A model generated the notes under the pieces. That model did not search any database, was not told where the DNA came from, and saw only the letters and a program-made list of their open reading frames with translations. A stretch of 60,307 nt of DNA from NCBI RefSeq assembly GCF_016901955.1, contig NZ_JACJLC010000013.1, positions 1-60,307 of the forward strand, in the 5' to 3' direction. The translations under genes and the position numbers were made by a program. Shown one piece after another: positions 1 to 60,307 of this stretch; the stretch's first letter is position 1; the number at the start of each line of letters is the position of its first letter. The DNA comes from Pseudoflavonifractor phocaeensis. Lineage in GTDB: Bacteria > Bacillota > Clostridia > Oscillospirales > Oscillospiraceae.

Positions 1-27
1 GGCGTTGTTATCGACATCGAGGAGTAA
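1..27 (+). CDS. 3' end of an unknown gene running in from the left
   Basis: Frame 1 reads G-V-V-I-D-I-E-E and then TAA at 25-27, followed at once by a terminator-type hairpin (41-72). The same gene tail (R-K-S-V-A-I-D-I-E-E-stop) recurs at 100-129 as part of a 102-bp repeat, which supports it being a true gene end that was copied. Eight residues are too few to name a family. Confidence 0.35.
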   Translation, partial: GVVIDIEE

Positions 28-40
28 TCAATACTCCCTA

Positions 41-76
41 AAAGAGGACCTGCCTTGCGGCAGGTCCTCTTTGTTT
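41..76 (+). terminator. Rho-independent terminator, repeat copy 1
   Basis: Arms AAAGAGGACCTGCC (41-54) and GGCAGGTCCTCTTT (59-72) close a four-base loop, and TTTGTTT follows. It stands 13 bases after the stop of the gene entering from the left. Confidence 0.8.
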
Positions 77-142
77 ATAGGAGGGTGGCCGACCGAAGGA
101 AAAGCGTTGCTATCGACATCGAGGAGTAATCAATACTCCCTA

Positions 143-178
143 AAAGGGGACCTGCCTTGTGGCAGGTCCTCTTTGTTT
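143..178 (+). terminator. Rho-independent terminator, repeat copy 2
   Basis: This is the second copy of the same hairpin, 102 bp downstream, with small compensating changes at the stem base and the same TTTGTTT tail. Confidence 0.75.
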
Positions 179-235
179 ATAGGAGGGTGACCGACCGAAG
201 GAAAAGCGTTGCTATCGACATCGAGGAGCAATTCT

Positions 236-289
236 CCTCAGTGAAACAGAAAGACCTGCCTTTAGGCAGGTCTTTCTGTTTCACTGAGG
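236..289. terminator. Long perfect palindrome, probable bidirectional terminator
   Basis: Left arm 236-261 and right arm 264-289 are perfect 26-base complements around a two-base loop. The core (GACCTGCC/GGCAGGTC) is shared with the neighbouring repeat hairpins. It lies downstream of the minus-strand DUF3343 gene (end 356) and of the plus-strand repeats, so it can stop transcription from both sides. Confidence 0.7.
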
Positions 290-355
290 ATCCAGCCGTC
301 AGGCTGGCTATTTTTTTGCCCTTGTTGTGCGAGAGGGTGCCTGTAGAAGCAGAGG

Positions 356-598
356 TCACACCCACAACTCCAACACGTGGATTTCCTGCCAGCGCAGGCC
401 CTTCCGGGTCATGGCCTGGGTGAGGGAAGCCTCTGCCTCCACTGGGGCTTTCCAAGCCAGGCCGCAGCCGGCGCTGATCTCTCTCGGTACCGGAATGAGC
501 CGGCCGGGCAACTGCTGCTGACGGCAGAACTGTTCCATGCTCATAGCGTCGGTAGTGGTGGAGAAGGTAATGACGAGGGCCGGTTTCTTTTCCCGCAT
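356..598 (-). CDS. DUF3343 protein, putative Se/S carrier-like
   Basis: An 80-residue protein with the features of the DUF3343 family: an N-terminal strand (ALVITFSTTTDAMSME), a middle RLIPVPREISAGCGLAWK stretch with the conserved cysteine, and a C-terminal alpha/beta end. Members are small proteins found beside selenium-metabolism genes and proposed to shuttle a chalcogen on the cysteine; the chemistry is not established. It starts eight bases after the yedF stop and its Shine-Dalgarno (GAGG) lies in that junction, so the two are co-transcribed and probably work together. Confidence 0.8.
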   Translation of the reverse strand: MREKKPALVITFSTTTDAMSMEQFCRQQQLPGRLIPVPREISAGCGLAWKAPVEAEASLTQAMTRKGLRWQEIHVLELWV

Positions 599-606
599 GG
601 CCGGCC

Positions 607-1221
607 TCAGGGACGGACCACCCGGCCGGCGGTAGTCATCTTTTCCACGATATCATACATGTTGGTGACTCCGCCCACCGCTAGCTGTTCAGTAAGGCCA
701 AAGTAGTTCAGGCAGGTGCCGCAGGTGAGGATCTCCACCCCCTGGGCCTCCAGACTTTTCAGATCCTCCAGGGAAAGGGAGCCCTGAGTGGTCAGTTTTG
801 CACCGCCGTTATAAAACAGAAGGGTCTTGGGAAGTACCTCCTGTTGGGTGAGGGCGAAAAGAAAACTCTTCATCAGGGCGGCTCCCAGCTCGTCGCTGCC
901 GGTACCCATGCAGGGGGAGGAGATGACCACCACCGTGTCTCCCCTGCTGCCGCCGGGGACCAGGCAGGTCTCCTCTCCGGATTCCTGAGGGAGGGCGCTC
1001 TCCCCAATCTCCATGACTACCCGGAACTGCTTGTCTCCCAGCTTTTCGGATTTAACGCCGTAGCCATTGTTGTGGGCCAGACGAGTCAGGTTTTGCACTG
1101 CCACCGCATTGTCCACCAAAGTCTCCACCGTGCCGGGGCCATTCAGCTCCTTAATGGCGTTTTTGGTTTTGACTACCGGAATGGGGCAGGGATCGCCCAT
1201 AGCGTTTACTTGCTTGCGCAT
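607..1221 (-). CDS. yedF: Sulfurtransferase-like selenium metabolism protein YedF
   Basis: A 204-residue two-domain protein. Residues 1-75 are a TusA-like fold with the diagnostic CPxPV motif (GDPCPIPVVKTKNAI). The rest is a DsrE-like domain with a conserved ILTCGTCLNYFGL cysteine pair and VTNMYDIVE near the end. The family is linked to selenium handling by genome context; the substrate is unproven. The ATG at 1221 is chosen because GGAGGAGAC lies seven bases upstream; a longer frame from 1296 has no such site. It is the first gene of a two-gene unit with DUF3343. selA/selB/selD are not in the window. Confidence 0.88.
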   Translation of the reverse strand: MRKQVNAMGDPCPIPVVKTKNAIKELNGPGTVETLVDNAVAVQNLTRLAHNNGYGVKSEKLGDKQFRVVMEIGESALPQESGEETCLVPGGSRGDTVVVISSPCMGTGSDELGAALMKSFLFALTQQEVLPKTLLFYNGGAKLTTQGSLSLEDLKSLEAQGVEILTCGTCLNYFGLTEQLAVGGVTNMYDIVEKMTTAGRVVRP

Positions 1222-1296
1222 GATTGTCTCCTCCTGTGTTGTAATCGGGCCTGGAGCCCGTTGGAGTAAAGTGCTTTTTCTTAGTATAGCCGCCAA

Positions 1297-1519
1297 CGGG
1301 TTGGATGTAAAGTTCTATATAGATTATAGAAAAATAGAATAATTTGATTCAATCAGGTGAGAGAGTACTGGAATCCTGGATATAAATCCTGAGAAGCTGG
1401 AATTATAAAACGAAATTTCAGTTTATGGTTCGATTTATACCCATTACATTGCCATACCACTTTTTTTCTGATATGCTTATTTATAACGTGCACTCCCAAA
1501 CAGAGAAAGTTGGTGTGCT
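1297..1519 (+). promoter_or_regulatory. Intergenic region with promoter for the EAL gene
   Basis: This AT-rich 220-bp gap separates divergent yedF and the EAL gene. A plus-strand promoter candidate is TTGCCA (1449-1454), a 17-bp spacer and TATGCT (1472-1477), about 40 bp before the ATG at 1520. No riboswitch or repeat was recognised. Confidence 0.5.
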
Positions 1520-4075
1520 ATGAGGCAGTATGTGACCGGAGCCCTCCTGCGGTATATGGATCTGCTCGGGGACAGTACGGAGGATTACTATCTTTGTTAT
1601 GATTGCAAAAAGGATGAACTGAGATTTTCAAAGAATATTGGGCAGATTGTGGACCTTTTTTCAGGAAAGGAGTCCAAATGTGGGCTGAAGGACTGGCTCG
1701 GGATCGTGGCCCCCATGGATCTGCCCAAACTGAAGCGGCTATTTCAGGATTTGCTGGAAGGGGAAATGCGGTATTTCAACGTGAATTACCGTATCCGAGA
1801 CAGGTACGGCAACCGGATCTGGATCAACAGCCGGGCCAGATGCTATTCTGGTGAGGATGGCCGCCCGGACTATGTGCTGGGACGGCTTACTCGCCAGACC
1901 AAGGTGGGAAACGCCAGCGGCGCTTATCATCACGACGGATTGATGCAGACCCTGAGCCGTTACAGAAGCGAGGGCCTGGATGGATTTTTGATGGCTATCA
2001 GTGTGGATGGCCTGGAGCGGATCAATGTGAAATGCGGCCGGGCCTTCGGAGACGCTGTAATCAAGTCACTGGCCGAAAGTATGGCCGCCGCCATCCACAA
2101 TGTAGAATTGGTATTCCGTACCAGCGGAGACTGCTATTGCGCCCTATTGCCCACCATCGATCAGGCGGATGCAGAGCGTTATTTTGAGACGGTACAGAGA
2201 GAACTGCGGGACCAGTGTACCATCTCCGGTGGGGCGGTTTCCATCCAGACCTATCAGGTGCCGGAGAGCTATATTCTCCTCCAATATGCGGAGAGTGCCC
2301 TGGATACCGCGAAGCTGCGGGGGAAAAACCGCCTTTGCTTTTTCTCCCCTCAGGATTATGAGCGGAAGCTGGCAACCATCGAACTCCAGGAAGAGCTGGA
2401 GGCCGCGGTCCGGGCGGAGTTTAAGGGATTTTCCATCCAGTTTCAGGCTCAGGTGCGGTCGGAGAGCTTTGATCTGTACGGAGCGGAGGCCCTGCTCCGG
2501 TTCGATTCCCCCCGGCGCGGCGCCATCCAACCCGCCGAGTTTATCCCCGTTCTGGAGGACAGCGAGCTCATCTGCCCGGTGGGACTGTGGGTGCTGCGGC
2601 AGGGACTGGAGCAGTGCCGCCAGTGGCGGAGGACCCATCCCCGGTTTCATCTCAGTGTCAATATGTCCTATGCCCAGCTCCGCCAGCCGGAGATCCAGTC
2701 CGATGTACTCCGGATCCTGCGGGAGAGTGGGGTACCAGGCAATGCCCTCACTATTGAGGTCACCGAGAGCATGGAACTCAAGGACTACCCACATCTAAAT
2801 ACCATTTTCAGAGAATGGAAAAAGGAGGGAATCCAGATCTCGGTGGATGACTTCGGCACCGGATATTCCAGCCTGGGCTGGTTGAAGGAGTTGGCCATCG
2901 ACGAGATCAAGATCGACCGCTGCTTTGTCAGTGGAATCCAGAACAGCGCCTACAATTTGCGGTTGTTGTCCAATATGATGGAGTTGGCTGACAGCTGCCA
3001 GATCCGGGTTTGCTGCGAAGGAGTAGAAAAGCTTGAGGAGCTCTCCGCGCTGAGCCGGCTGCGGCCTGCGCTCTATCAGGGCTACTATTTTGCCAGGCCG
3101 TGTACACCGGAGGCCTTTGCAGATAACATACTGAACGGGCGCTTTGATCCTCCCAAGCTGGCAGTAGCGGCGGAGCCTGCCTGCGCCGGACAAGTCCCAC
3201 TGGCCATGGAAGGACTGGAGCACGACCTGCTTAACGAGACGGAGGAGATCATTGCCATCTGCGACATTAAGACCTATGAGATCTGTTACCTGAATCCGTC
3301 TGGCCAGAATACATACGGAGTGCGGGATTACCTGGGGCAGAAATGCCACAAGGTATTCTATGGTATGGACTCTCCCTGCCCATTCTGCACGAACAGAGAG
3401 CTGCGGCAGGATACGTTTCTCGTTCGCGAGGAGTGGAATGAATATTGCAGCCGCCATCTGCTGCTCAAGGAAAAGCTGCTGCGGGAGCACGGCGGGCGGC
3501 TCCGCCTGAGTGTGGGAACGGACATTACCAAAGGAGAATTTGTGAGCCAGAGGACGCAGGAAAGGCTGGCCTTCTCTCAAAAGGTGGTGCAATATGTAGA
3601 GACCCTTTCCAGACAGCGGGACTTCGGCCACGCGGTGCTTCAGGCGCTGGCCGCGGTGGGAGAATTCTACAAAGCGGACCGGGCTTACCTGTTTGAACGC
3701 AATCCCGTTCAGGAGGACCACTGGGACAATACCTATGAGTGGTGCGACTGTAATGTGGCGCCCATGAAAGACAATTTACAGGGTGTGCCGCCGGAAGGAA
3801 TCCAACGATGGATGGAGCTTTTTTCCAGAGATCAGTCGGTGGTTATTTACAATCTGGAGCCGTTGCGCAGAAACTGGCCCGTGGAGTGGCGGGATTTGAG
3901 CATGCAGGGTATCCAGCGGCTGATTGCTGTGCCCTTCCGGGAGGAGGGACGGCTGGTGGGCTTTATCGGGGTGGATAACCCCCGGTATTCCATCGAGGAC
4001 GACGCCCAGATCCGATTGTTGGCATATTTCCTGGCCATGCGGCGGCAGCGGGACCGGGACGAGCACCGACGGTAA
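1520..4075 (+). CDS. PAS / degenerate GGDEF / EAL / PAS / GAF signalling protein
   Basis: An 851-residue soluble signalling protein. Order: PAS-like fold (about 20-125), GGDEF fold (about 135-285) whose active motif reads SGDCY instead of GGDEF, EAL domain (about 290-540) with EALLRF, SVNMS, TESME, DDFGTGYSS and EGVEKLEEL all present, a second PAS-like part (about 575-690, with a CPFC pair) and a GAF-like domain (about 700-845). The intact EAL residues predict cyclic-di-GMP phosphodiesterase activity; the GGDEF is probably only structural or a GTP sensor. There are no transmembrane segments. It is a single gene, and cytoplasmic signals sensed by PAS/GAF probably tune c-di-GMP breakdown. Confidence 0.88.
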   Translation: MRQYVTGALLRYMDLLGDSTEDYYLCYDCKKDELRFSKNIGQIVDLFSGKESKCGLKDWLGIVAPMDLPKLKRLFQDLLEGEMRYFNVNYRIRDRYGNRIWINSRARCYSGEDGRPDYVLGRLTRQTKVGNASGAYHHDGLMQTLSRYRSEGLDGFLMAISVDGLERINVKCGRAFGDAVIKSLAESMAAAIHNVELVFRTSGDCYCALLPTIDQADAERYFETVQRELRDQCTISGGAVSIQTYQVPESYILLQYAESALDTAKLRGKNRLCFFSPQDYERKLATIELQEELEAAVRAEFKGFSIQFQAQVRSESFDLYGAEALLRFDSPRRGAIQPAEFIPVLEDSELICPVGLWVLRQGLEQCRQWRRTHPRFHLSVNMSYAQLRQPEIQSDVLRILRESGVPGNALTIEVTESMELKDYPHLNTIFREWKKEGIQISVDDFGTGYSSLGWLKELAIDEIKIDRCFVSGIQNSAYNLRLLSNMMELADSCQIRVCCEGVEKLEELSALSRLRPALYQGYYFARPCTPEAFADNILNGRFDPPKLAVAAEPACAGQVPLAMEGLEHDLLNETEEIIAICDIKTYEICYLNPSGQNTYGVRDYLGQKCHKVFYGMDSPCPFCTNRELRQDTFLVREEWNEYCSRHLLLKEKLLREHGGRLRLSVGTDITKGEFVSQRTQERLAFSQKVVQYVETLSRQRDFGHAVLQALAAVGEFYKADRAYLFERNPVQEDHWDNTYEWCDCNVAPMKDNLQGVPPEGIQRWMELFSRDQSVVIYNLEPLRRNWPVEWRDLSMQGIQRLIAVPFREEGRLVGFIGVDNPRYSIEDDAQIRLLAYFLAMRRQRDRDEHRR

Positions 4076-4289
4076 AAGAATATGTTCAGGCAGCGGACCG
4101 GCAGGTCCCGGGATCAGGCGGATCGGCTTCCCTGTCCCGGACCTGTCGGTCCGCTTTGGACGCGACGCCTTTTTACAGTGGGGACTCTCCCGCTGGCCCC
4201 GTGTGTGTTTCCGATCTCCGTTGAGGAATCGGTCGCCCTTGAGGGCTAGGTCTCTTTGGCTGGATAGATCCTTTGCTGCGCTCAGGATA

Positions 4290-4330
4290 ACAAAACAAGG
4301 GGCTGTTGCGTCAAGCGCAACTGCCCCTTG
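4290..4330 (-). terminator. Terminator of the ABC exporter operon
   Basis: Read on the minus strand, CAAGGGGC...GCCCCTTG (4296-4330) forms a stem and is followed by TTTTGTT. It lies 12 bases past the stop of the minus-strand ABC gene. The region 4076-4290 holds GC-rich sequence with no gene I can support. Confidence 0.8.
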
Positions 4331-4341
4331 TAAAATTGAGC

Positions 4342-6228
4342 TTACCCCGCCTGTTCTGCCGGCTTTCCGGTGTACAGCTGATAATATTTGCCCTTCTGTT
4401 CCATGAGCTGGTCGTGGGTGCCCCGCCCAATGATGCGGCCCTGCTCCATGACCATGATACAGTCGGCGTTGCGGACGGTGGACAGCCGGTGGGCGATGAC
4501 GAAGGTGGTCCGCCCGGCCATCAGGGCGTCCATGCCGTCCTGCACCAGCTTTTCCGTGCGGGTGTCGATGGAGGAGGTGGCCTCGTCCAGGATGAGAGCG
4601 GGGGGATCGGCCACGGCGGCCCGGGCGATGGCAATGAGCTGCCGCTGACCCTGAGACAGGTTGGCCCCGTCCCCGGTGAGCATGGTATGGTACCCGTCAG
4701 GCAGGCGGCGGATGAAGCCGTCGGCGTTGGCCAGCCGGGCGGCGGCCATGCAGGCCTCATCGGTGGCCTCCAGATTGCCGTAGCGGATGTTGTCCATTAC
4801 CGTGCCGGTGAACAGATGGGTATCCTGAAGGACGATGCCCAGGGAGCGGCGGAGATCCGCTTTTTTAATCTTGTTGATGTTGATGCCGTCGTACCGGATC
4901 TTGCCGTCGGCAATGTCATAGAAACGGTTGATCAGGTTGGTGATGGTGGTTTTGCCCGCGCCGGTGGCCCCTACAAAGGCGATCTTCTGTCCCGGCTTGG
5001 CCCACAGGCTCACGTCGTGGAGCACCAGCTTGTCGGGGGTATAGCCGAAGTCCACGTGATCCAGCACCACGCCCCCCTCCAGCTTGGTATATGTAACGGT
5101 GCCGTCGGCCTTGTGGGGGTGCCGCCAGGCCCACAGATCGGTGCGGGTGGCGCTCTCGGTAAGCTGGCCGCCGGGCTCCTCCCTGACGTTGACCAGCTCC
5201 ACATAGCCCTGGTCGGCCTCGGGCGTCTGGTCCATCAGGTCAAAGACTCGCTGAGCGCCGGCGGCGGCGGTGACCACGAAGTTGACCTGCTGGCTCACCT
5301 GGGTGATGGGCTGGGTAAAGCTCTTGTTCAGGCCTACAAAGGTGACCACCGTGCCCAGGGTTACCCCTGCCAGGCTGTTGATGCCCAGCACAGCCCCCAC
5401 GATGGCCACCAGCACATAGCTGAGCCAGCCAATGTTGTTGTTGATGGGCATAAGCAGGTTGGCATAGCGGTTGGCCTTGTCGGCGCTCTGGCGGAGGGAC
5501 TCGTTTACCTGGCGGAAGTCGGCCTTGGCGGTCTCCTCGTGGCAAAATACCTTGACCACCTTCTGACCGTCCAGCATCTCCTCAATGAAGCCGTCCACAA
5601 TGCCCAGATCCCGCTGCTGCTTTACGTAGTATGCTCCCGACAGCCTGGAGAAGGTGGCGGTGACCCACAGCATCACCAGGGCGGTAAGCACCGAGATGAC
5701 GGTGAGCATGGGATTGATGAGCAGCATGGTGATCAGGGTGGCTACCATGGTAATGGAGGAGTTGACGATCTGGGGAATGCTCTGGCTGAGCAGCTGCCGC
5801 AGGGTGTCCACGTCGTTGGTGTATACCGACATGATATCCCCGTGGGCGTGGGTGTCAAAGTATCCGATGGGCAGGGCCTCCATCCGCTGGAAAAGGTCGT
5901 TCCGAAGCTGGCGCATGGTGCCCTGGCTCGCATTGACCATGATCCGGTTGTAGGCAAAGGCGGCCACCACGCCCACCCCCATCAGGCAGCCCAGGCGTAC
6001 CATGCTGGCGGCCAGCCCGCTGAAATCCCGGGAGCCGCTGTTCACCATGGGGAGGATGTAGTCGTCCACCAGGGTCTGGGGAAAGGTGGCAGCTACCACC
6101 GTGGCCACAGCGGAGACAAGGATGCACAGGATCACTAGGACGAACAGGACCCCGTAGGAGCGGAGCATATAGCGGAGCACCCGGTTCAGCACTTTACCGG
6201 CACCGGCCTTTCGTTTGGTTTCGTTCAT
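4342..6228 (-). CDS. ABC exporter half-transporter, subunit B (catalytic NBD)
   Basis: A 628-residue type-IV ABC exporter: six transmembrane helices in the first 330 residues, then a nucleotide-binding domain with Walker A GATGAGKTT (about 419), signature LSQGQRQ (about 522), Walker B ILDEATSS with the catalytic glutamate (about 546) and a switch histidine (IAHRLS). About 50 extra residues before the NBD (VREEPGGQLTESATRTD) are typical of the longer partner in heterodimeric multidrug exporters such as BmrCD/LmrCD/TM287-288. It lies 18 bases after its partner (7986-6247), with AAGGAGG before the ATG. The substrate is unknown; drug or lipid export is the family role. Confidence 0.88.
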   Translation of the reverse strand: MNETKRKAGAGKVLNRVLRYMLRSYGVLFVLVILCILVSAVATVVAATFPQTLVDDYILPMVNSGSRDFSGLAASMVRLGCLMGVGVVAAFAYNRIMVNASQGTMRQLRNDLFQRMEALPIGYFDTHAHGDIMSVYTNDVDTLRQLLSQSIPQIVNSSITMVATLITMLLINPMLTVISVLTALVMLWVTATFSRLSGAYYVKQQRDLGIVDGFIEEMLDGQKVVKVFCHEETAKADFRQVNESLRQSADKANRYANLLMPINNNIGWLSYVLVAIVGAVLGINSLAGVTLGTVVTFVGLNKSFTQPITQVSQQVNFVVTAAAGAQRVFDLMDQTPEADQGYVELVNVREEPGGQLTESATRTDLWAWRHPHKADGTVTYTKLEGGVVLDHVDFGYTPDKLVLHDVSLWAKPGQKIAFVGATGAGKTTITNLINRFYDIADGKIRYDGININKIKKADLRRSLGIVLQDTHLFTGTVMDNIRYGNLEATDEACMAAARLANADGFIRRLPDGYHTMLTGDGANLSQGQRQLIAIARAAVADPPALILDEATSSIDTRTEKLVQDGMDALMAGRTTFVIAHRLSTVRNADCIMVMEQGRIIGRGTHDQLMEQKGKYYQLYTGKPAEQAG

Positions 6229-6246
6229 GATTGCGATAGCCTCCTT

Positions 6247-7986
6247 TTACGCGCTCTGGTCGAAGTCGCCCCCGCCCTTTACCTGGGATTCGTAGATCTC
6301 CCGGTAAATGGCGTTGGTCTTGAGCAGGTTTTCATGGGTATCAAAGCCATTGATACCGCCCTCATCCAGCACCAGAATGCGGTCGGCCTGCTCCACACTG
6401 GAGATTCGCTGGGCGATGATGAGCTTGGTGGTGCCGGGGATCTGCCGGGCAAAGGCCTGCCGGATCCTGGCGTCAGTGGCGGTGTCCACGGCGGAGGTGG
6501 AGTCGTCCAGGATGAGTACCTTGGGATGCTTGAGCAGGGCCCGGGCAATGCACAGCCGTTGCTTCTGGCCTCCGGAAAGGTTGGCGCCGCCCCGCTCCAC
6601 CCGAGTCTGGTAGCCGTCGGGGAAACGGTCGATAAATTCGTCGGCGCAGGCTGCCTTGCATGCGGCGACGCAGGCCTCCTCGGTGGCCTCCGGGTCGCCC
6701 CAGCGCAGATTGTCCAGGATGGTGCCGGAAAACAGGGTGTTCTTTTGAAGCACCACCGCAACCTGACTCCGAAGGACCTCGGTATCATAGCGGCGCACGT
6801 CCACGCCGCCCACCCGGACGGCCCCCTGGCTCACGTCGTACAGCCGGCAGATCAGATTGACCAGGCTGCTTTTGCCGCAGCCGGTACCGCCGATGATCCC
6901 AATGGTCTCGCCCGCCCTGATATGCAGGTCGATATCCCGGAGGGCCATTTTATCGCTGCCGCTTTTATAGGAGAAGCTGACATGGTCGAAGTCGATGGAA
7001 CCGTCGGCCACCTCGGTCACCGGCTGGGCCGGCTCGGACAGGTCGGGCGTTTCCCGCAGCACCTGGCTGATCCGGCGGATGCTGGCCATGGACATGGAGA
7101 TCATCACCACCACCATGGACAGCATCATCAGGCTCATCAGCAGGGACATGATGTAGCTGAACAGGCTGGTGAGATCGCCGGTGGTCATGGAGCCTCCTAC
7201 GATAAACTGAGCCCCCAGCCAGGAGGCGGAGAGAATGCAGAAGTAGACTGCCAGCATCATGGCCGGGTTGTTAAAGGCCAGCAGACCCTCGGCCTTGACG
7301 AACAGCCGGTACAGCGCGGCGGAAGCCCGGGAGAACTTGCGGTTCTCGTAGTCTTCCCGGACAAAGGCCTTTACGACCCGGATGGCGGACACGTTCTCCT
7401 GCACACTGGCGTTCAGGTCGTCGTATTTCTGGAACACCTGGTTGAAGAGCTTCAGGGTGACCACCATAATGGCTCCCAGCACCAGAATGAGAAAGACCAC
7501 TGCAATGAGGAACATCAGGCTCATGGCGGGACTGATGAGGATGCACATCATGTAGCTGAACACCAGCATGAGGGGGGACCGGGCGGCGATGCGGATGACC
7601 ATCATAAAGGCGTTCTGCACATTGGTGACGTCGGTGGTCATCCGGGTGACCAGGCCGGGCACGCTGAATTTGTCGATGTTGGAAAAGGAGAAGGTCTGGA
7701 TTTTATTGTAGATGGCCTCCCGCAGGTTGGCTGACAGACCGGCGGAGGCGCTGGCGGCGTACTTGCCCGCCAGGGCGCCGAAGGCCAGGCTGAGCAGGGC
7801 CATGACCACCATCAGAAGCCCATAGCGGTATACCACCGGCAGGTTGGCGGCCTCCAACCCCCTGTCGATGATGATTGCGGTGATGAAGGGCATCAGGATC
7901 TCCATCAGCACCTCCAGCGCCGTCAACAGGACGCACAGGACGGCGTCCCTCCGGTACCGTCCCAGCTGTTGCAATACTTGTTTCAC
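6247..7986 (-). CDS. ABC exporter half-transporter, subunit A (degenerate NBD)
   Basis: A 579-residue partner of the gene after it. Six transmembrane helices precede an NBD with Walker A GGTGCGKSS (about 367), canonical signature LSGGQKQR (about 470) and Walker B LILDDSTSAVD, where aspartate replaces the catalytic glutamate; the switch histidine position reads IIAQRIS (Q). This asymmetry means the pair has one consensus and one degenerate ATP site, as in heterodimeric exporters. The GTG start at 7986 is preceded by GAGGAGG. It is divergent from the LysR gene, which is the likely regulator. Confidence 0.88.
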   Translation of the reverse strand: MKQVLQQLGRYRRDAVLCVLLTALEVLMEILMPFITAIIIDRGLEAANLPVVYRYGLLMVVMALLSLAFGALAGKYAASASAGLSANLREAIYNKIQTFSFSNIDKFSVPGLVTRMTTDVTNVQNAFMMVIRIAARSPLMLVFSYMMCILISPAMSLMFLIAVVFLILVLGAIMVVTLKLFNQVFQKYDDLNASVQENVSAIRVVKAFVREDYENRKFSRASAALYRLFVKAEGLLAFNNPAMMLAVYFCILSASWLGAQFIVGGSMTTGDLTSLFSYIMSLLMSLMMLSMVVVMISMSMASIRRISQVLRETPDLSEPAQPVTEVADGSIDFDHVSFSYKSGSDKMALRDIDLHIRAGETIGIIGGTGCGKSSLVNLICRLYDVSQGAVRVGGVDVRRYDTEVLRSQVAVVLQKNTLFSGTILDNLRWGDPEATEEACVAACKAACADEFIDRFPDGYQTRVERGGANLSGGQKQRLCIARALLKHPKVLILDDSTSAVDTATDARIRQAFARQIPGTTKLIIAQRISSVEQADRILVLDEGGINGFDTHENLLKTNAIYREIYESQVKGGGDFDQSA

Positions 7987-8152
7987 GAAATGAGTTCCTC
8001 CTCTTGCGCTTGACGCGGATAATGTTAGATACCTTACAATTTATAGCACATAATCCATTGCAAATGAAATCCGAATCTGTTATGATCAATAAAAGAAATT
8101 TATTGATTTTTGGATACCTGCATTATAATCGGACGAGAGAGGAGCGGTTTTT
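7987..8152. promoter_or_regulatory. Divergent ABC/LysR control region with palindromic operator
   Basis: A 9+9-base inverted repeat, ATCAATAAA (8085-8093) and TTTATTGAT (8099-8107), sits midway. It overlaps a LysR-gene -35 candidate TTGATT (8103-8108), with -10 TATAAT at 8124-8129 (spacer 15, short). On the minus strand TATAAA (8040-8045) is a plausible -10 for the exporter. LysR proteins commonly bind such palindromes in the shared upstream region; binding here is inferred. Confidence 0.5.
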
Positions 8153-9055
8153 TTGAATACCACACAGCTGGAGTGCTTTATGGAGGTGGCGGACACGCTG
8201 AATTTTTCCCGGGCGGCGGAACACCTGCGGCTTACCCAGCCTGCCGTCAGTCACCAGATCAGGACTCTGGAGAATGAGCTGGGGGTGACTCTCTTTCACC
8301 GCACCAGCAAGACGGTCCGGTTGAGCAGGGAAGGACAGATGTTTCTGCAATACGCCGGAGACATCCTGAAACTGACGGGAGAGTCGGCGGCCCGGGTCAG
8401 GCGGTGTCAGGCCGAGCGGCCGGTGGAGCTGAGCATCGGCTGCCGCAGCGCCGTGGATCTGGAACTGATCCTGCCCGCCCTGGAACGGCTGCGGCGGGAG
8501 GAACCCAGGGTGATTCCACGGTTGCGGCTGGTGCCAACCACCGTCTTGGACAACTTGCTGGCCGAGGGAGAGGTGGAGGTGATGCTTACCTTCCAGGAGA
8601 CCGCGCCCCAGAACAGCGTGTACCGGGAGCTGCTGCGCTGCCCAGTGGCGTGTGTGTGCCGTCCGGACCATCCCCTGGCCGCCACAAACAGGCTGAGGGT
8701 AGAGGACCTGACGGAGGCGGGGCGGATTGCCGTCTCCCGTCCTCCGGCTTGTCCGCCCACCGTGTTTGCCCTCCAGGGGCCGGTGGTCACGGCTAGCCCG
8801 CCGGAGCAGGTGATCTTCTGCGACAATATGGAAGTACTGCTTACCATGGCGGAGGCCGGGTATGCCTTTGGGATCATGGCGGTCTTTCCGGGAGTCCTGC
8901 GTCCGGGGCTGTGCTGCCGCCCTCTGGAGGGGTGCCAGCCCCTATCCTACGGGGCGGCATGGCGCAGAGGGGACCGCACTCACGCCCTACGCCGGTTTCT
9001 GGCTCTGCTGGAGGAGACCGTGGGACAGGACGGCGGAGAACAGGCTTTACAATGA
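8153..9055 (+). CDS. LysR-family transcriptional regulator
   Basis: A 300-residue LysR regulator. The N-terminal winged helix is clear (LNFSRAAEHLRLTQPAVSHQ, then LENELGVTLFHRTSKTVRLS); residues about 90-295 form the periplasmic-binding-like effector domain. The start is TTG at 8153 with GAGAGGAGCGG upstream. It is divergent from the ABC exporter and lies 50 bases ahead of a cupin gene, so either may be its target. The effector is unknown. Confidence 0.9.
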   Translation: MNTTQLECFMEVADTLNFSRAAEHLRLTQPAVSHQIRTLENELGVTLFHRTSKTVRLSREGQMFLQYAGDILKLTGESAARVRRCQAERPVELSIGCRSAVDLELILPALERLRREEPRVIPRLRLVPTTVLDNLLAEGEVEVMLTFQETAPQNSVYRELLRCPVACVCRPDHPLAATNRLRVEDLTEAGRIAVSRPPACPPTVFALQGPVVTASPPEQVIFCDNMEVLLTMAEAGYAFGIMAVFPGVLRPGLCCRPLEGCQPLSYGAAWRRGDRTHALRRFLALLEETVGQDGGEQALQ

Positions 9056-9105
9056 GCCGGGGAAGGACTATCATGAGGACAAGCATCAACAGGGAGGAAT
9101 GAACC

Positions 9106-9435
9106 GTGAAGCTGGATTTTACCCAAATGGAAGAGAACGCCATGCCCAACTTCAAGGGAGGCAAGCTGACCACCTACGGCAAGTTGCACGTGGATGACCA
9201 CAACCGGATCATGCAGGGACGGCTGACGCCGGGAGCCTCCATCGGCCTGCACACCCACACGGGGAGCAGCGAGGTGGTGTACATCCTCAGCGGAACCGGC
9301 AAGGCCATTTATGACGGCGAGGAGGAGAAGCTGGGGCCGGGGGACTGCCACTACTGCCCCGAGGGCCATGCCCACACCCTCATCAACGACGGGGAAGAGG
9401 ATCTGATCTTCCTGGCCGTGGTCCCCCAGCATTGA
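9106..9435 (+). CDS. Single-domain cupin protein
   Basis: A 109-residue cupin. Motif 1 is G-LHTHTGSSEVVYILSGTG with the metal-binding histidines and glutamate; motif 2 is PGDCHYCPEGHAHTLIN. Such small cupins bind a metal and a small ligand, but the reaction is not predictable. The GTG start at 9106 has GGGAGGA seven bases upstream. The gene follows the LysR gene and ends in a strong terminator. Confidence 0.85.
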   Translation: MKLDFTQMEENAMPNFKGGKLTTYGKLHVDDHNRIMQGRLTPGASIGLHTHTGSSEVVYILSGTGKAIYDGEEEKLGPGDCHYCPEGHAHTLINDGEEDLIFLAVVPQH

Positions 9436-9446
9436 GTGGAGAAAAC

Positions 9447-9500
9447 ACAGAAGGAGACCGCCGCGGAACGATGCCGTCCGCGGCGGTCTCCTTCTGTTCT
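9447..9500 (+). terminator. Terminator after the cupin gene
   Basis: A long stem with arms ACAGAAGGAGACCGCCGCGG and its complement (9447-9466 and 9478-9497) around a loop of about ten bases, followed by T-rich sequence. It starts 12 bases after the stop codon. Confidence 0.8.
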
Positions 9501-9550
9501 GTGGATCTGCATACCGGGAAGGGACTTCCGGAGAAGCCCCCGGACTGCGC

Positions 9551-9760
9551 TCAGGTATGATCTCTGTCCCGCAGATCCCGGAAGAGCAGGGTAATGCACC
9601 AGATGGCCGCCAGGCCCACCAGGGTGTAGACAATGCGGCTAAAGGTGCTGGCCTGACCGCCAAAGAGAAAGGCCACCAGGTCAAATTGGAAAATGCCGAT
9701 GCTGCCCCAGTTGAGTCCGCCAATGATGGCCAGGATCAGGGCAATCTTGTCCAGGAACAT
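9551..9760 (-). CDS. DUF378 small membrane protein
   Basis: A 69-residue protein with two transmembrane helices and the DUF378 hallmarks (ALILAIIGGLNWGSIGIFQFDLVA, then a second helix VYTLVGLAAIWCI). The function is unknown. The ATG at 9760 is preferred; GGAGGAGG lies 12 bases upstream, while the longer frame from TTG 9781 overlaps that site. It sits downstream of the minus-strand apbE-to-DUF362 operon. Confidence 0.8.
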   Translation of the reverse strand: MFLDKIALILAIIGGLNWGSIGIFQFDLVAFLFGGQASTFSRIVYTLVGLAAIWCITLLFRDLRDRDHT

Positions 9761-9839
9761 AAGATATGCTGCCTCCTCCAAATTGAATTGCCGCAGTTAG
9801 CATATCCGTTTTTCCGGCCAATATTCAAAAAAATACAGC

Positions 9840-11000
9840 TCAGCCTCCCAGCCGGCGGCCCAGCCAGCCCCGGCGGAGCTCCACCGCCTTCTGAGGGCAG
9901 AGCTCGTGACAGCAGTAGCAGTGGATGCAGGACCGGGGGTGGACCTTAGCCTTGCCTCCCTTGCCCGTCATGGTGATGGCCTTGCCGGGGCAGGCGTTTT
10001 TGCAGATGGCGCAGCCCACGCACCGGTCCTCCATGATGTGGGGGGTCTGGGTGAGCAGCCCCTTGGTCAGTCTGTGTGCCGCCCTGGTGAGGGGCCCCAA
10101 AAAGCCCATCAGGTCCTCCCATACGAACTTGGGCAGACGGTAGTCCGGGATGCGCAGGTCCTCCAGCTTAGCCCCCACCAGCTGAATTTCTTCCGGGAGG
10201 GTGGGAGAGAGTCCCCGAGCCGCGGCGGCCAGCAGCACCGGATTATGCTCTCGTGGCAGGCCCATGATCTCCCCAGCGATCACGTCCAGGGCAAGGGGGC
10301 TGTCGGACAGCAGTAGCAGCCCCACCTGCCGGGGTGTGCCCGAGGAGCCGGGTCCCTCGCCCTCCATGGCCAGAACGGCGTCCATGACGCACAGCCGGGG
10401 GTTCAGAAAGCCCACCAGGTCCAGTAGCACCTGGGCGAACTGCTCGTGGCTGTGATGAGAGCCGTGGAATCCCACCTTGGCCAGGCCCGGGATGATGCCG
10501 AAGCTGTTTTTCACCGCTCCGGTCATGCTCATAAAGACATGGGTCTTCATTTTGCAAAGGTCAAAGGCCCCGTCGGTGTCCAGTACCGGGGCGATGATCT
10601 CCGCCTGCCGCAGCACCTGACCCTCCGGCAGATCTACCAGCCGGGCGGAGGGATCCAGGGCCAGCTCCGCCCCGGCCTCTTCCGCAGCCCGAGCCATGCC
10701 GGTCTTTTCGTACAGGTTTCGCAGCACCGACTCCTTTTGCAGCGCGCCCCCGGGGCTGTCTCCGATAACGGCGGTCCCGCCAGCCTCCTTTACCAGCCTG
10801 GCGATGGCCGCCACCACCGCCGGATGGGTGCAGATGGCGGACTCCGGCGGGACGGGCCGCAGCAGGTTGGCCTTCAACAGGATCCGCTCCCCCGGATGAA
10901 CAAAACGCTCCATGCCCCCCATGGCCGCCACGGTTTCCCGGATGGCCTGCTCCGCGCCGCCGTAGTCAGGGCAGGGGACGGCGTATACCTGGTACTCCAT
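9840..11000 (-). CDS. DUF362 domain protein with two 4Fe-4S clusters
   Basis: A 386-residue cytoplasmic protein. Residues 1-290 are a DUF362 domain (ERILLKANLL, TAVIGDSPGG, DLCKMKTHVFMSMTGAVKN). The end carries a ferredoxin-type pair: CVGCAICKNACPGKA and CIHCYCCHELCPQKA. It probably moves electrons; the reaction of the family is not known. It shares one base with the cdd stop/start junction and is the last gene of the apbE-led operon. Confidence 0.85.
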   Translation of the reverse strand: MEYQVYAVPCPDYGGAEQAIRETVAAMGGMERFVHPGERILLKANLLRPVPPESAICTHPAVVAAIARLVKEAGGTAVIGDSPGGALQKESVLRNLYEKTGMARAAEEAGAELALDPSARLVDLPEGQVLRQAEIIAPVLDTDGAFDLCKMKTHVFMSMTGAVKNSFGIIPGLAKVGFHGSHHSHEQFAQVLLDLVGFLNPRLCVMDAVLAMEGEGPGSSGTPRQVGLLLLSDSPLALDVIAGEIMGLPREHNPVLLAAAARGLSPTLPEEIQLVGAKLEDLRIPDYRLPKFVWEDLMGFLGPLTRAAHRLTKGLLTQTPHIMEDRCVGCAICKNACPGKAITMTGKGGKAKVHPRSCIHCYCCHELCPQKAVELRRGWLGRRLGG

Positions 11001-11395
11001 CAGTCCAGGCTCCTGGGACCAAAGCCGTGGGGGAGCAGCTCAGCCAGAGTGAGTTTCACATACTGCCGGTCAGACCGGGCCACCAGCAGGGTGAGCCGGG
11101 GGGAAAACTCATAGAGCATCTGGCGGCAGGCCCCGCAGGGCCAGCAGTAGTCGGTGGAGTTGCCCACCACCGCCAGCCGCTCAAAGTCGTCCCGATGGCC
11201 CTCGCTTACCGCCTTCACCAGGGCGGTGCGCTCGGCGCAGAGGGTGGAGCCGTAGGCGGCGTTCTCCACATTGCAACCGGTAAAGACCGTCCCGTCGGTA
11301 CAGGCCAGGGCGGCCCCCACCGGGAAGCGGGAATAGGGGACATAGGACCGGTCCAGCATGGTAAAGGCCAGGTCCACTAATTCTCGGTCAGTCAT
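11000..11395 (-). CDS. cdd: Cytidine deaminase
   Basis: A 131-residue homotetrameric-type cytidine deaminase, converting (deoxy)cytidine to (deoxy)uridine for salvage. Zinc ligands and the catalytic glutamate are visible in GCNVENAAYGSTLCAERTA and PCGACRQMLYEF. The length is typical for the family. It is co-transcribed with the following DUF362 gene (1-base overlap) and lies 30 bases after the Gx transporter gene. Confidence 0.93.
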   Translation of the reverse strand: MTDRELVDLAFTMLDRSYVPYSRFPVGAALACTDGTVFTGCNVENAAYGSTLCAERTALVKAVSEGHRDDFERLAVVGNSTDYCWPCGACRQMLYEFSPRLTLLVARSDRQYVKLTLAELLPHGFGPRSLD

Positions 11396-11425
11396 AAGAT
11401 ACCTCCTGTGGGATGGGATGGATAG

Positions 11426-11935
11426 CTATGCCCTGCCGGGGGCGGGCAGTCGCTGCACCAGCAGCATGGATACCCCGCCGGTCACTGCTCCGGTGACCAA
11501 TGAGCACAGCAGCAGGGGGGGCAGGTACACCAGAGGGGCCCGGGAGCCCAGCACCACAATGGCGGCCAGGATCTGACCGGTGTTGTGGGCGGCGGCTCCT
11601 GCGATGGACACCCCGAAGAGGGACAGGCCGGGGAGGTGGACCAGCAGGGCCATGACCGCCAGGGCCAGCAGTCCGCCGGTGAGGGAGAAGGCCAGTGCCA
11701 TTAAATTGCCCCCCAGCAAGGAGCCCAGCAGGCAGCGAGCCGTCAGAATGAGCAAGGCTTCCCGGCCGGACAAACGGCACAGAGCGTACACGGTGACCAG
11801 GTTGGCCAGCCCCAGCCGAAGGCCGGGCAGGGGGAAGAGGATGGTAAGAGGGACCAGACCCTCGGCCACCGACAGGGCCAGGGCAAGGGCGGTGAGCACC
11901 GCCGAGCGGGTGAGCCGCTGGAGTCCGTGGGTCAC
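11426..11935 (-). CDS. Gx transporter family membrane protein
   Basis: A 169-residue, strongly hydrophobic protein with five to six transmembrane helices and motifs of the family once named heptaprenyl diphosphate synthase component I (PGLRLGLANLVTVYAL, HNTGQILAA). In Firmicutes it occurs beside NusG-domain-II and ApbE genes, as here, which suggests a role around flavin or electron transfer at the membrane rather than prenyl synthesis. The GTG at 11935 is chosen with AAGGAGG eight bases upstream; GTG 11944 overlaps that site. Confidence 0.8.
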   Translation of the reverse strand: MTHGLQRLTRSAVLTALALALSVAEGLVPLTILFPLPGLRLGLANLVTVYALCRLSGREALLILTARCLLGSLLGGNLMALAFSLTGGLLALAVMALLVHLPGLSLFGVSIAGAAAHNTGQILAAIVVLGSRAPLVYLPPLLLCSLVTGAVTGGVSMLLVQRLPAPGRA

Positions 11936-11977
11936 GGCATGCACCTCCTTAAAATGGGTATAAGGCAGGGGAACTTC

Positions 11978-12379
11978 TCAGCCGGTGACAGCGTCAAAGT
12001 CTAAGTCATGGGTCCCGGTAAGGGAGACGATCAGCCTGTTGGGCAGGCAGATGATCTGTTGACCCGCCTGGGTGATTTTTCCTGTGTGGACGCAGTCCTG
12101 ACTGGGACAGTCGCTGTGAAGGATGGACACTCCGTCCCCCTCCACCAGAAGGGTAAGAGGGTAAGACAGCTCATCCAGGGTCAAAGTCACCGGTTGGGTA
12201 ATCTCCTCCAGCCGGTACTCCGCCAGGATCTCTCCATCCAGGGTGACGGCGGCGGTGAGACTTTCCCCGGGCTCCGATTGAAGGGCGGCCAGCAGCAGAA
12301 AAGCGGCGGTGGCCACCAGCAGAGCTGTCAGTCCGTCCCACAGGGTGGGCCTGCGGCGGTCAGCGGCGGGCGATCTCAT
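11978..12379 (-). CDS. NusG domain II-containing membrane-anchored protein
   Basis: A 133-residue protein with one N-terminal transmembrane anchor (LTALLVATAAFLLLAAL) and an extracytoplasmic NusG-domain-II-like beta fold ending with a conserved cysteine pair (HSDCPSQDCVHTGKI) and CLPNRLIVS. Proteins of this type accompany ApbE and Gx transporter genes and extracellular electron-transfer loci. The start at 12379 overlaps the apbE stop by 20 bases, indicating coupled translation. Confidence 0.8.
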   Translation of the reverse strand: MRSPAADRRRPTLWDGLTALLVATAAFLLLAALQSEPGESLTAAVTLDGEILAEYRLEEITQPVTLTLDELSYPLTLLVEGDGVSILHSDCPSQDCVHTGKITQAGQQIICLPNRLIVSLTGTHDLDFDAVTG

Positions 12380-13397
12380 AGGTATACCCCCGTTCCTCGC
12401 CGGTGGGGCGCAAACCCTCCTCCAGCCCCTGGGTGACCACCACCCGGCTGTCGGCGGTACACAGCACCAGCTCAAAGTTCGTCCGGCTTCGCCAGAACTC
12501 CAGGGCGGCATCCTCCCCCGCCACAAAGAGGGCAGTGGACAGAGCGTCGGCCAACATATGGTTTTCAGATACCACTGTTACCGATAACAGGCCGGAGTCG
12601 GCGGGATAGCCGGTTTTTGGATCGATGATATGGTGATATTGTATGCCATTCTCTTCAAAATACCGCTCATATCCTCCGGAGGTGGAGGCGGTCTGATCCT
12701 CCATGGAGAGGACGCACAGGGTCTGAGCGGTGTCCTGGGGATCTTTGACCCCCACTTGCCAGGCCGAGCCGTCTTCCTTCCGGCCCAGGGCGGTAACGTT
12801 GCCTCCCAGATCCAGCAGGGCGGAGGAGGAGCCGGCATCCCGGATGGCGGCGGCAGCCTGGCCGGCGGCGTAGCCCTTGGCCACCGCACCCAGATCCACC
12901 TCCATGCCGGCGGCCTCCAGCCGGGCGGTGGAGGCTTCCTTGTCTACCTCCAGCTTGCCGCTGTCCACCAGAGACAGGGCACCAGCCAGGGTCTGAGGAT
13001 CGGGCACCTGTCGTTGGTCGGTGGTGAAGCCCCAGGCGTCCATCACCGGGGCGATGGTGACATCAAAATCTCCGGGGAGCAGCTGGGACACCGACTTGGC
13101 AAAGGCGAGCAGCTCTGTCACCCGGCTGTCCAGGGGCACGGAGATACCGTCCCCGGCATGAGCGTTGAGGGCCGAGAGCTGGCTGTCCGCGTCTGTGCGG
13201 GAGAGCAGGCCGTCCAGCTCTTCCACCGCCTGCCGGGCGGCCTGGACCGCCTCCTCCCCCGGGCCGTCGTATACTCGGACGGTCATAACCGTATCCATAG
13301 AAAAAAACTGGGCCTGGGAGGGCTCCGTCTGGGCGGCGGGAGCGGCGCAGCCCGTTAAAAGAATAAAAAACAGGAATACAGAGAGGATTCGCTTCAT
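12360..13397 (-). CDS. apbE: FAD:protein FMN transferase (ApbE), lipoprotein
   Basis: A 345-residue exported lipoprotein: signal with lipobox LLTGC (cysteine 17), then the ApbE domain with FSMDTVMTVRVY, the VDLGAVAKGYAAG stretch, LLDLGGNVTALG and the metal/FMN site HHIIDPKTGYPA. The family attaches FMN from FAD to threonine in partner proteins outside the membrane. No target (for example RnfG or an FMN-binding-domain reductase) is in the window. It leads the operon apbE / NusG-II / Gx / cdd / DUF362. Confidence 0.92.
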   Translation of the reverse strand: MKRILSVFLFFILLTGCAAPAAQTEPSQAQFFSMDTVMTVRVYDGPGEEAVQAARQAVEELDGLLSRTDADSQLSALNAHAGDGISVPLDSRVTELLAFAKSVSQLLPGDFDVTIAPVMDAWGFTTDQRQVPDPQTLAGALSLVDSGKLEVDKEASTARLEAAGMEVDLGAVAKGYAAGQAAAAIRDAGSSSALLDLGGNVTALGRKEDGSAWQVGVKDPQDTAQTLCVLSMEDQTASTSGGYERYFEENGIQYHHIIDPKTGYPADSGLLSVTVVSENHMLADALSTALFVAGEDAALEFWRSRTNFELVLCTADSRVVVTQGLEEGLRPTGEERGYTYEIARR

Positions 13398-13607
13398 ATG
13401 GTACTCCGATCCGGGATGTCATCTTTTCCAGTTGTAAAAACACATATTCCAACACATCCAACGAACAATATTTTAGCATAGTTTGCGCAAATTGAAAAGG
13501 GAAAAGGAATCGGGGCTTGCAAAATGCCCCGGGTTCTGATACACTATATGAGATTGATGATTCGGAGCGCCTGCGGCAGCCGGCGCACAGTCACAGGAGA
13601 TGGATAC
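13398..13607 (+). promoter_or_regulatory. Divergent region apbE / membrane protein
   Basis: A plus-strand promoter candidate is TTGCAA (13517-13522), 17 bp and TACACT (13540-13545), giving a leader of about 55 bases before the ATG at 13608. AT-rich sequence at 13440-13500 probably holds the minus-strand apbE promoter. No structured RNA was recognised. Confidence 0.45.
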
Positions 13608-14381
13608 ATGAACAAGAAAGAACAGAGAGTGCAGCGTGCCCGGGAAGAGGATATTATCCTGACTAAAGTACTGTGGTGGATCCTGGGCGCGGTGGTGTTA
13701 GAGGTCCTGCTCCTTCTGCTGAATAAGTTCTATGTCAATTATACGGTAGATGGGATTGAGGTCGCCGTGGCGATCCAGAGCATGTTCAACGTGCTGATCT
13801 ATGTTGTGCCCGCTGTTTTCGCGGTTCTGCTGGTTTGGGCTCTGGTGGCCTACAAGCGGGGCAAGGGCTATCTGCTGCCCTTTGTGTTGACTGGCATCGC
13901 CTTTGTGCTTACGGTGTGTACCGTGATCATCTGGAAGTTTTATGACAGGGGGATTAGCCTGCTGACCGTGGCGGTGCCTACCGTGGCGGTGCTGGCCCTG
14001 ATTTTTTACCTCTATCAGCGGGAGTTCTTTTTCTCCGCATGCCTCAGCGCCCTGGGTCTGCTTGGGGTCCGCATGGCTGCCAGCGCGGCGGGAAATCCCG
14101 TGATAGCCTATGGATATCTGGCGTTGCTGGCGGTGGTGTTGCTGGTGTCCGTGGTGGCGTTCCGGAGCATGCAGACCCACGGCGGTGCGCTGGTCCTGAA
14201 GGGCAAGAAGCAGGAGATCCTTGCCAAGTCCGCCAACTATGTTATGTTGTATGTCACCTGCGCCCTGGTGGCCGCCGTGGTTGTTGCGGCTGTGGTGCTG
14301 GAAGGCCTGATGGTTCTTTACGGAGTACTGGCGGCCTGGCTGCTCATCCAGGCGGTGTATTACACCGTTCGCCTCATGTAA
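13608..14381 (+). CDS. Multi-pass membrane protein of unknown function
   Basis: A 257-residue protein with a charged N-terminus (MNKKEQRVQRAREED) and about seven hydrophobic helices; the last regions include an SANYVMLYVTCALV helix pair. No enzyme motif is visible. The ATG at 13608 has CAGGAGATG upstream; an earlier in-frame ATG at 13524 lies across the promoter. It is a single gene between apbE and a terminator. Confidence 0.75.
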   Translation: MNKKEQRVQRAREEDIILTKVLWWILGAVVLEVLLLLLNKFYVNYTVDGIEVAVAIQSMFNVLIYVVPAVFAVLLVWALVAYKRGKGYLLPFVLTGIAFVLTVCTVIIWKFYDRGISLLTVAVPTVAVLALIFYLYQREFFFSACLSALGLLGVRMAASAAGNPVIAYGYLALLAVVLLVSVVAFRSMQTHGGALVLKGKKQEILAKSANYVMLYVTCALVAAVVVAAVVLEGLMVLYGVLAAWLLIQAVYYTVRLM

Positions 14382-14392
14382 GTTAAGAATGA

Positions 14393-14430
14393 AAAAATGG
14401 ACTCGCATTTTGCGAGTCCATTTTTTATGT
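14393..14430. terminator. Bidirectional terminator
   Basis: The arms TGGACTCGCA and TGCGAGTCCA are flanked by an A-run on the left and TTTTTT on the right, so the hairpin can end both the plus-strand membrane-protein gene and the minus-strand LytTR gene that ends at 14425. Confidence 0.85.
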
Positions 14431-14841
14431 GTTACCACCGCAAATGAATTGAAAATAGGCCTGCTTGATATGACTGCTGTCCTTTTTCCGTATGGGTACC
14501 CGGTCGCCGTTGTCCATCAGGAATCCGTCGCTCTCCACAGCGGAGATTCGATTCATGTTGGCCACGCAACGCTTATAGCAGGACAGAAATTGCGTCTGGC
14601 CATCCAGAGCCTCCATAAAGGTGTCAAAGGGGATATATGTACGCAGTACACCGGCGTCTGTGTGAAGTTGCACGGCGTTATGGTGCATATCCACCCACAG
14701 CAGCCGATCCAGATCCACCCGAGTCCAAAGTCGGTTGGTCAGCACCTCCACATATTTGTGGGCTTCGGCCTGGGGTTGATGGAGATTTACTGTATTAAAT
14801 ACAGGTGCGGGATGCTTTGCAGCCGTATTCTTTGTGTCCAC
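14425..14841 (-). CDS. LytTR DNA-binding domain regulator
   Basis: A 138-residue protein made almost only of a LytTR domain: RLLWVDMHHNAVQLHTDAGV, then FLSCYKRCVANMNRI and the closing GDRVPIRKKDSS. There is no receiver or membrane domain, so it is a stand-alone regulator. The GTG at 14841 is preferred because GGAGGAG lies seven bases upstream; the longer frame from ATG 14862 has that site inside it. Its targets are unknown. Confidence 0.85.
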   Translation of the reverse strand: MDTKNTAAKHPAPVFNTVNLHQPQAEAHKYVEVLTNRLWTRVDLDRLLWVDMHHNAVQLHTDAGVLRTYIPFDTFMEALDGQTQFLSCYKRCVANMNRISAVESDGFLMDNGDRVPIRKKDSSHIKQAYFQFICGGNT

Positions 14842-15058
14842 TGATAAACTCCTCCAGTCCATACCGCGGTTTGCAGGGCGGGAAATACCGGGGAACGGGC
14901 CGGCATTGCTTTTTTGTTACATTATAGCAAAGCTTACCTTGTCTGACATCAGCCTAAAGTATGAGAAGGGGCCCATGGCAGAAAAATGGGGAATTACCAT
15001 TGTCTCAGCTTGCTTTTTACGGTACAATCAAAGCAGGCTGGCAGAAATGAGGTGCTGC

Positions 15059-16225
15059 ATGGATACCCAACACAGAGAACAGGTAGACCGCCAGATCTGC
15101 GCCAACTGCGGCGGTACCATAAGGTGGAACATTGCCAGGCAACGGCTGGAGTGCGCCTCCTGCCGGACGCCTTATGAGATCCGCACCACGGTGGACAGGG
15201 TGGAGGAGCACGACTTTGACGGCTATATCAGACGGGAGGGGGAGTGGGTCTCCTTCCCAGAGACGACCATGATCGTCTGCGGAGGCTGCGGGGCCCAGAT
15301 TGCGGTGGACGAGCACACAACCGCCACGGTCTGCCCTATGTGCGGATCCACCCAGCTGCTGGAGGGCCGGCAGGAGGCAGGCGTCCCTCCAGACGGGGTG
15401 GTGCCCTTCCGCATTGACCGGGAGACTGCCCAGCAGAATTTTTCAAAATGGGTGAAAAGCCGGTGGTTTGCGCCCAACAGGCTGAAACAGGCCTACCAGG
15501 CCGGCAAGCTCCAGGGGATATATCTCCCTTTCTGGACTTTTGACGCTCAGGTCACCAGTTATTACTGGGGGGCGGGGGGCACCCAGCACCATGTGGATGA
15601 CGGAGAAGGTAAAAGCCACGTGGAGGTCCACTGGCACCCGGTGAGCGGCCAGGTAGAGGGAAGCTATGACGATATCCAGATATGCGCCGCACAGAACGCC
15701 GCCAGTCAGGTGGTGGAAAAGGTGCTGCCCTATAACACGGTGGAGAATACAGCTCCCTTTTCCCCCAGCTATCTCTCCGGTTTCCTGGCGGAGCGGTATG
15801 CCATCCCGGCCACCCAGGCGGTGGACAGCGCCCGTGCCCAGATCCAGGCGGATCAGGAGAACCAGGCCGAGGGGGATATCTTGGGCAGAGGTTACAACCT
15901 GGCCCGGGTGGATCGGGTGGAGAGCCATTACCACCGGCTAACCTACAAGCATGTGCTGCTCCCTGCCTGGACCTCCGCCTTTGCCTACAACGGCAAGCAG
16001 TACATGTATATCATCAACGGCGAGAGCGGCAAGGTCGGGGGGCAACGGCCCTACAGTGTTCCAAAGATCCTGGCCGCGGTGGGGGTGGCGGCTGCTGCCT
16101 TTATCACGGCGGTGATGCTGCTTTCCGGTGCGGTGGCCCCGGCCCCCGCGGGGGATGTGCCGCCGGAAGAAGCTGTGGTCTGCCAGATGGAGTTGCCCTG
16201 GCAGGCCTGGGACGAGACCTTGTAA
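15059..16225 (+). CDS. YdjG-like zinc-ribbon membrane protein
   Basis: A 388-residue protein. Two zinc ribbons open it (CANCGGTIRWN with CASCRTPYEI; CGGCGAQIAV with CPMCGSTQLL), then a 200-residue domain (VPPDGVVPFRIDRETA, YLPFWTFDAQVTSYYWG, HRLTYKHVLLPAWTSAFAYNGK) and one transmembrane helix near residue 350 (AAVGVAAAAFITAVMLL). This resembles YdjG of Bacillus, which anchors an SPFH protein and PspA at the membrane. The SPFH gene follows 20 bases later, but no pspA is present. The ATG at 15059 has GAGGTG six bases upstream. Confidence 0.7.
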   Translation: MDTQHREQVDRQICANCGGTIRWNIARQRLECASCRTPYEIRTTVDRVEEHDFDGYIRREGEWVSFPETTMIVCGGCGAQIAVDEHTTATVCPMCGSTQLLEGRQEAGVPPDGVVPFRIDRETAQQNFSKWVKSRWFAPNRLKQAYQAGKLQGIYLPFWTFDAQVTSYYWGAGGTQHHVDDGEGKSHVEVHWHPVSGQVEGSYDDIQICAAQNAASQVVEKVLPYNTVENTAPFSPSYLSGFLAERYAIPATQAVDSARAQIQADQENQAEGDILGRGYNLARVDRVESHYHRLTYKHVLLPAWTSAFAYNGKQYMYIINGESGKVGGQRPYSVPKILAAVGVAAAAFITAVMLLSGAVAPAPAGDVPPEEAVVCQMELPWQAWDETL

Positions 16226-16245
16226 ACAGAAAGGACGGATAATCC

Positions 16246-17304
16246 ATGGCATGGTTTGGTCAGGGAAAAGACACCATTGAGTGGGAAGAATTTCGGGACG
16301 ACGTACTCTTTTACAAATGGCCCGCCAAGGAGATCAAGCGGGGTTCCCGGTTGATCCTTCGTCCGGGACAGAAGGCTATCTTCTACTCCGACGGAGTGGT
16401 AGGGGCCGTCTTTGAAAACCCGGGCAACTTTGATATCTACACCGACATCGTGCCCTTCTTTTCCACGCTGAAAGGCTGGCTCTCTCTCCGGGGAGACAGC
16501 GGGATGCGGGCGGAGGTCTACTTCGTCAACGCCAAGGAGCTCACCCTTCCCTGGGGCACCCGGCAGCGTATCATGATCCCCACCCCTGAGGTGCCCACCG
16601 GGGTGCCGGTGGGGTGCAACGGCAACCTGGTTCTGGAGTTTCGGGATTACCAAACCTTTATCAACCAGGTGGCCGGAGTGCGGGAGACCTACTCCCTGGA
16701 GGACGTGTCCGAGCGGATCATGGGCGAGCTCAACCCTGTAGTGGCAGAGGCCATCCTGGGGGGCGAGCGGCAGATGGGTCTCAATGCCCTCATTGCCCTC
16801 CAGCAGAACAGCCGCCGGCTGGGCAAGGCGATCCAGACCGAGCTGGACAAGGAGCTCAGCGAGTTTGGCTTGGGGGTGGCCGATGTAAATATCCTGGCCT
16901 TCAGCTATCCTCCCGAGGTCCAGAAAATGGCGGAGAAGGCGGCTGCCCAGTCCTTTATCAGCGATCTGAACAAGTATACCACCATCAGTATGGCTGACAG
17001 CATGGACGTCCCCGGGGGTGCTGGGAACAACGCCGCCTCCGCGATGGGTATGGCGGTGGGAATGCAGATGGCCAGCCAGATGATGGAGTCCATGAAGCAG
17101 CGGCAGCCTGAGCCCGAGCCCCAGACCGCCGGGCCGGCATGCGCCGCCTGCGGCTTCCAGAGCCCCATTGCCTCCAAGTTCTGTCCCCAGTGCGGCACCC
17201 CCATGCCCCAGGCGGCCCAACAGGCCGGGGACCGGTTCTGTCCCACCTGCCGGAAAATGGTTTGTGGAAAGTTCTGCCCCGATTGCGGTACCCAGACAGT
17301 GTAA
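16246..17304 (+). CDS. SPFH-domain protein with C-terminal zinc ribbons (YdjI-like)
   Basis: A 352-residue cytosolic protein. Residues 1-240 form an SPFH/band-7-like domain of the virion-core-protein type (IEWEEFRDDVLFYKWPAKEI, RPGQKAIFYSDG, NILAFSYPPEVQ). A Met/Ala-rich helix follows, then two zinc ribbons (CAACGFQSPIASKFCPQCG; CPTCRKMVCGKFCPDCG). In Bacillus the homologue YdjI recruits PspA to membranes together with YdjG; the same pairing is seen here. It forms an operon with the gene before it. Confidence 0.85.
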   Translation: MAWFGQGKDTIEWEEFRDDVLFYKWPAKEIKRGSRLILRPGQKAIFYSDGVVGAVFENPGNFDIYTDIVPFFSTLKGWLSLRGDSGMRAEVYFVNAKELTLPWGTRQRIMIPTPEVPTGVPVGCNGNLVLEFRDYQTFINQVAGVRETYSLEDVSERIMGELNPVVAEAILGGERQMGLNALIALQQNSRRLGKAIQTELDKELSEFGLGVADVNILAFSYPPEVQKMAEKAAAQSFISDLNKYTTISMADSMDVPGGAGNNAASAMGMAVGMQMASQMMESMKQRQPEPEPQTAGPACAACGFQSPIASKFCPQCGTPMPQAAQQAGDRFCPTCRKMVCGKFCPDCGTQTV

Positions 17305-17310
17305 CAGAGC

Positions 17311-17348
17311 AAAAACTCCGCCCCGGATTGATACGGGGCGGAGTTTTT
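17311..17348. terminator. Bidirectional terminator between ydjI-like gene and metK
   Basis: AAAAACTCCGCCCCG and CGGGGCGGAGTTTTT form a stem with A and T runs on both sides. It serves the convergent plus-strand SPFH gene and minus-strand metK. Confidence 0.9.
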
Positions 17349-17362
17349 ATGGGGCGATGGGA

Positions 17363-18544
17363 TTACAGGCAGCTCTTCAGCTGGTCCACCATGTCGGTGT
17401 GCTCCCAGGGCAGGTCGATGTCGGTGCGGCCGAAGTGACCGTAAGCGGCGGTCTGCTCGTAGATGGGGCGGCGGAGGTCCAGCTTCTCAATGATCTTGGC
17501 GGGGCGCATATCAAAGCACTGGTTGACGATCTGAGACAGCTTCTCCTCGCTGACCACGCTGGTGCCGTAGGCGTCCACCAGCACGGACACGGGATGGGCC
17601 ACGCCGATGGCGTAGGCCAGCTCGATCTGGCACTTGCGGCACAGGCCGGCGGCCACCAGGTTTTTGGCGATGTACCGGGCCATGTAGGCGGCGGAACGGT
17701 CCACCTTGGTGGGATCCTTGCCGGAGAAGCAGCCGCCGCCGTGGGCGGCGGAGCCGCCGTAGGTATCTACAATGATCTTGCGGCCGGTGAGACCGGTGTC
17801 GCCCACGGGGCCTCCAACCACGAAGCGGCCGGTGGGGTTGACGAAAAACTTGGTGTCCTTGGTGATGTACTGGGCGGGGATGATGGGCTTGATGATCTCC
17901 TCTACAATGGCCTCCCGCAGATCCTTCAGGGCGATGTCGGGGTCGTGCTGGGTGGATACCACGATGGCGGGGCAGGAGAGCACCTTGCCGTCGTCGTCGT
18001 ACTCCACGGTGACCTGGCTCTTGCCGTCGGGGCGGAGCCACTTCAGCTTGCCGGCCTTGCGCACGTCGGCCAGCTGGCGGGACAGCTTGTGGGCCAGGGA
18101 GATGGGGGCGGGCATCAGCTCGGGGGTCTCGTCGCAGGCGTAGCCGAACATCATGCCCTGGTCGCCGGCGCCAATGCGGTCGGCCTCGTCGCTGCCGCCC
18201 TCCTGGAGCTCAAAGGACTGGTTGACCCCCATGGCGATATCGGGGGATTGCTCGTCAATGGCGGTCATCACCGCGCAGGAGCGGTAGTCAAAGCCATAGG
18301 CGGGGTCGGTGTAGCCGATGCGCTCCACCGTCCGGCGGACGATGGCGGGGATGTCAGTGTAATGGCTGGTGGTGATTTCACCCATGACGGTGACGATGCC
18401 GGTGGTGGTAAAGGTTTCGCAGGCCACGTGGGCGGTGGGGTCGGCGGCCAGGATATCGTCCAGAACAGCGTCGGAGATCTGGTCGCACACTTTGTCGGGG
18501 TGACCCTCGGTGACGGACTCCGAGGTAAACAGACGGTTTGCCAT
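17363..18544 (-). CDS. metK: S-adenosylmethionine synthetase
   Basis: A 393-residue MetK making SAM from methionine and ATP. All three domains and signatures are present: [21 protein letters not shown] at the N-terminus, [12 protein letters not shown] (about 120) and the glycine-rich [19 protein letters not shown] (about 260). The ATG at 18544 is preceded by AAGGAAGG. A SAM-I riboswitch with terminator fills the leader, so expression falls when SAM is plentiful. ahcY lies directly upstream. Confidence 0.97.
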
Positions 18545-18572
18545 AATGATACCTTCCTTTCTAAGCTGGAGC

Positions 18573-18709
18573 AAAAACGCGCTCCGCCGGACGGCGGAGC
18601 GCGTTGGGCTCGTCCATCCTCATCTTTCGATTTCCTCGCCGGATTTGGCACCTTGCCAACGCAGGTTGCCGGGCTTCATCGGGCCGTTCCCTCCACCACT
18701 CTCGATAAG
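18573..18709 (-). promoter_or_regulatory. SAM-I (S-box) riboswitch with terminator, upstream of metK
   Basis: Read on the minus strand from 18709: CTTATCGAGAG, GGTGGAGGGA, the conserved CCGATGAAGCCCGGCAACC, GGTGCCAAATCC and the closing AAAGATGAGG (18619), whose GATGAG pairs with the opening CTTATC to form P1. A GC-rich terminator hairpin (18576-18605, AACGCGCTCCGCCG arm) with a T5 run follows, 29 bases before metK. This is the classic SAM-sensing transcription attenuator. Confidence 0.95.
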
Positions 18710-18804
18710 GCATATTCAATTGACTGTGGCTATTTTACTGGCTTTTTCCCAGTATTTCAATAGACAAATAGACGAAAGTGTATAGGCCCCGCGGCGCTGT
18801 TCTG

Positions 18805-20049
18805 TCAGGCCTTCCAGCCGTTCAGGTAGGCCTCCTGGTCGGGGGTAAGCCTGTCGATGGCCAGGCCCATGGCGGCCAGCTTCACCCGGCCGATCTCATC
18901 GTCGATCTCGTCGGGCACCTGGTAGACCTTTTTCTCCAGGCTGTCTTTATGGCGCACCAGCCATTCCAGGGCCAGGGCCTGGACAGAGAAGGACATGTCC
19001 ATAATCTCGGCGGGGTGGCCGTTGCCGGCGGCCAGGTTCACCAGACGGCCCTCGCCGATGACGTTGAGCACCCGCCCGTCGGGCAGGGTAAAGCCCTCGA
19101 TGTTGTCCCGGCGGAGTTCCCGGCGTACAGCCATTTCCGCCAGACTCTTCACGTCCACCTCGCAGTCGAAGTGGCCGGCGTTGGTGAGGATGGCGTTGTG
19201 CTTCATCACCGCGAAGTGCCGGGGGACGATCACGTCCTTGCAGCCGGTGACGGTGACAAAGATATCGCCGTATTTAGCGGCCTCATCCATGGGCATGACC
19301 CGGAAGCCGTTCATAGTAGCGTCGAGAGCCTTAAAGGGGTCCACCTCGGTGACGATGACGTTGGCGCCCATGCCGGAAGCCCGCATAGCGACCCCCTTGC
19401 CGCACCAGCCGTAGCCGGCCACCACCACCGTCTTGCCCGCCACTACCAGGTTGGAGGTGTGCATGATGGCGTCCCACACGCTCTGGCCGGTGCCGTACTT
19501 GTTGTCATAGTAGTGCTTGGCCTTGGCGTCGTTCACCGCCATCATGGCGCAGGGCAGGATGCCCTCCCGCTCCCGGGCCTTCAGGCGGAGAATGCCGGTG
19601 GTGGTCTCCTCGCACCCGCCGATGAGGTTCTCTCCCAGGTCGGCGCACTTGCCGCCCAGCAGATGGATGAGGTCGCCGCCGTCGTCCACCACCAGGTGGG
19701 GCTTGAACTTCAGGGTCTCGATCAGGTGGCTCTCATACTCCTCGGCGGAGGCGCCGTGGATGCCGAAGGTCTCCACTCCCAGGTCGGCCAGGCCGGCGGC
19801 CACGTCGTCCTGGGTGGACAGGGGGTTGGAGCCGGTGAGCCGCACCTGAGCGCCCCCTTTGGAGAGCACATAGCCCAGGTTTGCGGTTTTGGCCTCCAGA
19901 TGGACGGACACCGCCACCCGCAGCCCGGCAAAGGGCTGTTCCTTCTCAAAGCGGGCTTCAATGCCGCTGAGGGCGGGCATGAAGTCCCGCACCCAGCTGA
20001 TCTTGCGGCGGCCCGAGAGGGCCAGGGAAGGATCTTTTACAATACTCAT
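18805..20049 (-). CDS. ahcY: Adenosylhomocysteinase
   Basis: A 414-residue S-adenosylhomocysteine hydrolase, splitting SAH to homocysteine and adenosine with bound NAD. Family motifs: NPLSTQDDVAA, CEETTTGILRL, VNDAKAKHYYDNKYGTGQS, the NAD-binding GYGWCGKGVA, NAGHFDCEVD and NLAAGNGHP. The length fits the shorter bacterial/archaeal type. The start overlaps the stop of the radical SAM gene by four bases (ATGA), so the two are translationally coupled. With metK downstream it completes the SAM-recycling side of the methyl cycle. Confidence 0.96.
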   Translation of the reverse strand: MSIVKDPSLALSGRRKISWVRDFMPALSGIEARFEKEQPFAGLRVAVSVHLEAKTANLGYVLSKGGAQVRLTGSNPLSTQDDVAAGLADLGVETFGIHGASAEEYESHLIETLKFKPHLVVDDGGDLIHLLGGKCADLGENLIGGCEETTTGILRLKAREREGILPCAMMAVNDAKAKHYYDNKYGTGQSVWDAIMHTSNLVVAGKTVVVAGYGWCGKGVAMRASGMGANVIVTEVDPFKALDATMNGFRVMPMDEAAKYGDIFVTVTGCKDVIVPRHFAVMKHNAILTNAGHFDCEVDVKSLAEMAVRRELRRDNIEGFTLPDGRVLNVIGEGRLVNLAAGNGHPAEIMDMSFSVQALALEWLVRHKDSLEKKVYQVPDEIDDEIGRVKLAAMGLAIDRLTPDQEAYLNGWKA

Positions 20050-21005
20050 AGGTTACCTCCTTGGGGAGCGGCCGAGGGACTGGGCCCATCCCAGAAATCC
20101 AAAGTAAGCAGGGGCATGGTTTTGCGGAATGCCTTGATCCGGTTATGGATGTCAAGCAGCTGCTCCCGGGTAGGGGCGGCGGGAGAGCCGTAGGCGGGAC
20201 AGGTAAAGAACCAGCAGAACTTGGCTCCCGCCTGGATAACCTTCCGGTAATAGGGCTCGGTGGCTACCCAGTGGGCATTTTCCACAGTGCACCGGCAGGC
20301 CACCCCGAAGGGCAGCTTGTGGGAGCGGAGCAGGGTGGAGGCCCGGGCGGCGTCCCCTGGGTCCACGTCCACCTGGATGGCGGGGAAGAGGTTGCCCACC
20401 CGCAGCAGGTCGGCGCACAGGGCGGGGGTGATGGCCTGAGGAGGGGTAAAGGCGGCAAAGACGCAGTCAGTATATTTATTGCACAGGGCAATGATCTTCT
20501 CCTGAAGAGAGAGCGGGTCGCCGCCGCTGAAAATAAAGAGGTGGCCGCCGCCGGCCCTCCTGACTTCCAGCTCCTGATCCAGGCTGTCAAACTCCATGGA
20601 CGGACGCACCCCGTAGATGGAAGCGCCGCAGCCGTCACAGTTCATAGCGCAGGGAAAGGAGGGAGGAAAGATGACAGACCAGGGAGCCTTCTGCCCGCCC
20701 TGAGTGGAGCTGGACTCCCGGGCGGGCCAATCCAGCAGCCCGCCGTGGATAACGAAATTTTCAAAGATTTTTTTCAATACCTGAGGGTGGATGTCGGTAT
20801 ACATGCTCCGGATGAGCTGATTCCAGTTGTTGTCCGGATCAGTCATGGCCCGGTGAAACAGATTCCGGTAGGCCGGGGAGAGCTGGGCTCCGGTATGCTT
20901 GTCCAGCCAGTCCATCAGCCTGGGCAGATTGGCGTCCGGGTCCCGCTCCAGATAGTCCATGGCTTTGGAGACGCCGAAGGCTTTGAGCAGGTTCGGTATG
21001 CCCAT
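20046..21005 (-). CDS. Radical SAM protein linked to ahcY
   Basis: A 319-residue radical SAM enzyme. The cluster motif is CAMNCDGC (about 115-122, CxxxCxxC), followed by a glycine-rich SAM strand (LFIFSGGDPL). The N-terminal 100 residues are helical (NLLKAFGVSKAMDYLERDP). There is no clear SPASM or auxiliary cluster at the C-terminus. The substrate is unknown. The ATG at 21005 has AAGGAGGAAGG upstream. Coupling to ahcY suggests a reaction that yields SAH or needs its removal, but this is inference. Confidence 0.82.
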   Translation of the reverse strand: MGIPNLLKAFGVSKAMDYLERDPDANLPRLMDWLDKHTGAQLSPAYRNLFHRAMTDPDNNWNQLIRSMYTDIHPQVLKKIFENFVIHGGLLDWPARESSSTQGGQKAPWSVIFPPSFPCAMNCDGCGASIYGVRPSMEFDSLDQELEVRRAGGGHLFIFSGGDPLSLQEKIIALCNKYTDCVFAAFTPPQAITPALCADLLRVGNLFPAIQVDVDPGDAARASTLLRSHKLPFGVACRCTVENAHWVATEPYYRKVIQAGAKFCWFFTCPAYGSPAAPTREQLLDIHNRIKAFRKTMPLLTLDFWDGPSPSAAPQGGNL

Positions 21006-21211
21006 AGCGAGCCTTCCTCCTTCCGCATACGATGACATTTTGACTATCATACCGCCTGGAGCCCCGGCACGCCATAGACAAATATGGGATGCTGTATAGT
21101 TTGATGAATATGAAACAAAATTACCGCCCTGCCGATATACAACCGGGGGAGAGTGTGGTATACTAAACTGATACTTTAATGCTACCTTTACCAGATACGA
21201 GGAGTGAGCCT
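21006..21211 (+). promoter_or_regulatory. Divergent region, radical SAM operon / pyruvyl-transferase gene
   Basis: An extended -10 element, TGGTATACT (core TATACT 21159-21164), lies about 45 bases before the plus-strand ATG at 21212. On the minus strand TATGAT (21045-21050) is a plausible -10 for the radical SAM-ahcY unit. No other structure was recognised. Confidence 0.4.
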
Positions 21212-23536
21212 ATGCGCACCGGACTCATTACATTCCATTTTGCCCACCACTACGGCGCTCAGCTCCAGGCCCTGGCTACCATGAAGGCCATCGAAAGCCT
21301 GGGTCACAGCTGTGAGATCATCGACTACCGCCTGCCCCACACCACCCGCTCCAGCCAGCTGTTCAAAAAGCATCTGGCCGTCCGGGATATGGCGGCGGAT
21401 GCCCATACCGCCCTCCATTACGCCGCCTTCAAGCGGAGGTTTGACCGGTTCGAAGCCTTTGTGACGGAAGAAATGAACCTCTCTCCCCGGCGATATATCT
21501 CCATCGACCAGCTGCGGCAGGCGCCCCCGGCCTACGACGTGTATGTGTCGGGCAGCGACCAGATCTGGAATCCCTTCATCTATGAGGATAAGCAGTTTGA
21601 TCCGGCCTTCCTGCTGGATTTTGTCCAGGAGGGCCGGCGGATCGCCTATGCCCCCAGCCTGGGAGTGCCCCAGCTGCCCGAGGACAAGGGGCGGGAGCTG
21701 AAGGCCTACCTGGAGCCCTACTCCGCCCTCTCCGTCCGGGAGAAACGGGGGCAGATGCTGGTGGCCCAGACCACCGGACGCCAGGCCAAGGTAGTGCTGG
21801 ACCCCACCCTGCTGCTCAACGGGGAGGACTGGGGCAAGCTGGCCAGTCCCCCTGCCTTCCAGGAGCCCTATATCCTGTGCTATTTCGTCTCCGATCCCGG
21901 AGAGGTGGCTCCCTATGCCCAGGCCCTGTCCCAGCGCACCGGCTGGCCCATCGTCCAGCTGGCGGGGGCCCGGCGAAAGATCGACGGGGCCCGGGAGCTG
22001 GTCTTTGACGCGGGGCCCCGGGAGTTTCTGGCCCTGTTCCGGGATGCTTCCGCTGTGGTTACCAATTCCTTTCATGGCGCCGCCTTCTCCCTGCAATTCA
22101 AGAAGAATTTCTTTACCTCCATGTCTCCCAAGGAGCGGCGGGAGCCCACCTTCTCCCGGATCTACAGCCTGCTGTCCCGGCTGGGCTGCGCCGATCGGAT
22201 CATCGGCCTGGACACCACCGCCCCCATCGACCGTGAGATGGACTACGAGGCGGTGTACCGGAAGCTGGAGGAGGCCCGGGCCGACTCCATTGCCTACCTG
22301 AAGGCTGCCCTGGAGGGAAGTGTTCAGGAGGATACTCCGGAGGAGGTGGGAAAGTCCGTTGCCAGCAAGCCAGTTCTGTGCAAGAGTGAGGATTGCACCG
22401 GCTGCACCGCCTGCGCCTCTGTTTGTCCTGTGGGGGCTATCACCATGGAGGCCGACCACGAGGGCTTCCTCCGACCGGTGGTGGGGGAGAGCTGCATTCT
22501 CTGCCGCAGGTGTGAGCAGGTGTGTCCTGCTTTGAAGGAGTCCCTCAGGGGTCCCGCTCCCAGCTGTGCCCACGCCCTGTGGAATCTGGACGCCGCCATC
22601 CGGCAGGAGAGCACCTCCGGCGGATTCTTCACCCTGCTGGCCGGGCAGGTGCTGGATCGGGGAGGCGCGGTGTTTGGCGCCGCCTTTGACGACACTATGA
22701 CCGTCCGCCATGTCTGTGCCCGCAGCCGGGAGGAGCTGGCCGCCATGCGGGGGTCCAAGTATGTCCAGAGCGACCTGACCGGTGTGTTCCCCCAGGTGAA
22801 GGCTCTGCTGGAGGAGGAAGTCCCCGTCCTGTTTACCGGCCTGGCCTGCCAGGTGGACGGCCTGCTGCAATATCTGGGGAAGGACTATGACAACCTGCTC
22901 ACCTGCGACATGGTGTGCAACGGCGTCCCCTCTCCCGCCGTGCTGAAGGCCTGGCTTCACAATCTGGGACTCAACCACGGGGCTCCGGTCACTGGGGTCC
23001 GGTTCCGGGACAAGGCCGGCGGCTGGACTCACTCTCAGATGACGGTGCGCTTTGCCGATGGGGCCACCTTTAGCCAGCCCCTGAACAGCAGCCCCTATGG
23101 CCGGGGCTTTGGGATGCAGCTCTTTCTTCGACCGGCCTGCTCCAAGTGCCGCTATACTTCCACCAGCCGCCCGGCGGATCTGACCATGGGGGATTTCTGG
23201 GGCCTGGACCCCAAACTGAAGCTTCCCACTCAGCGGGAGCAGGGGATCTCCCTGGTGCTGGTGAACAGCGCCAAGGGCCAGGTGGCCTTTGACGCTCTGG
23301 CGGACCAGTTCAGCCAGGTGGAGCGGCCTGTGGCTGAGGCGGTGGCGGGCAATCCCCGGCTCCATCACCCGCTGAACCATAATCCCAAGCGGGCTGCCTT
23401 CTTTGCGTCCTTTGCCGCTATGCCCTTTGAGAAGGTGGAGCAGAAGTTCCTCACCCCGCCTCCCCTGTACAAGCGGGCGGCGGGCAGGATGCTCACCCCC
23501 GGCATGAAGGATATGATCCGCAAGATCCTGAAATAA
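21212..23536 (+). CDS. Polysaccharide pyruvyl transferase / FrhB-type iron-sulfur fusion
   Basis: A 774-residue fusion. Residues 1-340 are a polysaccharide pyruvyl transferase-like domain (TFHFAHHYGAQLQALA, VYVSGSDQIWNP, VVTNSFHGAAFSLQF). A linker leads to two 4Fe-4S motifs, CTGCTACASVCPVGA (about 393) and CILCRRCEQVCPAL (about 430), then a coenzyme F420 hydrogenase/dehydrogenase beta-subunit C-terminal domain (about 450-740; FTGLACQVDGLLQYL, CSKCRYTSTSRPADLTMGDFWG). This architecture usually occurs in cell-surface glycan loci; here it stands alone. The ATG at 21212 has GAGGAG nine bases upstream. Confidence 0.88.
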   Translation: MRTGLITFHFAHHYGAQLQALATMKAIESLGHSCEIIDYRLPHTTRSSQLFKKHLAVRDMAADAHTALHYAAFKRRFDRFEAFVTEEMNLSPRRYISIDQLRQAPPAYDVYVSGSDQIWNPFIYEDKQFDPAFLLDFVQEGRRIAYAPSLGVPQLPEDKGRELKAYLEPYSALSVREKRGQMLVAQTTGRQAKVVLDPTLLLNGEDWGKLASPPAFQEPYILCYFVSDPGEVAPYAQALSQRTGWPIVQLAGARRKIDGARELVFDAGPREFLALFRDASAVVTNSFHGAAFSLQFKKNFFTSMSPKERREPTFSRIYSLLSRLGCADRIIGLDTTAPIDREMDYEAVYRKLEEARADSIAYLKAALEGSVQEDTPEEVGKSVASKPVLCKSEDCTGCTACASVCPVGAITMEADHEGFLRPVVGESCILCRRCEQVCPALKESLRGPAPSCAHALWNLDAAIRQESTSGGFFTLLAGQVLDRGGAVFGAAFDDTMTVRHVCARSREELAAMRGSKYVQSDLTGVFPQVKALLEEEVPVLFTGLACQVDGLLQYLGKDYDNLLTCDMVCNGVPSPAVLKAWLHNLGLNHGAPVTGVRFRDKAGGWTHSQMTVRFADGATFSQPLNSSPYGRGFGMQLFLRPACSKCRYTSTSRPADLTMGDFWGLDPKLKLPTQREQGISLVLVNSAKGQVAFDALADQFSQVERPVAEAVAGNPRLHHPLNHNPKRAAFFASFAAMPFEKVEQKFLTPPPLYKRAAGRMLTPGMKDMIRKILK

Positions 23537-23641
23537 TGGGGAAAAGTTTACAAATTGTTTGGGAATTTTCCCGTCTACCCTGCTACACTGGGGCACACTG
23601 AGGCTGGGGCGGAGGTTTCGCCCCCTGGGAGGTAATTGAAT

Positions 23642-24523
23642 TTGAGTGTGATCCAACGCTGGCTGGACCGGCTCTGCTACAAGCATCCCCGGTTCGGTAT
23701 TCCCAATCTGATGCTCATTGTGGTCATCGGTACCGCCCTGGTGTGGCTGCTGGATCAGTTCAGCCAGAGCTATTCCATGTCCAATCTGCTGTGTTTTGCC
23801 CCCTATTTTATCCTGCGGGGGGAGGTATGGCGGTTGGTGACCTTTATCTTTGTGCCGGAGACCAGCAACCTGCTTTTCCTGGCGATTTCCCTCTACTTCT
23901 ACTACTGGATCGGCTCGGTGCTGGAGAAGCACTGGGGAACCACAAAGTTCACGGTGTTCTATCTGGTGGGGCTGGTGCTCAACATTCTGGCGGGCTTTTT
24001 GGTCTACTTTGTGTTCCCCACCCCGTTCAACACCGCAACCATGTACTATGTGAACCTGTCCCTCTTCTTCTCCTTCGCTACCCTGTACGGGGAGATGCAG
24101 GTGCTGCTGTTTTTTGTGATTCCCATCAAGGTCAAGTGGCTGGCCTGGGCGGACGCGGCCCTCTTTGCCTTTGATATCATTCTCAGCCTGACCAAGATCC
24201 CTACTTTGGGTATGTACGCTCTGGTTGGAGTGGCGGCCCCTATCGTGGCCATCCTCAACTATCTGATCTTCTTCTGGGATGATCTGATGGCCAGTCTGGG
24301 CAGGGTGAAGCGGCAGACCGCCCACCGCGCCTCCCGCCAGACGGTGAACTTCAAGCAGGCCACTAAGCATGCCCAGCAGACGAAAGGATATATTCACAAG
24401 TGCGCCGTCTGCGGTAAGACCGACACCGACTACCCGGATGAGGAGTTCCGGTACTGTTCCAAGTGCAACGGCTACTACTGCTACTGCTCGGAGCACATCC
24501 ACAACCACGTGCACATCCAGTAA
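23642..24523 (+). CDS. Rhomboid-like membrane protein with zinc-ribbon tail
   Basis: A 293-residue protein. Six transmembrane helices follow a rhomboid/derlin-like layout (ILRGEVWRLVTFIFVPET and EKHWGTTKFTVFYLVG), but the position of the catalytic GxSG motif reads VNLSLFFSFATLYGE, so no serine nucleophile is visible in context. After the membrane part a basic linker leads to a zinc-binding tail (CAVCGKTDTDYP, CSKCNGYYCYCSEHIHNH). It is probably a pseudoprotease-type membrane scaffold. TTG 23642 is chosen: GGGAGG lies nine bases upstream, whereas TTG 23636 is only three bases away. Confidence 0.75.
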   Translation: MSVIQRWLDRLCYKHPRFGIPNLMLIVVIGTALVWLLDQFSQSYSMSNLLCFAPYFILRGEVWRLVTFIFVPETSNLLFLAISLYFYYWIGSVLEKHWGTTKFTVFYLVGLVLNILAGFLVYFVFPTPFNTATMYYVNLSLFFSFATLYGEMQVLLFFVIPIKVKWLAWADAALFAFDIILSLTKIPTLGMYALVGVAAPIVAILNYLIFFWDDLMASLGRVKRQTAHRASRQTVNFKQATKHAQQTKGYIHKCAVCGKTDTDYPDEEFRYCSKCNGYYCYCSEHIHNHVHIQ

Positions 24524-24524
24524 A

Positions 24525-24562
24525 AAAATCGCCCCGGAGCCGCGCTCCGGGGCGATTTTTTA
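24525..24562. terminator. Bidirectional terminator
   Basis: AAAATCGCCCCGGAGC and GCTCCGGGGCGATTTT form a perfect stem with A and T runs on both flanks. It lies between the convergent rhomboid-like gene and the ABC permease gene. Confidence 0.9.
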
Positions 24563-25204
24563 AAATTCTTTTTTTGCGTAAATGCCCTGGGAGATAAAAT
24601 AGGAGATTACAAAGCCACCGATGCACACCAGGCCAAAGAGCACGGGAGAGACGGTCAGCAGCCAGGCGGGGGGCTGAGGCAGGGGAATGCCGTCCTTAGC
24701 CAGGCCGGTAAAAAGCACCGCCCCGCCGAAGATGAGGACAAAGGTAATCATGCTGATGATTCGGGCCTTTTCCGCTCCATATTTCAGCAGGAAGGGGAGA
24801 ATGACAGCGTCTATGGCCAGGGTGAGGCCGGCACAGGCCAGCGCGGTCCAGACCAGATCCAGCGGAAGGGCTTTGGTGAGTCCTACCAGGGAGAGTATTA
24901 CCATCAGCCCCAGGGCTACCGCGCAGCCAAGGAAGATGATCAGCAGGGTAAAGAGATACTTTCCCGCTACTACCCCCCGGCGGCCTGCGGGAGTGGCCGC
25001 AGCGTACCGGTCCCACCGGGCGGCCTCATCCAGGGTCACCGAGGACACGGGTACGGTGAGGCCGAACACGGCAATGAGGGCCCCCAGGATAGAGAAGTCA
25101 AAGGCCCCCACCAGACAAAGTCCGCCATAGACGAAAATAAACACGATCAGAATGGAGAGCTGCTTTTTCAATGCCATGATATCCTTATAAATAAGACCGA
25201 TCAT
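24560..25204 (-). CDS. ABC-2 type permease
   Basis: A 214-residue membrane protein with six helices (start MIGLIYKDIMALKKQLSILI; a typical cytosolic loop DEAARWDRYAAATP after helix 2). It resembles permeases of YtrA-regulated ABC systems. It overlaps the ATPase stop by four bases, and its ATG at 25204 is preceded by GGGGGAT within the ATPase gene end. The substrate is unknown; small lipid or peptide stress export is common in such loci. Confidence 0.82.
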   Translation of the reverse strand: MIGLIYKDIMALKKQLSILIVFIFVYGGLCLVGAFDFSILGALIAVFGLTVPVSSVTLDEAARWDRYAAATPAGRRGVVAGKYLFTLLIIFLGCAVALGLMVILSLVGLTKALPLDLVWTALACAGLTLAIDAVILPFLLKYGAEKARIISMITFVLIFGGAVLFTGLAKDGIPLPQPPAWLLTVSPVLFGLVCIGGFVISYFISQGIYAKKEF

Positions 25205-26061
25205 TGGTGATCCCCCTTTCCGGTAAAGACCATGATATCTTCCAGGGCGACGGGGTCCACAGTCAGGCTGGGGTAGCGGCGGGCAAAGGCGTGACGGTCC
25301 TTGACCAGAGCCTCGCACCCGAACTGACCCACCCGGCTCCCTACCAGCAGGGACCGGTCCACCTCCTCCAGATCGGAACGGCTGCACACCAGCTTGCCGT
25401 AGGTGTCCAGCAGTTCATCCTTGGCTCCGGTGAGGGCTACCTTCCCCTTGTGGAGGTAGGTAATGTAGTCGGCTGCCTTTTCCAGGTCGCTGGTGATGTG
25501 GCTGGAGATAAGAACAGCGTGGTCCTCATCCTGAATAAACTCCAGGAACTCGTCCAAAATTTCGTCCCGCACCACCGGATCCAGGCCGGAGGTGGCCTCG
25601 TCCAGAATGAGCAGCCGGGGCTTTGCGCCAAAGGCAGCGGCCAGGGCCAGCTTCATTTTCATGCCCCGGGAGAAGGTTTTCAGCGGTTTTTTCTCCGGCA
25701 GCTCAAATTTTTTCAGGTAACCGCCGTAACACCCCCTGTCCCAGTGAGGGTAAACCCTGGACAGCATGGTTCCGATCTGGGTGGGAGTGAGGGCGTCGTG
25801 GAATAAGGACTCATCCAGCACTACCCCGATCTCTCCTTTTACTGCCCGCTCGTCTGTCAGGTTGTCCCGGCCGAATACCGTGATCTCCCCGCCGTCCCGG
25901 CGGACCAGGTTGAGGATGCACTTGATGGTGGTGGACTTGCCCGCCCCGTTTTCCCCGATGAGGCCCATGATGGTGCCCCCGGGCACGGAGAAGGATACGT
26001 CGTCCAGCTTGAAAGAGCCGTAGTCCTTGGTGAGATGAGATACGTTCAATGCGTCATTCAT
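25201..26061 (-). CDS. ABC transporter ATP-binding protein
   Basis: A 286-residue ATPase: Walker A GENGAGKSTT (about 38), signature FSRGMKMKLALA (about 132; SRGMK replaces LSGGQ as is usual in YtrB/EcsA-type ATPases), Walker B LLILDEATSGLDP and a switch histidine (LISSHITSDLEKAADY). It starts four bases inside the GntR gene end and is followed by the permease. Confidence 0.9.
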   Translation of the reverse strand: MNDALNVSHLTKDYGSFKLDDVSFSVPGGTIMGLIGENGAGKSTTIKCILNLVRRDGGEITVFGRDNLTDERAVKGEIGVVLDESLFHDALTPTQIGTMLSRVYPHWDRGCYGGYLKKFELPEKKPLKTFSRGMKMKLALAAAFGAKPRLLILDEATSGLDPVVRDEILDEFLEFIQDEDHAVLISSHITSDLEKAADYITYLHKGKVALTGAKDELLDTYGKLVCSRSDLEEVDRSLLVGSRVGQFGCEALVKDRHAFARRYPSLTVDPVALEDIMVFTGKGDHQ

Positions 26062-26438
26062 TCTGAATCCTCCCCATACAGAAGGTTTAAGGTTTCGGTG
26101 AGCTCGGCCAGGGTGATCCCGCCGGTCTTGGCGATGTCCACCGCCTGGGACAGATGCTCCTCCGCCCGGCGGAGGGTGTCCTCCCGCACCAGCTCCAGGT
26201 TCCGGGGGGCCACAAAGCACCCCTTCCCCGGCACGGTGGTGATGAATCCGTCCCGCTCCAGCTCCTCATAGGCCCGCTTGGTGGTGATGACCGAAATGCG
26301 CAGCTCCCTGGCCAGCAGCCGCATGGAGGGTAGGGCCTCTCCCTCCCGCAGCTCCCCCCGGAGGATGAGGCCTTTCATCTGCCGGGTGATCTGGTCGTAA
26401 ATGGGCACGCCGCCGGAATTGCTGATGATGATATCCAT
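26058..26438 (-). CDS. GntR-family regulator, YtrA type
   Basis: A 126-residue regulator. A GntR winged helix (PIYDQITRQMKGLILRGEL, LPSMRLLARELRISVITTKR, DGFITTVPGKGCFV) is followed by a short helical tail of 50 residues, as in the YtrA subfamily. It leads the regulator/ATPase/permease operon. A palindrome at 26459-26485 overlapping its own -10 suggests autorepression released by a cell-envelope signal. Confidence 0.9.
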   Translation of the reverse strand: MDIIISNSGGVPIYDQITRQMKGLILRGELREGEALPSMRLLARELRISVITTKRAYEELERDGFITTVPGKGCFVAPRNLELVREDTLRRAEEHLSQAVDIAKTGGITLAELTETLNLLYGEDSE

Positions 26439-26458
26439 GGAACACCTTCTTGCTGCCA

Positions 26459-26511
26459 TACTGTATATACTTGACATATACAGTAATAACACAGAGAGAC
26501 TTGCTTGTCAA
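26459..26511 (-). promoter_or_regulatory. Promoter and operator of the GntR-ABC operon
   Basis: Minus-strand -35 TTGACA (26506-26511), 17 bp, -10 TATTAC (26483-26488). A perfect 10+10 inverted repeat, TACTGTATAT (26459-26468) and ATATACAGTA (26476-26485), overlaps the -10 and the start of transcription, a textbook position for repression by the GntR protein. Confidence 0.75.
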
Positions 26512-26529
26512 TAGGATAGCGAAAATTTC

Positions 26530-26558
26530 TTGCCAGAGCGCCGTGGAGCAGGTATGAT
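26530..26558 (+). promoter_or_regulatory. Promoter of the racemase gene
   Basis: TTGCCA (26530-26535), 17 bp, TATGAT (26553-26558), ending 31 bases before the ATG at 26590. This rules out translation starts upstream of 26590. Confidence 0.65.
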
Positions 26559-26589
26559 GAAGGTATCAAGTCGAAAGGGAGGAGCCGCC

Positions 26590-27660
26590 ATGTACGCCCC
26601 CATCCTGGAGATCCACACCCGAAAAGTGACGGAAAACGCCAGAAAACTCCACGCCTTCTGTAAAGCCCACGGGGTGGAGCTCACCTTTGCCACCAAGGGC
26701 TTCTCCGCCCTGCCCCAGGTTATCGCGGCGGCCCGGGCGGGAGGGATTGAATCCTTCGCGGACAGCCGGCTGAAAAACATCCGGGCCGCCAAGCAGGCCA
26801 TCCCCGGCCTGCGCTATCTGCTCATCCGCGTCCCCGCCATAGCGGAGGCGGAGGACGTGGTGCGGTGGGCGGACTGGAGCGTCCAGAGTCAGATCGAGGT
26901 GATCCGGGCGGTGTCAGAGGCCGCCCTCCGCCAGGGGAAGGTCCACCCCATCCTGCTGATGGTGGATGTGGGGGATCTGCGGGAGGGGGTATTTGGCCGG
27001 AAACAGCTGGACGAGATTGCCCCCCAGATCAAGGCCTGCGCCGGGGTGGAGCTGGTGGGCATCGGTACCAATGTGGGCTGCTACGGCAGCGTGCTCCCCT
27101 CGGTGGAAAACACCGCCGTGCTGGTGGAACTGCGGGACTACCTCAATGCCGCCTATGGCTTTTCCATTTCGGTGGTGTCGGCGGGAGGCACCTGCGCCCT
27201 CAAGCTGCTGGAGGACGGGATGATGCCCGCCGGGGTGAACCAGCTCCGGGCGGGGGAGGCGGTGCTCTACGGGGAGGATACCACCGGCAACCGGTTTCTG
27301 GAGGGCTATCACCAGGACGCCTTTCTCTTCAAGGCTCAGGTGGTGGAGCTGCGCCGGAAGCCCTCGGTGCCCATCGGGGAGCTGGGCCGGGACGGCAAGG
27401 GGGACACGCCGGAGTATCCCGACCGGGGGGTGCGGCTGAGGGCCATCGTGGCCGCCGGCAAGCAGGATGTGGCCTGGGGGGCTCTCACCCCGCTGCTGCC
27501 CGGGGCCCAGCTCATCGGGGCCAGCTCCGACCACATGATTATAGATGTGGAGGACTGCGCCGGACAGGTGAGCGTGGGGGACTGGATGGCCTTCCGTTGC
27601 GGTTACATGGCGGTGCTGGACGCCACCACCTCCGCCTATGTGGAGATCCGGGCCCTGTAG
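26590..27660 (+). CDS. Alanine/ornithine racemase-family PLP enzyme
   Basis: A 356-residue fold-type III PLP enzyme. The cofactor lysine lies in TFATKGFSALP (about residue 35); MMVDVGDLREGVF, VGIGTNVGCYG and RAGEAVLYGEDTTGN match the alanine/ornithine racemase (Orr/YhfX) branch rather than cell-wall alanine racemase Alr. It probably racemises ornithine or another basic or neutral amino acid. GGGAGGAGCCGCC precedes the ATG. It is a single gene with its own promoter. Confidence 0.82.
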   Translation: MYAPILEIHTRKVTENARKLHAFCKAHGVELTFATKGFSALPQVIAAARAGGIESFADSRLKNIRAAKQAIPGLRYLLIRVPAIAEAEDVVRWADWSVQSQIEVIRAVSEAALRQGKVHPILLMVDVGDLREGVFGRKQLDEIAPQIKACAGVELVGIGTNVGCYGSVLPSVENTAVLVELRDYLNAAYGFSISVVSAGGTCALKLLEDGMMPAGVNQLRAGEAVLYGEDTTGNRFLEGYHQDAFLFKAQVVELRRKPSVPIGELGRDGKGDTPEYPDRGVRLRAIVAAGKQDVAWGALTPLLPGAQLIGASSDHMIIDVEDCAGQVSVGDWMAFRCGYMAVLDATTSAYVEIRAL

Positions 27661-27943
27661 GCTGTGGATTTTGCAGTCCCAATCCCTGGCATTGCTGCGC
27701 CTTTTTATCTATAAGGTATGAAAATATGGACTGCTGGATAAAAAATCGTTGACTTGAATATCCACCCCGGGTATGCTATAGTTGTCTTTGTATGATTCCA
27801 CGGGGGAAGATGTGAGGCTGTATGTACCCTCTGTTTGCGCGGGGATAAAAAGGGCATACCGGAGGAAATAATTTCCTTCGATATGCTTTTCTGCGTAAAA
27901 TTGGGGCGGTATTGCCCATCCTACCCTCCAGGAGGATAGAACT
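27661..27943 (+). promoter_or_regulatory. Promoter and structured leader of ktrB
   Basis: The promoter is TTGACT (27749-27754), 17 bp, TATGCT (27772-27777). The leader of about 160 bases carries a stable hairpin (27854-27886; arms GCATA-CGGAGGAAAT and ATTTCCTTCG-TATGC with a small bulge) followed by TTTTCT, which looks like an attenuator, before the GTG at 27944. The conserved blocks of the c-di-AMP riboswitch were not found. Confidence 0.5.
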
Positions 27944-29326
27944 GTGATCAAGAAATGCGCCCTCTGGCTGCGGGACGCCTTTGTCCGCAACCGGAGTCTC
28001 AACCCCACCCGGATTGTGGCGGGCTCCTTTGCCGCCATCATCCTCATTGGGGCGCTGCTGCTTACCCTGCCCGTCGCCTCCCGGGACGGACAGAGCGCCG
28101 GATTTTTTACCGCCTTGTTTACCGCCACCTCCTCCACCTGCGTTACCGGCCTGATTTTGGCGGATACCTGGGTGCAGTGGTCGCTGTTCGGGCAGCTGGT
28201 GATTTTGGCCATGCTCCAGCTGGGAGGGCTGGGCTTTATGACGGTGATCACCCTCATCTCCTTTGCCCTGCGCCGCCGCATCGGCCTGTCCGAGCGGCTC
28301 ATCATGGTGTCCACCTTCAACCTCAACGACCTGGACGGGGTGGTGCGGCTGGTGCGCCACGCCCTGATGGGCACCTTCCTGATGGAAGGGGTGGGGGCGG
28401 TGCTGCTCTCCATCGCTTTTGTGCCCCGTTTCGGCTGGCTGGGAGGGATCTGGAGGGGCATCTTCCACGCCGTCTCCGCCTTCTGCAACGGGGGGTTCGA
28501 CCTGCTGGGGGGCAAATACGGCGCCTTCTCCAGCCTGATGGGGGTCCAGGACGACCCCCTGGTGCTGGGCACCACCGCCGCCCTCATCGCCATCGGCGGT
28601 CTGGGGTTCTTCGTGTGGGAGGATATTCTGGCCAAGCGGAGCTGGCGCCGCCTGTCGGTGTACAGTAAGATGGTGCTCATCGTCACCGGGACCCTCATTC
28701 TGGGGGGCGCCCTCTTTTTCCTGACGGAGGAGTGGGCCAATCCGGCCACCCTGGGGGCCATGCCTGTGGGGGAAAAGGTAATCAATGCCTTTTTCCAGTC
28801 GGTGACGCTCCGCACCGCCGGGTTTGACGCCATCGGCCAGGGGGGGCTTACCGACACCAGCAAGGCATTTTCCTCCATCCTCATGCTCATCGGCGGCTCC
28901 TCCGGCTCCACCGCCGGCGGCCTCAAGACCGCCACGGTGGCGGTGCTGCTGCTGGCCCTCCGCTCCGGCCTGGCGGGCCGGGAGCAGGTTACCTTCCGGG
29001 GCCGCACCATTCCCTACCGCCGGGTGCTCAACGCCATGACCCTGGCCCTGGTGATGCTCTTCCTCTTCCTGGTGGGGTCCATGGTGATCTCCACGGTGGA
29101 GAATCTGCCCTACCTGGATTGCGCCTTTGAGGTGGCTTCCGCCATGGGCACCGTGGGACTTACTACTGGTATTACTCCCACTTTGAGCACCTTTTCCCAG
29201 AGCCTGATTATCCTGCTAATGTACACTGGCCGGGTGGGCGTACTCTCCTTCTCCATTGCTGTGATGACCAGGAGCAAGGCTCAGGCAAAGATCAAGTACC
29301 CCGATATAAATATCATGATCGGGTGA
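27944..29326 (+). CDS. ktrB: Trk/Ktr potassium uptake channel subunit
   Basis: A 460-residue K+ channel-like transporter with four M1-P-M2 repeats. Selectivity loops are visible: TSSTCVTGLILAD, FCNGGFDLLG, TAGFDAIGQGG and MGTVGLTTG, each with the central glycine, and a gating-loop glycine-rich segment (IGGSSGSTAGGLKT). It pairs with the RCK protein encoded 27 bases later. The GTG start has CAGGAGGATAG upstream. Confidence 0.93.
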   Translation: MIKKCALWLRDAFVRNRSLNPTRIVAGSFAAIILIGALLLTLPVASRDGQSAGFFTALFTATSSTCVTGLILADTWVQWSLFGQLVILAMLQLGGLGFMTVITLISFALRRRIGLSERLIMVSTFNLNDLDGVVRLVRHALMGTFLMEGVGAVLLSIAFVPRFGWLGGIWRGIFHAVSAFCNGGFDLLGGKYGAFSSLMGVQDDPLVLGTTAALIAIGGLGFFVWEDILAKRSWRRLSVYSKMVLIVTGTLILGGALFFLTEEWANPATLGAMPVGEKVINAFFQSVTLRTAGFDAIGQGGLTDTSKAFSSILMLIGGSSGSTAGGLKTATVAVLLLALRSGLAGREQVTFRGRTIPYRRVLNAMTLALVMLFLFLVGSMVISTVENLPYLDCAFEVASAMGTVGLTTGITPTLSTFSQSLIILLMYTGRVGVLSFSIAVMTRSKAQAKIKYPDINIMIG

Positions 29327-29353
29327 GTAATCCACTGGAAGGACGTGTCTGTA

Positions 29354-30007
29354 TTGAAAACCTTTGTCGTCATCGGCCTTGGCCGGTTTGGCAGCGCCGT
29401 GGCTACCGAGCTCAGCTCGCTTGGTCATGAGGTGCTCGCGCTGGACGATTCGGAAGAAAATGTGATGAAGGTGGCCGATCAGGTTACCCACGCTGTCACC
29501 GGCGACGCCCGGGACCCCGCTGTGCTGCGGGCGCTGGGGGTGCGCAACTACGACTGCGCCGTAGTGGCGGTGGGGGTGGATGTGGGCACCTCCGCCCTGG
29601 TCACCCTCAACCTGAAGGAGCTGGGTGTGCGCCAGGTCATCTGCAAGGCCCAGAGTCACGTCCACCGGAAGGTGCTGCAGAAGATTGGGGCCGACCGGGT
29701 GGTATTCCCCGAGTATGAGATGGGAGTTAAGCTGGCTCAGGGCCTGTCCAGCTCCAACGTGCTCAACTTTATCGAGCTCAGCGACGATGTGGGTATCGTG
29801 GAGACTACCGTTCCCCGGGAGTGGCTGGGCAAGAGCCTGGCCCAGCTCAATATTCGGGTCAAGTATAAGGTAAACATCATTGCCGTCCGCAAAAAGGGTG
29901 AGGAGGACTTCGACGTCACCCCCGGCCCCAATACGGTGATGGAGGCGGGAGACACAGTGGTGGCCCTGGGCCGCACTGAGGATGTGAACCACCTCCAGGA
30001 TCTGTGA
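29354..30007 (+). CDS. ktrA: Potassium uptake regulatory subunit (RCK)
   Basis: A 217-residue cytosolic partner of KtrB. The N-terminal Rossmann fold binds nucleotide (VVIGLGRFGSAVATELSSLG, then acidic DD at the end of strand 2). The C-terminal RCK_C domain (about 140-217) ends in TVVALGRTED. The TTG at 29354 gives the usual start MKTFVVIGLGRFG and a proper distance from GGAAGGA; GTG 29345 is only two bases from it. ATP/ADP binding gates K+ uptake. Confidence 0.9.
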   Translation: MKTFVVIGLGRFGSAVATELSSLGHEVLALDDSEENVMKVADQVTHAVTGDARDPAVLRALGVRNYDCAVVAVGVDVGTSALVTLNLKELGVRQVICKAQSHVHRKVLQKIGADRVVFPEYEMGVKLAQGLSSSNVLNFIELSDDVGIVETTVPREWLGKSLAQLNIRVKYKVNIIAVRKKGEEDFDVTPGPNTVMEAGDTVVALGRTEDVNHLQDL

Positions 30008-30009
30008 TT

Positions 30010-30768
30010 ATGGAACGGATTACTAGCCGCCAGAATCCGCTGATCGCCCGTCTGCGGAAGCTGGGAACGGATAAAAAGACCAGACGGGTGGAAGGAACCT
30101 TTCTGTGTGAGGGAACCAAGCTGGTGGAGGAGGCCCTGAAATGGGGGGCTGAGCTGGAGACGCTGGTGGTGGCGGAGGGAACAGAGCCCCCTGTCCACCT
30201 GTCAGAGCGCGTACGACTGGTGGAGGTCCCTGCCGATGTGCTCAAATCGGTTTCCACAGTGGAGACGCCTCAGGGGATGATTGCCATCTGCCGGACCCCG
30301 GAGCTGGCTCCGCCGGAGGAACTGGCCTCCGGCCGTTATCTGGTGCTGGACGGGGTGCAGGACCCAGGAAACGTAGGCACCGTGTGGCGTACCGCCGACG
30401 CATTCGGGGCAGAGGGGCTGGTCCTGCTGCCCGGCTGCGCCGAGCCCTTTGCCCCCAAGACCGTGCGGGCCACCATGGGGGCTTGTTTCCGTCTACCGGT
30501 GTGGGAGATGGAGCTGCGCACCCTGGTGCGCCTGCTGGACAGGGCGGGGCTTCCCTTGTATGCCACCGCCCTCCGGGCGGACACGACCGATCTGAGGCAG
30601 GCCTGTCTCCACCGGGCGGCGGTGGTCATCGGCAGCGAGGGCCGGGGTGTGTCCGCCCCGGTGCTGAGCGCCTGTAAATCAACCCTGAAGATCCCCATGC
30701 GGGCGCGTTGCGAGTCTCTCAATGCCGCTGTGGCGGCTTCCATCGTGATGTGGGAGGGCTGGCGGTAA
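30010..30768 (+). CDS. TrmH/SpoU-family RNA 2'-O-methyltransferase
   Basis: A 252-residue SPOUT methyltransferase. An N-terminal substrate-binding part (SRQNPLIARLRKLGTDKKTR, EGTFLCEGTKLVEEAL) leads to the knotted domain with motifs 1-3: LDGVQDPGNVGTVWRTADAFG, VVIGSEGRGV and IPMRARCESLNAAVAASIVM. It methylates a ribose in rRNA or tRNA; the target base cannot be told. It overlaps the end region of ktrA by two bases of spacing and precedes dprA. Confidence 0.9.
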   Translation: MERITSRQNPLIARLRKLGTDKKTRRVEGTFLCEGTKLVEEALKWGAELETLVVAEGTEPPVHLSERVRLVEVPADVLKSVSTVETPQGMIAICRTPELAPPEELASGRYLVLDGVQDPGNVGTVWRTADAFGAEGLVLLPGCAEPFAPKTVRATMGACFRLPVWEMELRTLVRLLDRAGLPLYATALRADTTDLRQACLHRAAVVIGSEGRGVSAPVLSACKSTLKIPMRARCESLNAAVAASIVMWEGWR

Positions 30769-30792
30769 CCGGATAGAAAGGAGGGGCCTGCT

Positions 30793-32004
30793 GTGGCGGA
30801 GATCCAATATCTGCTGTGGCTGTCCACCTGCCCGGGGCTCCCTCCCCGGAGCCAGGTGGCGCTGCTGCGCTATTTCGGGACAGCCGAGCGGGTCTACTAC
30901 GCGGAGGGAGAGGAGTTGACGGCCTTTTCCCTGCCGGAAAAGGCGGTGTCCGCCCTCCGGGACAAGTCTCTGGAGCGGGCGGAGCGGATCCTGGAGCGGT
31001 GCGACCGGCTGGGCCTGTTTCTGCTGACCTGCCGGGACGGCACCTACCCCGAGCGGCTGCTCCAGCTGGAGGACTATCCTCTGGTGCTCTATGGCAGAGG
31101 CCGGCCTGTTCGGTTTGACGAGGAAGCGGCCATCGCTGTGGTGGGCTCCAGGGCATGCTCCCCCTACGGGGTGAAAATGGCCGGTCGTTTTGGCTTTGGT
31201 TTGGCCCGGGCGGGAGCCCTGGTGGTGTCCGGCCTGGCGCAGGGTATTGACGCCGCGGCCTTGAAGGGGGCGCTCCAGGGCGGAGGCGCTCCGGTTTCGG
31301 TGCTGGCCGGGGGTGTGGATGTGATCTACCCCAGGCAAAACGACTGGTTGTACCAGGATGTGGCCGCCCGGGGAACCATTCTGTCGGAGAACCCGCCGGG
31401 CACCCGGCCTGACGGCTGGCGGTTCCCACTCCGCAACCGGATTCTCAGCGGCCTGAGTTTGGGGACGCTGGTGGTAGAGGCCGGGGAACGCAGCGGGGCT
31501 CTTATCACGGCCCACGCCGCCCTGGACCAGAGCCGGGAGGTTTACGCCGTTCCGGGCCCCATCGACGCGCCCATGAGCGCCGGTACCAACTGGCTCATCA
31601 GCCGGGGCGAGGCCAGACTGGTCAACAGCGCCTGGGACATTTTGTGGGAATATGAGAGCCGGTTCAGCCATAAACTGCGGCATCCCAACCTGGTGACCCA
31701 GGAGGAGGCGGACCAGCGGCTGGAGGCCGCGCCCACCCCGCCCCCGGAGCCTGAACCCCGGGCAAAGGAAGAGGGACTGCCTGTTTTGCCCCGGACCCAG
31801 TTGGATCAGATGGGGGAGGAACAGCGGGAGATCTTCCTGCTGCTGGCGGAGAAGGCCCGCACCGCCGACGATCTGGTGGGGGAGACTGAGATCCCCGCCC
31901 GACGGGTGAACACCGCCCTCACCCTCATGCAGACCATGGGCTATTTGAAGGAATTACCCGGCCGGCGCTTTGCCGCCGCCGTCCGTTTTGAGGAACAAGG
32001 ATAA
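30793..32004 (+). CDS. dprA: DNA-processing protein DprA
   Basis: A 403-residue protein. Residues 1-70 form a SAM-like helical part, 80-300 the Rossmann DprA core (AVVGSRACSPYG, VVSGLAQGIDAAA, PGTRPDGWRFPLRNRILSGL) and the last 70 residues a winged helix. It loads RecA on incoming single-stranded DNA in transformation. The GTG start has AAGGAGG upstream. The dprA-topA-trmFO order is conserved in Firmicutes. Confidence 0.95.
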   Translation: MAEIQYLLWLSTCPGLPPRSQVALLRYFGTAERVYYAEGEELTAFSLPEKAVSALRDKSLERAERILERCDRLGLFLLTCRDGTYPERLLQLEDYPLVLYGRGRPVRFDEEAAIAVVGSRACSPYGVKMAGRFGFGLARAGALVVSGLAQGIDAAALKGALQGGGAPVSVLAGGVDVIYPRQNDWLYQDVAARGTILSENPPGTRPDGWRFPLRNRILSGLSLGTLVVEAGERSGALITAHAALDQSREVYAVPGPIDAPMSAGTNWLISRGEARLVNSAWDILWEYESRFSHKLRHPNLVTQEEADQRLEAAPTPPPEPEPRAKEEGLPVLPRTQLDQMGEEQREIFLLLAEKARTADDLVGETEIPARRVNTALTLMQTMGYLKELPGRRFAAAVRFEEQG

Positions 32005-32018
32005 AGGAGCGTCAAACT

Positions 32019-34304
32019 GTGGCAAAATCGAATCTGGTCATCGTGGAGTCTCCGGCCAAGGCCAAGACCATCGGCAAATATCTGGGCCCTGGCTATGAGG
32101 TGAAGGCCTCCATGGGCCATGTCCGGGATCTGCCCAAGAGCAAGCTGGGCGTGGACGTGGACCACGACTTTACGGTGGATTATCAACCTATCAAGGGCAA
32201 GGAAGAGGTCATTGACGACCTGAAGAAGGCGGCCAAAAAGAGCGATAAAGTCTTTCTGGCCACCGACCCGGACCGGGAGGGGGAGGCCATCTCCTGGCAT
32301 CTGAAGGAGATGCTGGGTATCCCCGACGACAAGACCTACCGGGTCACCTTCAACGAGATCACCAAGAAGGTGGTCAACGACTCCATCGCCCATCCCCGAG
32401 CCATTGACATGGATCTGGTGAATGCCCAGCAGGCCCGTCGGGTGCTGGACCGTATCGTGGGCTACCAGATCTCCCCCCTGCTGTGGAAGAAGATCCGCCG
32501 GGGCCTGTCCGCCGGACGGGTACAGTCGGTGGCCACCCGGCTGGTGTGTGAGCGGGAGGCCGACATCAAGGCCTTCGTCCCCCAGGAGTACTGGTCCCTG
32601 GAGGCCGACCTGGCCCGCGTCGCCCCTAATCTGGGACAGTTCAAGGCCAATTTCTACGGCAGAGAAAAAAAGATGGAGCTGAACAGCCAGGAAGAGGTTG
32701 ACGCTGTGGCCAAGGCAGTCCAGGCCGCCCCCTTTTCAGTTACCGGAGTGAAGCGACAGGACAAGCAGCGCAACCCGGCGCCTCCCTTTATCACCTCCAC
32801 CCTCCAGCAGGAGGCCAGCCGCAAGCTGAACATGACGCCCCGGCGTACCATGTCCATCGCCCAGCAGCTCTACGAGGGCGTGGACATCGAGGGGGAGGGC
32901 ACCGTGGGTCTCATTACCTACATGCGTACCGACTCCCTCCGCCTGTCCGACGAGGCCACTGCCGCCGCCCGGGACTTCATTCTCTCCCGGTATGGGGCGG
33001 AATACTATCCCGGCAAGCCCAGGGTGTACAAGACCAAGTCGGGGGCTCAGGACGCCCACGAGGCCATCCGGCCCTCCAACGTCCACCTTACCCCGGAGGA
33101 TGTGAAAAAGTCCCTGACCACCGAGCAGTTCAAGCTGTACAAGCTGATCTGGAGCCGGTTTTTAGCCTGCCAGATGGCCTCTGCCATCTACGACAGCGTG
33201 TCCATTGAGGTGGCCTCCGCCGGGTATACCTTCCGGGCCACCCATTCCTCTCTGAAATTCTCCGGCTATACTGCCGTATATGTGGAGGGCAAGGACGAGG
33301 AGGACGAGACCTTCCAGTCCCCCCTGCCCGACCTGAGGGAAGGGGAGCCCCTGGAGCTGAAGGGCCTGAAGCCCGACCAGCACTTTACCCAGCCCCCCAG
33401 CCGGTATACCGAGGCCACCCTCATCAAGGCCCTGGAGGAGAAGGGGATTGGTCGCCCTTCCACCTACGCCCCCACCATCTCCACCATTCTGGACCGGGAG
33501 TATGTGGTGAAGGAGGGAAAGAACCTCCGCCCAACCCCCCTGGGGGAGGTGGTCACCGGTCTGATGAAGGACAAATTTACCGACATCGTGGACACCGCCT
33601 TTACCGCCAACATGGAGGAGCAGCTGGACCAGGTGGAGACCGGCAAGGTGGACTGGAAGAGTCTGCTGGGCCAGTTCTACGGCGGCTTTGAGAAAGAGAT
33701 GAAGCAGGCCGAGGCCGACCTGGACGGGGAGCGGATCAAGGTGCCCGACGAGGTTTCCGACGTGATCTGCCCCAAGTGTGGCCGGAACCTGGTATACAAA
33801 TCGGGCCGGTTTGGCCGGTTTCTGGCCTGCCCCGGCTGGCCGGAGTGCGACCATACCCAGCCCATCGTCATCGAGATGCCGGGCAAATGCCCCAAGTGCG
33901 GGGGCAAGATCCTGAAAAAGACCTCCAAGCGGGGGTACGCCTATTACGGCTGTGAGCACAACTCCAACAAGGACGAGGCCCGTCGCTGCGACTTCATGAC
34001 CTGGGACGTGCCGGTAAAGGAGACCTGTCCCGAGTGCGGTCACACCCTGTTCAAGAAGTCGGGCCGGGGCTTCAAGAAGCCCTTCTGCATCAACCCGGAG
34101 TGCCCCAACTTCCTGCCGGAGGACCAGCGGGGCTATAAGAAAAAGACCACTGCCGAGACCCCGGCGGAGGGGACTCCGCCCGAGGAGGAGAAGAAGCCCC
34201 CCTCCAAGAAGGCGACGGCCAAAAAGCCCGCGACGAAAAAGACAACGGCGGCCAAAAAGCCCGCCGCAAAGAAAACCACCACCAAGAAGAACGCGGAATC
34301 GTAG
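32019..34304 (+). CDS. topA: DNA topoisomerase I
   Basis: A 761-residue type IA topoisomerase relaxing negative supercoils. The TOPRIM domain opens it (VIVESPAKAKTIGKYLG; DPDREGEAISWHL). The catalytic tyrosine is in GLITYMRTDSLRLS (about 300). Three C4-type zinc motifs follow (CPKCGRNLV..., CPKCGGKIL..., CPECGHTLF...), then a lysine/alanine-rich tail of about 50 residues of the kind that binds DNA. GTG start, 14 bases after dprA. Confidence 0.97.
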   Translation: MAKSNLVIVESPAKAKTIGKYLGPGYEVKASMGHVRDLPKSKLGVDVDHDFTVDYQPIKGKEEVIDDLKKAAKKSDKVFLATDPDREGEAISWHLKEMLGIPDDKTYRVTFNEITKKVVNDSIAHPRAIDMDLVNAQQARRVLDRIVGYQISPLLWKKIRRGLSAGRVQSVATRLVCEREADIKAFVPQEYWSLEADLARVAPNLGQFKANFYGREKKMELNSQEEVDAVAKAVQAAPFSVTGVKRQDKQRNPAPPFITSTLQQEASRKLNMTPRRTMSIAQQLYEGVDIEGEGTVGLITYMRTDSLRLSDEATAAARDFILSRYGAEYYPGKPRVYKTKSGAQDAHEAIRPSNVHLTPEDVKKSLTTEQFKLYKLIWSRFLACQMASAIYDSVSIEVASAGYTFRATHSSLKFSGYTAVYVEGKDEEDETFQSPLPDLREGEPLELKGLKPDQHFTQPPSRYTEATLIKALEEKGIGRPSTYAPTISTILDREYVVKEGKNLRPTPLGEVVTGLMKDKFTDIVDTAFTANMEEQLDQVETGKVDWKSLLGQFYGGFEKEMKQAEADLDGERIKVPDEVSDVICPKCGRNLVYKSGRFGRFLACPGWPECDHTQPIVIEMPGKCPKCGGKILKKTSKRGYAYYGCEHNSNKDEARRCDFMTWDVPVKETCPECGHTLFKKSGRGFKKPFCINPECPNFLPEDQRGYKKKTTAETPAEGTPPEEEKKPPSKKATAKKPATKKTTAAKKPAAKKTTTKKNAES

Positions 34305-34350
34305 GGGCTTGCCCACGTCGGCCCCACTGATATCATACAAAGGAGAACCC

Positions 34351-35661
34351 ATGGAACCTGTTACCGTCATCGGGGCGGGGCTGGCGGGCAGCGAGGCCGC
34401 CTGGCAGCTGGCCCGCAGGGGCATCCCCGTGCGCCTGAAGGAAATGAAGCCGGAAAAAATGACCCCCGCCCACCACACCCCCTGGTTCGGGGAGCTGGTG
34501 TGCTCCAACTCCCTGCGCTCCGACCAGCTGGAAAACGCGGTGGGGCTGCTGAAGGAGGAGCTGCGGCGGATGGGCTCCCTCATCCTCGCCTGCGCCGATG
34601 CCCACCGGGTGGAGGCGGGGGGCGCCCTGGCGGTGGACCGTCACGGCTTCGCCCAGGCTATTACCGAGAAAATCCGCAGCCATCCCCTCATCACCGTGGT
34701 GGAGGAGGAGGTCACCGCCCTCCCGGCGGAGGGGAACGTGATCGTGGCCTCGGGGCCCCTGACCTCCGACCCGCTGGCGGAGGCAATTCGTGACTTCTTC
34801 CCCGAGAGCCACTACCTGAACTTCTTTGACGCCGCCGCCCCCCTGGTCACCTTCGAGAGCGTGGACATGGACAGCGCCTTTTTCGCCTCCCGATATGACA
34901 AGGGCACTCCGGACTATATCAATTGCCCCATGACCGAGGAGGAGTATGACGCCTTCTGGACCCAGCTGTGTGCCGCCCAGGAGGCGGAGGTCCACGGGTT
35001 TGAGGACAAAAATGTGTTCGAGGGCTGTATGCCGGTGGAGGTGATGGCCCGCCGGGGGAAGCAGACCCTGTGCTATGGGCCGCTGAAGCCCCGGGGCCTG
35101 AAGGACCCCAAAACCGGGAAGGAGCCCTTCGCGGTGGTGCAGCTGCGGCGGGACAACGCCGACGGCACCATCTACAACCTGGTGGGCTTCCAGACCCACC
35201 TGAAGTGGCCGGAGCAGAAGCGGGTGTTCTCCATGATCCCCGCCCTGAAAAACGCCGAGTTCGTCCGGTACGGGGTGATGCACCGCAACACCTACCTGGA
35301 TTCCCCCCGGCTGCTGGACCGGTATTACCGGGTGAAAAAGGAGCCCCGGATCTGCTTTGCCGGGCAGATCACCGGGGTGGAGGGCTATGTGGAGTCCACC
35401 GCCTCCGGCTTCCTGGCGGCGGTGGAGCTGGCCCGGCGGCTGGAGGGCAAGCCCCCGGTGGATTTCCCCCGGGAGACCGCCACCGGCGCCCTGGCCCTCT
35501 ATGTCAGCAACGAGAGCGTCGCCGATTTCCAGCCCATGAACGTGAACTTCGGCATCATCCCGCCCCTGGGCTACCGGGTCAAGGGCAAGCGGAACAAGAA
35601 CGCCGAGCTGAGTAAACGGGCCCTGGAGATTTTGGATACCCTGGACGTGGCGGGCCGATGA
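34351..35661 (+). CDS. trmFO: Methylenetetrahydrofolate-tRNA uracil-5 methyltransferase
   Basis: A 436-residue FAD/folate enzyme that makes m5U54 in tRNA. The FAD-binding GAGLAGSEAAWQLARRG opens it; CSNSLRSDQLENAVGLLK, NGNLASQ-like VMARRGKQTLCYGPLKPRGL and GQITGVEGYVESTASG are family signatures. The ATG at 34351 is preceded by AAAGGAGAA. It follows topA by 46 bases. Confidence 0.96.
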   Translation: MEPVTVIGAGLAGSEAAWQLARRGIPVRLKEMKPEKMTPAHHTPWFGELVCSNSLRSDQLENAVGLLKEELRRMGSLILACADAHRVEAGGALAVDRHGFAQAITEKIRSHPLITVVEEEVTALPAEGNVIVASGPLTSDPLAEAIRDFFPESHYLNFFDAAAPLVTFESVDMDSAFFASRYDKGTPDYINCPMTEEEYDAFWTQLCAAQEAEVHGFEDKNVFEGCMPVEVMARRGKQTLCYGPLKPRGLKDPKTGKEPFAVVQLRRDNADGTIYNLVGFQTHLKWPEQKRVFSMIPALKNAEFVRYGVMHRNTYLDSPRLLDRYYRVKKEPRICFAGQITGVEGYVESTASGFLAAVELARRLEGKPPVDFPRETATGALALYVSNESVADFQPMNVNFGIIPPLGYRVKGKRNKNAELSKRALEILDTLDVAGR

Positions 35662-35703
35662 GGGCATCGGCCCCTACAGGCGGCAAGCACGCCCGGCAGG
35701 AGC

Positions 35704-35771
35704 GGCCGGCATATATGCCGGCCCTACGAATGGGACGCAGATTTCCTGTAGGGCCGCCATATATGGCGGCC
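35704..35771. repeat. Paired palindromic repeat (REP/BIME-like), left copy
   Basis: Two perfect 20-base palindromes, GGCCGGCATATATGCCGGCC (35704-35723) and GGCCGCCATATATGGCGGCC (35752-35771), face each other across about 28 bp, with CTAC after the first and GTAG before the second. A second pair of the same plan lies at 36341-36414. Confidence 0.8.
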
Positions 35772-35790
35772 GTCCGGCGGGCCCGAACAA

Positions 35791-36030
35791 TTACAGGCGG
35801 TGGAGGGCCAGGCCCAGCCGCAGGCCCCGGAGAAAAGCGGCCTCCTGGTCCGCCTGACCCTGCTCCACCAGGGTCTCCCACAGCTTGTCCATGAATTCCT
35901 CCCCCAGCCCGGCCCGGACGGTGTCCAGGTGCCGGGCCAGCAGCCGCTGGCGGGCGTGAGCCTCGGCGTCGGGCACAATGGGAAATTGTTCCTGGGCCAG
36001 GGAAGACAGGTCAGAAAGTAATGCGTTCAT
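35791..36030 (-). CDS. Small acidic helical protein, unknown
   Basis: A 79-residue helical protein (NALLSDLSSLAQEQFPIVPD; a second half with GEEFMDKLWETLVEQ and a LRGLRLGLALHRL end). It resembles the small helical DUF6809-like proteins of gut Clostridia, but I cannot confirm that. It is divergent from an XRE-type gene and shares its operator region. The ATG at 36030 lies just beside the 41-bp palindrome. Confidence 0.6.
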   Translation of the reverse strand: MNALLSDLSSLAQEQFPIVPDAEAHARQRLLARHLDTVRAGLGEEFMDKLWETLVEQGQADQEAAFLRGLRLGLALHRL

Positions 36031-36038
36031 AATATCAC

Positions 36039-36079
36039 CCCAATAAAATCGTGTATTCAATATACACGGTTTTATTGGG
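36039..36079. promoter_or_regulatory. 41-bp near-perfect palindrome between divergent genes
   Basis: The sequence CCCAATAAAATCGTGTAT (36039-36056) is mirrored by ATACACGGTTTTATTGGG (36062-36079) with one mismatch. It lies in the 67-bp gap between the 79-residue protein and the XRE regulator and is a likely operator for the latter. Confidence 0.7.
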
Positions 36080-36097
36080 TATATCAAGGGGGCGGCC

Positions 36098-36349
36098 ATG
36101 TATCATAATGAATTATTTGGGTTGCGTCTGCGGAAGGTGCGTGGTCAGGCAGGGGAAACCCAAAAGCAACTTGCGGAAATATTAGGCGTAAAGCCCAACC
36201 AGGTCGGTGAAATGGAGAATGGGAGAGGGGCAACTACACTGGCCCGTCTCGCTCTGATTTGTATCCACTATAATGTTTCCGCTGATTATCTGCTGGGCCT
36301 CACTGACGAACCCAGACCGCTACGGAGGGACGAAGGGACGGGCGGCTGA
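36098..36349 (+). CDS. XRE-family helix-turn-helix regulator
   Basis: An 83-residue protein that is almost all HTH: LRLRKVRGQAGETQKQLAEI, LGVKPNQVGEMENGRG and a third helix set ending NVSADYLLGLTDEP. It is a Cro/C1-type repressor by form. The stop codon lies inside a palindrome of the right-hand repeat pair. It probably controls its own divergent promoter and the 79-residue neighbour. Confidence 0.85.
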   Translation: MYHNELFGLRLRKVRGQAGETQKQLAEILGVKPNQVGEMENGRGATTLARLALICIHYNVSADYLLGLTDEPRPLRRDEGTGG

Positions 36350-36414
36350 TAGCCGCCGCTACAAAGAGAACGAAAACGGTCCCTGAGTTTTGTAGGGGCG
36401 AGTATCAATCGCCC
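36341..36414. repeat. Paired palindromic repeat (REP/BIME-like), right copy
   Basis: GGCGGCTGATAGCCGCC plus GCTACA (36341-36363) faces TGTAG plus GGGCGAGTATCAATCGCCC (36391-36414). The CTAC...GTAG inner borders match the left pair at 35704-35771, so both belong to one family, and the two pairs bracket the HTH module. Confidence 0.75.
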
Positions 36415-36463
36415 GCCGGCCCTTTATCCCGGAGAACGAACATAGAAAGTAGAGGAGAAGGTT

Positions 36464-37492
36464 ATGAAGATCATCGTAGACGCCATGGGCGGCGACAACG
36501 CGCCTGCCTCCAACGTGCGGGGCGCTCTGGCTGCCGTCAAGGAGCTGGGGGTGGAAGTGATCCTGGTGGGCCAGGGGGAGGAGATCCTGAAGGTGCTCAA
36601 AGAGGACGGCATCGGCGATCTGCCCCCCGGACTGGAGATCGCCCACGCCAGCCAGGTGGTGGAGATGTGCGACAATCCCGCCACCGCCTTCCGGGAGAAG
36701 AAGGACTCCTCTCTGACGGTGGGGCTGAATCTGCTCAAAAGCGGCGGCGGCGACGCCTTTGTGTCCGCCGGCAGCACCGGGGCCCTGCTCTCCGCCGCAA
36801 CCCTGATGATCCACCGGGTGAAGGGCATCCGCCGGGCCGCCCTGGCCCCCGTGGTGCCCACCGGCAAGGGGGGCGCGGTGCTCATCGACTGCGGCGCCAC
36901 CGCCGAGGGCACCCCGGAGTACCTGCTCCAGTTCGCCTTCATGGGCTCCTACTACGCCGAGCGGGTGCTCAAGCGGCCTGAACCCCGGGTGGGTCTGCTG
37001 AACATCGGGGCGGAGCCCTCCAAGGGCACCGATCTTCAGCGGGAGGCCCACGCCCTGCTCACCGCCGCCGACAAGGCCGGCCGCATCCGCTTTGTGGGCA
37101 ACGTGGAGGCCCGGGAGGCGGTGTACGGCGAGGTGGACGTGATCGTGTCCGACGGCTATTCGGGCAACATCTTCCTCAAGACCATGGAGGGCACCGGCGG
37201 CTTCATCTCCAAGCAGCTCAAGTCCATCTTCATGAAGAACATCTTCACCAAGCTGGCGGCGGTGATGGTGGCCGGCGGCCTGAAGGAGTTCAAGAAGATG
37301 ATGGACTCCAGCGAGGTGGGCGGTACTGCCCTCATCGGCATTTCCAAGCCGGTGATCAAGGCCCACGGTTCTTCCAACGACTACGCCATCAAGAACGCCA
37401 TCCGACAGGCCCGGGACTTCGCTGCCTCCGGCATGATCGACGATCTGGTGGAAAACATCGAATACATGAAGCTCTCTGCCGGCGAGGGATAA
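36464..37492 (+). CDS. plsX: Phosphate acyltransferase PlsX
   Basis: A 342-residue enzyme making acyl-phosphate from acyl-ACP for phospholipid synthesis. Motifs: VDAMGGDNAPASNV at the start, FVSAGSTGALLSAA, IDCGATAEGTPEYL, GLLNIGAEPSKGTDL and DVIVSDGYSGNIFLKTMEG. The length is typical. AGAGGAGAAGG precedes the ATG. acpP follows 100 bases later under its own promoter. Confidence 0.97.
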   Translation: MKIIVDAMGGDNAPASNVRGALAAVKELGVEVILVGQGEEILKVLKEDGIGDLPPGLEIAHASQVVEMCDNPATAFREKKDSSLTVGLNLLKSGGGDAFVSAGSTGALLSAATLMIHRVKGIRRAALAPVVPTGKGGAVLIDCGATAEGTPEYLLQFAFMGSYYAERVLKRPEPRVGLLNIGAEPSKGTDLQREAHALLTAADKAGRIRFVGNVEAREAVYGEVDVIVSDGYSGNIFLKTMEGTGGFISKQLKSIFMKNIFTKLAAVMVAGGLKEFKKMMDSSEVGGTALIGISKPVIKAHGSSNDYAIKNAIRQARDFAASGMIDDLVENIEYMKLSAGEG

Positions 37493-37509
37493 AAAATTTG
37501 CCTTACCTA

Positions 37510-37538
37510 TTGACAGGTGCCCAAAACTTGCCTATTAT
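37510..37538 (+). promoter_or_regulatory. Promoter of acpP
   Basis: Consensus TTGACA (37510-37515), 17 bp, TATTAT (37533-37538), giving a leader of about 50 bases. A separate strong promoter fits the high demand for acyl carrier protein. Confidence 0.85.
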
Positions 37539-37593
37539 CATAGTGCAAGCGGAATAAACCGTCACATGACGGATGGGACAGGAGTAGATTAAC

Positions 37594-37827
37594 ATGATTT
37601 TTGAGAAGCTTACCGGTCTGCTGTCCGAGCAGTTTGGCGTGGAAGCCGACAGCATCACCATGGAGACCACCTTTGAGGATCTGGGAGCCGATTCCCTGGA
37701 TATCGTGGAGCTGACCATGGCGGTGGAAGAGGAGTTTGGCCTGGAGAATATGGGTGAGGACGATATGTCCGGCCTGTCCACTGTGGCCGATCTGGTAAAC
37801 TATCTGAAGTCCAAGCTGGAGGACTGA
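37594..37827 (+). CDS. acpP: Acyl carrier protein
   Basis: A 77-residue acidic four-helix protein with the phosphopantetheine serine in GADSLDIVELTMAVEE. It carries acyl chains in fatty acid synthesis. It sits between plsX and rnc as in many Firmicutes. Confidence 0.96.
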   Translation: MIFEKLTGLLSEQFGVEADSITMETTFEDLGADSLDIVELTMAVEEEFGLENMGEDDMSGLSTVADLVNYLKSKLED

Positions 37828-37842
37828 CACACATCAGCGCAA

Positions 37843-37870
37843 TGGGGAGCCCCGCCTGTGGCGGGGCTCC
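37843..37870 (+). terminator. GC-rich hairpin between acpP and rnc
   Basis: GGGAGCCCCGCC and GGCGGGGCTCC form a strong stem without a T-run. It may attenuate or protect the abundant acpP message rather than stop transcription. Confidence 0.5.
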
Positions 37871-37892
37871 TGTCATGAAGGGAGAGACCGGG

Positions 37893-38564
37893 ATGGAAGC
37901 CTTGGAAGAAAAGCTGGGCTACCGCTTCAGCCAGCGGGCCCTGTTGGAAAACGCCCTGACCCACAGCTCTTACGCCAATGAGAACAAGGCCAGGGGCAGC
38001 CAGAGCAATGAGCGGTTGGAGTTTTTGGGGGATTCGGTGCTGGGGATGGTGACCGCCGATTACCTGTTCCGCGCCCACCCCGACCTGCCCGAGGGAGATC
38101 TGACCCGCACCCGGGCTGCCCTGGTGTGCGAGGGCAGTCTGGTGGAGGTGGCCCAGCAGCTGGACCTGGGGTCCTACCTGAAGCTGGGCAAGGGGGAGGA
38201 CGCCGGCGGCGGCCGGGAGCGGCCCTCTATTGTGGCAGACGCTGTGGAGGCGGTCATCGCCGCCGTCTACCTGGATGGGGGCATCGGCTCCGCCCGGAAG
38301 ATCATCCAGAAGTTCATCCTGGACCGGGAGGAGGAGAAGAGCGCCAGCCGGGACTATAAGACTGCCCTCCAGGAGCTGGTGCAGCGGGAGAGCGGCCAGG
38401 TGCTGGGCTATCAGCTCATCGGCGCCGAGGGTCCCGACCACGCCAAGATCTTCTCGGTAGAGGTGGATCTGAACGGCACCCCCATCGGCCAGGGCAGGGG
38501 CCACAGCAAAAAAGAGGCGGAGCAGAATGCCGCCAAGGCTGCCATTGAGAAGCTGAAAGGCTGA
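37893..38564 (+). CDS. rnc: Ribonuclease III
   Basis: A 223-residue double-strand RNase. The signature ERLEFLGDSVLGMV and the catalytic DAVEAVIAAVYLDGG mark the nuclease domain; the C-terminal dsRBD ends KKEAEQNAAKAAIEKLK. The ATG at 37893 follows AAGGGAG; earlier ATGs (37842, 37875) lie within or near the hairpin. Its last 60 bases are copied twice downstream. Confidence 0.96.
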   Translation: MEALEEKLGYRFSQRALLENALTHSSYANENKARGSQSNERLEFLGDSVLGMVTADYLFRAHPDLPEGDLTRTRAALVCEGSLVEVAQQLDLGSYLKLGKGEDAGGGRERPSIVADAVEAVIAAVYLDGGIGSARKIIQKFILDREEEKSASRDYKTALQELVQRESGQVLGYQLIGAEGPDHAKIFSVEVDLNGTPIGQGRGHSKKEAEQNAAKAAIEKLKG

Positions 38565-38876
38565 GAGACCGCCAGGGCGCTCCGCCTCTTTTGCGCGCGT
38601 AAGCGCGCCGCCGCTATGCGGCGCCAAGTATTTTGCGCAGCAAAATCTTGATGCCGGGCGAATTGAGTTCGCCCGGGCAGATGAGATCAAAGGGACCCCA
38701 AACCGCCCCGCGGTTTGGGCGGCGGAGCAGAATGCCGCCAAGGCTGCCATTGAGAAGCTGAAAGGCTGAGAGACCGCCAGGGCAGATGAGATCAAAGGGC
38801 CCCCAAACCGCCCCGCGGTTTGGGCGGCGGAGCAGAACGCCGCCAAGGCTGCCACTGGGAAGCGGAAGGGCTGAAT
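38514..38876 (+). repeat. Tandem copies of the rnc 3' end with palindromic inserts (105-bp unit)
   Basis: The last codons of rnc (GCGGAGCAGAATGCCGCCAA onward, through the stop and GAGACCGCCAGGG) reappear at about 38721 and 38827. The landmark ATGAGATCAAAGGG occurs at 38681 and 38786, a period of 105 bp. Each unit also carries a palindrome, CCAAACCGCCCCGCGGTTTGG. The stretch 38575-38680 holds further hairpins (TTTTGCGCAGCAAAA; GGGCGAATTGAGTTCGCCC). No gene is seen in it. Confidence 0.85.
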
Positions 38877-38882
38877 CATGTA

Positions 38883-38943
38883 AAAAAGGCAGATGGACCT
38901 GTCGCAGAATTTTTCTATTCTGCGACAGGTCCATCTGCTGTTT
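38883..38943. terminator. Long bidirectional terminator
   Basis: A perfect 21-base stem (38889-38909 with 38918-38938) flanked by AAAAAA on the left and TGTTTT on the right. It ends transcription after the rnc repeats and after the minus-strand SLH gene (end 38989). Confidence 0.88.
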
Positions 38944-38988
38944 TGAGAGATATTTCGTTGGGGAGATCGGACAGGCGCAAGATCAGCC

Positions 38989-40983
38989 TTACTTGAACTC
39001 GATCCAGCCGGTGCCGCCGCAGCGGCTGCAGTCCACCTCACCCGAACCGTGGCATTTATAGCAGGTCTCCCAGTCCCATTTGTCTGTGTTGCTGCCCACG
39101 CCGTCATACTGGGGCGTGGAGTTGTCATAGACCTGTCTGCCCCCTTCGCCGTCGCAGGCGCTGCATTCCACTTTGCCGTCGGAACACCCGACGAAGGTAC
39201 AGCGTATCTGGACGGGCCTGTCGGAATCGGAGTCGGAGGAAGAGGAGCTGCCGGAGCTGCCGCTGCCGGAGGGGGTGGTGGAGCCTTGGGAGTCCGAGCC
39301 GGCGGGAGCGGCAGTCAGGTCCACGGCCACCAGGGCCTCCACGGCGTAGGGTTTGGTGTCATATTCGGCGTAGATGTAGTAGACTCCCTCCACGCCGGGG
39401 TTCCAGTACATGATCCGAACTGTAAGATCTTGGAATTCATTGCGCGAGCCCACCACGGGAGTGATGAAATCACCGTCGTGGCCGGCGCCGAAGAAAAGCT
39501 GCCAGCGGAAGTCGTCAAACTGGTTTGCGGCGGTGAAGTCCCAATTTATGATCCAGGATTCCTCCTGCGCAAGGTCTTTCAGGGTATAGATATCGCCTGT
39601 CATCACCGCGTCCATGGGGGTACAGAAAAAGAAGGATTCATTGCGGTAGTAGCTGTCCACCCAGAGCTTATCCCGGGCATTCCCCTGGTCGGCCTGGAAG
39701 GTGGCGCCGGCACTGTAGGCCACCCCGTCCCGCAGAACGGCGGCCTGGCCAAGCTGAGTTTTCAGCCGGCCGTCAGAGGTCTCAAAGCTGCCGTCCCCAT
39801 TCCGGTAGAGCCCGGCCAGGGCGGAGGGCCCGGCGATCCCCGTGGAGACAGAGGGACTGTCATACCGCAGGCCCAGATCCACCTGCTTCATCTGCGTGGG
39901 GATCTCCACGGTGGCCTCCAGCTTGCCGCGCTCGATGGTGCCCCAGATACAGATGTTGGCGGAGGTCTTCGCGAAGGTCACGCCTTTTTTGGAGGTGACG
40001 TCCCCGGTGCCGGTGTAGTCCAGCCCCCAGCTGAAAAAGGTGGTGGTGTAGGTCTGGTCGTATTCCGCCACCAGCTCCAGATTGTATCCGCCGCCGGTGA
40101 GGACCGCCACATATTCCTCCAGAATGGCCTTGTCCTCTGCTGTGCCCTCAAATTTGCGGTCGGTATAGGTGCTGCCCACGCTGGCGTTGTGGTAGGTCAG
40201 GCCGGTACCGCAGAAGTCCCGCAGATCCTGAATGACCACGCTGTCCCGGGTCACCGTATAGTCCAGGGGATCCTCCTCAAGGGCCTGGGACACCAGGACC
40301 CGGCCGGAGTCAGCGCCGCCCAGGCTGAAGGTCACCCGGAGGCTGGGATTGGCCATGCGGGCGACGATGGTGGCGGCCTCGCTCCGCTGGATGGTGGACT
40401 GGGGGGAGAAGCTGCCCTTGGCGTCCCGGCCGGTGAGAACGCCCGCATTGTAAAGCAGGTAGACGCCGGCGGCGTAATCCGCCGCGGCGGGCACGTCGGG
40501 GATGGAACCCTGGGCCACAGAATTGATGGCGGGATAGACCTCCTGGTTGAGGGCTTTGACCAGAATGGACACAAACTGTGCCCGGGTGGCGGCAACGTCA
40601 TATCTGCCGTATTGTCCCGGGAAGATGATGCCGTTGGCCACGGCGTAATCCACATAGACCTGGTACCAGGGCGTCCCTCCACCCAGATTGCAGACGCCGG
40701 TGTGGTAGATGCTGTGCAGCCGGCAGGCCAGGGCGATGGTCTCCGCCAGGGTGATCTCCCCCGTGGGGTTGAAGGTGGTGGCGGAGTTGCCCTGGAACAG
40801 CCCCTGCTCCCATGTGGACCGGACGGTCTGGGCATACCAGGCGTTGGCGGCCACGTCGGTAAATTGCCCCTGCGTGTAGGAATTGACCTTTTTGAAGTTA
40901 TCCAGACTGGCAGCGGATGCCGCGGGAGTCAGGAGAAGGACCATGGTCAATGCCAACAGGGAGGAAAGAATTTTTCGCCGCAT
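38989..40983 (-). CDS. Exported SLH-domain protein with DnaJ-like cysteine tail
   Basis: A 664-residue secreted protein. A signal peptide (ILSSLLALTMVLLLTPAASA) is followed by SLH repeats (about 35-210; FTDVAANAWYAQTVR, FNPTGEITLAETIALACRL, GSFSPQSTIQRSEAATIVAR), a large beta-rich region (about 220-570), a Ser-rich linker and a tail of about 60 residues with CxxCxGxG-type motifs (CSDGKVECSACDGEG, CYKCHGSGEVDCSRCGGTGW) like the DnaJ zinc domain. SLH repeats tether to wall polymer. A zinc-chaperone motif outside the cell is odd. It is a single gene with a consensus promoter. Confidence 0.82.
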   Translation of the reverse strand: MRRKILSSLLALTMVLLLTPAASAASLDNFKKVNSYTQGQFTDVAANAWYAQTVRSTWEQGLFQGNSATTFNPTGEITLAETIALACRLHSIYHTGVCNLGGGTPWYQVYVDYAVANGIIFPGQYGRYDVAATRAQFVSILVKALNQEVYPAINSVAQGSIPDVPAAADYAAGVYLLYNAGVLTGRDAKGSFSPQSTIQRSEAATIVARMANPSLRVTFSLGGADSGRVLVSQALEEDPLDYTVTRDSVVIQDLRDFCGTGLTYHNASVGSTYTDRKFEGTAEDKAILEEYVAVLTGGGYNLELVAEYDQTYTTTFFSWGLDYTGTGDVTSKKGVTFAKTSANICIWGTIERGKLEATVEIPTQMKQVDLGLRYDSPSVSTGIAGPSALAGLYRNGDGSFETSDGRLKTQLGQAAVLRDGVAYSAGATFQADQGNARDKLWVDSYYRNESFFFCTPMDAVMTGDIYTLKDLAQEESWIINWDFTAANQFDDFRWQLFFGAGHDGDFITPVVGSRNEFQDLTVRIMYWNPGVEGVYYIYAEYDTKPYAVEALVAVDLTAAPAGSDSQGSTTPSGSGSSGSSSSSDSDSDRPVQIRCTFVGCSDGKVECSACDGEGGRQVYDNSTPQYDGVGSNTDKWDWETCYKCHGSGEVDCSRCGGTGWIEFK

Positions 40984-41067
40984 GTGTCGTCGCTCCTTTT
41001 TATCTCACGTTGAGACGGCGGTTCCGGGGAACAGTGCCATATGGAAGCGCCGCCCTTCTCTGTTATC

Positions 41068-41096
41068 AGTATAGTGGATGGGCTGGCAAATGTCAA
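41068..41096 (-). promoter_or_regulatory. Promoter of the SLH/DnaJ-tail gene
   Basis: Minus strand TTGACA (41091-41096), 17 bp, TATACT (41068-41073), near consensus, about 85 bases before the ATG at 40983. Confidence 0.8.
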
Positions 41097-41208
41097 AAGA
41101 TGTGAAAGAAAAAGACGGGGAGTGATTGGCGCCGTTCAATAGAGAAGGGCGAAAGAAAACAAAGGCTTTCCACGACATTGTTTTGTGCATGATAGGGGTT
41201 AAAAAGGT

Positions 41209-41237
41209 TTGCAATGAAGGGCTGTCCTTGATATAAT
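41209..41237 (+). promoter_or_regulatory. Consensus promoter of the interrupted smc gene
   Basis: TTGCAA (41209-41214), 17 bp, perfect TATAAT (41232-41237). The leader runs to a GAGG-type Shine-Dalgarno (41263-41268) and the TTG at 41276. It is the only candidate promoter for the stub. Confidence 0.8.
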
Positions 41238-41275
41238 ACTATATTCAGAAGTATGAAGGTTGCGAGGTGCCTGCC

Positions 41276-41326
41276 TTGTATTTAAAGGCATTGGAAATAC
41301 ATGGAGAACCCACCAAACCGCTGTAA
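41276..41326 (+). pseudogene. smc: 5' stub of smc, broken after about ten codons
   Basis: From TTG 41276 the frame reads MYLKALEIHG, the characteristic start of SMC in Firmicutes (M-Y-L-K-x-L-E-I-x-G-F-K-S-F). It then leaves the family (EPTKPL) and stops at 41324-41326. smc normally follows rnc, as expected at this place. No further smc sequence occurs in the window. I infer that an insertion or rearrangement cut the gene at about 41303-41306; the rest would lie at the far end of the inserted segment. Confidence 0.7.
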
Positions 41327-41710
41327 TGTCTGGGAAATCGTTAATTTGATGGTATGGCTGCCTAATGAATTACACCAATTTTACACCAGTTGAGACAGGG
41401 TCTGATATAGCACGTAGGTATAGTACAGTTATAATTGGGGAGGCAGTCGCTTCGATTTTGCCTCTTTTGGCAGAAACGGCCACTGCAATAGAAAAGATTA
41501 AAGGGTTTTGGGGATATACCAAGTAAAGAATACCCCAAAAGAATACTGCAAAAGAAGCGCCCGAGACTTACGAGCCTCGGGCGTAATTCTATATTTGTGG
41601 GGTGTAAAATACATCCCATGAAATGTAGTACATATACAAAGATTAATAATGTGCTATAGGCAGAAAACTGCATGGGTAGTGAGTCAGAAAATCGGCTTTG
41701 CTGGCAGAAC
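41327..41710. other. Gene-poor left end of the inserted region
   Basis: No recognised gene. A 53-codon open frame (41365-41526, starting MNYTNFTPVETG) lacks a Shine-Dalgarno and a family. Its first codons resemble tails of some integrases, a weak hint. A hairpin with arms CGCCCGAG/CTCGGGCG stands at 41558-41583. The sequence is clearly more AT-rich than the flanking chromosome. Confidence 0.5.
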
Positions 41711-41878
41711 TCAACAACTACCGTTATCATCAGTCCAAAGATTCTCATTACGCCGTTTTCTATAATCCTCTTGTTCTTCGTCGGTTGCTGGGCGAATGGT
41801 CGTTTTCCCGCAGTCAGGACAGGTCTTTTCAACTGTTCTGGGGAACAAGTAATGGCAATTATCACAGGCATATAGCAT
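41711..41878 (-). CDS. Small zinc-ribbon protein of mobile-element type
   Basis: A 55-residue protein with a zinc ribbon (MLYACDNCHYLFPRTVEK then TCPDCGKTTIRPAT) and a charged tail (EEQEDYRKRRNENLWTDD). The stop at 41711 and an ATG at 41878 with GAGG upstream support it; it is too short for common ORF cut-offs. Such proteins are common in integrative elements of gut Clostridia. It is divergent from the replication-type gene at 41962. Confidence 0.7.
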   Translation of the reverse strand: MLYACDNCHYLFPRTVEKTCPDCGKTTIRPATDEEQEDYRKRRNENLWTDDNGSC

Positions 41879-41961
41879 TTTAATCAAGCCTCGCTTTCGT
41901 GTTTATCAGTGTAGCACGGAGCGGGGCTTTTTTCAATCTATACAGAAGGGAGGCCGACGAG

Positions 41962-43029
41962 ATGAAGTGCCTACTCAAATATCAATGGGTCAAGTTGCCC
42001 CGCAATCAGCTCCCATCAGGAAAGGGTATCATGGGCGCCTGGACTCGCATGGCCTCCCGCGCAGCGTTCCGAAATGGGCAGGCCCACTACTGTGGTTATA
42101 TCAATAAGGTAAACGCCGGAGGATGGGCAGGAGGTATTGTCGGCCTGAAAAGCATCCTGGGGGTTAAGCGACGGCAACAGGCCCTGGGACTAATAGACGA
42201 ACTCTCAGAACTTGGCTACATTTCTTACACGCTGGATGCGAAGACAAAGAAACTGACCTATCAAGTCACGGACTGGGTCGTAAGATGCTCTGGCGAGCCC
42301 TGTATGGGCCGTGAGGCGGTTTATGCGACGGAGGGGTATGGATTCCTCTGTCTGCCCAGAAATGCCACACAGAGGCTTACAGAGCGCAATTATCAATTTG
42401 CTGAGGCAGACGCATGGCTGGATCTCTGGTGCCACACAGTTTGGCAGGAGCCGAGCAATGCGTTTTCCTACTCAGCGCCAGCTGTCCAGTTTGGGCAGTA
42501 CGGCGCTGTTTTGACATTGGAATCCCTTGGCAGGCGCTGGGGATGGGAAAAGACGAAAGTTTGGCGCTTTTTCAGAAAACATGCGGATGCCTTCCCGCTG
42601 TATAAGCTGCCTGGTGCTTTCGGCTGCCTCATCTTCAACGCAGCCTATCCGACTGGAGAACAATTCACGTTGCCATCCCAAGATGAAATCGAGCGCATTT
42701 TGCGAGAAATACGCAAAAAAGACGGCAATACGCACGAAAAACAGCAGAGCGATCATGCCCGCATCTGCAAACTGGTCGCCTGGTATAGCCGTACCGCGCT
42801 GCCCCGGGGGCAGGTTGAGTGCCGTGTTGCATCTGAGGACTGCTATAATACGCGCGCGTATTTTTCTCTGGGTAAGATTTTAGAGTATGTTTGGGAGGAC
42901 TGCCAAGGGAATTCTCCAGTGACGCCGAATTTTGAATTTTTCCGTGGAAACTCCGCACGGGCTGGACCTGCGGAACAGGACGATGGAGGTATTGAACATG
43001 GCAGATTTGAAGGCATCCCTTTGTGGTGA
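41962..43029 (+). CDS. Winged-helix, replication-initiator-like protein of an element
   Basis: A 355-residue soluble protein. The N-terminal 110 residues look like a winged helix (LPSGKGIMGAWTRMASRA, VKRRQQALGLIDELSELGYI, KKLTYQVTDW), with a second helical DNA-binding-like part (LTLESLGRRWGWEKTKVWRF). I recognise the general type, a phage/plasmid replication or control protein, but not a named family. GAAGGGAGG precedes ATG 41962. Its end overlaps the next gene by 32 bases. Confidence 0.6.
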   Translation: MKCLLKYQWVKLPRNQLPSGKGIMGAWTRMASRAAFRNGQAHYCGYINKVNAGGWAGGIVGLKSILGVKRRQQALGLIDELSELGYISYTLDAKTKKLTYQVTDWVVRCSGEPCMGREAVYATEGYGFLCLPRNATQRLTERNYQFAEADAWLDLWCHTVWQEPSNAFSYSAPAVQFGQYGAVLTLESLGRRWGWEKTKVWRFFRKHADAFPLYKLPGAFGCLIFNAAYPTGEQFTLPSQDEIERILREIRKKDGNTHEKQQSDHARICKLVAWYSRTALPRGQVECRVASEDCYNTRAYFSLGKILEYVWEDCQGNSPVTPNFEFFRGNSARAGPAEQDDGGIEHGRFEGIPLW

Positions 43030-43624
43030 ACTGCCGAATCAGGTAAGCGCGATTCCCAAAGAGCAGCTGCGCAGTTTGTTGGAGCGCAGAGGAATTGTGG
43101 GTGATCCGGACATCCCTAATGCGAAAGCGCGGCTTGCGGAGCAGGAGCTGCGTCGGAATATGTACCACAATACCCAGGTCATGCTCAAGCACTATCGAGA
43201 TATCGTTTGGGCCCTGGAGTGCTTTCCCGGTGAGGTGGCTCAGGAACTGGATCAGCCACTGAAGGACTTAGATGCGCTGCTCAGTGTGGTGGATACGCAG
43301 GTAGCGCTGGGGAATGCGAAATTAGAGCACCGTCTGCTCAGTATCCGGAAGTCCCGACTCCTACTTGATCGGATCAACGAGGCCCTGACCGTCCTGCGCC
43401 ATAAGCCGGGCAACGGGGAGCTGATGTATAACATCATCTTTCAGACGTTCATCACGCCGGACAGGCCAAGCCACTCGGATATCCTGTACCGGCTGGACAT
43501 CTCGGAGCGGCATTATTACCGCCTTCGCCAGCAGGCGGTCAATATCCTCTCCATCCGGCTTTGGACAGCTCCGGTCGGCTGTCTGGACGCCTGGCTGGAA
43601 CTTTTGACGCTGCTGGAGGGGTGA
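42998..43624 (+). CDS. Element protein with C-terminal HTH-like end
   Basis: A 208-residue, mostly helical protein (ELPNQVSAIPKEQLRSLLER, then long helices) ending with a sigma-region-4-like segment (SDILYRLDISERHYYRLRQQ). It may be a phage-type transcription factor of the ArpU/RinA kind. ATGGAGGT lies eight bases before ATG 42998 inside the upstream gene, so translation is coupled. Family unconfirmed. Confidence 0.55.
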   Translation: MADLKASLCGELPNQVSAIPKEQLRSLLERRGIVGDPDIPNAKARLAEQELRRNMYHNTQVMLKHYRDIVWALECFPGEVAQELDQPLKDLDALLSVVDTQVALGNAKLEHRLLSIRKSRLLLDRINEALTVLRHKPGNGELMYNIIFQTFITPDRPSHSDILYRLDISERHYYRLRQQAVNILSIRLWTAPVGCLDAWLELLTLLEG

Positions 43625-43814
43625 TGTCCTATTCTATGGCAGAAAAAAGGCAGAAAATTGGCAAGGTCGGTGCGGATGACAAGGGGAGCGCAGATGTGCT
43701 ATCCTGATATCGTCCAAAACTGGACCTGACGGCAGGGAGCCGCCTTGAAACGATTGGAAACGATCGCTTCGAGGCGGCTCTTTGCTGCAATTTTGACGAA
43801 AAGGAGGGAAGGAA
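43625..43814 (+). other. Short gap with hairpin
   Basis: GAGCCGCCT (43737 region) pairs with AGGCGGCTC (43772 region) around a loop containing a repeated AACGAT; TTTG follows. It may be a weak terminator of the two element genes. No further gene is seen. Confidence 0.45.
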
Positions 43815-44147
43815 ATGGAAAAAGATGAAAACAGATGGAACCGCTGGGTGAGGGTATCACAGCGGCTGCGCAATGGGTTCCAGATGGCGATGGTGTCCTG
43901 CTATATCCCAGATCCATCCGTAGAGCAGACACCAGACACCCAGCAGTCATCAGAAGAGGTGCAACAGCCGCAGGAACAGAATACCGCCACAGAGCCTGCC
44001 AGCGGTATTCCCATCGTTCCTCTGGTGGTTTTCCTGGTCGGCCTTGCCTGCGGGGGCGGCGGCTTGGTGGCGCTCCACTTTGCCAAGCGGCACCGCCAAG
44101 AGGCTGATTATGACGAGTGGGCAGACGAGGACGACGAGCAGTATTGA
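43815..44147 (+). CDS. Single-pass membrane protein, unknown
   Basis: A 110-residue protein: an N-terminal amphipathic part, a Gln/Thr/Pro-rich linker (SVEQTPDTQQSSEEVQQPQE), one transmembrane helix (IPIVPLVVFLVGLACGGGGL) and an acidic tail (DYDEWADEDDEQY). There is no signal for export and no known domain. AAGGAGGGAAGG precedes the ATG. It lies in the element-like block ahead of the structured RNA. Confidence 0.6.
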   Translation: MEKDENRWNRWVRVSQRLRNGFQMAMVSCYIPDPSVEQTPDTQQSSEEVQQPQEQNTATEPASGIPIVPLVVFLVGLACGGGGLVALHFAKRHRQEADYDEWADEDDEQY

Positions 44148-44237
44148 AAGGAAAAACGCCCCCAGACTGAGATGGGATCTCCCAGACTGAAAACGGCAAA
44201 AAAGTTGATGAAATTACCGCGAAAATGAGGATTTTTG

Positions 44238-44266
44238 TTGACTATTTCACGGTATCTTGTTATAAT
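44238..44266 (+). promoter_or_regulatory. Consensus promoter of the candidate RNA
   Basis: TTGACT (44238-44243), 17 bp, perfect TATAAT (44261-44266). Transcription would begin near 44273, just before the first arm of the closing stem (44277). Confidence 0.85.
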
Positions 44267-44271
44267 TCCAT

Positions 44272-44517
44272 TGTAACAAGATACTGCGCACAGGCTCTCG
44301 ATACGCCGGGGCGCCTTGGCGTCAGACCTGCCAGAAGAGGGTGGGAAATCGTGACGGAGCCGCTGTACCGCGGCCCCACAAGGCGCAGATCTTGTCTTAA
44401 AAGAATGTGGCCGGAAGGCCGCTGAAATACAGTGCAGAGTCAATGGCTGGATGCGACACCACTATTCCAGCGCTTGGCTCTGCATTGTCTTTTTCAGCGG
44501 GCTTCCGGCCTTTTTTT
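44272..44517 (+). ncRNA. Candidate structured RNA (about 245 nt) with own promoter and terminator
   Basis: After the promoter, CAAGAT-A-CTGCGC (44277-44289) pairs with GCGCAG-ATCTTG (44383-44394), a 12-bp closing stem with one bulge. Inside are smaller hairpins (ACGCC/GGCGT; CCGC/GCGG) and GGCTC/GAGCC pairing. Then a long hairpin, 44409-44426 with 44492-44510, extended by a 15-pair inner stem (44429-44443 with 44474-44487 region), is followed by TTTTTTT. No protein frame fits. It could be a small RNA, or an aptamer-plus-terminator leader of the gene at 44593. I do not recognise the family. Confidence 0.65.
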
Positions 44518-44592
44518 GTGTTTCGGCGGTTTTGGCGATGCCGGTGCGAGTAGGGAATATGGAAGTTATCTTCTGGTAAGGAGGGACACAAG

Positions 44593-45057
44593 ATGAGCAA
44601 GAAATCAAGACGCAGCCGGGCAGGGGTACTGCCTGGCGATGGGCGGCTGCGCTGCCACTGCGGCAGCCCCGCGGTGCTCCGCAGTGCGGAAGGCCTGTGC
44701 AGGACGCACCGGCCTGGTGCGATGGCCTATGTCTGTTCCCGGTACCCGGCCTGCGATTTCTTTGTGATGGCGCACCCGGGGACCTTGGAACCCATGGGTA
44801 GCTTGGCCGGGCCGAGACTGCGGAAGTTGCGGTATGCCGCGCATCAGGAGTTCAACAAACTGTATCAGTCTGGACTCATGAGCAAGCGGGACGCCTACCA
44901 ATGGCTGGCCATGACCGTGCAGGCGCCTATGGCCCACGCCCACATCGGGCATCTGGGCGAGTATTACTGCCAGGTGGTCATTGACGAGAGTCGGAAACTG
45001 CTCCAGGAGCGGCTGGAGCAGCAAAACAAATTGAGAAAAGTATCAGGAGGTGCATGA
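44593..45057 (+). CDS. DUF3268 zinc-finger protein
   Basis: A 154-residue protein with a small zinc finger of the DUF3268 type (LRCHCGSPAVLRSAEG, YVCSRYPACDFFVMAH) and a helical second half (YAAHQEFNKLYQSGLMSKRD). Such proteins occur on mobile elements and phage-like islands; the role is unknown. It lies 75 bases after the candidate RNA terminator and one base before the sigma factor gene. AAGGAGGGACACAAG precedes the ATG. Confidence 0.8.
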   Translation: MSKKSRRSRAGVLPGDGRLRCHCGSPAVLRSAEGLCRTHRPGAMAYVCSRYPACDFFVMAHPGTLEPMGSLAGPRLRKLRYAAHQEFNKLYQSGLMSKRDAYQWLAMTVQAPMAHAHIGHLGEYYCQVVIDESRKLLQERLEQQNKLRKVSGGA

Positions 45058-45058
45058 T

Positions 45059-45592
45059 ATGCTGTCGCCGCTTACGAAGGAGCAGCGGATCAAGGTTGAG
45101 GAGAACATGGGACTGGTGGGCAAGGTGATCCAGGACTGCGTCCATACACTGGGCGCGGGGAGCATGTTCGGCTATGACGACCTGTTCCAAATCGGGTGCC
45201 TGGGACTGTGCAAGGCGGCCCAAACAGATAAGCCGGGGCACACGGTGGCCTTTTCCACCTACGCCTACCGTCTGATCCGCAATGAGATCTATACTGAGTT
45301 GGAGCGTGCCACCCGGCGGGGGCGGGAGGTGGCCACTGACCCTGCTGAACTGCCCTGCACGGTGCTGGACGATGATATACCAGAACAGCGAGAGGCATGT
45401 ATGTCGCTTCTGCAGCGGCTTGAGCGGGCAGAAGCCGAGGCCACCGGGGTGACAGCCAAGGGATTCCAGGCCATCCGGATGCTGATGGATGGATACACCA
45501 ACCGAGAGATCGGGGAGCGGTTCGGTGTAGCGGCAAACCATGTGACGGCGTGGGTAGCCAGAGCGCGCAAGGTGCTCAGTACGCGAGAGTGA
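45059..45592 (+). CDS. Sigma-70 family RNA polymerase sigma factor
   Basis: A 177-residue sigma factor. Region 2 is clear (MGLVGKVIQDCV, YDDLFQIGCLGLCKAAQ, AFSTYAYRLIRNEIY) and region 4 ends it (GYTNREIGERFGVAANHVTA). The linker is short and acidic. AGGAGG lies eight bases before ATG 45059. Co-transcribed with DUF3268. Sigma factors of this size on elements usually control the element's own genes. Confidence 0.88.
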   Translation: MLSPLTKEQRIKVEENMGLVGKVIQDCVHTLGAGSMFGYDDLFQIGCLGLCKAAQTDKPGHTVAFSTYAYRLIRNEIYTELERATRRGREVATDPAELPCTVLDDDIPEQREACMSLLQRLERAEAEATGVTAKGFQAIRMLMDGYTNREIGERFGVAANHVTAWVARARKVLSTRE

Positions 45593-45936
45593 TAGACGTG
45601 GGGATTTTATCTGGGCTGGAACCGCCGGTCATGGTACTTAGATTCTGAGTTGTATAGTTCCGGGCGTGGGGAAAGCATCCACGAAATAGAATAGGCAGGT
45701 TACCGAGTTATTCAGTATCCTTGCTTACAAGAGCGAGGTGGGATGGGCGCAGTTCAAAATAAATCGAACCTTTCTGCTGCTGTCATTGACAGAGGCAGGA
45801 TCGCACCGGCCTCAGATAGACCGGCTTGTCCAGAAGAATTGGTACCAAAATTAGTACCTGAAGGCCCACGACAAAACTGAATACCCACCGTACAATGGCA
45901 TTGTAAAGGGATGTTTATACCAAAGGAGGCGAAAGT
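45593..45936 (+). other. Gap with two small palindromes
   Basis: No gene I can support. TACAATG-G-CATTGTA (45891-45905) is a perfect palindrome 31 bases ahead of the next ATG and may be an operator. GGTACCAA...TTAGTACC (45841-45858) is a looser one. A 45-codon frame (45743-45880) has no good start site. Confidence 0.45.
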
Positions 45937-46194
45937 ATGGAAAAGATCCCGATCTCGGCGGTGTGGCCCCTACAGGACGGGGTGCTCCAAATCATTTTTG
46001 AGACAGGGAGCACAGCCGTGGTCAATTTCCAGACGAAATTCCAGACAGCCCGGTTTGGCCCCCTGCGGGAGGAGGCAGTCTGGAAGAGTGCGAAGACGGA
46101 CGGAAAATTCGTCCGCTGGTACCGGGACAGTTTCCCGGTGGTGGAGATGGCCTGCGATGAGCTGCTGGGCATGATCGTAGGCTCATACTATTAA
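45937..46194 (+). CDS. DUF2442-like small protein
   Basis: An 85-residue protein laid out like DUF2442 (ISAVWPLQDGVLQIIFETGS, a middle FQTARFGPLREEAVWKS, then FPVVEMACDELLG). AAAGGAGGCGAAAG precedes the ATG. The function is unknown; members are often in toxin-antitoxin-like or element settings. A stem, AAGGCTTGT/ACAAGCCTT, follows the stop (46194-46225). Confidence 0.55.
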   Translation: MEKIPISAVWPLQDGVLQIIFETGSTAVVNFQTKFQTARFGPLREEAVWKSAKTDGKFVRWYRDSFPVVEMACDELLGMIVGSYY

Positions 46195-46278
46195 GGCTTG
46201 TCTGAAATATGTCAACAAGCCTTAAGGATTCCGCGAGAGAAGAAAAGGCCTTGATTTTAGAAAGGAGAGCACGCTGCG

Positions 46279-47214
46279 ATGAAAAAGAGGACTGCGCTTT
46301 TGGCTCTGCTCCTGACCCTGGCGATGGCGGTTCCCGCCTCCGCCGCCTGGATCGCCGATCTGCCGGAGGACAACTGGGCCTATCCTTATGTGGATGCCCT
46401 GGTGGATCAGGGGATCATGACCGTGGACAGCGAGGGCAATTTTGGACCTGACGTCTTTACCACCCGCGCCGAGTTTATCTACTCCCTGTGGCTGGCCTTC
46501 GGCTCGCCCGACGCGGAGATTGACCGGACCTTCAACGACGTCCACCCATACAGCATCTACATCGAGGCGGTGGAGTGGGCCATGGACTGCGGCATCACCA
46601 CCGGCATTGGCAACAACAACTTCGGGCCTGACCTATACCTGTCCCGGGAGCAGGCATTCACCTTCCTGTACCGGGCCATGGACTATATGGGCTGCGCCCC
46701 CGGCTACGGCACAGGCAGTGAGTCCTACCGGCAGATTGCGGAGTTCCACGACTACGGGGAGATCGGCAGCTGGGCCCGGGATTCCATCCAGCTTCTGATG
46801 AACGTGGGCATTGTGGAGGGTACCGACAACGGCTACCTGATGCCCACGCGTGATCTGACCAACGCCGCCACCGCCGCCGTACTCTACCGTTCCCTGGCTT
46901 ACATGGGCATACTGGAAACTGGCCGGGGCGACTACTTCCCCGACGGAGGGAATGGCGCCGTCACCGCCGAGGACTTCTACGGTTGCTGGGAGTACGTCAA
47001 CACCGATGTGTGGCTGTGCATCTACGGCGACGGCACCTATGAATTCTACAACACCGAAGGCCTGGCGGATGCGGGCACCTATTACATGGACGGGGAGACC
47101 CTGCGCCTGAACAGCGGCATCAGTTTTGTGCTGGACCCGGCGGGAGAGGCCGGCTGGATCCTGGACAACAATGACGAGTATCTGTTTGCCTCCGAACTGC
47201 CCTTTGCCGGCTGA
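46279..47214 (+). CDS. SLH protein with one FYGCWEY domain; first gene of the surface array
   Basis: A 311-residue secreted protein. A signal peptide (LLALLLTLAMAVPASA) is followed by three SLH repeats (about 22-215; LPEDNWAYPYVDALVDQGIM, NFGPDVFTTRAEFIYSLWLA, EWAMDCGITTGIGNNNFGPD) and then one 80-residue FYGCWEY domain (from residue 230: AEDFYGCWEYVNTDVWLCIY, GDGTYEFYN, YYMDGETLRL, FASELP). SLH repeats bind wall polymer. The shared domain links it to the lipoproteins that follow, which suggests one anchored to the wall and others to the membrane. AAAGGAGAGC precedes the ATG. Confidence 0.82.
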   Translation: MKKRTALLALLLTLAMAVPASAAWIADLPEDNWAYPYVDALVDQGIMTVDSEGNFGPDVFTTRAEFIYSLWLAFGSPDAEIDRTFNDVHPYSIYIEAVEWAMDCGITTGIGNNNFGPDLYLSREQAFTFLYRAMDYMGCAPGYGTGSESYRQIAEFHDYGEIGSWARDSIQLLMNVGIVEGTDNGYLMPTRDLTNAATAAVLYRSLAYMGILETGRGDYFPDGGNGAVTAEDFYGCWEYVNTDVWLCIYGDGTYEFYNTEGLADAGTYYMDGETLRLNSGISFVLDPAGEAGWILDNNDEYLFASELPFAG

Positions 47215-47264
47215 TCTGGCGTCTGTCCGCGCATGGGCGGGCTGGAAAAAAGGGAGGACATGAC

Positions 47265-48557
47265 ATGAAAAGAATGAAGATGTGCGCGATCTTTGCCTGC
47301 TGCCTTACGCTGCTGCTGGCCCTCGCCGCCTGCGGCGGATCCAGCAGTTCCGATAAGTCCGACAGCTCCGGCAAACCTGACAGTTCCAGTGAGCCCGACG
47401 CCCCCCAGGGTTATGAGGGCACCTGGCGGCATGCGGACGGGGACACCGAGTACTGGCTGGAGCTGGGGGAGAACGGCCGGATCTTCCTATACGACGTGCA
47501 GTTCGACCTGGTCACCACCGGCTCCTGGGTGGAAACGGAGGAGGGCGTCATGGTAACACGGGAGTTCTCGGTGCCCTCGGATATGGAAGTTTCGGCAAGC
47601 ATGTTCGAACTGCCGCTGATTGACGACGGGGAGGGCGGCCTGACGCATGGGGGCGCCGATCTGCTCTTCATCCGGGCCGAGGACCTGGAGGTACCGCGGA
47701 CCACGGTGCAGACCCTCGACAGCTATCTCTGGATCGACCCGAAAAGTGAGTACGAGCTGTGCTTTTACTGGGATGGCTCCTGGGAGATCTATGACAGCGG
47801 GTACGAGGACCTGGTGGAGGGGGACGAGGACGGCACGGCCATCGACGGATACGCCATTACCCTCACCACCCTGGATGGGGAGGATCTGGAGCTGACCCTG
47901 TCGGAGGAGGGCACCCAGATCACCGGCTATCGCGATATGGTTTTTGTCCGCAGTGACATCCTGGCAGGCCGGGAGGACGAAGAAGGCGAATACGGCGAGG
48001 TGTACTGGGAGATATATGCCTACGCCTTCTACGGCTGTTGGGAGTATGAGAACTACTACGTCTGGGTCGATATCCGGGAGGACGGCACCTATGAGTGGGT
48101 GGATGGAGACAACGCCAGTTCCGGCAGTTACACCATGGAGGAGGATGAGTTGGTGCTGGACAACGGTCTGCGCTTTGTCGTGGACGGGGCAGGCGGCCTG
48201 ATTGACAGCGACGGCAACGCCCTGTTCCCCTCGACGCTGCCCAATGCCGATGAGGGTGCCGTCTCTCAGATCACCATCGCGGACTTCGTCGGATGCTGGG
48301 AGTACACGGCGTACGACAACTGGATCTGCATCTTCGGGGAGGGCTCCAGTTCCGGCACCTACGACTGGTACCAGATCGACGGCCTTGAATCCAGCGGCTC
48401 CTGCTACATGGACGGCGAGACGCTGTACCTGGAGGGCATAAACCTGGCCCTGACCCTGGACGGGGAAGGCGGCCTGATCGACAGCGACGGCGACACCCTG
48501 TTTGCCTCCCAGCTGCCGGACTCAGCTCCTAGGATCGCCGCCCTGTCCGCTGCGTAG
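47265..48557 (+). CDS. Lipoprotein with two C-terminal FYGCWEY domains
   Basis: A 430-residue lipoprotein: signal peptide, lipobox LAAC (cysteine about 23), Ser/Asp-rich linker, two related beta domains (GTWRHADGDTEYWLELGENG; ESYLWIDPKS-like region) and two FYGCWEY domains (about 250-326 and 338-420). The second carries FVGCWEYTAYDNWICIF. It is very acidic. The family of the repeat is unknown; a lipocalin-like small beta-barrel is possible. AGGGAGGACAT precedes ATG 47265. Confidence 0.75.
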   Translation: MKRMKMCAIFACCLTLLLALAACGGSSSSDKSDSSGKPDSSSEPDAPQGYEGTWRHADGDTEYWLELGENGRIFLYDVQFDLVTTGSWVETEEGVMVTREFSVPSDMEVSASMFELPLIDDGEGGLTHGGADLLFIRAEDLEVPRTTVQTLDSYLWIDPKSEYELCFYWDGSWEIYDSGYEDLVEGDEDGTAIDGYAITLTTLDGEDLELTLSEEGTQITGYRDMVFVRSDILAGREDEEGEYGEVYWEIYAYAFYGCWEYENYYVWVDIREDGTYEWVDGDNASSGSYTMEEDELVLDNGLRFVVDGAGGLIDSDGNALFPSTLPNADEGAVSQITIADFVGCWEYTAYDNWICIFGEGSSSGTYDWYQIDGLESSGSCYMDGETLYLEGINLALTLDGEGGLIDSDGDTLFASQLPDSAPRIAALSAA

Positions 48558-48602
48558 ATCCGGGCCAACAGGAGCGCAAACGCGTGTCAGAGAGGAAAGC
48601 GT

Positions 48603-49499
48603 ATGAAACGAAAGAAATTATCTGTACTGACGGCTTGCCTGGCCTTGCTGCTGGGCCTGCTGGCCGGCTGCGGCGGAGGCGATGACGCCGAGATCACCGC
48701 CGAGGATTTCTACGGCTGCTGGGAGTATGAAGCGTATGACCTTTGGCTGGTCGTCCATGAGGACGAGGCCTACGACTGGATCAGCCCGACGGACACCTCC
48801 TCAGGGACATACACCGTGGAGGATGGGGAACTGGTGCTGGACAACAGCATGCGCTACACCCAGGACGGGAAGGGCGGCCTGGTGGACAGTGACGGCGATG
48901 CCCTGTTCGCCTCGGAGTTGCCCGACACCTGGGACGACGAGGAGGGGCTCGGGGTGCCCGACTACGAGCCGGAGGTCAACGCCGAGGACTTCTATGGCGT
49001 GTGGGAGTACGCCAACCAGGATGTGTGGCTGTACATCCAGGGCGGCGGCACCTATGAGTGGATCAGTGAGTACAGCAGTCTCAGTGCCGGCTACTACATG
49101 GACGGCGTGGAGCTGTACCTGGACGGTCTGGGCTTGACTGTTTCTCTGGACGGGGAGGGCAACCTAATCGACAGCGACGGCGAACTGCTGTTTCCCTCGG
49201 AACTGCCCGACTTCTACTACGAATGGGACGACGAAGAGGACTACAGCCCCACCGTCACCGCCGAGGACTTCTACGGCTGCTGGGAGTACACCGACACCTA
49301 CACCTGGGTATGCATCTACGGCGACGGCACCTATGAGTGGTACGACTCGGACGGGCTGGATGTCATGGGCAATTACTACATGTCCGGCGACGAGCTGTGC
49401 CTGGAGGACAGCGCGATGACCTTTGCTCTGGACGGCTCCGGCGGCCTGGTGGACAGCTTTGGAGACACCCTGTTCCTCTCCGAGCTGCCCGAGTGGTGA
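48603..49499 (+). CDS. Lipoprotein of three FYGCWEY domains
   Basis: A 298-residue lipoprotein that is almost pure repeat. After the signal and lipobox (LLAGC, cysteine about 23) come three domains: AEDFYGCWEYEAYDLWLVVH, AEDFYGVWEYANQDVWLYIQ (cysteine lost) and AEDFYGCWEYTDTYTWVCIY, each ending in a GGLxDSxGDxLFxSELP-type motif. At DNA level the third is close to the domain at 46966, so recent copying is likely. GAGAGGAAAG precedes the ATG. Confidence 0.8.
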   Translation: MKRKKLSVLTACLALLLGLLAGCGGGDDAEITAEDFYGCWEYEAYDLWLVVHEDEAYDWISPTDTSSGTYTVEDGELVLDNSMRYTQDGKGGLVDSDGDALFASELPDTWDDEEGLGVPDYEPEVNAEDFYGVWEYANQDVWLYIQGGGTYEWISEYSSLSAGYYMDGVELYLDGLGLTVSLDGEGNLIDSDGELLFPSELPDFYYEWDDEEDYSPTVTAEDFYGCWEYTDTYTWVCIYGDGTYEWYDSDGLDVMGNYYMSGDELCLEDSAMTFALDGSGGLVDSFGDTLFLSELPEW

Positions 49500-49562
49500 T
49501 GGCCGCGGCCGGAGGAGATTTTCCCGGATACATCAGATAGATTTCTTAGGAGGAATGTGGAT

Positions 49563-50591
49563 ATGAAGCTGAGAAAGATCGGCGCGCTGTTTCTGAGCCT
49601 GGCTATGGCGCTCTCCCTGCTGGCCGGCTGCGGCGGCGGGAGCGAAAGCGAGAGCGAGGGCGAGGAGGATGGCCGGGGCGATGTGATCGAGAGCGACCCG
49701 GGGGACACCCTGGATGAACCGGAAGTCAACTTCGAGGACTTTGTCGGCTGCTGGGAGTACTGGGATTATGATATCTGGCTGTATGTCTACGGCGACGGCA
49801 CCTATGAGATGTACAACGCGGACGGCGACAGCACCTCTGGCAGTTACACGCCGGAGGGCACGGAAATCGTTCTGGACAGCGGCGAGCGTTTTGCCCTGGA
49901 CAGGGACGGCGGCCTCATCGACGGGGAGGGCGACGGGCTCTTTGCCTCGGAACTGCCCGACTTCACTCCGAACTACTACTTCGACGAGTATGAGATCGGG
50001 ATCAACTACGAGCTGGGCCAGGGGAATGCCACGCTGGAGGACGGCGCCTACTACTTTGAGATGAATACCGATGGCCAATACTACAATGTGGGCCCGCTGG
50101 TGTGCTCCGTGGATCTGGAGAGCGAGAGGGATCTGGGCAACGGCTATGTGGAGCGGATCGTCACCCTCTACCGGGGCTTTACCGAGGAGGACATCCCCAT
50201 GTTTACCATCGGCGTTTCCATGGGTGCCTCGTACCTGTTCTACGACTACTACACCGGCGTTCTCCTGCCGGACAACGACAACTTCGAGACCAGCGACGGG
50301 AGCTACTACTTCGCGTTCGACACCCCCGAGGGGGCGGTGGAACTGGACATCGGCGTGGAGAGCAGCCGGCGGAACGACGTGGAGGGCTACCGCAACATCT
50401 ATGCCGAAACCATCACCATCACGGCCCCCGACTGGTATGACGGACTGGTTTTGTCGGTCCCCACCCAGGCGGACACCTATGACGGGGTGAACGCGAGAGG
50501 CGAGGCCTTCGCTGCGCTGGACGACTATTATCCCGCCCTGGATCTGCCCTGGGATGCGGAAAGCGCCCTGAACTGCCTGGTTCTCTGGTGA
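49563..50591 (+). CDS. Lipoprotein with one FYGCWEY domain and a beta-sandwich part
   Basis: A 342-residue lipoprotein. Lipobox LLAGC (about 22), a Gly/Ser/Glu linker, then an FVGCWEYWDYDIWLYVYGDG domain (about 57-135) and a second domain of about 190 residues (YELGQGNATLEDGAYYFEMN ... ITITAPDWYDGLVLSVPTQA) of unknown type. The ATG at 49563 is preferred over GTG 49557: AGGAGG is nine bases upstream. Confidence 0.75.
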   Translation: MKLRKIGALFLSLAMALSLLAGCGGGSESESEGEEDGRGDVIESDPGDTLDEPEVNFEDFVGCWEYWDYDIWLYVYGDGTYEMYNADGDSTSGSYTPEGTEIVLDSGERFALDRDGGLIDGEGDGLFASELPDFTPNYYFDEYEIGINYELGQGNATLEDGAYYFEMNTDGQYYNVGPLVCSVDLESERDLGNGYVERIVTLYRGFTEEDIPMFTIGVSMGASYLFYDYYTGVLLPDNDNFETSDGSYYFAFDTPEGAVELDIGVESSRRNDVEGYRNIYAETITITAPDWYDGLVLSVPTQADTYDGVNARGEAFAALDDYYPALDLPWDAESALNCLVLW

Positions 50592-50619
50592 GGCGGAGCG
50601 GGAAAGGAGGCGCAAGCCT

Positions 50620-51717
50620 ATGAGAGGGAAAAAGTGCCTGCTATCCCTGCTTCTGTGTCTGGCCCTGCTCTCCGGCTGCGGCGGCACCGGGACGGGAGGA
50701 GAGAGTTCATCCCAGCCGACCTCTGCTCCAGAGATCTCCGCCCCATCGGTCTCCGACCCGGAGACCGGCGACGGACAGGAGGATGCCGGGAGCGCCGAGC
50801 CCCAGCCGGAGCAGTACCCCGAGGCCATGCCGGAGGACTTTGAGCTGGCGGTGGAGGATGTGCCGGAGCTGGTGCCAGACCTGCTGGGCATCCGGGAGCT
50901 GATCTATGAGGAGGAGCCCCTGTTTGCCAGCCAGGAGGAGGTGGCGGTCTACGCCCTTTGGAACCTGCTGTGGGGCCGCACGGAATTTGAGTGCCGCCTG
51001 ACCCGGGAGTTGGCCCCCAGCGACGGGGCGGGGCACGTGGTGCTGGACAGCGCCTGCACCGCCGCTATGTCCTACTACCTGTTCAGCGCCTATCACACCT
51101 GGGACATGTACATCCAGGAGGACGGCGACCCGGACAGCGTCTTCGCCCGGGTGGAGCTGCGGTACGAGCACCCGGAGTGGGATCTGGAGGCCAGGGCCGA
51201 GGCCCTGGAGTATGTGATGAAGAATCCGGCGCCCATCGGCGGCTTTGCAAGCTATGAGAGCGAGATGGAGTACGCCAGAGAGATCCACGACTATGTGGCC
51301 TGCCAGGTGACCTATGACCCCATGGGCTACGACCCCAACGATATGCTCTATTCCTCCAGATATGACTCTCTGCAGGAGGCCTACAACGTGCTGGGAGAGG
51401 GACAGGAGACGGCGGTCTGCGCCGCCTACGCCCGGGCCTTCGCCCTTATCGCCCACTACGCCGGCATCAACTGTGCCTGGGTGTGGGGCAACGAGACGGA
51501 GGAGAGCAGCCACGCCTGGAACGTGATCTACCCCTGCGACGGCAGCGAGCCGGTGCTGGTGGACGTGACCTGGGATGACAACATGAGCTGGGATGAACCG
51601 GGCCAGACTGAGGTGAGCGGCGCCTACTTCTACCTGCCCCTGTCCACGGAGATGGAGCATCAGGCCGACGCAAATATGGACGCGTTCCTGCGCTTTGTCA
51701 ATGAGGGGGTGGGATGA
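50620..51717 (+). CDS. Transglutaminase-like lipoprotein
   Basis: A 365-residue lipoprotein (LLSGC lipobox, about 20) with a long acidic linker and a transglutaminase-like core at about 195-345. The presumed triad is visible: Cys in ETAVCAAYARAFALIAHYAG, His in EESSHAWNVIY and Asp in VLVDVTWDD. It has no FYGCWEY domain. Such extracytoplasmic enzymes cut or cross-link proteins or act on peptides; here the neighbouring surface proteins are natural candidates. AAAGGAGGCGCAAG precedes the ATG. Confidence 0.85.
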   Translation: MRGKKCLLSLLLCLALLSGCGGTGTGGESSSQPTSAPEISAPSVSDPETGDGQEDAGSAEPQPEQYPEAMPEDFELAVEDVPELVPDLLGIRELIYEEEPLFASQEEVAVYALWNLLWGRTEFECRLTRELAPSDGAGHVVLDSACTAAMSYYLFSAYHTWDMYIQEDGDPDSVFARVELRYEHPEWDLEARAEALEYVMKNPAPIGGFASYESEMEYAREIHDYVACQVTYDPMGYDPNDMLYSSRYDSLQEAYNVLGEGQETAVCAAYARAFALIAHYAGINCAWVWGNETEESSHAWNVIYPCDGSEPVLVDVTWDDNMSWDEPGQTEVSGAYFYLPLSTEMEHQADANMDAFLRFVNEGVG

Positions 51718-51792
51718 CGACCAAAGGAGTCCCCGCGAAGCGGATGAACATATATGACCTGCAAAAAAATTAGACAAAAAGGAGGAATCACC

Positions 51793-52125
51793 ATGAAAAA
51801 GAAATTGAGTCTTGTTCTCGGCACGATCCTGGCCCTCTCCCTGTGTCTGCTGACCGCCTGCGGCGGCGACGACCCCGCACCCGAGGGCGCCTATGACAAC
51901 GACGAACTTGAGATGAGTATGGTATTCTTTGAAGACGGCACCTGTGAGGTTTCCGACTATTATGACTCGGCGGAGTGCGAGTTCAAGATGGACGGCGACG
52001 AGCTGACCATCGAGATGGACGGCATGGAAGTGACGGGCACCTATGACGCGGACGAGGACACCTTTACCATAGACGACAACGACGGCGAGTTCTACTCTGT
52101 GGGCGAGGCGTTCTACACGCCCTGA
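51793..52125 (+). CDS. Small lipoprotein with a Y-T-P-ending domain
   Basis: A 110-residue lipoprotein: signal with lipobox LLTAC (about 20), then one acidic beta domain (GAYDNDELEMSMVFFEDGTC ... GEFYSVGEAFYTP-stop). The same C-terminal domain ends the next two proteins. AAAAAGGAGGAATC precedes ATG 51793, so the longer frame from 51754 is rejected. Confidence 0.75.
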   Translation: MKKKLSLVLGTILALSLCLLTACGGDDPAPEGAYDNDELEMSMVFFEDGTCEVSDYYDSAECEFKMDGDELTIEMDGMEVTGTYDADEDTFTIDDNDGEFYSVGEAFYTP

Positions 52126-52133
52126 CCGCAGAT

Positions 52134-52165
52134 CTTGCTGGGGCGGCGGAAACCGCCCCAGCAAG
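52134..52165 (+). terminator. GC-rich intergenic hairpin 1
   Basis: CTTGCTGGGGCGG (52134-52146) and CCGCCCCAGCAAG (52153-52165) form a perfect 13-bp stem, without a T-run. Similar hairpins follow the next two Y-T-P genes; an mRNA-stability or partial-termination role is likely. Confidence 0.6.
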
Positions 52166-52208
52166 GCGATACACGGGATATATTCTGAACAAGGAAGGAG
52201 AAGCACAG

Positions 52209-53111
52209 ATGAAAAAGAAACTTTATAGTGTGTTTGTCATGGTGCTGAGCCTGGTCCTCTCCCTGAGCCTGCTGAGCGGCTGCGGCGGCAAGGAGTCCGT
52301 CAGCCTGGTTGGCGGCTGGGACAGCGACGACTATGAGCTGAGCCTGGTGTTCTATGAGGACGGCACCATGGAGATGTCCGAATCCCTCGGCTACGACACG
52401 ATGAACTATGAATGGGACGGCGAGACCCTGACGGTGGATTACGGCGGCGAGATCCTGGAGGGATTCCTGAATGATGACGGCAGCCTGGTGCTGGACGGTG
52501 ATGTTGTCTTTGTCCGGGTGGAGGAGATCAGTTACTATCCATCCGAAGACAGCGAGCCCATCCCCTTTGACATGACCGACACCGCATGGGATGCGGGGGG
52601 CATCATCTACAACTTCTACTCCGACGGCACCCTGATCATCGACGGGGAGTACCTTGGCAATTACGACTGGGACGGCTATTCCGGCACGCTCTACATCGAC
52701 GGCAGTTCTACCTCGATCTCTTACGACGGGGAGGATCTCTACATTGCGGGCGAAGACGGCGAGCTTTACCTGATGGACTACTACAGCGCGGCCGACTATG
52801 ACCTGTATGACGGGATGGCCGGCGGTGATGATAACGGCGACGAGGATGACGGCGGCGAGGAGCTGGCCGGCGCCTACGACAACGACGATGAGGAGATGAG
52901 CATCGTCTTCTACTCCGACGGCACTGTCGTCATGTCCGATTTCGAGTTCTCGGATGAGGGTACCTACACGGTGGACGGCGACTATATCCTGATGGAGTTT
53001 GAGGGTCAGTTCCCCTATGAGGCCTACTACGACTCCAGCGACGACAGCTTCCAGGTAGACGGCCTGGACGGATGGTTCTACTACGTCGACGAAGCCTGGT
53101 ACACTCCCTGA
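52209..53111 (+). CDS. Lipoprotein with three related acidic beta domains
   Basis: A 300-residue lipoprotein. Lipobox LLSGC (about 22); first domain GGWDSDDYELSLVFYEDGTM; a middle domain (DTAWDAGGIIYNFYSDGTLI); then a GAYDNDDEEMSIVFYSDGTV domain ending DEAWYTP at the C-terminus. The domains resemble each other, so it arose by internal duplication. GAAGGAGAAGCACAG precedes the ATG. Confidence 0.72.
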   Translation: MKKKLYSVFVMVLSLVLSLSLLSGCGGKESVSLVGGWDSDDYELSLVFYEDGTMEMSESLGYDTMNYEWDGETLTVDYGGEILEGFLNDDGSLVLDGDVVFVRVEEISYYPSEDSEPIPFDMTDTAWDAGGIIYNFYSDGTLIIDGEYLGNYDWDGYSGTLYIDGSSTSISYDGEDLYIAGEDGELYLMDYYSAADYDLYDGMAGGDDNGDEDDGGEELAGAYDNDDEEMSIVFYSDGTVVMSDFEFSDEGTYTVDGDYILMEFEGQFPYEAYYDSSDDSFQVDGLDGWFYYVDEAWYTP

Positions 53112-53126
53112 ACTATGAACCTCACC

Positions 53127-53150
53127 GTGGGCGGCTTTTGCCGCCCACGA
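53127..53150 (+). terminator. GC-rich intergenic hairpin 2
   Basis: CGTGGGCGGC and GCCGCCCACG form a perfect 10-bp stem around TTTT, 15 bases past the preceding stop. Confidence 0.6.
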
Positions 53151-53209
53151 CAAACATGACGGATCGCGGCGCTTTATGTGCTCTCGTTTTAAGAAGGAGG
53201 AGAAATGAG

Positions 53210-54448
53210 ATGAAAGGCAAACTGAGAATAACGCTGAGCCTGGCTCTGGCTCTGCTGCTGGCTCTGTGCCTTCTCACCGCCTGCGGAGACACCGGCAGCG
53301 ACAAAGCAAGCGACAGCGGTGGAGACCTCGCCGACGACGACGGCGTAGTGGGCCTGTGGGAGAGCGAGGAGTGGGGCGGCATCTGCCTGGAACTGCTCGA
53401 TGACGGCACCGGCACGATCTATACCTACAGCGACATGGGCGATCTCACCTATGAGTGGGACGGCAAGACCCTGACCCTCATAACCGTGGACGAGGACGAC
53501 GGTGAACTCGAGGAGACCACCGGCGAGCTGCAGGCGGACGGCTCCATCGGCATCATGGGTCTGGGATATTTCTTCCCGGTGGAGGAGCGCTCCTACGGCC
53601 CCGACATGGCGGGCAGCAGCTTCATGGAGGCCGGCGGCATGGAGGGCGAGCTGGAGGGGGACTGGATCCACAGCAGCGGCAACCGCATGCTGACCTTTGA
53701 CGGCAGCGGCTCCGTAACCTTCCAGGAGACGTATGAGGGCGGCAGCTCTTCCAGCTCCTCCGGCTGGTACAGCTATGACGGCCAGACCGTGACCGTCGAT
53801 ACGTCGGCGGGGATCGCCGAGGGCTATATCGACAGTATGGGTGACCTGATCATTGAGATCGATGGCGAGGGCGGCTGGTACAGCCCGGGGGACAGCTCCC
53901 AACTGACCTATCCCGACATCACCGGCCCGGAGGCGGAGATGGTGGGCCAGTGGGCGAACAGCTCCACCGGCGACTCCGTGGAGTTCACCAGCGACGGCTC
54001 CGTGGTGTACGCCATCGGCGGCAGTTTCGGCGTTGCCTCCCGCTTCACCTTTGACGGGGAGACGGTGACCTTCAGCGACTACACGGGCTATATCGACGGC
54101 GACGGCGACCTGATTGTGGAGGGCCTGGACGGCTGGTTCAGCCGCACCGAATCCTCCAGCAGCGGGGGCGAGAGCGACTCCGGCGATTCCAGTTACTCCC
54201 TGGGCGGCGCCTATGACAACGACGATGCGGAGGTCAGCATCGTATTCTACAGCGACGGCACCGTCACCATCTCTGACTACAATACCGCCCAGGACGGCAT
54301 CTATACAGTGGACGGCAGCTACGTCTGGCTGGAAATGGAGGGCACGGTTCAATATGAGGGCTACTACGACCCCTTCGCTGACATTTTCACGCTGGACGGC
54401 CTGGACGGCGAGTTCTACGCGGTAGACGATCCCTGGTACACACCCTAA
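53210..54448 (+). CDS. Lipoprotein with several acidic beta domains, Y-T-P end
   Basis: A 412-residue lipoprotein. Lipobox LLTAC (about 22). Domains in order: GLWESEEWGGICLELLDDGT, a GDWIHSSGNRMLTFDGSGSV domain, a GQWANSSTGDSVEFTSDGSV domain, a Ser/Gly linker and the shared GAYDNDDAEVSIVFYSDGTV domain ending DDPWYTP. AAGGAGGAGAAATGAG precedes ATG 53210; an upstream frame through the hairpin is rejected. It is the last lipoprotein before LemA. Confidence 0.72.
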   Translation: MKGKLRITLSLALALLLALCLLTACGDTGSDKASDSGGDLADDDGVVGLWESEEWGGICLELLDDGTGTIYTYSDMGDLTYEWDGKTLTLITVDEDDGELEETTGELQADGSIGIMGLGYFFPVEERSYGPDMAGSSFMEAGGMEGELEGDWIHSSGNRMLTFDGSGSVTFQETYEGGSSSSSSGWYSYDGQTVTVDTSAGIAEGYIDSMGDLIIEIDGEGGWYSPGDSSQLTYPDITGPEAEMVGQWANSSTGDSVEFTSDGSVVYAIGGSFGVASRFTFDGETVTFSDYTGYIDGDGDLIVEGLDGWFSRTESSSSGGESDSGDSSYSLGGAYDNDDAEVSIVFYSDGTVTISDYNTAQDGIYTVDGSYVWLEMEGTVQYEGYYDPFADIFTLDGLDGEFYAVDDPWYTP

Positions 54449-54458
54449 CGGCTGATCC

Positions 54459-54486
54459 CGCGGGGGCGGCAACCGCCGCCCCCGCG
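54459..54486 (+). terminator. GC-rich intergenic hairpin 3
   Basis: CGCGGGGGCGGC and GCCGCCCCCGCG form a perfect 12-bp stem around AACC between the last Y-T-P gene and lemA. No T-run follows, so lemA may still be read through. Confidence 0.6.
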
Positions 54487-54521
54487 CAGCCATACAAAGA
54501 GATAAAGCGGGAGGGAATGCT

Positions 54522-55073
54522 GTGTTTTTCTTTACATTTGATCTGTTCACCCTGCTCATCGGCGGGGCCATCGTCCTGGCAGTCCTCTGGGTTATCAGCA
54601 CCATCAACGGCTTCAAGCGCCGGGAGATCAAGATTGAGGAGGCCCTGTCGGGCATCGAGGTGGCGCTGACCAAGCGCTATGATATGCTCACCAAGCTGCT
54701 GGACACCGCCAAGGGCTTCATGGAGCACGAGAGCGACCTGTTCAGCCGGGTCATTGCCCTGCGCCACGGCATGAGCGTGGGGGAGATGGGCAAGGCCGAC
54801 CGGGAGATGAGCGAGCTCACCGGCCGCCTGTTCGCCGTGGCGGAGAACTACCCCGAACTGCGCTCCAGCGAGGTGTTCCTGGAACTGCAGCGGGGCATCC
54901 GGGACGCGGAGGAGCATCTCCAGGCCGCCCGGCGGCTCTATAACGCCAACGTCAGCAGCTACAACATCGCCATCGCCATGTTCCCCGCCAAGCTCCTGGC
55001 CAAGGGCCACAGCCCCAAGGAGTTCTATGACGCGGATGATGAGAAGCGCGGCGACGTGAAAATGCAGTTTTGA
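54522..55073 (+). CDS. LemA family protein
   Basis: A 183-residue membrane protein: one N-terminal helix (LLIGGAIVLAVLWVISTING), then the LemA helical bundle (EIKIEEALSGIEVALTKRYD, LLDTAKGFMEHESDLF, NYPELRSSEVFLELQRGIRD, ARRLYNANVSSYNIAIAMFP). LemA proteins occur beside DUF3137 and similar membrane proteins; their role is not established, though an envelope function is likely. GTG start with GGGAGG upstream. It separates the lipoprotein block from the DUF3137 block. Confidence 0.88.
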   Translation: MFFFTFDLFTLLIGGAIVLAVLWVISTINGFKRREIKIEEALSGIEVALTKRYDMLTKLLDTAKGFMEHESDLFSRVIALRHGMSVGEMGKADREMSELTGRLFAVAENYPELRSSEVFLELQRGIRDAEEHLQAARRLYNANVSSYNIAIAMFPAKLLAKGHSPKEFYDADDEKRGDVKMQF

Positions 55074-55134
55074 GGCTGTCCGATTCCCGAACCTCTGACC
55101 GGTGATCGGGGAGCGCGGGAAAGGAGCGTGGAAT

Positions 55135-56043
55135 ATGACAACAAAATATGGATCTGCTCAGGAGATTGACCAGCGGCTGCAGAAACTGGGCCGGCAGGGC
55201 CGGCTGGGGGGCAAACTGCTCGGGATAGGCCTTCTGATGGTGTTTGGCACTGCTATTTTGTACTCTGTTTTGGTGATGCTGGCCACGGACCTGCTGGAGA
55301 GTTTCGGTGCCATGTTCTTCGTGCCGGTGCCGGTCGGCTTTCTCATGATCATAATTGGCGCCGTGATCACGTCCAAAACCGGCCGTGAGCGCTCCCAAAT
55401 TCAGGACGCTTACATCCCGATCGCCCTCGATCAGGCCATGGACCGGGTGGACCAGTTCTGGGGCGCGACCCTGGATGAGCGCTATTTCAAGGAAGAGCTG
55501 GGCCTGCCCATGTTTGATGAGTGCAGCCAGTCCAGCTATTTGAAAGGGGTGCTTCGGGGCATCCCCTTGGAGATGAGCTGCTTCGTGCTGAAAAAGGAGA
55601 CCACCAAGGATGACGACAACCAGCCAAACTATGAGATCGCCTTCAGCGGACTTATGATCGTCTGCCGCCACACCATGGAGCTGAAGGAGGAGGGTTTTGC
55701 CTTCACCCAGTTCACCCGCTTCCTGGGCGGTATGAAGACCGAGAGCGAGGCGTTCAACAAGGCCTTCTCCATCTACGCCGAGGGCGGACTGGATGTGTTC
55801 CGCCTGCTGACTCCCCAGTACATGGAGCATCTGGTCTCCCTGCCCGAGGCCCGGGAAAAGGAGCTGGGCGTGCGCCTTTGCCAGGACGGCACCCTGCTGA
55901 TCGTGCTGGAGCACCGGAGGATCATCGTGGATAACGACGACATCACCACCGGGAGCGGCATGGTGGAGTACATGGCAGATCACATCCGGGGCATCGCGGA
56001 CACCATTGACTCCCTGGAGCTGCCCATCCAGCGGGAGGCCTAG
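55135..56043 (+). CDS. DUF3137 membrane protein, copy 1
   Basis: A 302-residue protein. A short helix (SAQEIDQRLQKLGRQ) and two transmembrane segments (about 30-85) precede a soluble DUF3137 domain (FSGLMIVCRHTMELKEE, TESEAFNKAFSIY, FRLLTPQYMEHLVSL, GTLLIVLEHRRII). The ATG at 55135 has AAAGGAGCG upstream. It pairs with lemA as in other genomes. The function is unknown. Confidence 0.85.
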   Translation: MTTKYGSAQEIDQRLQKLGRQGRLGGKLLGIGLLMVFGTAILYSVLVMLATDLLESFGAMFFVPVPVGFLMIIIGAVITSKTGRERSQIQDAYIPIALDQAMDRVDQFWGATLDERYFKEELGLPMFDECSQSSYLKGVLRGIPLEMSCFVLKKETTKDDDNQPNYEIAFSGLMIVCRHTMELKEEGFAFTQFTRFLGGMKTESEAFNKAFSIYAEGGLDVFRLLTPQYMEHLVSLPEAREKELGVRLCQDGTLLIVLEHRRIIVDNDDITTGSGMVEYMADHIRGIADTIDSLELPIQREA

Positions 56044-56080
56044 GACTTCAGCCGGCAGGATACAAAAAGGAGTGAGACAG

Positions 56081-56725
56081 ATGACCGGAACAGCGAAGGT
56101 GTCCCGTGCCATGGATCGAAAACATGCGGGGCGATTCTGGGGAAGCCTCTGTATGCAATGGGCGATCTTTTGCTGCCTGACCCTTGCGCTGTTGCTGCTG
56201 GCCGGCTGCAGTGGAAGGAACGAAAATGAGAAAAGCGGCGGGGTGAGACCGGACGGCAACGGAATACTGGGCGGCGGCGCGGAGGAGGACGGCGGCGGCG
56301 CCGAGGACTTCTATGGCTGCTGGGAATATGCGGATTGGGACTACTGGCTGACGGTCTATGATGACGGCACCTACACGCTGCTGGATGGGGCCGGCGACGG
56401 CGTCACCGGCGGCTACTACATGGAGGACGGCACCCTGTGTCTGGACGACGGCAGTTTCTGTTTCACCCTGGACGGGGCGGGCGGCCTGGTGGACAGCGAC
56501 GGCGACGCCCTGTTCCGCTCCAGCCCGCCTGATACGGCTGAGGACTCTAACGGCTGGGAGGATCCGGATGACTGGGAGGAGCCCAGCGGTTGGGAGGATC
56601 CGGACATTCAGCAACTTGGGGCCGGGGCGGAGGAATTTTATGGCTGCTGGGAGTACCAGTATGCAGACGAGTGGCTCTATGTCCGGGATGACGGCACCTA
56701 TATGTGGTACGACGCGGACGGATAG
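56081..56725 (+). CDS. Truncated lipoprotein with one and a half FYGCWEY domains
   Basis: A 214-residue lipoprotein whose signal (IFCCLTLALLLLAGC) starts late, after about 30 charged residues. It holds one full domain (AEDFYGCWEYADWDYWLTVY, about 74-150), a Trp/Asp/Pro-rich linker (NGWEDPDDWEEPSGWEDPDI) and a second domain that ends abruptly after WYDADG at the stop (56723-56725). The loss coincides with a junction to DUF3137 sequence, so a deletion has cut it. AAAAGGAGTGAGACAG precedes the ATG. Confidence 0.7.
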   Translation: MTGTAKVSRAMDRKHAGRFWGSLCMQWAIFCCLTLALLLLAGCSGRNENEKSGGVRPDGNGILGGGAEEDGGGAEDFYGCWEYADWDYWLTVYDDGTYTLLDGAGDGVTGGYYMEDGTLCLDDGSFCFTLDGAGGLVDSDGDALFRSSPPDTAEDSNGWEDPDDWEEPSGWEDPDIQQLGAGAEEFYGCWEYQYADEWLYVRDDGTYMWYDADG

Positions 56726-57123
56726 TCTGTCAGCATAACCTCGATTTGCAGGACGATTTCAGCATCTCCCAGTACACAACGTATATCGGAGGGAACGCCG
56801 TCCGCACCGAAAGCGAGGCGTTCAACAAGGCGTATTCCATCCGCGGAAATGACGGGCACAGCATCTTCTATCTGCTCACCCCGCACTACATGGAAAAGCT
56901 GCTGGCCCTCTCGGATGAGATCGGCAAGCGCCTCGCCATGCAATTCCGGAGAGACGGCAAGCTGCTGCTTTGCATCAGCGGCCTGGATTTGTTTGAGGTG
57001 CAGGAGGCCGGTTCCGCGGCCGAGCTTCAAAAGCAAATCGAAGGGGAGATGGATTTCCTCGGGAAGATACTGGAAACGCTGGAGGTTCCCACCCAGGAAC
57101 AGTTGGAGGCCAAAAGAAGGTGA
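56719..57123 (+). pseudogene. DUF3137 remnant lacking its N-terminal half
   Basis: The frame from about 56719 encodes only the second half of DUF3137 (RIVCQHNLDLQDDFSISQYT, RTESEAFNKAYSIRG, FYLLTPHYMEKLLALSDEIG, EVPTQEQLEAKRR). It aligns from IVCRH of copy 1. Membrane segments and the first half are missing, and there is no Shine-Dalgarno at the junction. Adjacent lipoprotein coding is cut at the same place. Confidence 0.8.
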
Positions 57124-57160
57124 ACCTACTCCGGTTCCGAAAGAAAGGAGGAGAAGGAAG

Positions 57161-58405
57161 ATGGGTGAGAGACAGACAGGGCCCACAGACCGGGAGATGA
57201 AGAAGCTGATGGGGATGAAACGCACCGCCCGCTGGAGCCGGGCGGCGATGATCGCGAGCATTGTTTTGCTGTTTGGCTTTCCGATCCTGTGCAGCGCTTT
57301 GAGAATAGATATTCCGGGCCTCGTGTTCGTCGCCCTGTTTCTGCTGATGTTCCTGATGCTCATAGTGAGTGAGATCACGAAGGGGCGGGCCAAGAAGAAA
57401 CAGGCGGCTATGGGGGTGTCCCGCACCCCCGACGAGCTGGAGGCGGATCGGAAGAAGGCGGAGAAGGTGAGCCGGTTGGCCGCCTCGCCGGAGGCGGTGG
57501 ACCGCCGGCTGGCCCGGCTGGCCGGGCTGAACCGATTCTGCCAGTGGAACCTCCGCGCGGGGGTGGCCGGCATGCTGCTGGCCGCCGTGGCGGCCCTGAT
57601 CCACCAGTTTGTGACGGAGCTGCCGATCCCCCTGGTCGTGGTCCTAGCCATCGTCACCTCTATATTCATCGTGGTGGGCGTGCTCGGCAGCTTGTGGGTG
57701 AAGAAAAAGCAGAAGGACCTGTCCCTCCACTACACCCCAAAGGTGCTGGAGGCCGTGCTGGACCGGGTGGATCTGTACGATCACAGGGGCAGCGTGGACC
57801 ACGGCTATCTGTGGGAGGACTTCAGCTACCCCGGGCGGGAGTGGGTGGGCCCCTGCGGCGACCATGTGAAGGGCGTGCTGAAGGGGATGCCCATCGAGTT
57901 CAGCGAGTTCTGTTTCCAGTATGAAACTGTGGAGCGGGACAAGGACGGCAAAACGACCAGAGAGGTCCACACCTCCTTCAGCGGCATGATGGTAATCAGC
58001 CGCCACGGCTTCCGGCTGAATAACAAGGTCACCCTGACCCAGTTCTCCCACTTTCACCATGCCCTGGGGACGGAGAGCGTGGACTTCAACAGCGCCTGGT
58101 CCATCAGGGAGGATGCGGGGCAGGACGCCTTCTACATCCTCACCCCCCACTACATGGAGGAACTGATAGCGCTGGACCAGGACAAGTGGATGAAAATGGG
58201 CATCCAGTTCCGGCCCGACGGCACATTGCTGATCGTGATGCAGGATGTGGACTTCTTCGAGGTGGATGAGGCCAAGAGCACGGAGGAGCTGAAGGAGAAA
58301 CTGAAAAACGAGCTTTTGGGCCTGGCGGACACCATGGAGCGGATCGGCGCCGTCACTCTGGAGGAGATAGCGGCGCAGCAGGAGGAAGGTGAAGGGGCGA
58401 CATGA
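57161..58405 (+). CDS. DUF3137 membrane protein, copy 2, extended N-terminus
   Basis: A 414-residue protein. An extra N-terminal part (1-100) has two helices (AAMIASIVLLFGFPILCSAL; LVFVALFLLMFLMLIVS) and a basic linker. A second helix pair (about 135-185) and the full DUF3137 domain follow (FSGMMVISRHGFRLNNKV, FYILTPHYMEELIALDQ, GTLLIVMQDVDFFEV). The duplicated membrane part is unlike copy 1. AAGGAGGAGAAGGAAG precedes ATG 57161. It overlaps the next gene by four bases. Confidence 0.82.
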   Translation: MGERQTGPTDREMKKLMGMKRTARWSRAAMIASIVLLFGFPILCSALRIDIPGLVFVALFLLMFLMLIVSEITKGRAKKKQAAMGVSRTPDELEADRKKAEKVSRLAASPEAVDRRLARLAGLNRFCQWNLRAGVAGMLLAAVAALIHQFVTELPIPLVVVLAIVTSIFIVVGVLGSLWVKKKQKDLSLHYTPKVLEAVLDRVDLYDHRGSVDHGYLWEDFSYPGREWVGPCGDHVKGVLKGMPIEFSEFCFQYETVERDKDGKTTREVHTSFSGMMVISRHGFRLNNKVTLTQFSHFHHALGTESVDFNSAWSIREDAGQDAFYILTPHYMEELIALDQDKWMKMGIQFRPDGTLLIVMQDVDFFEVDEAKSTEELKEKLKNELLGLADTMERIGAVTLEEIAAQQEEGEGAT

Positions 58406-59454
58406 AAAAACGAAAACAGACATCAGAGGAGTACACAGGCCCCCGCTGCCCCAAGTGCCGTGCGCCCCTGCCCGCCGGCGCCAGCCGCTGCACCCGGTGC
58501 AACACCCTGCTGGATCCGGATACCGGCCAGGTGCGCGACAAGCTCACCGAGGCGGATATGGTGGAGCTGGTGGACGCCAGCCGGCGGGCACGGACGAAGG
58601 GCATCGTCAAGACCGTGATCGGCATCCTGATCATGCTCCTGGCCCTTCTGCTGACAGAAGATAAGGAAGGCGGCTTACTCTACAGCGCGGGGGTCATCGT
58701 CGCCGTCATCGGGGGCGGGTTCCTGTGCGTCGGGCTTATCACCCTGAAGGGGTACAAGGGGCACATCAAGGAGCAGCTCAGCCGCTCAGTGGTGCCCCAG
58801 GTACTCTCGGAGATCTTCGATGATGTGGAGTACGACGCCTACCGGCATATCTCCCCCGAGGTAATCCACGCCAGCGGCGCCTTCCCATTCGCCTATGACA
58901 AGGTCAGCGGCGGCGACTATATCAAGGCCAGCTACCGGGGCGTGGGCCTGGAACTGTGCGACCTAATGCTGGAGGAGGAGGTCCGGACGACCAGCACCGA
59001 CAGCGACGGCAACAGCACCAGCGACACCAGCAACAGGATCGTGTTCGTGGGCCAGTGGCTCATTCTGGACTTCCACAAGGAGCTGTCCGCCGACCTGGGG
59101 GTTTTTGAAGGCCTGCGGAAGCAGTATGACCAGATTGAGACGGAGAACGCTGAGTTCAACAAGCGGTACGGCATCTCCTGCGACAGCGTCCACGACGCCT
59201 TCTACATCCTCACCCCCAACATGATGGAGCACATCATGGCCATGGACCGGCGGGCGGGGGGCAAGGTCTATCTCCGCTTCCTGCGGGAGGGAAAGATCCA
59301 TGTGGCGGTACACTCCCGCCGGGATCACTTCGAGGTGGGCAACCTGAATGACGCCGATCTGGCCACCCTGCAGCTGAAGTTCCGCAGTGAGGTGCGCTAT
59401 GTCACAGAACTCATCGACGCCCTGCTGGCGGTGGACACCTTGTATAAGCAGTAG
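58402..59454 (+). CDS. DUF3137 membrane protein, copy 3, with zinc ribbon
   Basis: A 350-residue protein. It opens with a zinc ribbon (CPKCRAPLPAGASRCTRC), then two transmembrane segments (about 73-120) and a DUF3137 domain (NRIVFVGQWLILDFHKEL, FYILTPNMMEHIMAMD, VYLRFLREGKIHVAVHSRRD). The ATG overlaps the previous stop (ATGA), so translation is coupled. Zinc-ribbon-plus-membrane layouts are seen in other envelope scaffold proteins. Confidence 0.82.
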   Translation: MKKRKQTSEEYTGPRCPKCRAPLPAGASRCTRCNTLLDPDTGQVRDKLTEADMVELVDASRRARTKGIVKTVIGILIMLLALLLTEDKEGGLLYSAGVIVAVIGGGFLCVGLITLKGYKGHIKEQLSRSVVPQVLSEIFDDVEYDAYRHISPEVIHASGAFPFAYDKVSGGDYIKASYRGVGLELCDLMLEEEVRTTSTDSDGNSTSDTSNRIVFVGQWLILDFHKELSADLGVFEGLRKQYDQIETENAEFNKRYGISCDSVHDAFYILTPNMMEHIMAMDRRAGGKVYLRFLREGKIHVAVHSRRDHFEVGNLNDADLATLQLKFRSEVRYVTELIDALLAVDTLYKQ

Positions 59455-59537
59455 AAAGACGGCAGTCCGGCTGATGCGATGGGGCCGCAGCCCGGCGGCA
59501 AACAGCGGAAGGCACAACAGAAAGGCAGGAAGGTACT

Positions 59538-60307
59538 TTGCGTGATAAAAACGGGATGGCCCCTACAAATCAGGTGGAACAGGATCTGGAGCAGCGGCTC
59601 GAGAAGGTCAGGAGGAACAGCAAGACGGGCGTGGTTTTCATGGTGGCCGGCGGCGGCGCCACTATGCTGAGCCAGCGGCTGATGGCTCAGGAGGGCGTGT
59701 TCATCGTTCTGGGGCTGGTGGCCATGCTCGCCGGCTGGCTGGTTTTGGGGATCGGCATTGCGGCCCAGTACAGCGCCCGGAGGGAAATGCGAAACTATCT
59801 GGGCGGGGCGGTGATCCCGCCGGTGCTCTCCCAGGTGTTTGAGGAACTGGAGTATGAGAAGAACGGATACATCGACGGCGGCCTGATCAAGAGCGTCGAT
59901 ATGCCCTTCCCCTTCCGGTTTGACGACGTGATCGGCAGCGACCATGTGCGGGGCACATACCGGGGCGTCCATGTGGAACTGAGCGACATCCGGCTGGAGA
60001 CGGTGTTCGCCTACACCGTGACCGACGACGACGGCAACACGCAAACAAAGGAACGGCGCAATACGGTGTTCCAGGGCCAGTGGATCATTCTGGACTTTCA
60101 CAAGGAACTGTCCGCCGACCTGTGCGTGTTTGAGGGCGGGCGGAAGCGCTCCGGTCAGATCGAAACGGAGAACGCCGCCTTCAATGAGAAATTCGGCATC
60201 TCCTGCGACAGCGCCCACGACGCCTTTTACATCCTCACCCCCCACATGATGGAGCACATTTTGACGATGGATCAACGGGCGGGAGGCGACATCTACCTCC
60301 GCTTCCT
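59538..60307 (+). CDS. DUF3137 membrane protein, copy 4, cut by window edge
   Basis: About 256 residues are visible from TTG 59538 (start RDKNGMAPTNQVEQDLEQRL, AGGAAGG just upstream; ATG 59556 is the alternative). Two transmembrane segments (AQEGVFIVLGLVAMLAGWLV) precede a DUF3137 domain very close to copy 3 (QGQWIILDFHKELSADL, FYILTPHMMEHIL, IYLRFL at the edge). No zinc ribbon. The gene continues beyond 60307. Confidence 0.8.
   Translation, partial: MRDKNGMAPTNQVEQDLEQRLEKVRRNSKTGVVFMVAGGGATMLSQRLMAQEGVFIVLGLVAMLAGWLVLGIGIAAQYSARREMRNYLGGAVIPPVLSQVFEELEYEKNGYIDGGLIKSVDMPFPFRFDDVIGSDHVRGTYRGVHVELSDIRLETVFAYTVTDDDGNTQTKERRNTVFQGQWIILDFHKELSADLCVFEGGRKRSGQIETENAAFNEKFGISCDSAHDAFYILTPHMMEHILTMDQRAGGDIYLRF

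What the first reader, a model, noticed from the sequence alone, without database searches (positions are those of the whole stretch)
46279..60307. LemA/DUF3137 surface lipoprotein array, possible undescribed system
Seen: co-directional, closely spaced genes for one SLH protein, eight lipoproteins (one transglutaminase-like), LemA and four DUF3137 membrane proteins plus a fragment. Two private repeated domains run through the secreted members. Known: LemA and DUF3137 proteins are often neighbours, with no settled role. Inferred: the membrane part may assemble, secrete or sense the wall- and membrane-anchored repeat proteins; the transglutaminase may process or cross-link them.
Basis: partly seen in the sequence, partly recalled or inferred. 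Interest (0 to 1): 0.78.

Follow-up and report, generated by a model that had tools for sequence, protein, structure and literature searches.

The report
Conserved LemA–DUF3137 surface-lipoprotein gene cassette
A gut bacterium carries a long row of genes for proteins anchored on its surface, next to genes for two widespread but unexplained membrane proteins; some related bacteria keep similar genes together, so the row is probably a real but undescribed cell-surface system.

Summary
The array is real. Window 45937-60307 holds, all on the + strand, one SLH protein, eight lipoproteins (one with a transglutaminase triad), one LemA, four DUF3137 proteins (the last cut by the contig end) and a chimeric DUF3137 fragment. 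The 'private' domains are two related forms of a DUF5640-like domain. A recurring cassette is supported: regulator, DUF2442-like gene, transglutaminase lipoprotein, lipoproteins, DUF3137, LemA, DUF3137. At least one such partner lies beside LemA in 11 of the 18 LemA loci closest to the window's and in 1 of 62 others (split chosen afterwards). The window's DUF5640-type trio and SLH protein were not found in those loci, and linkage is loose elsewhere. By charge bias, LemA and DUF3137 soluble parts face the cytoplasm. A confident DUF3137 model has mycobacterial TtfA, an export-accessory protein, as its only outstanding PDB match, at borderline significance. Best reading: a cytoplasmic-face scaffold helping to export, place or turn over a co-encoded surface set. 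Composition and recurrence are shown; mechanism is inferred.

The parts
45868..45896 (+). promoter-like site (ACGACA-17-TACAAT) 40 bases upstream of the DUF2442-like ORF; weak
   Evidence: consensus scan only: 9 of 12 matches; 9 sites on both strands of the region against 4.0 (sd 2.0) expected
   Evidence: counterparts in L002, L016, L020, L035, L043, L046, L050, L051, L053, L056, L060 (and a weaker one in L110); no Pfam match for the window copy, three relatives match PF10387 below cut-off
46279..47214 (+). SLH-domain secreted protein with one FYGCWEY domain
   Evidence: (PF00395 1.2e-22)
47265..48557 (+). lpA lipoprotein, two FYGCWEY domains
48603..49499 (+). lpB lipoprotein, three FYGCWEY domains
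49563..50591 (+). lpC lipoprotein: one FYGCWEY domain plus a C-terminal domain (lpCC) shared with array lipoproteins of other genomes
50620..51717 (+). TG lipoprotein, transglutaminase-like, Cys267/His298/Asp315 present
   Evidence: PF01841 4.1e-9; 59% identical to L051 TG
51793..52125 (+). lpD lipoprotein, DUF5640-like (below cut-off)
   Evidence: (21.9 bits, cut-off 28.5)
52126..52175 (+). strong GC-rich hairpin after lpD
   Evidence: z -5.7 (folded with DNA energies)
52209..53111 (+). lpE lipoprotein, DUF5640 domains
   Evidence: PF18692 4.2e-9, 36.6 bits, cut-off 28.5
53112..53165 (+). strong GC-rich hairpin after lpE
   Evidence: z -5.3
53210..54448 (+). lpF lipoprotein, DUF5640 domains
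   Evidence: PF18692 6.9e-7, 29.5 bits
54449..54500 (+). strong GC-rich hairpin after lpF
   Evidence: z -6.5
54522..55073 (+). LemA, one N-terminal TM helix, helical domain predicted cytoplasmic
   Evidence: PF04011 4.9e-40; profile of A5 matches PDB 2etd at 2.4e-24
55135..56043 (+). DUF3137 protein d1, two predicted TM
   Evidence: (PF11335 2.3e-13)
56081..56725 (+). lpG lipoprotein, truncated inside its second FYGCWEY domain
56704..57123 (+). d2: 5'-truncated DUF3137 fragment joined onto lpG (deletion or assembly join)
   Evidence: (PF11335 1.4e-19)
57161..58405 (+). DUF3137 protein d3, four predicted TM
   Evidence: (8.5e-13, tested from 57179)
58402..59454 (+). DUF3137 protein d4, zinc-ribbon-like N-terminus, two predicted TM
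   Evidence: (9.3e-29; Zn_Ribbon_1 below cut-off), (model pLDDT 92, pTM 0.83)
59538..60307 (+). DUF3137 protein d5, cut by the contig end; one TM over the hydropathy cut
   Evidence: (6e-21)

Best explanation
This is a member of a conserved but apparently undescribed envelope cassette. Outside the cell, lipid-anchored and S-layer-anchored proteins carry one kind of small DUF5640-like domain, together with a lipid-anchored transglutaminase-type cysteine enzyme that cross-links or clips them. Inside, LemA and several DUF3137 proteins form a membrane-anchored scaffold on the cytoplasmic face, used in the way TtfA is used with its transporter, that marks or assists the sites where the surface set is exported, placed or removed. 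In some relatives a MalT/LuxR-type regulator heads the cassette; the window's contig has no such gene. Shown: composition, co-direction, recurrence beside one LemA clade. Predicted: topology and the DUF3137 fold. Inferred only: the scaffold role and what the transglutaminase does.
For: LemA-anchored scan with no lipoprotein in the query: 66 of the 80 named loci kept have DUF3137 within 1.5 kb of LemA on the same strand, and 11 of the 18 closest have at least one partner gene (FYG, lpCC, DWR or LPN lipoprotein, TG, regulator, DUF2442-like) on that strand against 1 of 62 others, nominal Fisher 3e-8. Window-only queries find FYG domains in L043, L046, L054, the lpC C-domain in L050 and TG in L050 and L051. 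L046 has regulator, DUF2442-like, LPN x2, a DWR+FYG+lpCC lipoprotein, DUF3137, LemA, DUF3137 in order. The 11 array LemA rows on the tree (window plus 10 of the 11 loci) lie in one 24-row set, support 98/93. L045: a DWR-domain lipoprotein fused to a transglutaminase (PF01841 9.8e-10) directly before LemA-DUF3137. Topology: more K/R after than before the LemA TM in 88 of 92 sequences, 4 ties (some genomes in twice). DUF3137 d4 model pLDDT 92; top PDB match TtfA 6t84, Foldseek E 1.3e-3, probability 1.00, TM 0.57 on the target, next hit E 0.09.
Against: No experiment. The 18/62 split was chosen, and the DWR, LPN, DUF2442-like and regulator profiles were built partly from these loci. The DUF5640-type lipoproteins lpD-lpF have no counterpart in the 80 loci by profile or by lpE as query, and no SLH+FYG protein was found there, so a good part of the window's array is not shared. 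Linkage is loose: of 9 other genomes with the FYG domain, 6 (G104, G106, G184, G229, G240, G327) are not among the DUF3137-positive ones and a seventh (G256) has it on another contig. The G018, G143, G248 and G335 arrays lack LemA; G018 has one elsewhere. 7 of the 18 closest loci show no partner gene, though L047 and L049 are cut at the relevant end. Hairpins after lpD, lpE, lpF suggest more than one transcription unit. The TtfA match is just over E 0.001, with rmsd 6.8 and 11% identity, and no sequence relation was found. One paper passage puts the LemA C-terminal domain outside (PMC3905215), against the charge bias.
Confidence: 0.38

Rival explanations
1. Surface sensing relay: the lipoproteins are ligand-binding receptors, and LemA/DUF3137 pass their state to the cytoplasm, where the MalT/LuxR-type regulator changes expression.
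For: The regulator profile matches upstream of the lipoproteins or LemA in L002, L016, L020, L046, L051 (partial, contig edge), L056 (shortened) and L060; the L046 copy has GerE and TPR matches over cut-off and an AAA match below it; soluble parts of LemA/DUF3137 face the cytoplasm; d4 has a zinc-ribbon-like N-terminus (below cut-off).
Against: The window contig has no such regulator; own-genome matches are 33% and 28% identical on C202 and a weak 23% one on C2. No protein with a receptor-like outside domain, TM and inside domain was seen.
Confidence: 0.2
2. Two independent neighbours: a common LemA-DUF3137 pair of general envelope function, beside an unrelated lipoprotein expansion that happens to sit there.
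For: LemA-DUF3137 without partner lipoproteins is the commoner case among the 80 loci; a lipoprotein array without LemA/DUF3137 on its 18-kb stretch exists (G327); the window's DUF5640-type trio is not shared; hairpins follow lpD, lpE and lpF.
Against: Partner enrichment of 11 of 18 against 1 of 62, placement of array LemAs in one 24-row set, a similar order in L046, L056 and L060, and a domain-transglutaminase fusion beside LemA-DUF3137.
Confidence: 0.22
3. Interbacterial or phage-defence surface locus: multi-copy lipoproteins act as immunity, decoy or exclusion proteins with LemA/DUF3137 as membrane partners.
For: Patchy distribution (DUF3137 in 27 of 400 family genomes), paralogue expansion, lipoprotein anchoring.
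Against: No PADLOC match for the 10 of 16 array proteins tested; no relative confirmed in viral contigs for the LemA and FYG queries; no toxin or nuclease family over its Pfam cut-off among the 16 proteins.
Confidence: 0.07

Closest known systems
LemA family (PF04011; T. maritima 2etd; MamQ of magnetosomes)
   Same: Pfam and PDB sequence match, one N-terminal TM, helical domain
   Different: MamQ is called the only member linked to a process (magnetosome membrane biogenesis, PMC4902198 passage, 2016); no lipoprotein cassette is known to me there
DUF3137 (PF11335)
   Same: Five stretches over the cut-off; TM helices plus a C-terminal domain
   Different: No function found in the searches made; here four copies and a fragment are stacked with surface proteins
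TtfA, accessory protein of the MmpL3 mycolate exporter (PDB 6t84)
   Same: Predicted fold similarity of the cytoplasmic domain; membrane anchor and cytoplasmic C-terminus (PMC6593404 passages)
   Different: One TM helix against two; no sequence similarity found; no MmpL-type transporter among the 16 array proteins by Pfam
DUF5640 (PF18692) lipoprotein domains
   Same: lpE and lpF pass the cut-off; the FYGCWEY domain is profile-related
   Different: The FYGCWEY domain itself has no Pfam match and is repeated up to three times per protein
Transglutaminase-like superfamily (PF01841)
   Same: Over the cut-off, Cys-His-Asp triad
   Different: Lipid-anchored and embedded in the array; substrate unknown

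Membership tests
LemA family | PF04011 over curated cut-off | tested here: met
   137.2 bits, cut-off 26.2
LemA family | single N-terminal TM helix followed by the conserved helical domain | tested here: met
   TM 8-26 by hydropathy; profile A5 matches 2etd at 2.4e-24
DUF3137 | PF11335 over curated cut-off | tested here: met
   d1, d2 fragment, d3, d4, d5: 48.8 to 100.5 bits, cut-off 26.1
TtfA family | sequence homology to TtfA | tested here: not met
   no 6t84 among profile matches to PDB sequences up to E 1 (A4) or E 10 (A6)
TtfA family | TtfA 'atypical' fold | tested here: inconclusive
   Foldseek E 1.3e-3, probability 1.00, TMt 0.57, TMq 0.32, rmsd 6.8
TtfA family | partner of an RND lipid exporter | not tested
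   no whole-genome search for MmpL-like genes was made
DUF5640 domain | PF18692 over curated cut-off | tested here: met
   lpE 36.6 and lpF 29.5 bits as whole proteins, cut-off 28.5; lpD 21.9 fails; FYGCWEY proteins have no match. In the genome search single lpE stretches score 25.8 and 25.3, below the cut-off
Transglutaminase-like superfamily | PF01841 over cut-off and Cys-His-Asp triad | tested here: met
   37.1 bits, cut-off 23; Cys267, His298, Asp315 read
DUF2442 | PF10387 over curated cut-off | tested here: not met
   window copy no match; three relatives 15.7-22.8 bits, cut-off 23.9; hence 'DUF2442-like'
known anti-phage defence systems | PADLOC model match | tested here: not met
   10 of the 16 array proteins tested, 0 matches

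The most novel reading that the evidence does not exclude
LemA and DUF3137 form a general bacterial counterpart of the TtfA export-accessory module, on the cytoplasmic side of an envelope export or assembly site, and this cassette is a dedicated version that carries its own surface cargo, a processing transglutaminase and, in relatives, its own regulator. That would give two widespread unexplained families a function.
Probability: 0.2. Interest if true: 0.85.

Novelty: new variant of a known kind. Interest (0 to 1): 0.55.

Why it matters
LemA is widespread, and only MamQ was tied to a process according to PMC4902198 (passage read). DUF3137 appears in only 2 papers of the open library searched; the one I opened has it as a table entry. 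A cassette that ties both to a defined set of surface proteins, an enzyme and a regulator gives named cargo and partners to test, and the TtfA-like fold prediction gives a concrete mechanistic lead.

Tried and rejected
Chance neighbourhood: weakened, kept as a rival. Phage- or plasmid-borne element: 117 and 12 pattern matches in viral contigs, none confirmed as a LemA or FYG relative; LemA relatives in 91 plasmid records are all under 60% identical. Known defence system: no PADLOC match for the 10 proteins tested. L037 as strong fusion evidence was rejected: its transglutaminase match is below the cut-off (E 0.014) and it lacks the Cys at the aligned place. The lpC structure (4 rows, pLDDT 50) is too poor; its fold search was uninformative and is not used. 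L043's apparent SLH similarity came from the FYG domain; Pfam finds no SLH in that lipoprotein. The lpCC counts (5 of 400 genomes, 4 beside DUF3137) are biased, since the rows of A3 all came from DUF3137 loci; I rest on the LemA-anchored scan and the window-only queries instead. LPN and DWR profiles showed no relation to FYG. The terminator scan (9 found, 7.4 expected) carried no signal. PMC7818093 was opened for a supposed LemA mention and had none. ORF coordinates in relatives come from my own simple caller, not from annotation, and some of its gene picks are wrong-frame; the profile searches were run on all ORFs of 50 or 60 aa and more.
Full report
WHAT IS THERE. The window is an entire contig (C25) of a 3.5-Mb, 292-contig genome. 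The finding's genes exist as described: an SLH protein, eight lipobox proteins, one LemA, four DUF3137 proteins and one DUF3137 fragment, all on the + strand. The gaps that I read run from 28 to about 100 bases, and d3 and d4 overlap by 4. The last gene is cut by the contig end. LemA has one place in the genome, DUF3137 five and the FYGCWEY domain nine, all in this array. The genome's family includes MAGs titled Oscillospiraceae: I infer this from equal contig lengths (49374, 37101 and 128439 bases; two more, 71793 and 8203, are titled Clostridiales), not from a named record of the window itself.

CORRECTIONS. The array begins at 45937, not 46279: an 85-aa ORF there is the counterpart of a small DUF2442-like gene found in L002, L016, L020, L035, L043, L046, L050, L051, L053, L056 and L060. 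Pfam's DUF2442 matches three relatives tested, all below the cut-off, and not the window copy. The FYGCWEY profile A2 matches 10 of 400 family genomes, own included, several weakly (E about 1e-5). DUF5640 itself was found in 1 of 23 other genomes tested (G016).

IS THE LINKAGE REAL? In the genus, DUF3137 occurs in 2 of 19 other genomes (G018, G019). In a 400-genome family sample (own included) DUF3137 occurs in 27 and the FYG domain in 10. Both occur in 4 (G000, G018, G143, G256; Fisher 0.0026, or 0.016 without the window), adjacent in three and on different contigs in G256. G018, G248 and G335 carry a MalT/LuxR-like regulator, a DUF2442-like gene, two to five lipoproteins and one or two DUF3137 genes in a row, without LemA beside them; G143 has one lipoprotein and two DUF3137 genes. 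LemA was matched in 16 of 29 DUF3137-bearing genomes. The least biased test starts from LemA alone: a scan of named genomes with LemA alignment A5 kept the best 80 of 330 confirmed places. DUF3137 lies within 1.5 kb on the same strand in 66 of 80. A partner signature (FYG, lpCC, DWR, LPN, TG, regulator or DUF2442-like) lies on the same strand in 11 of the 18 closest loci and in 1 of the other 62 (Fisher 3e-8). That value is nominal: the 18/62 split follows the order of the table and was set, and the DWR, LPN, DUF2442-like and regulator profiles were built partly from these same loci. The window's own proteins, without those profiles, find FYG domains in L043, L046 and L054, the lpC C-domain in L050, and TG in L050 and L051 (L051 1.1e-124); weaker TG matches appear in L045, L066 and L113; lpE finds nothing. 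The DUF5640-like profile likewise matches none of the 80 loci, and no SLH+FYG protein was found in them, so those parts of the window's array are not shared. On a LemA tree of 80 rows (79 loci plus the window) the 11 array rows all fall in one 24-row set with support 98/93, though not as one clean clade: the tree needs 8 changes, against a shuffled mean of 10.5 (4 of 500 shuffles as low). L053, whose LemA is split over two ORFs, is not on that tree.

CONSENSUS CASSETTE. L046 (Clostridium sp. MAG) shows the fullest order: regulator, DUF2442-like gene, two LPN lipoproteins, a lipoprotein with DWR, FYG and lpCC domains, DUF3137, LemA, DUF3137. Its regulator has GerE (LuxR) and TPR matches over the cut-off and MalT-TPR and AAA matches below it. 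In L045 a DWR domain and a transglutaminase domain share one lipoprotein directly before LemA and DUF3137. In G103 an lpC-type C-domain and a DUF5640-like domain share one lipoprotein, on a 5.6-kb contig without a DUF3137 match. In G327 an array has an SLH protein with an LPN domain, a triple-FYG lipoprotein and a DWR lipoprotein, with no LemA or DUF3137 on the 18-kb stretch. The consensus order is put together from loci that each hold only part of it; the TG gene, for instance, is beside LemA in L050 and L051 but not in L046. FYG, LPN, DWR, lpCC and TG are my labels, not published names.

TOPOLOGY AND FOLD. In 92 LemA sequences (some genomes appear twice, once through each fetch) the 15 residues after the TM hold on average 3.6 K/R against 0.5 in the 12 before it; 88 favour a cytoplasmic C-terminus, 4 are ties, none the reverse. 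Among 109 DUF3137 ORFs, 60 show two TM helices by a simple hydropathy cut, with positive flanks on both ends (3.8 and 4.0 K/R) and few in the loop (0.8); 40 show one, 9 other numbers. Hence both soluble parts are probably cytoplasmic, while lipoproteins and the SLH protein are outside. The d4 model from 55 rows has pLDDT 92 and pTM 0.83. Its best PDB match is TtfA 6t84 (E 1.3e-3, probability 1.00, TM 0.57 on the target and 0.32 on the query, 11% identity, rmsd 6.8); the next is at E 0.09, and none is at or below 0.001. TtfA is membrane-anchored with a C-terminal domain that appears cytoplasmic, interacts with MmpL3 and is needed for TMM transport (PMC6593404, abstract and other passages). A review says its structure showed no obvious lipid pocket and cites the structure paper, whose title speaks of an 'atypical fold' (PMC7458404, passages; the structure paper itself was not read). 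No sequence relation was found. This is a lead, not a membership claim.

MECHANISM. Best supported: a cytoplasmic-face LemA/DUF3137 scaffold serving export, placement or turnover of a co-encoded surface set that includes a cross-linking or clipping enzyme. The chain from fold and topology to function is inference. Rivals are a sensing relay, independent neighbours and a defence role; see those fields. Hairpins with z below -5 follow lpD, lpE and lpF but not the three other gaps tested (the remaining gaps were not folded), so expression may be staged in several units.

LITERATURE. In the open library, 'DUF3137' occurs in 2 papers, 'DUF3137' with 'LemA' in 1, as separate table rows, and 'DUF5640' in none. 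MamQ is called the only LemA member linked to a cellular process (PMC4902198 passage). No description of such a cassette turned up in the listings, of which 39, 58, 59, 77 and 98 showed only the top 15 of 21, 12 of 407, 10 of 332, 10 of 18 and 8 of 970 papers; subscription journals and preprints are not covered.

VERDICT. A real, recurrent, apparently undescribed cassette around two known but unexplained families, with a variable cargo; mechanism open.

Noticed in passing
window 56704-56725: Chimeric junction: lipoprotein lpG breaks inside a repeat domain and continues into the middle of a DUF3137 gene; deletion or assembly join.
   Followed up: partly
window 52126-52175, 53112-53165, 54449-54500: Strong GC-rich hairpins without a T run after each of the three DUF5640-type lipoprotein genes.
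   Followed up: partly
window 44275-44390 (+): Rfam DUF3268 RNA motif (RF02966, 72.2 bits) upstream of a DUF3268 gene (44593) and a sigma-factor-like gene (45050), just left of the array.
   Followed up: no
window 18617-18711 (-): SAM riboswitch (RF00162, 77.8 bits).
   Followed up: no
L054 3948-4520: A second, more distant LemA lies inside an array locus, beside a DWR+FYG+lpCC lipoprotein.
   Followed up: no
L047 and L119: LemA of an 'Akkermansia' MAG and of a 'Bacteroides' MAG sits among Clostridia sequences on the tree: misbinning or transfer.
   Followed up: no
BFVD A0A8S5UBB5 (Caudovirales sp. ctcT39): An uncharacterised phage protein matches the DUF3137 model (Foldseek E 3.5e-8, probability 1.00, TM 0.45 on the target).
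   Followed up: no
L033 9315-10217 (G327): A further secreted lipoprotein lies between the triple-FYG lipoprotein and the SLH+LPN protein; it reminded me of the RsiV/DUF3298 type, recalled and not tested.
   Followed up: no
own genome C202: Two neighbouring MalT/LuxR-like regulators, 33% and 28% identical to the cassette regulator of L046, lie on another contig.
   Followed up: no
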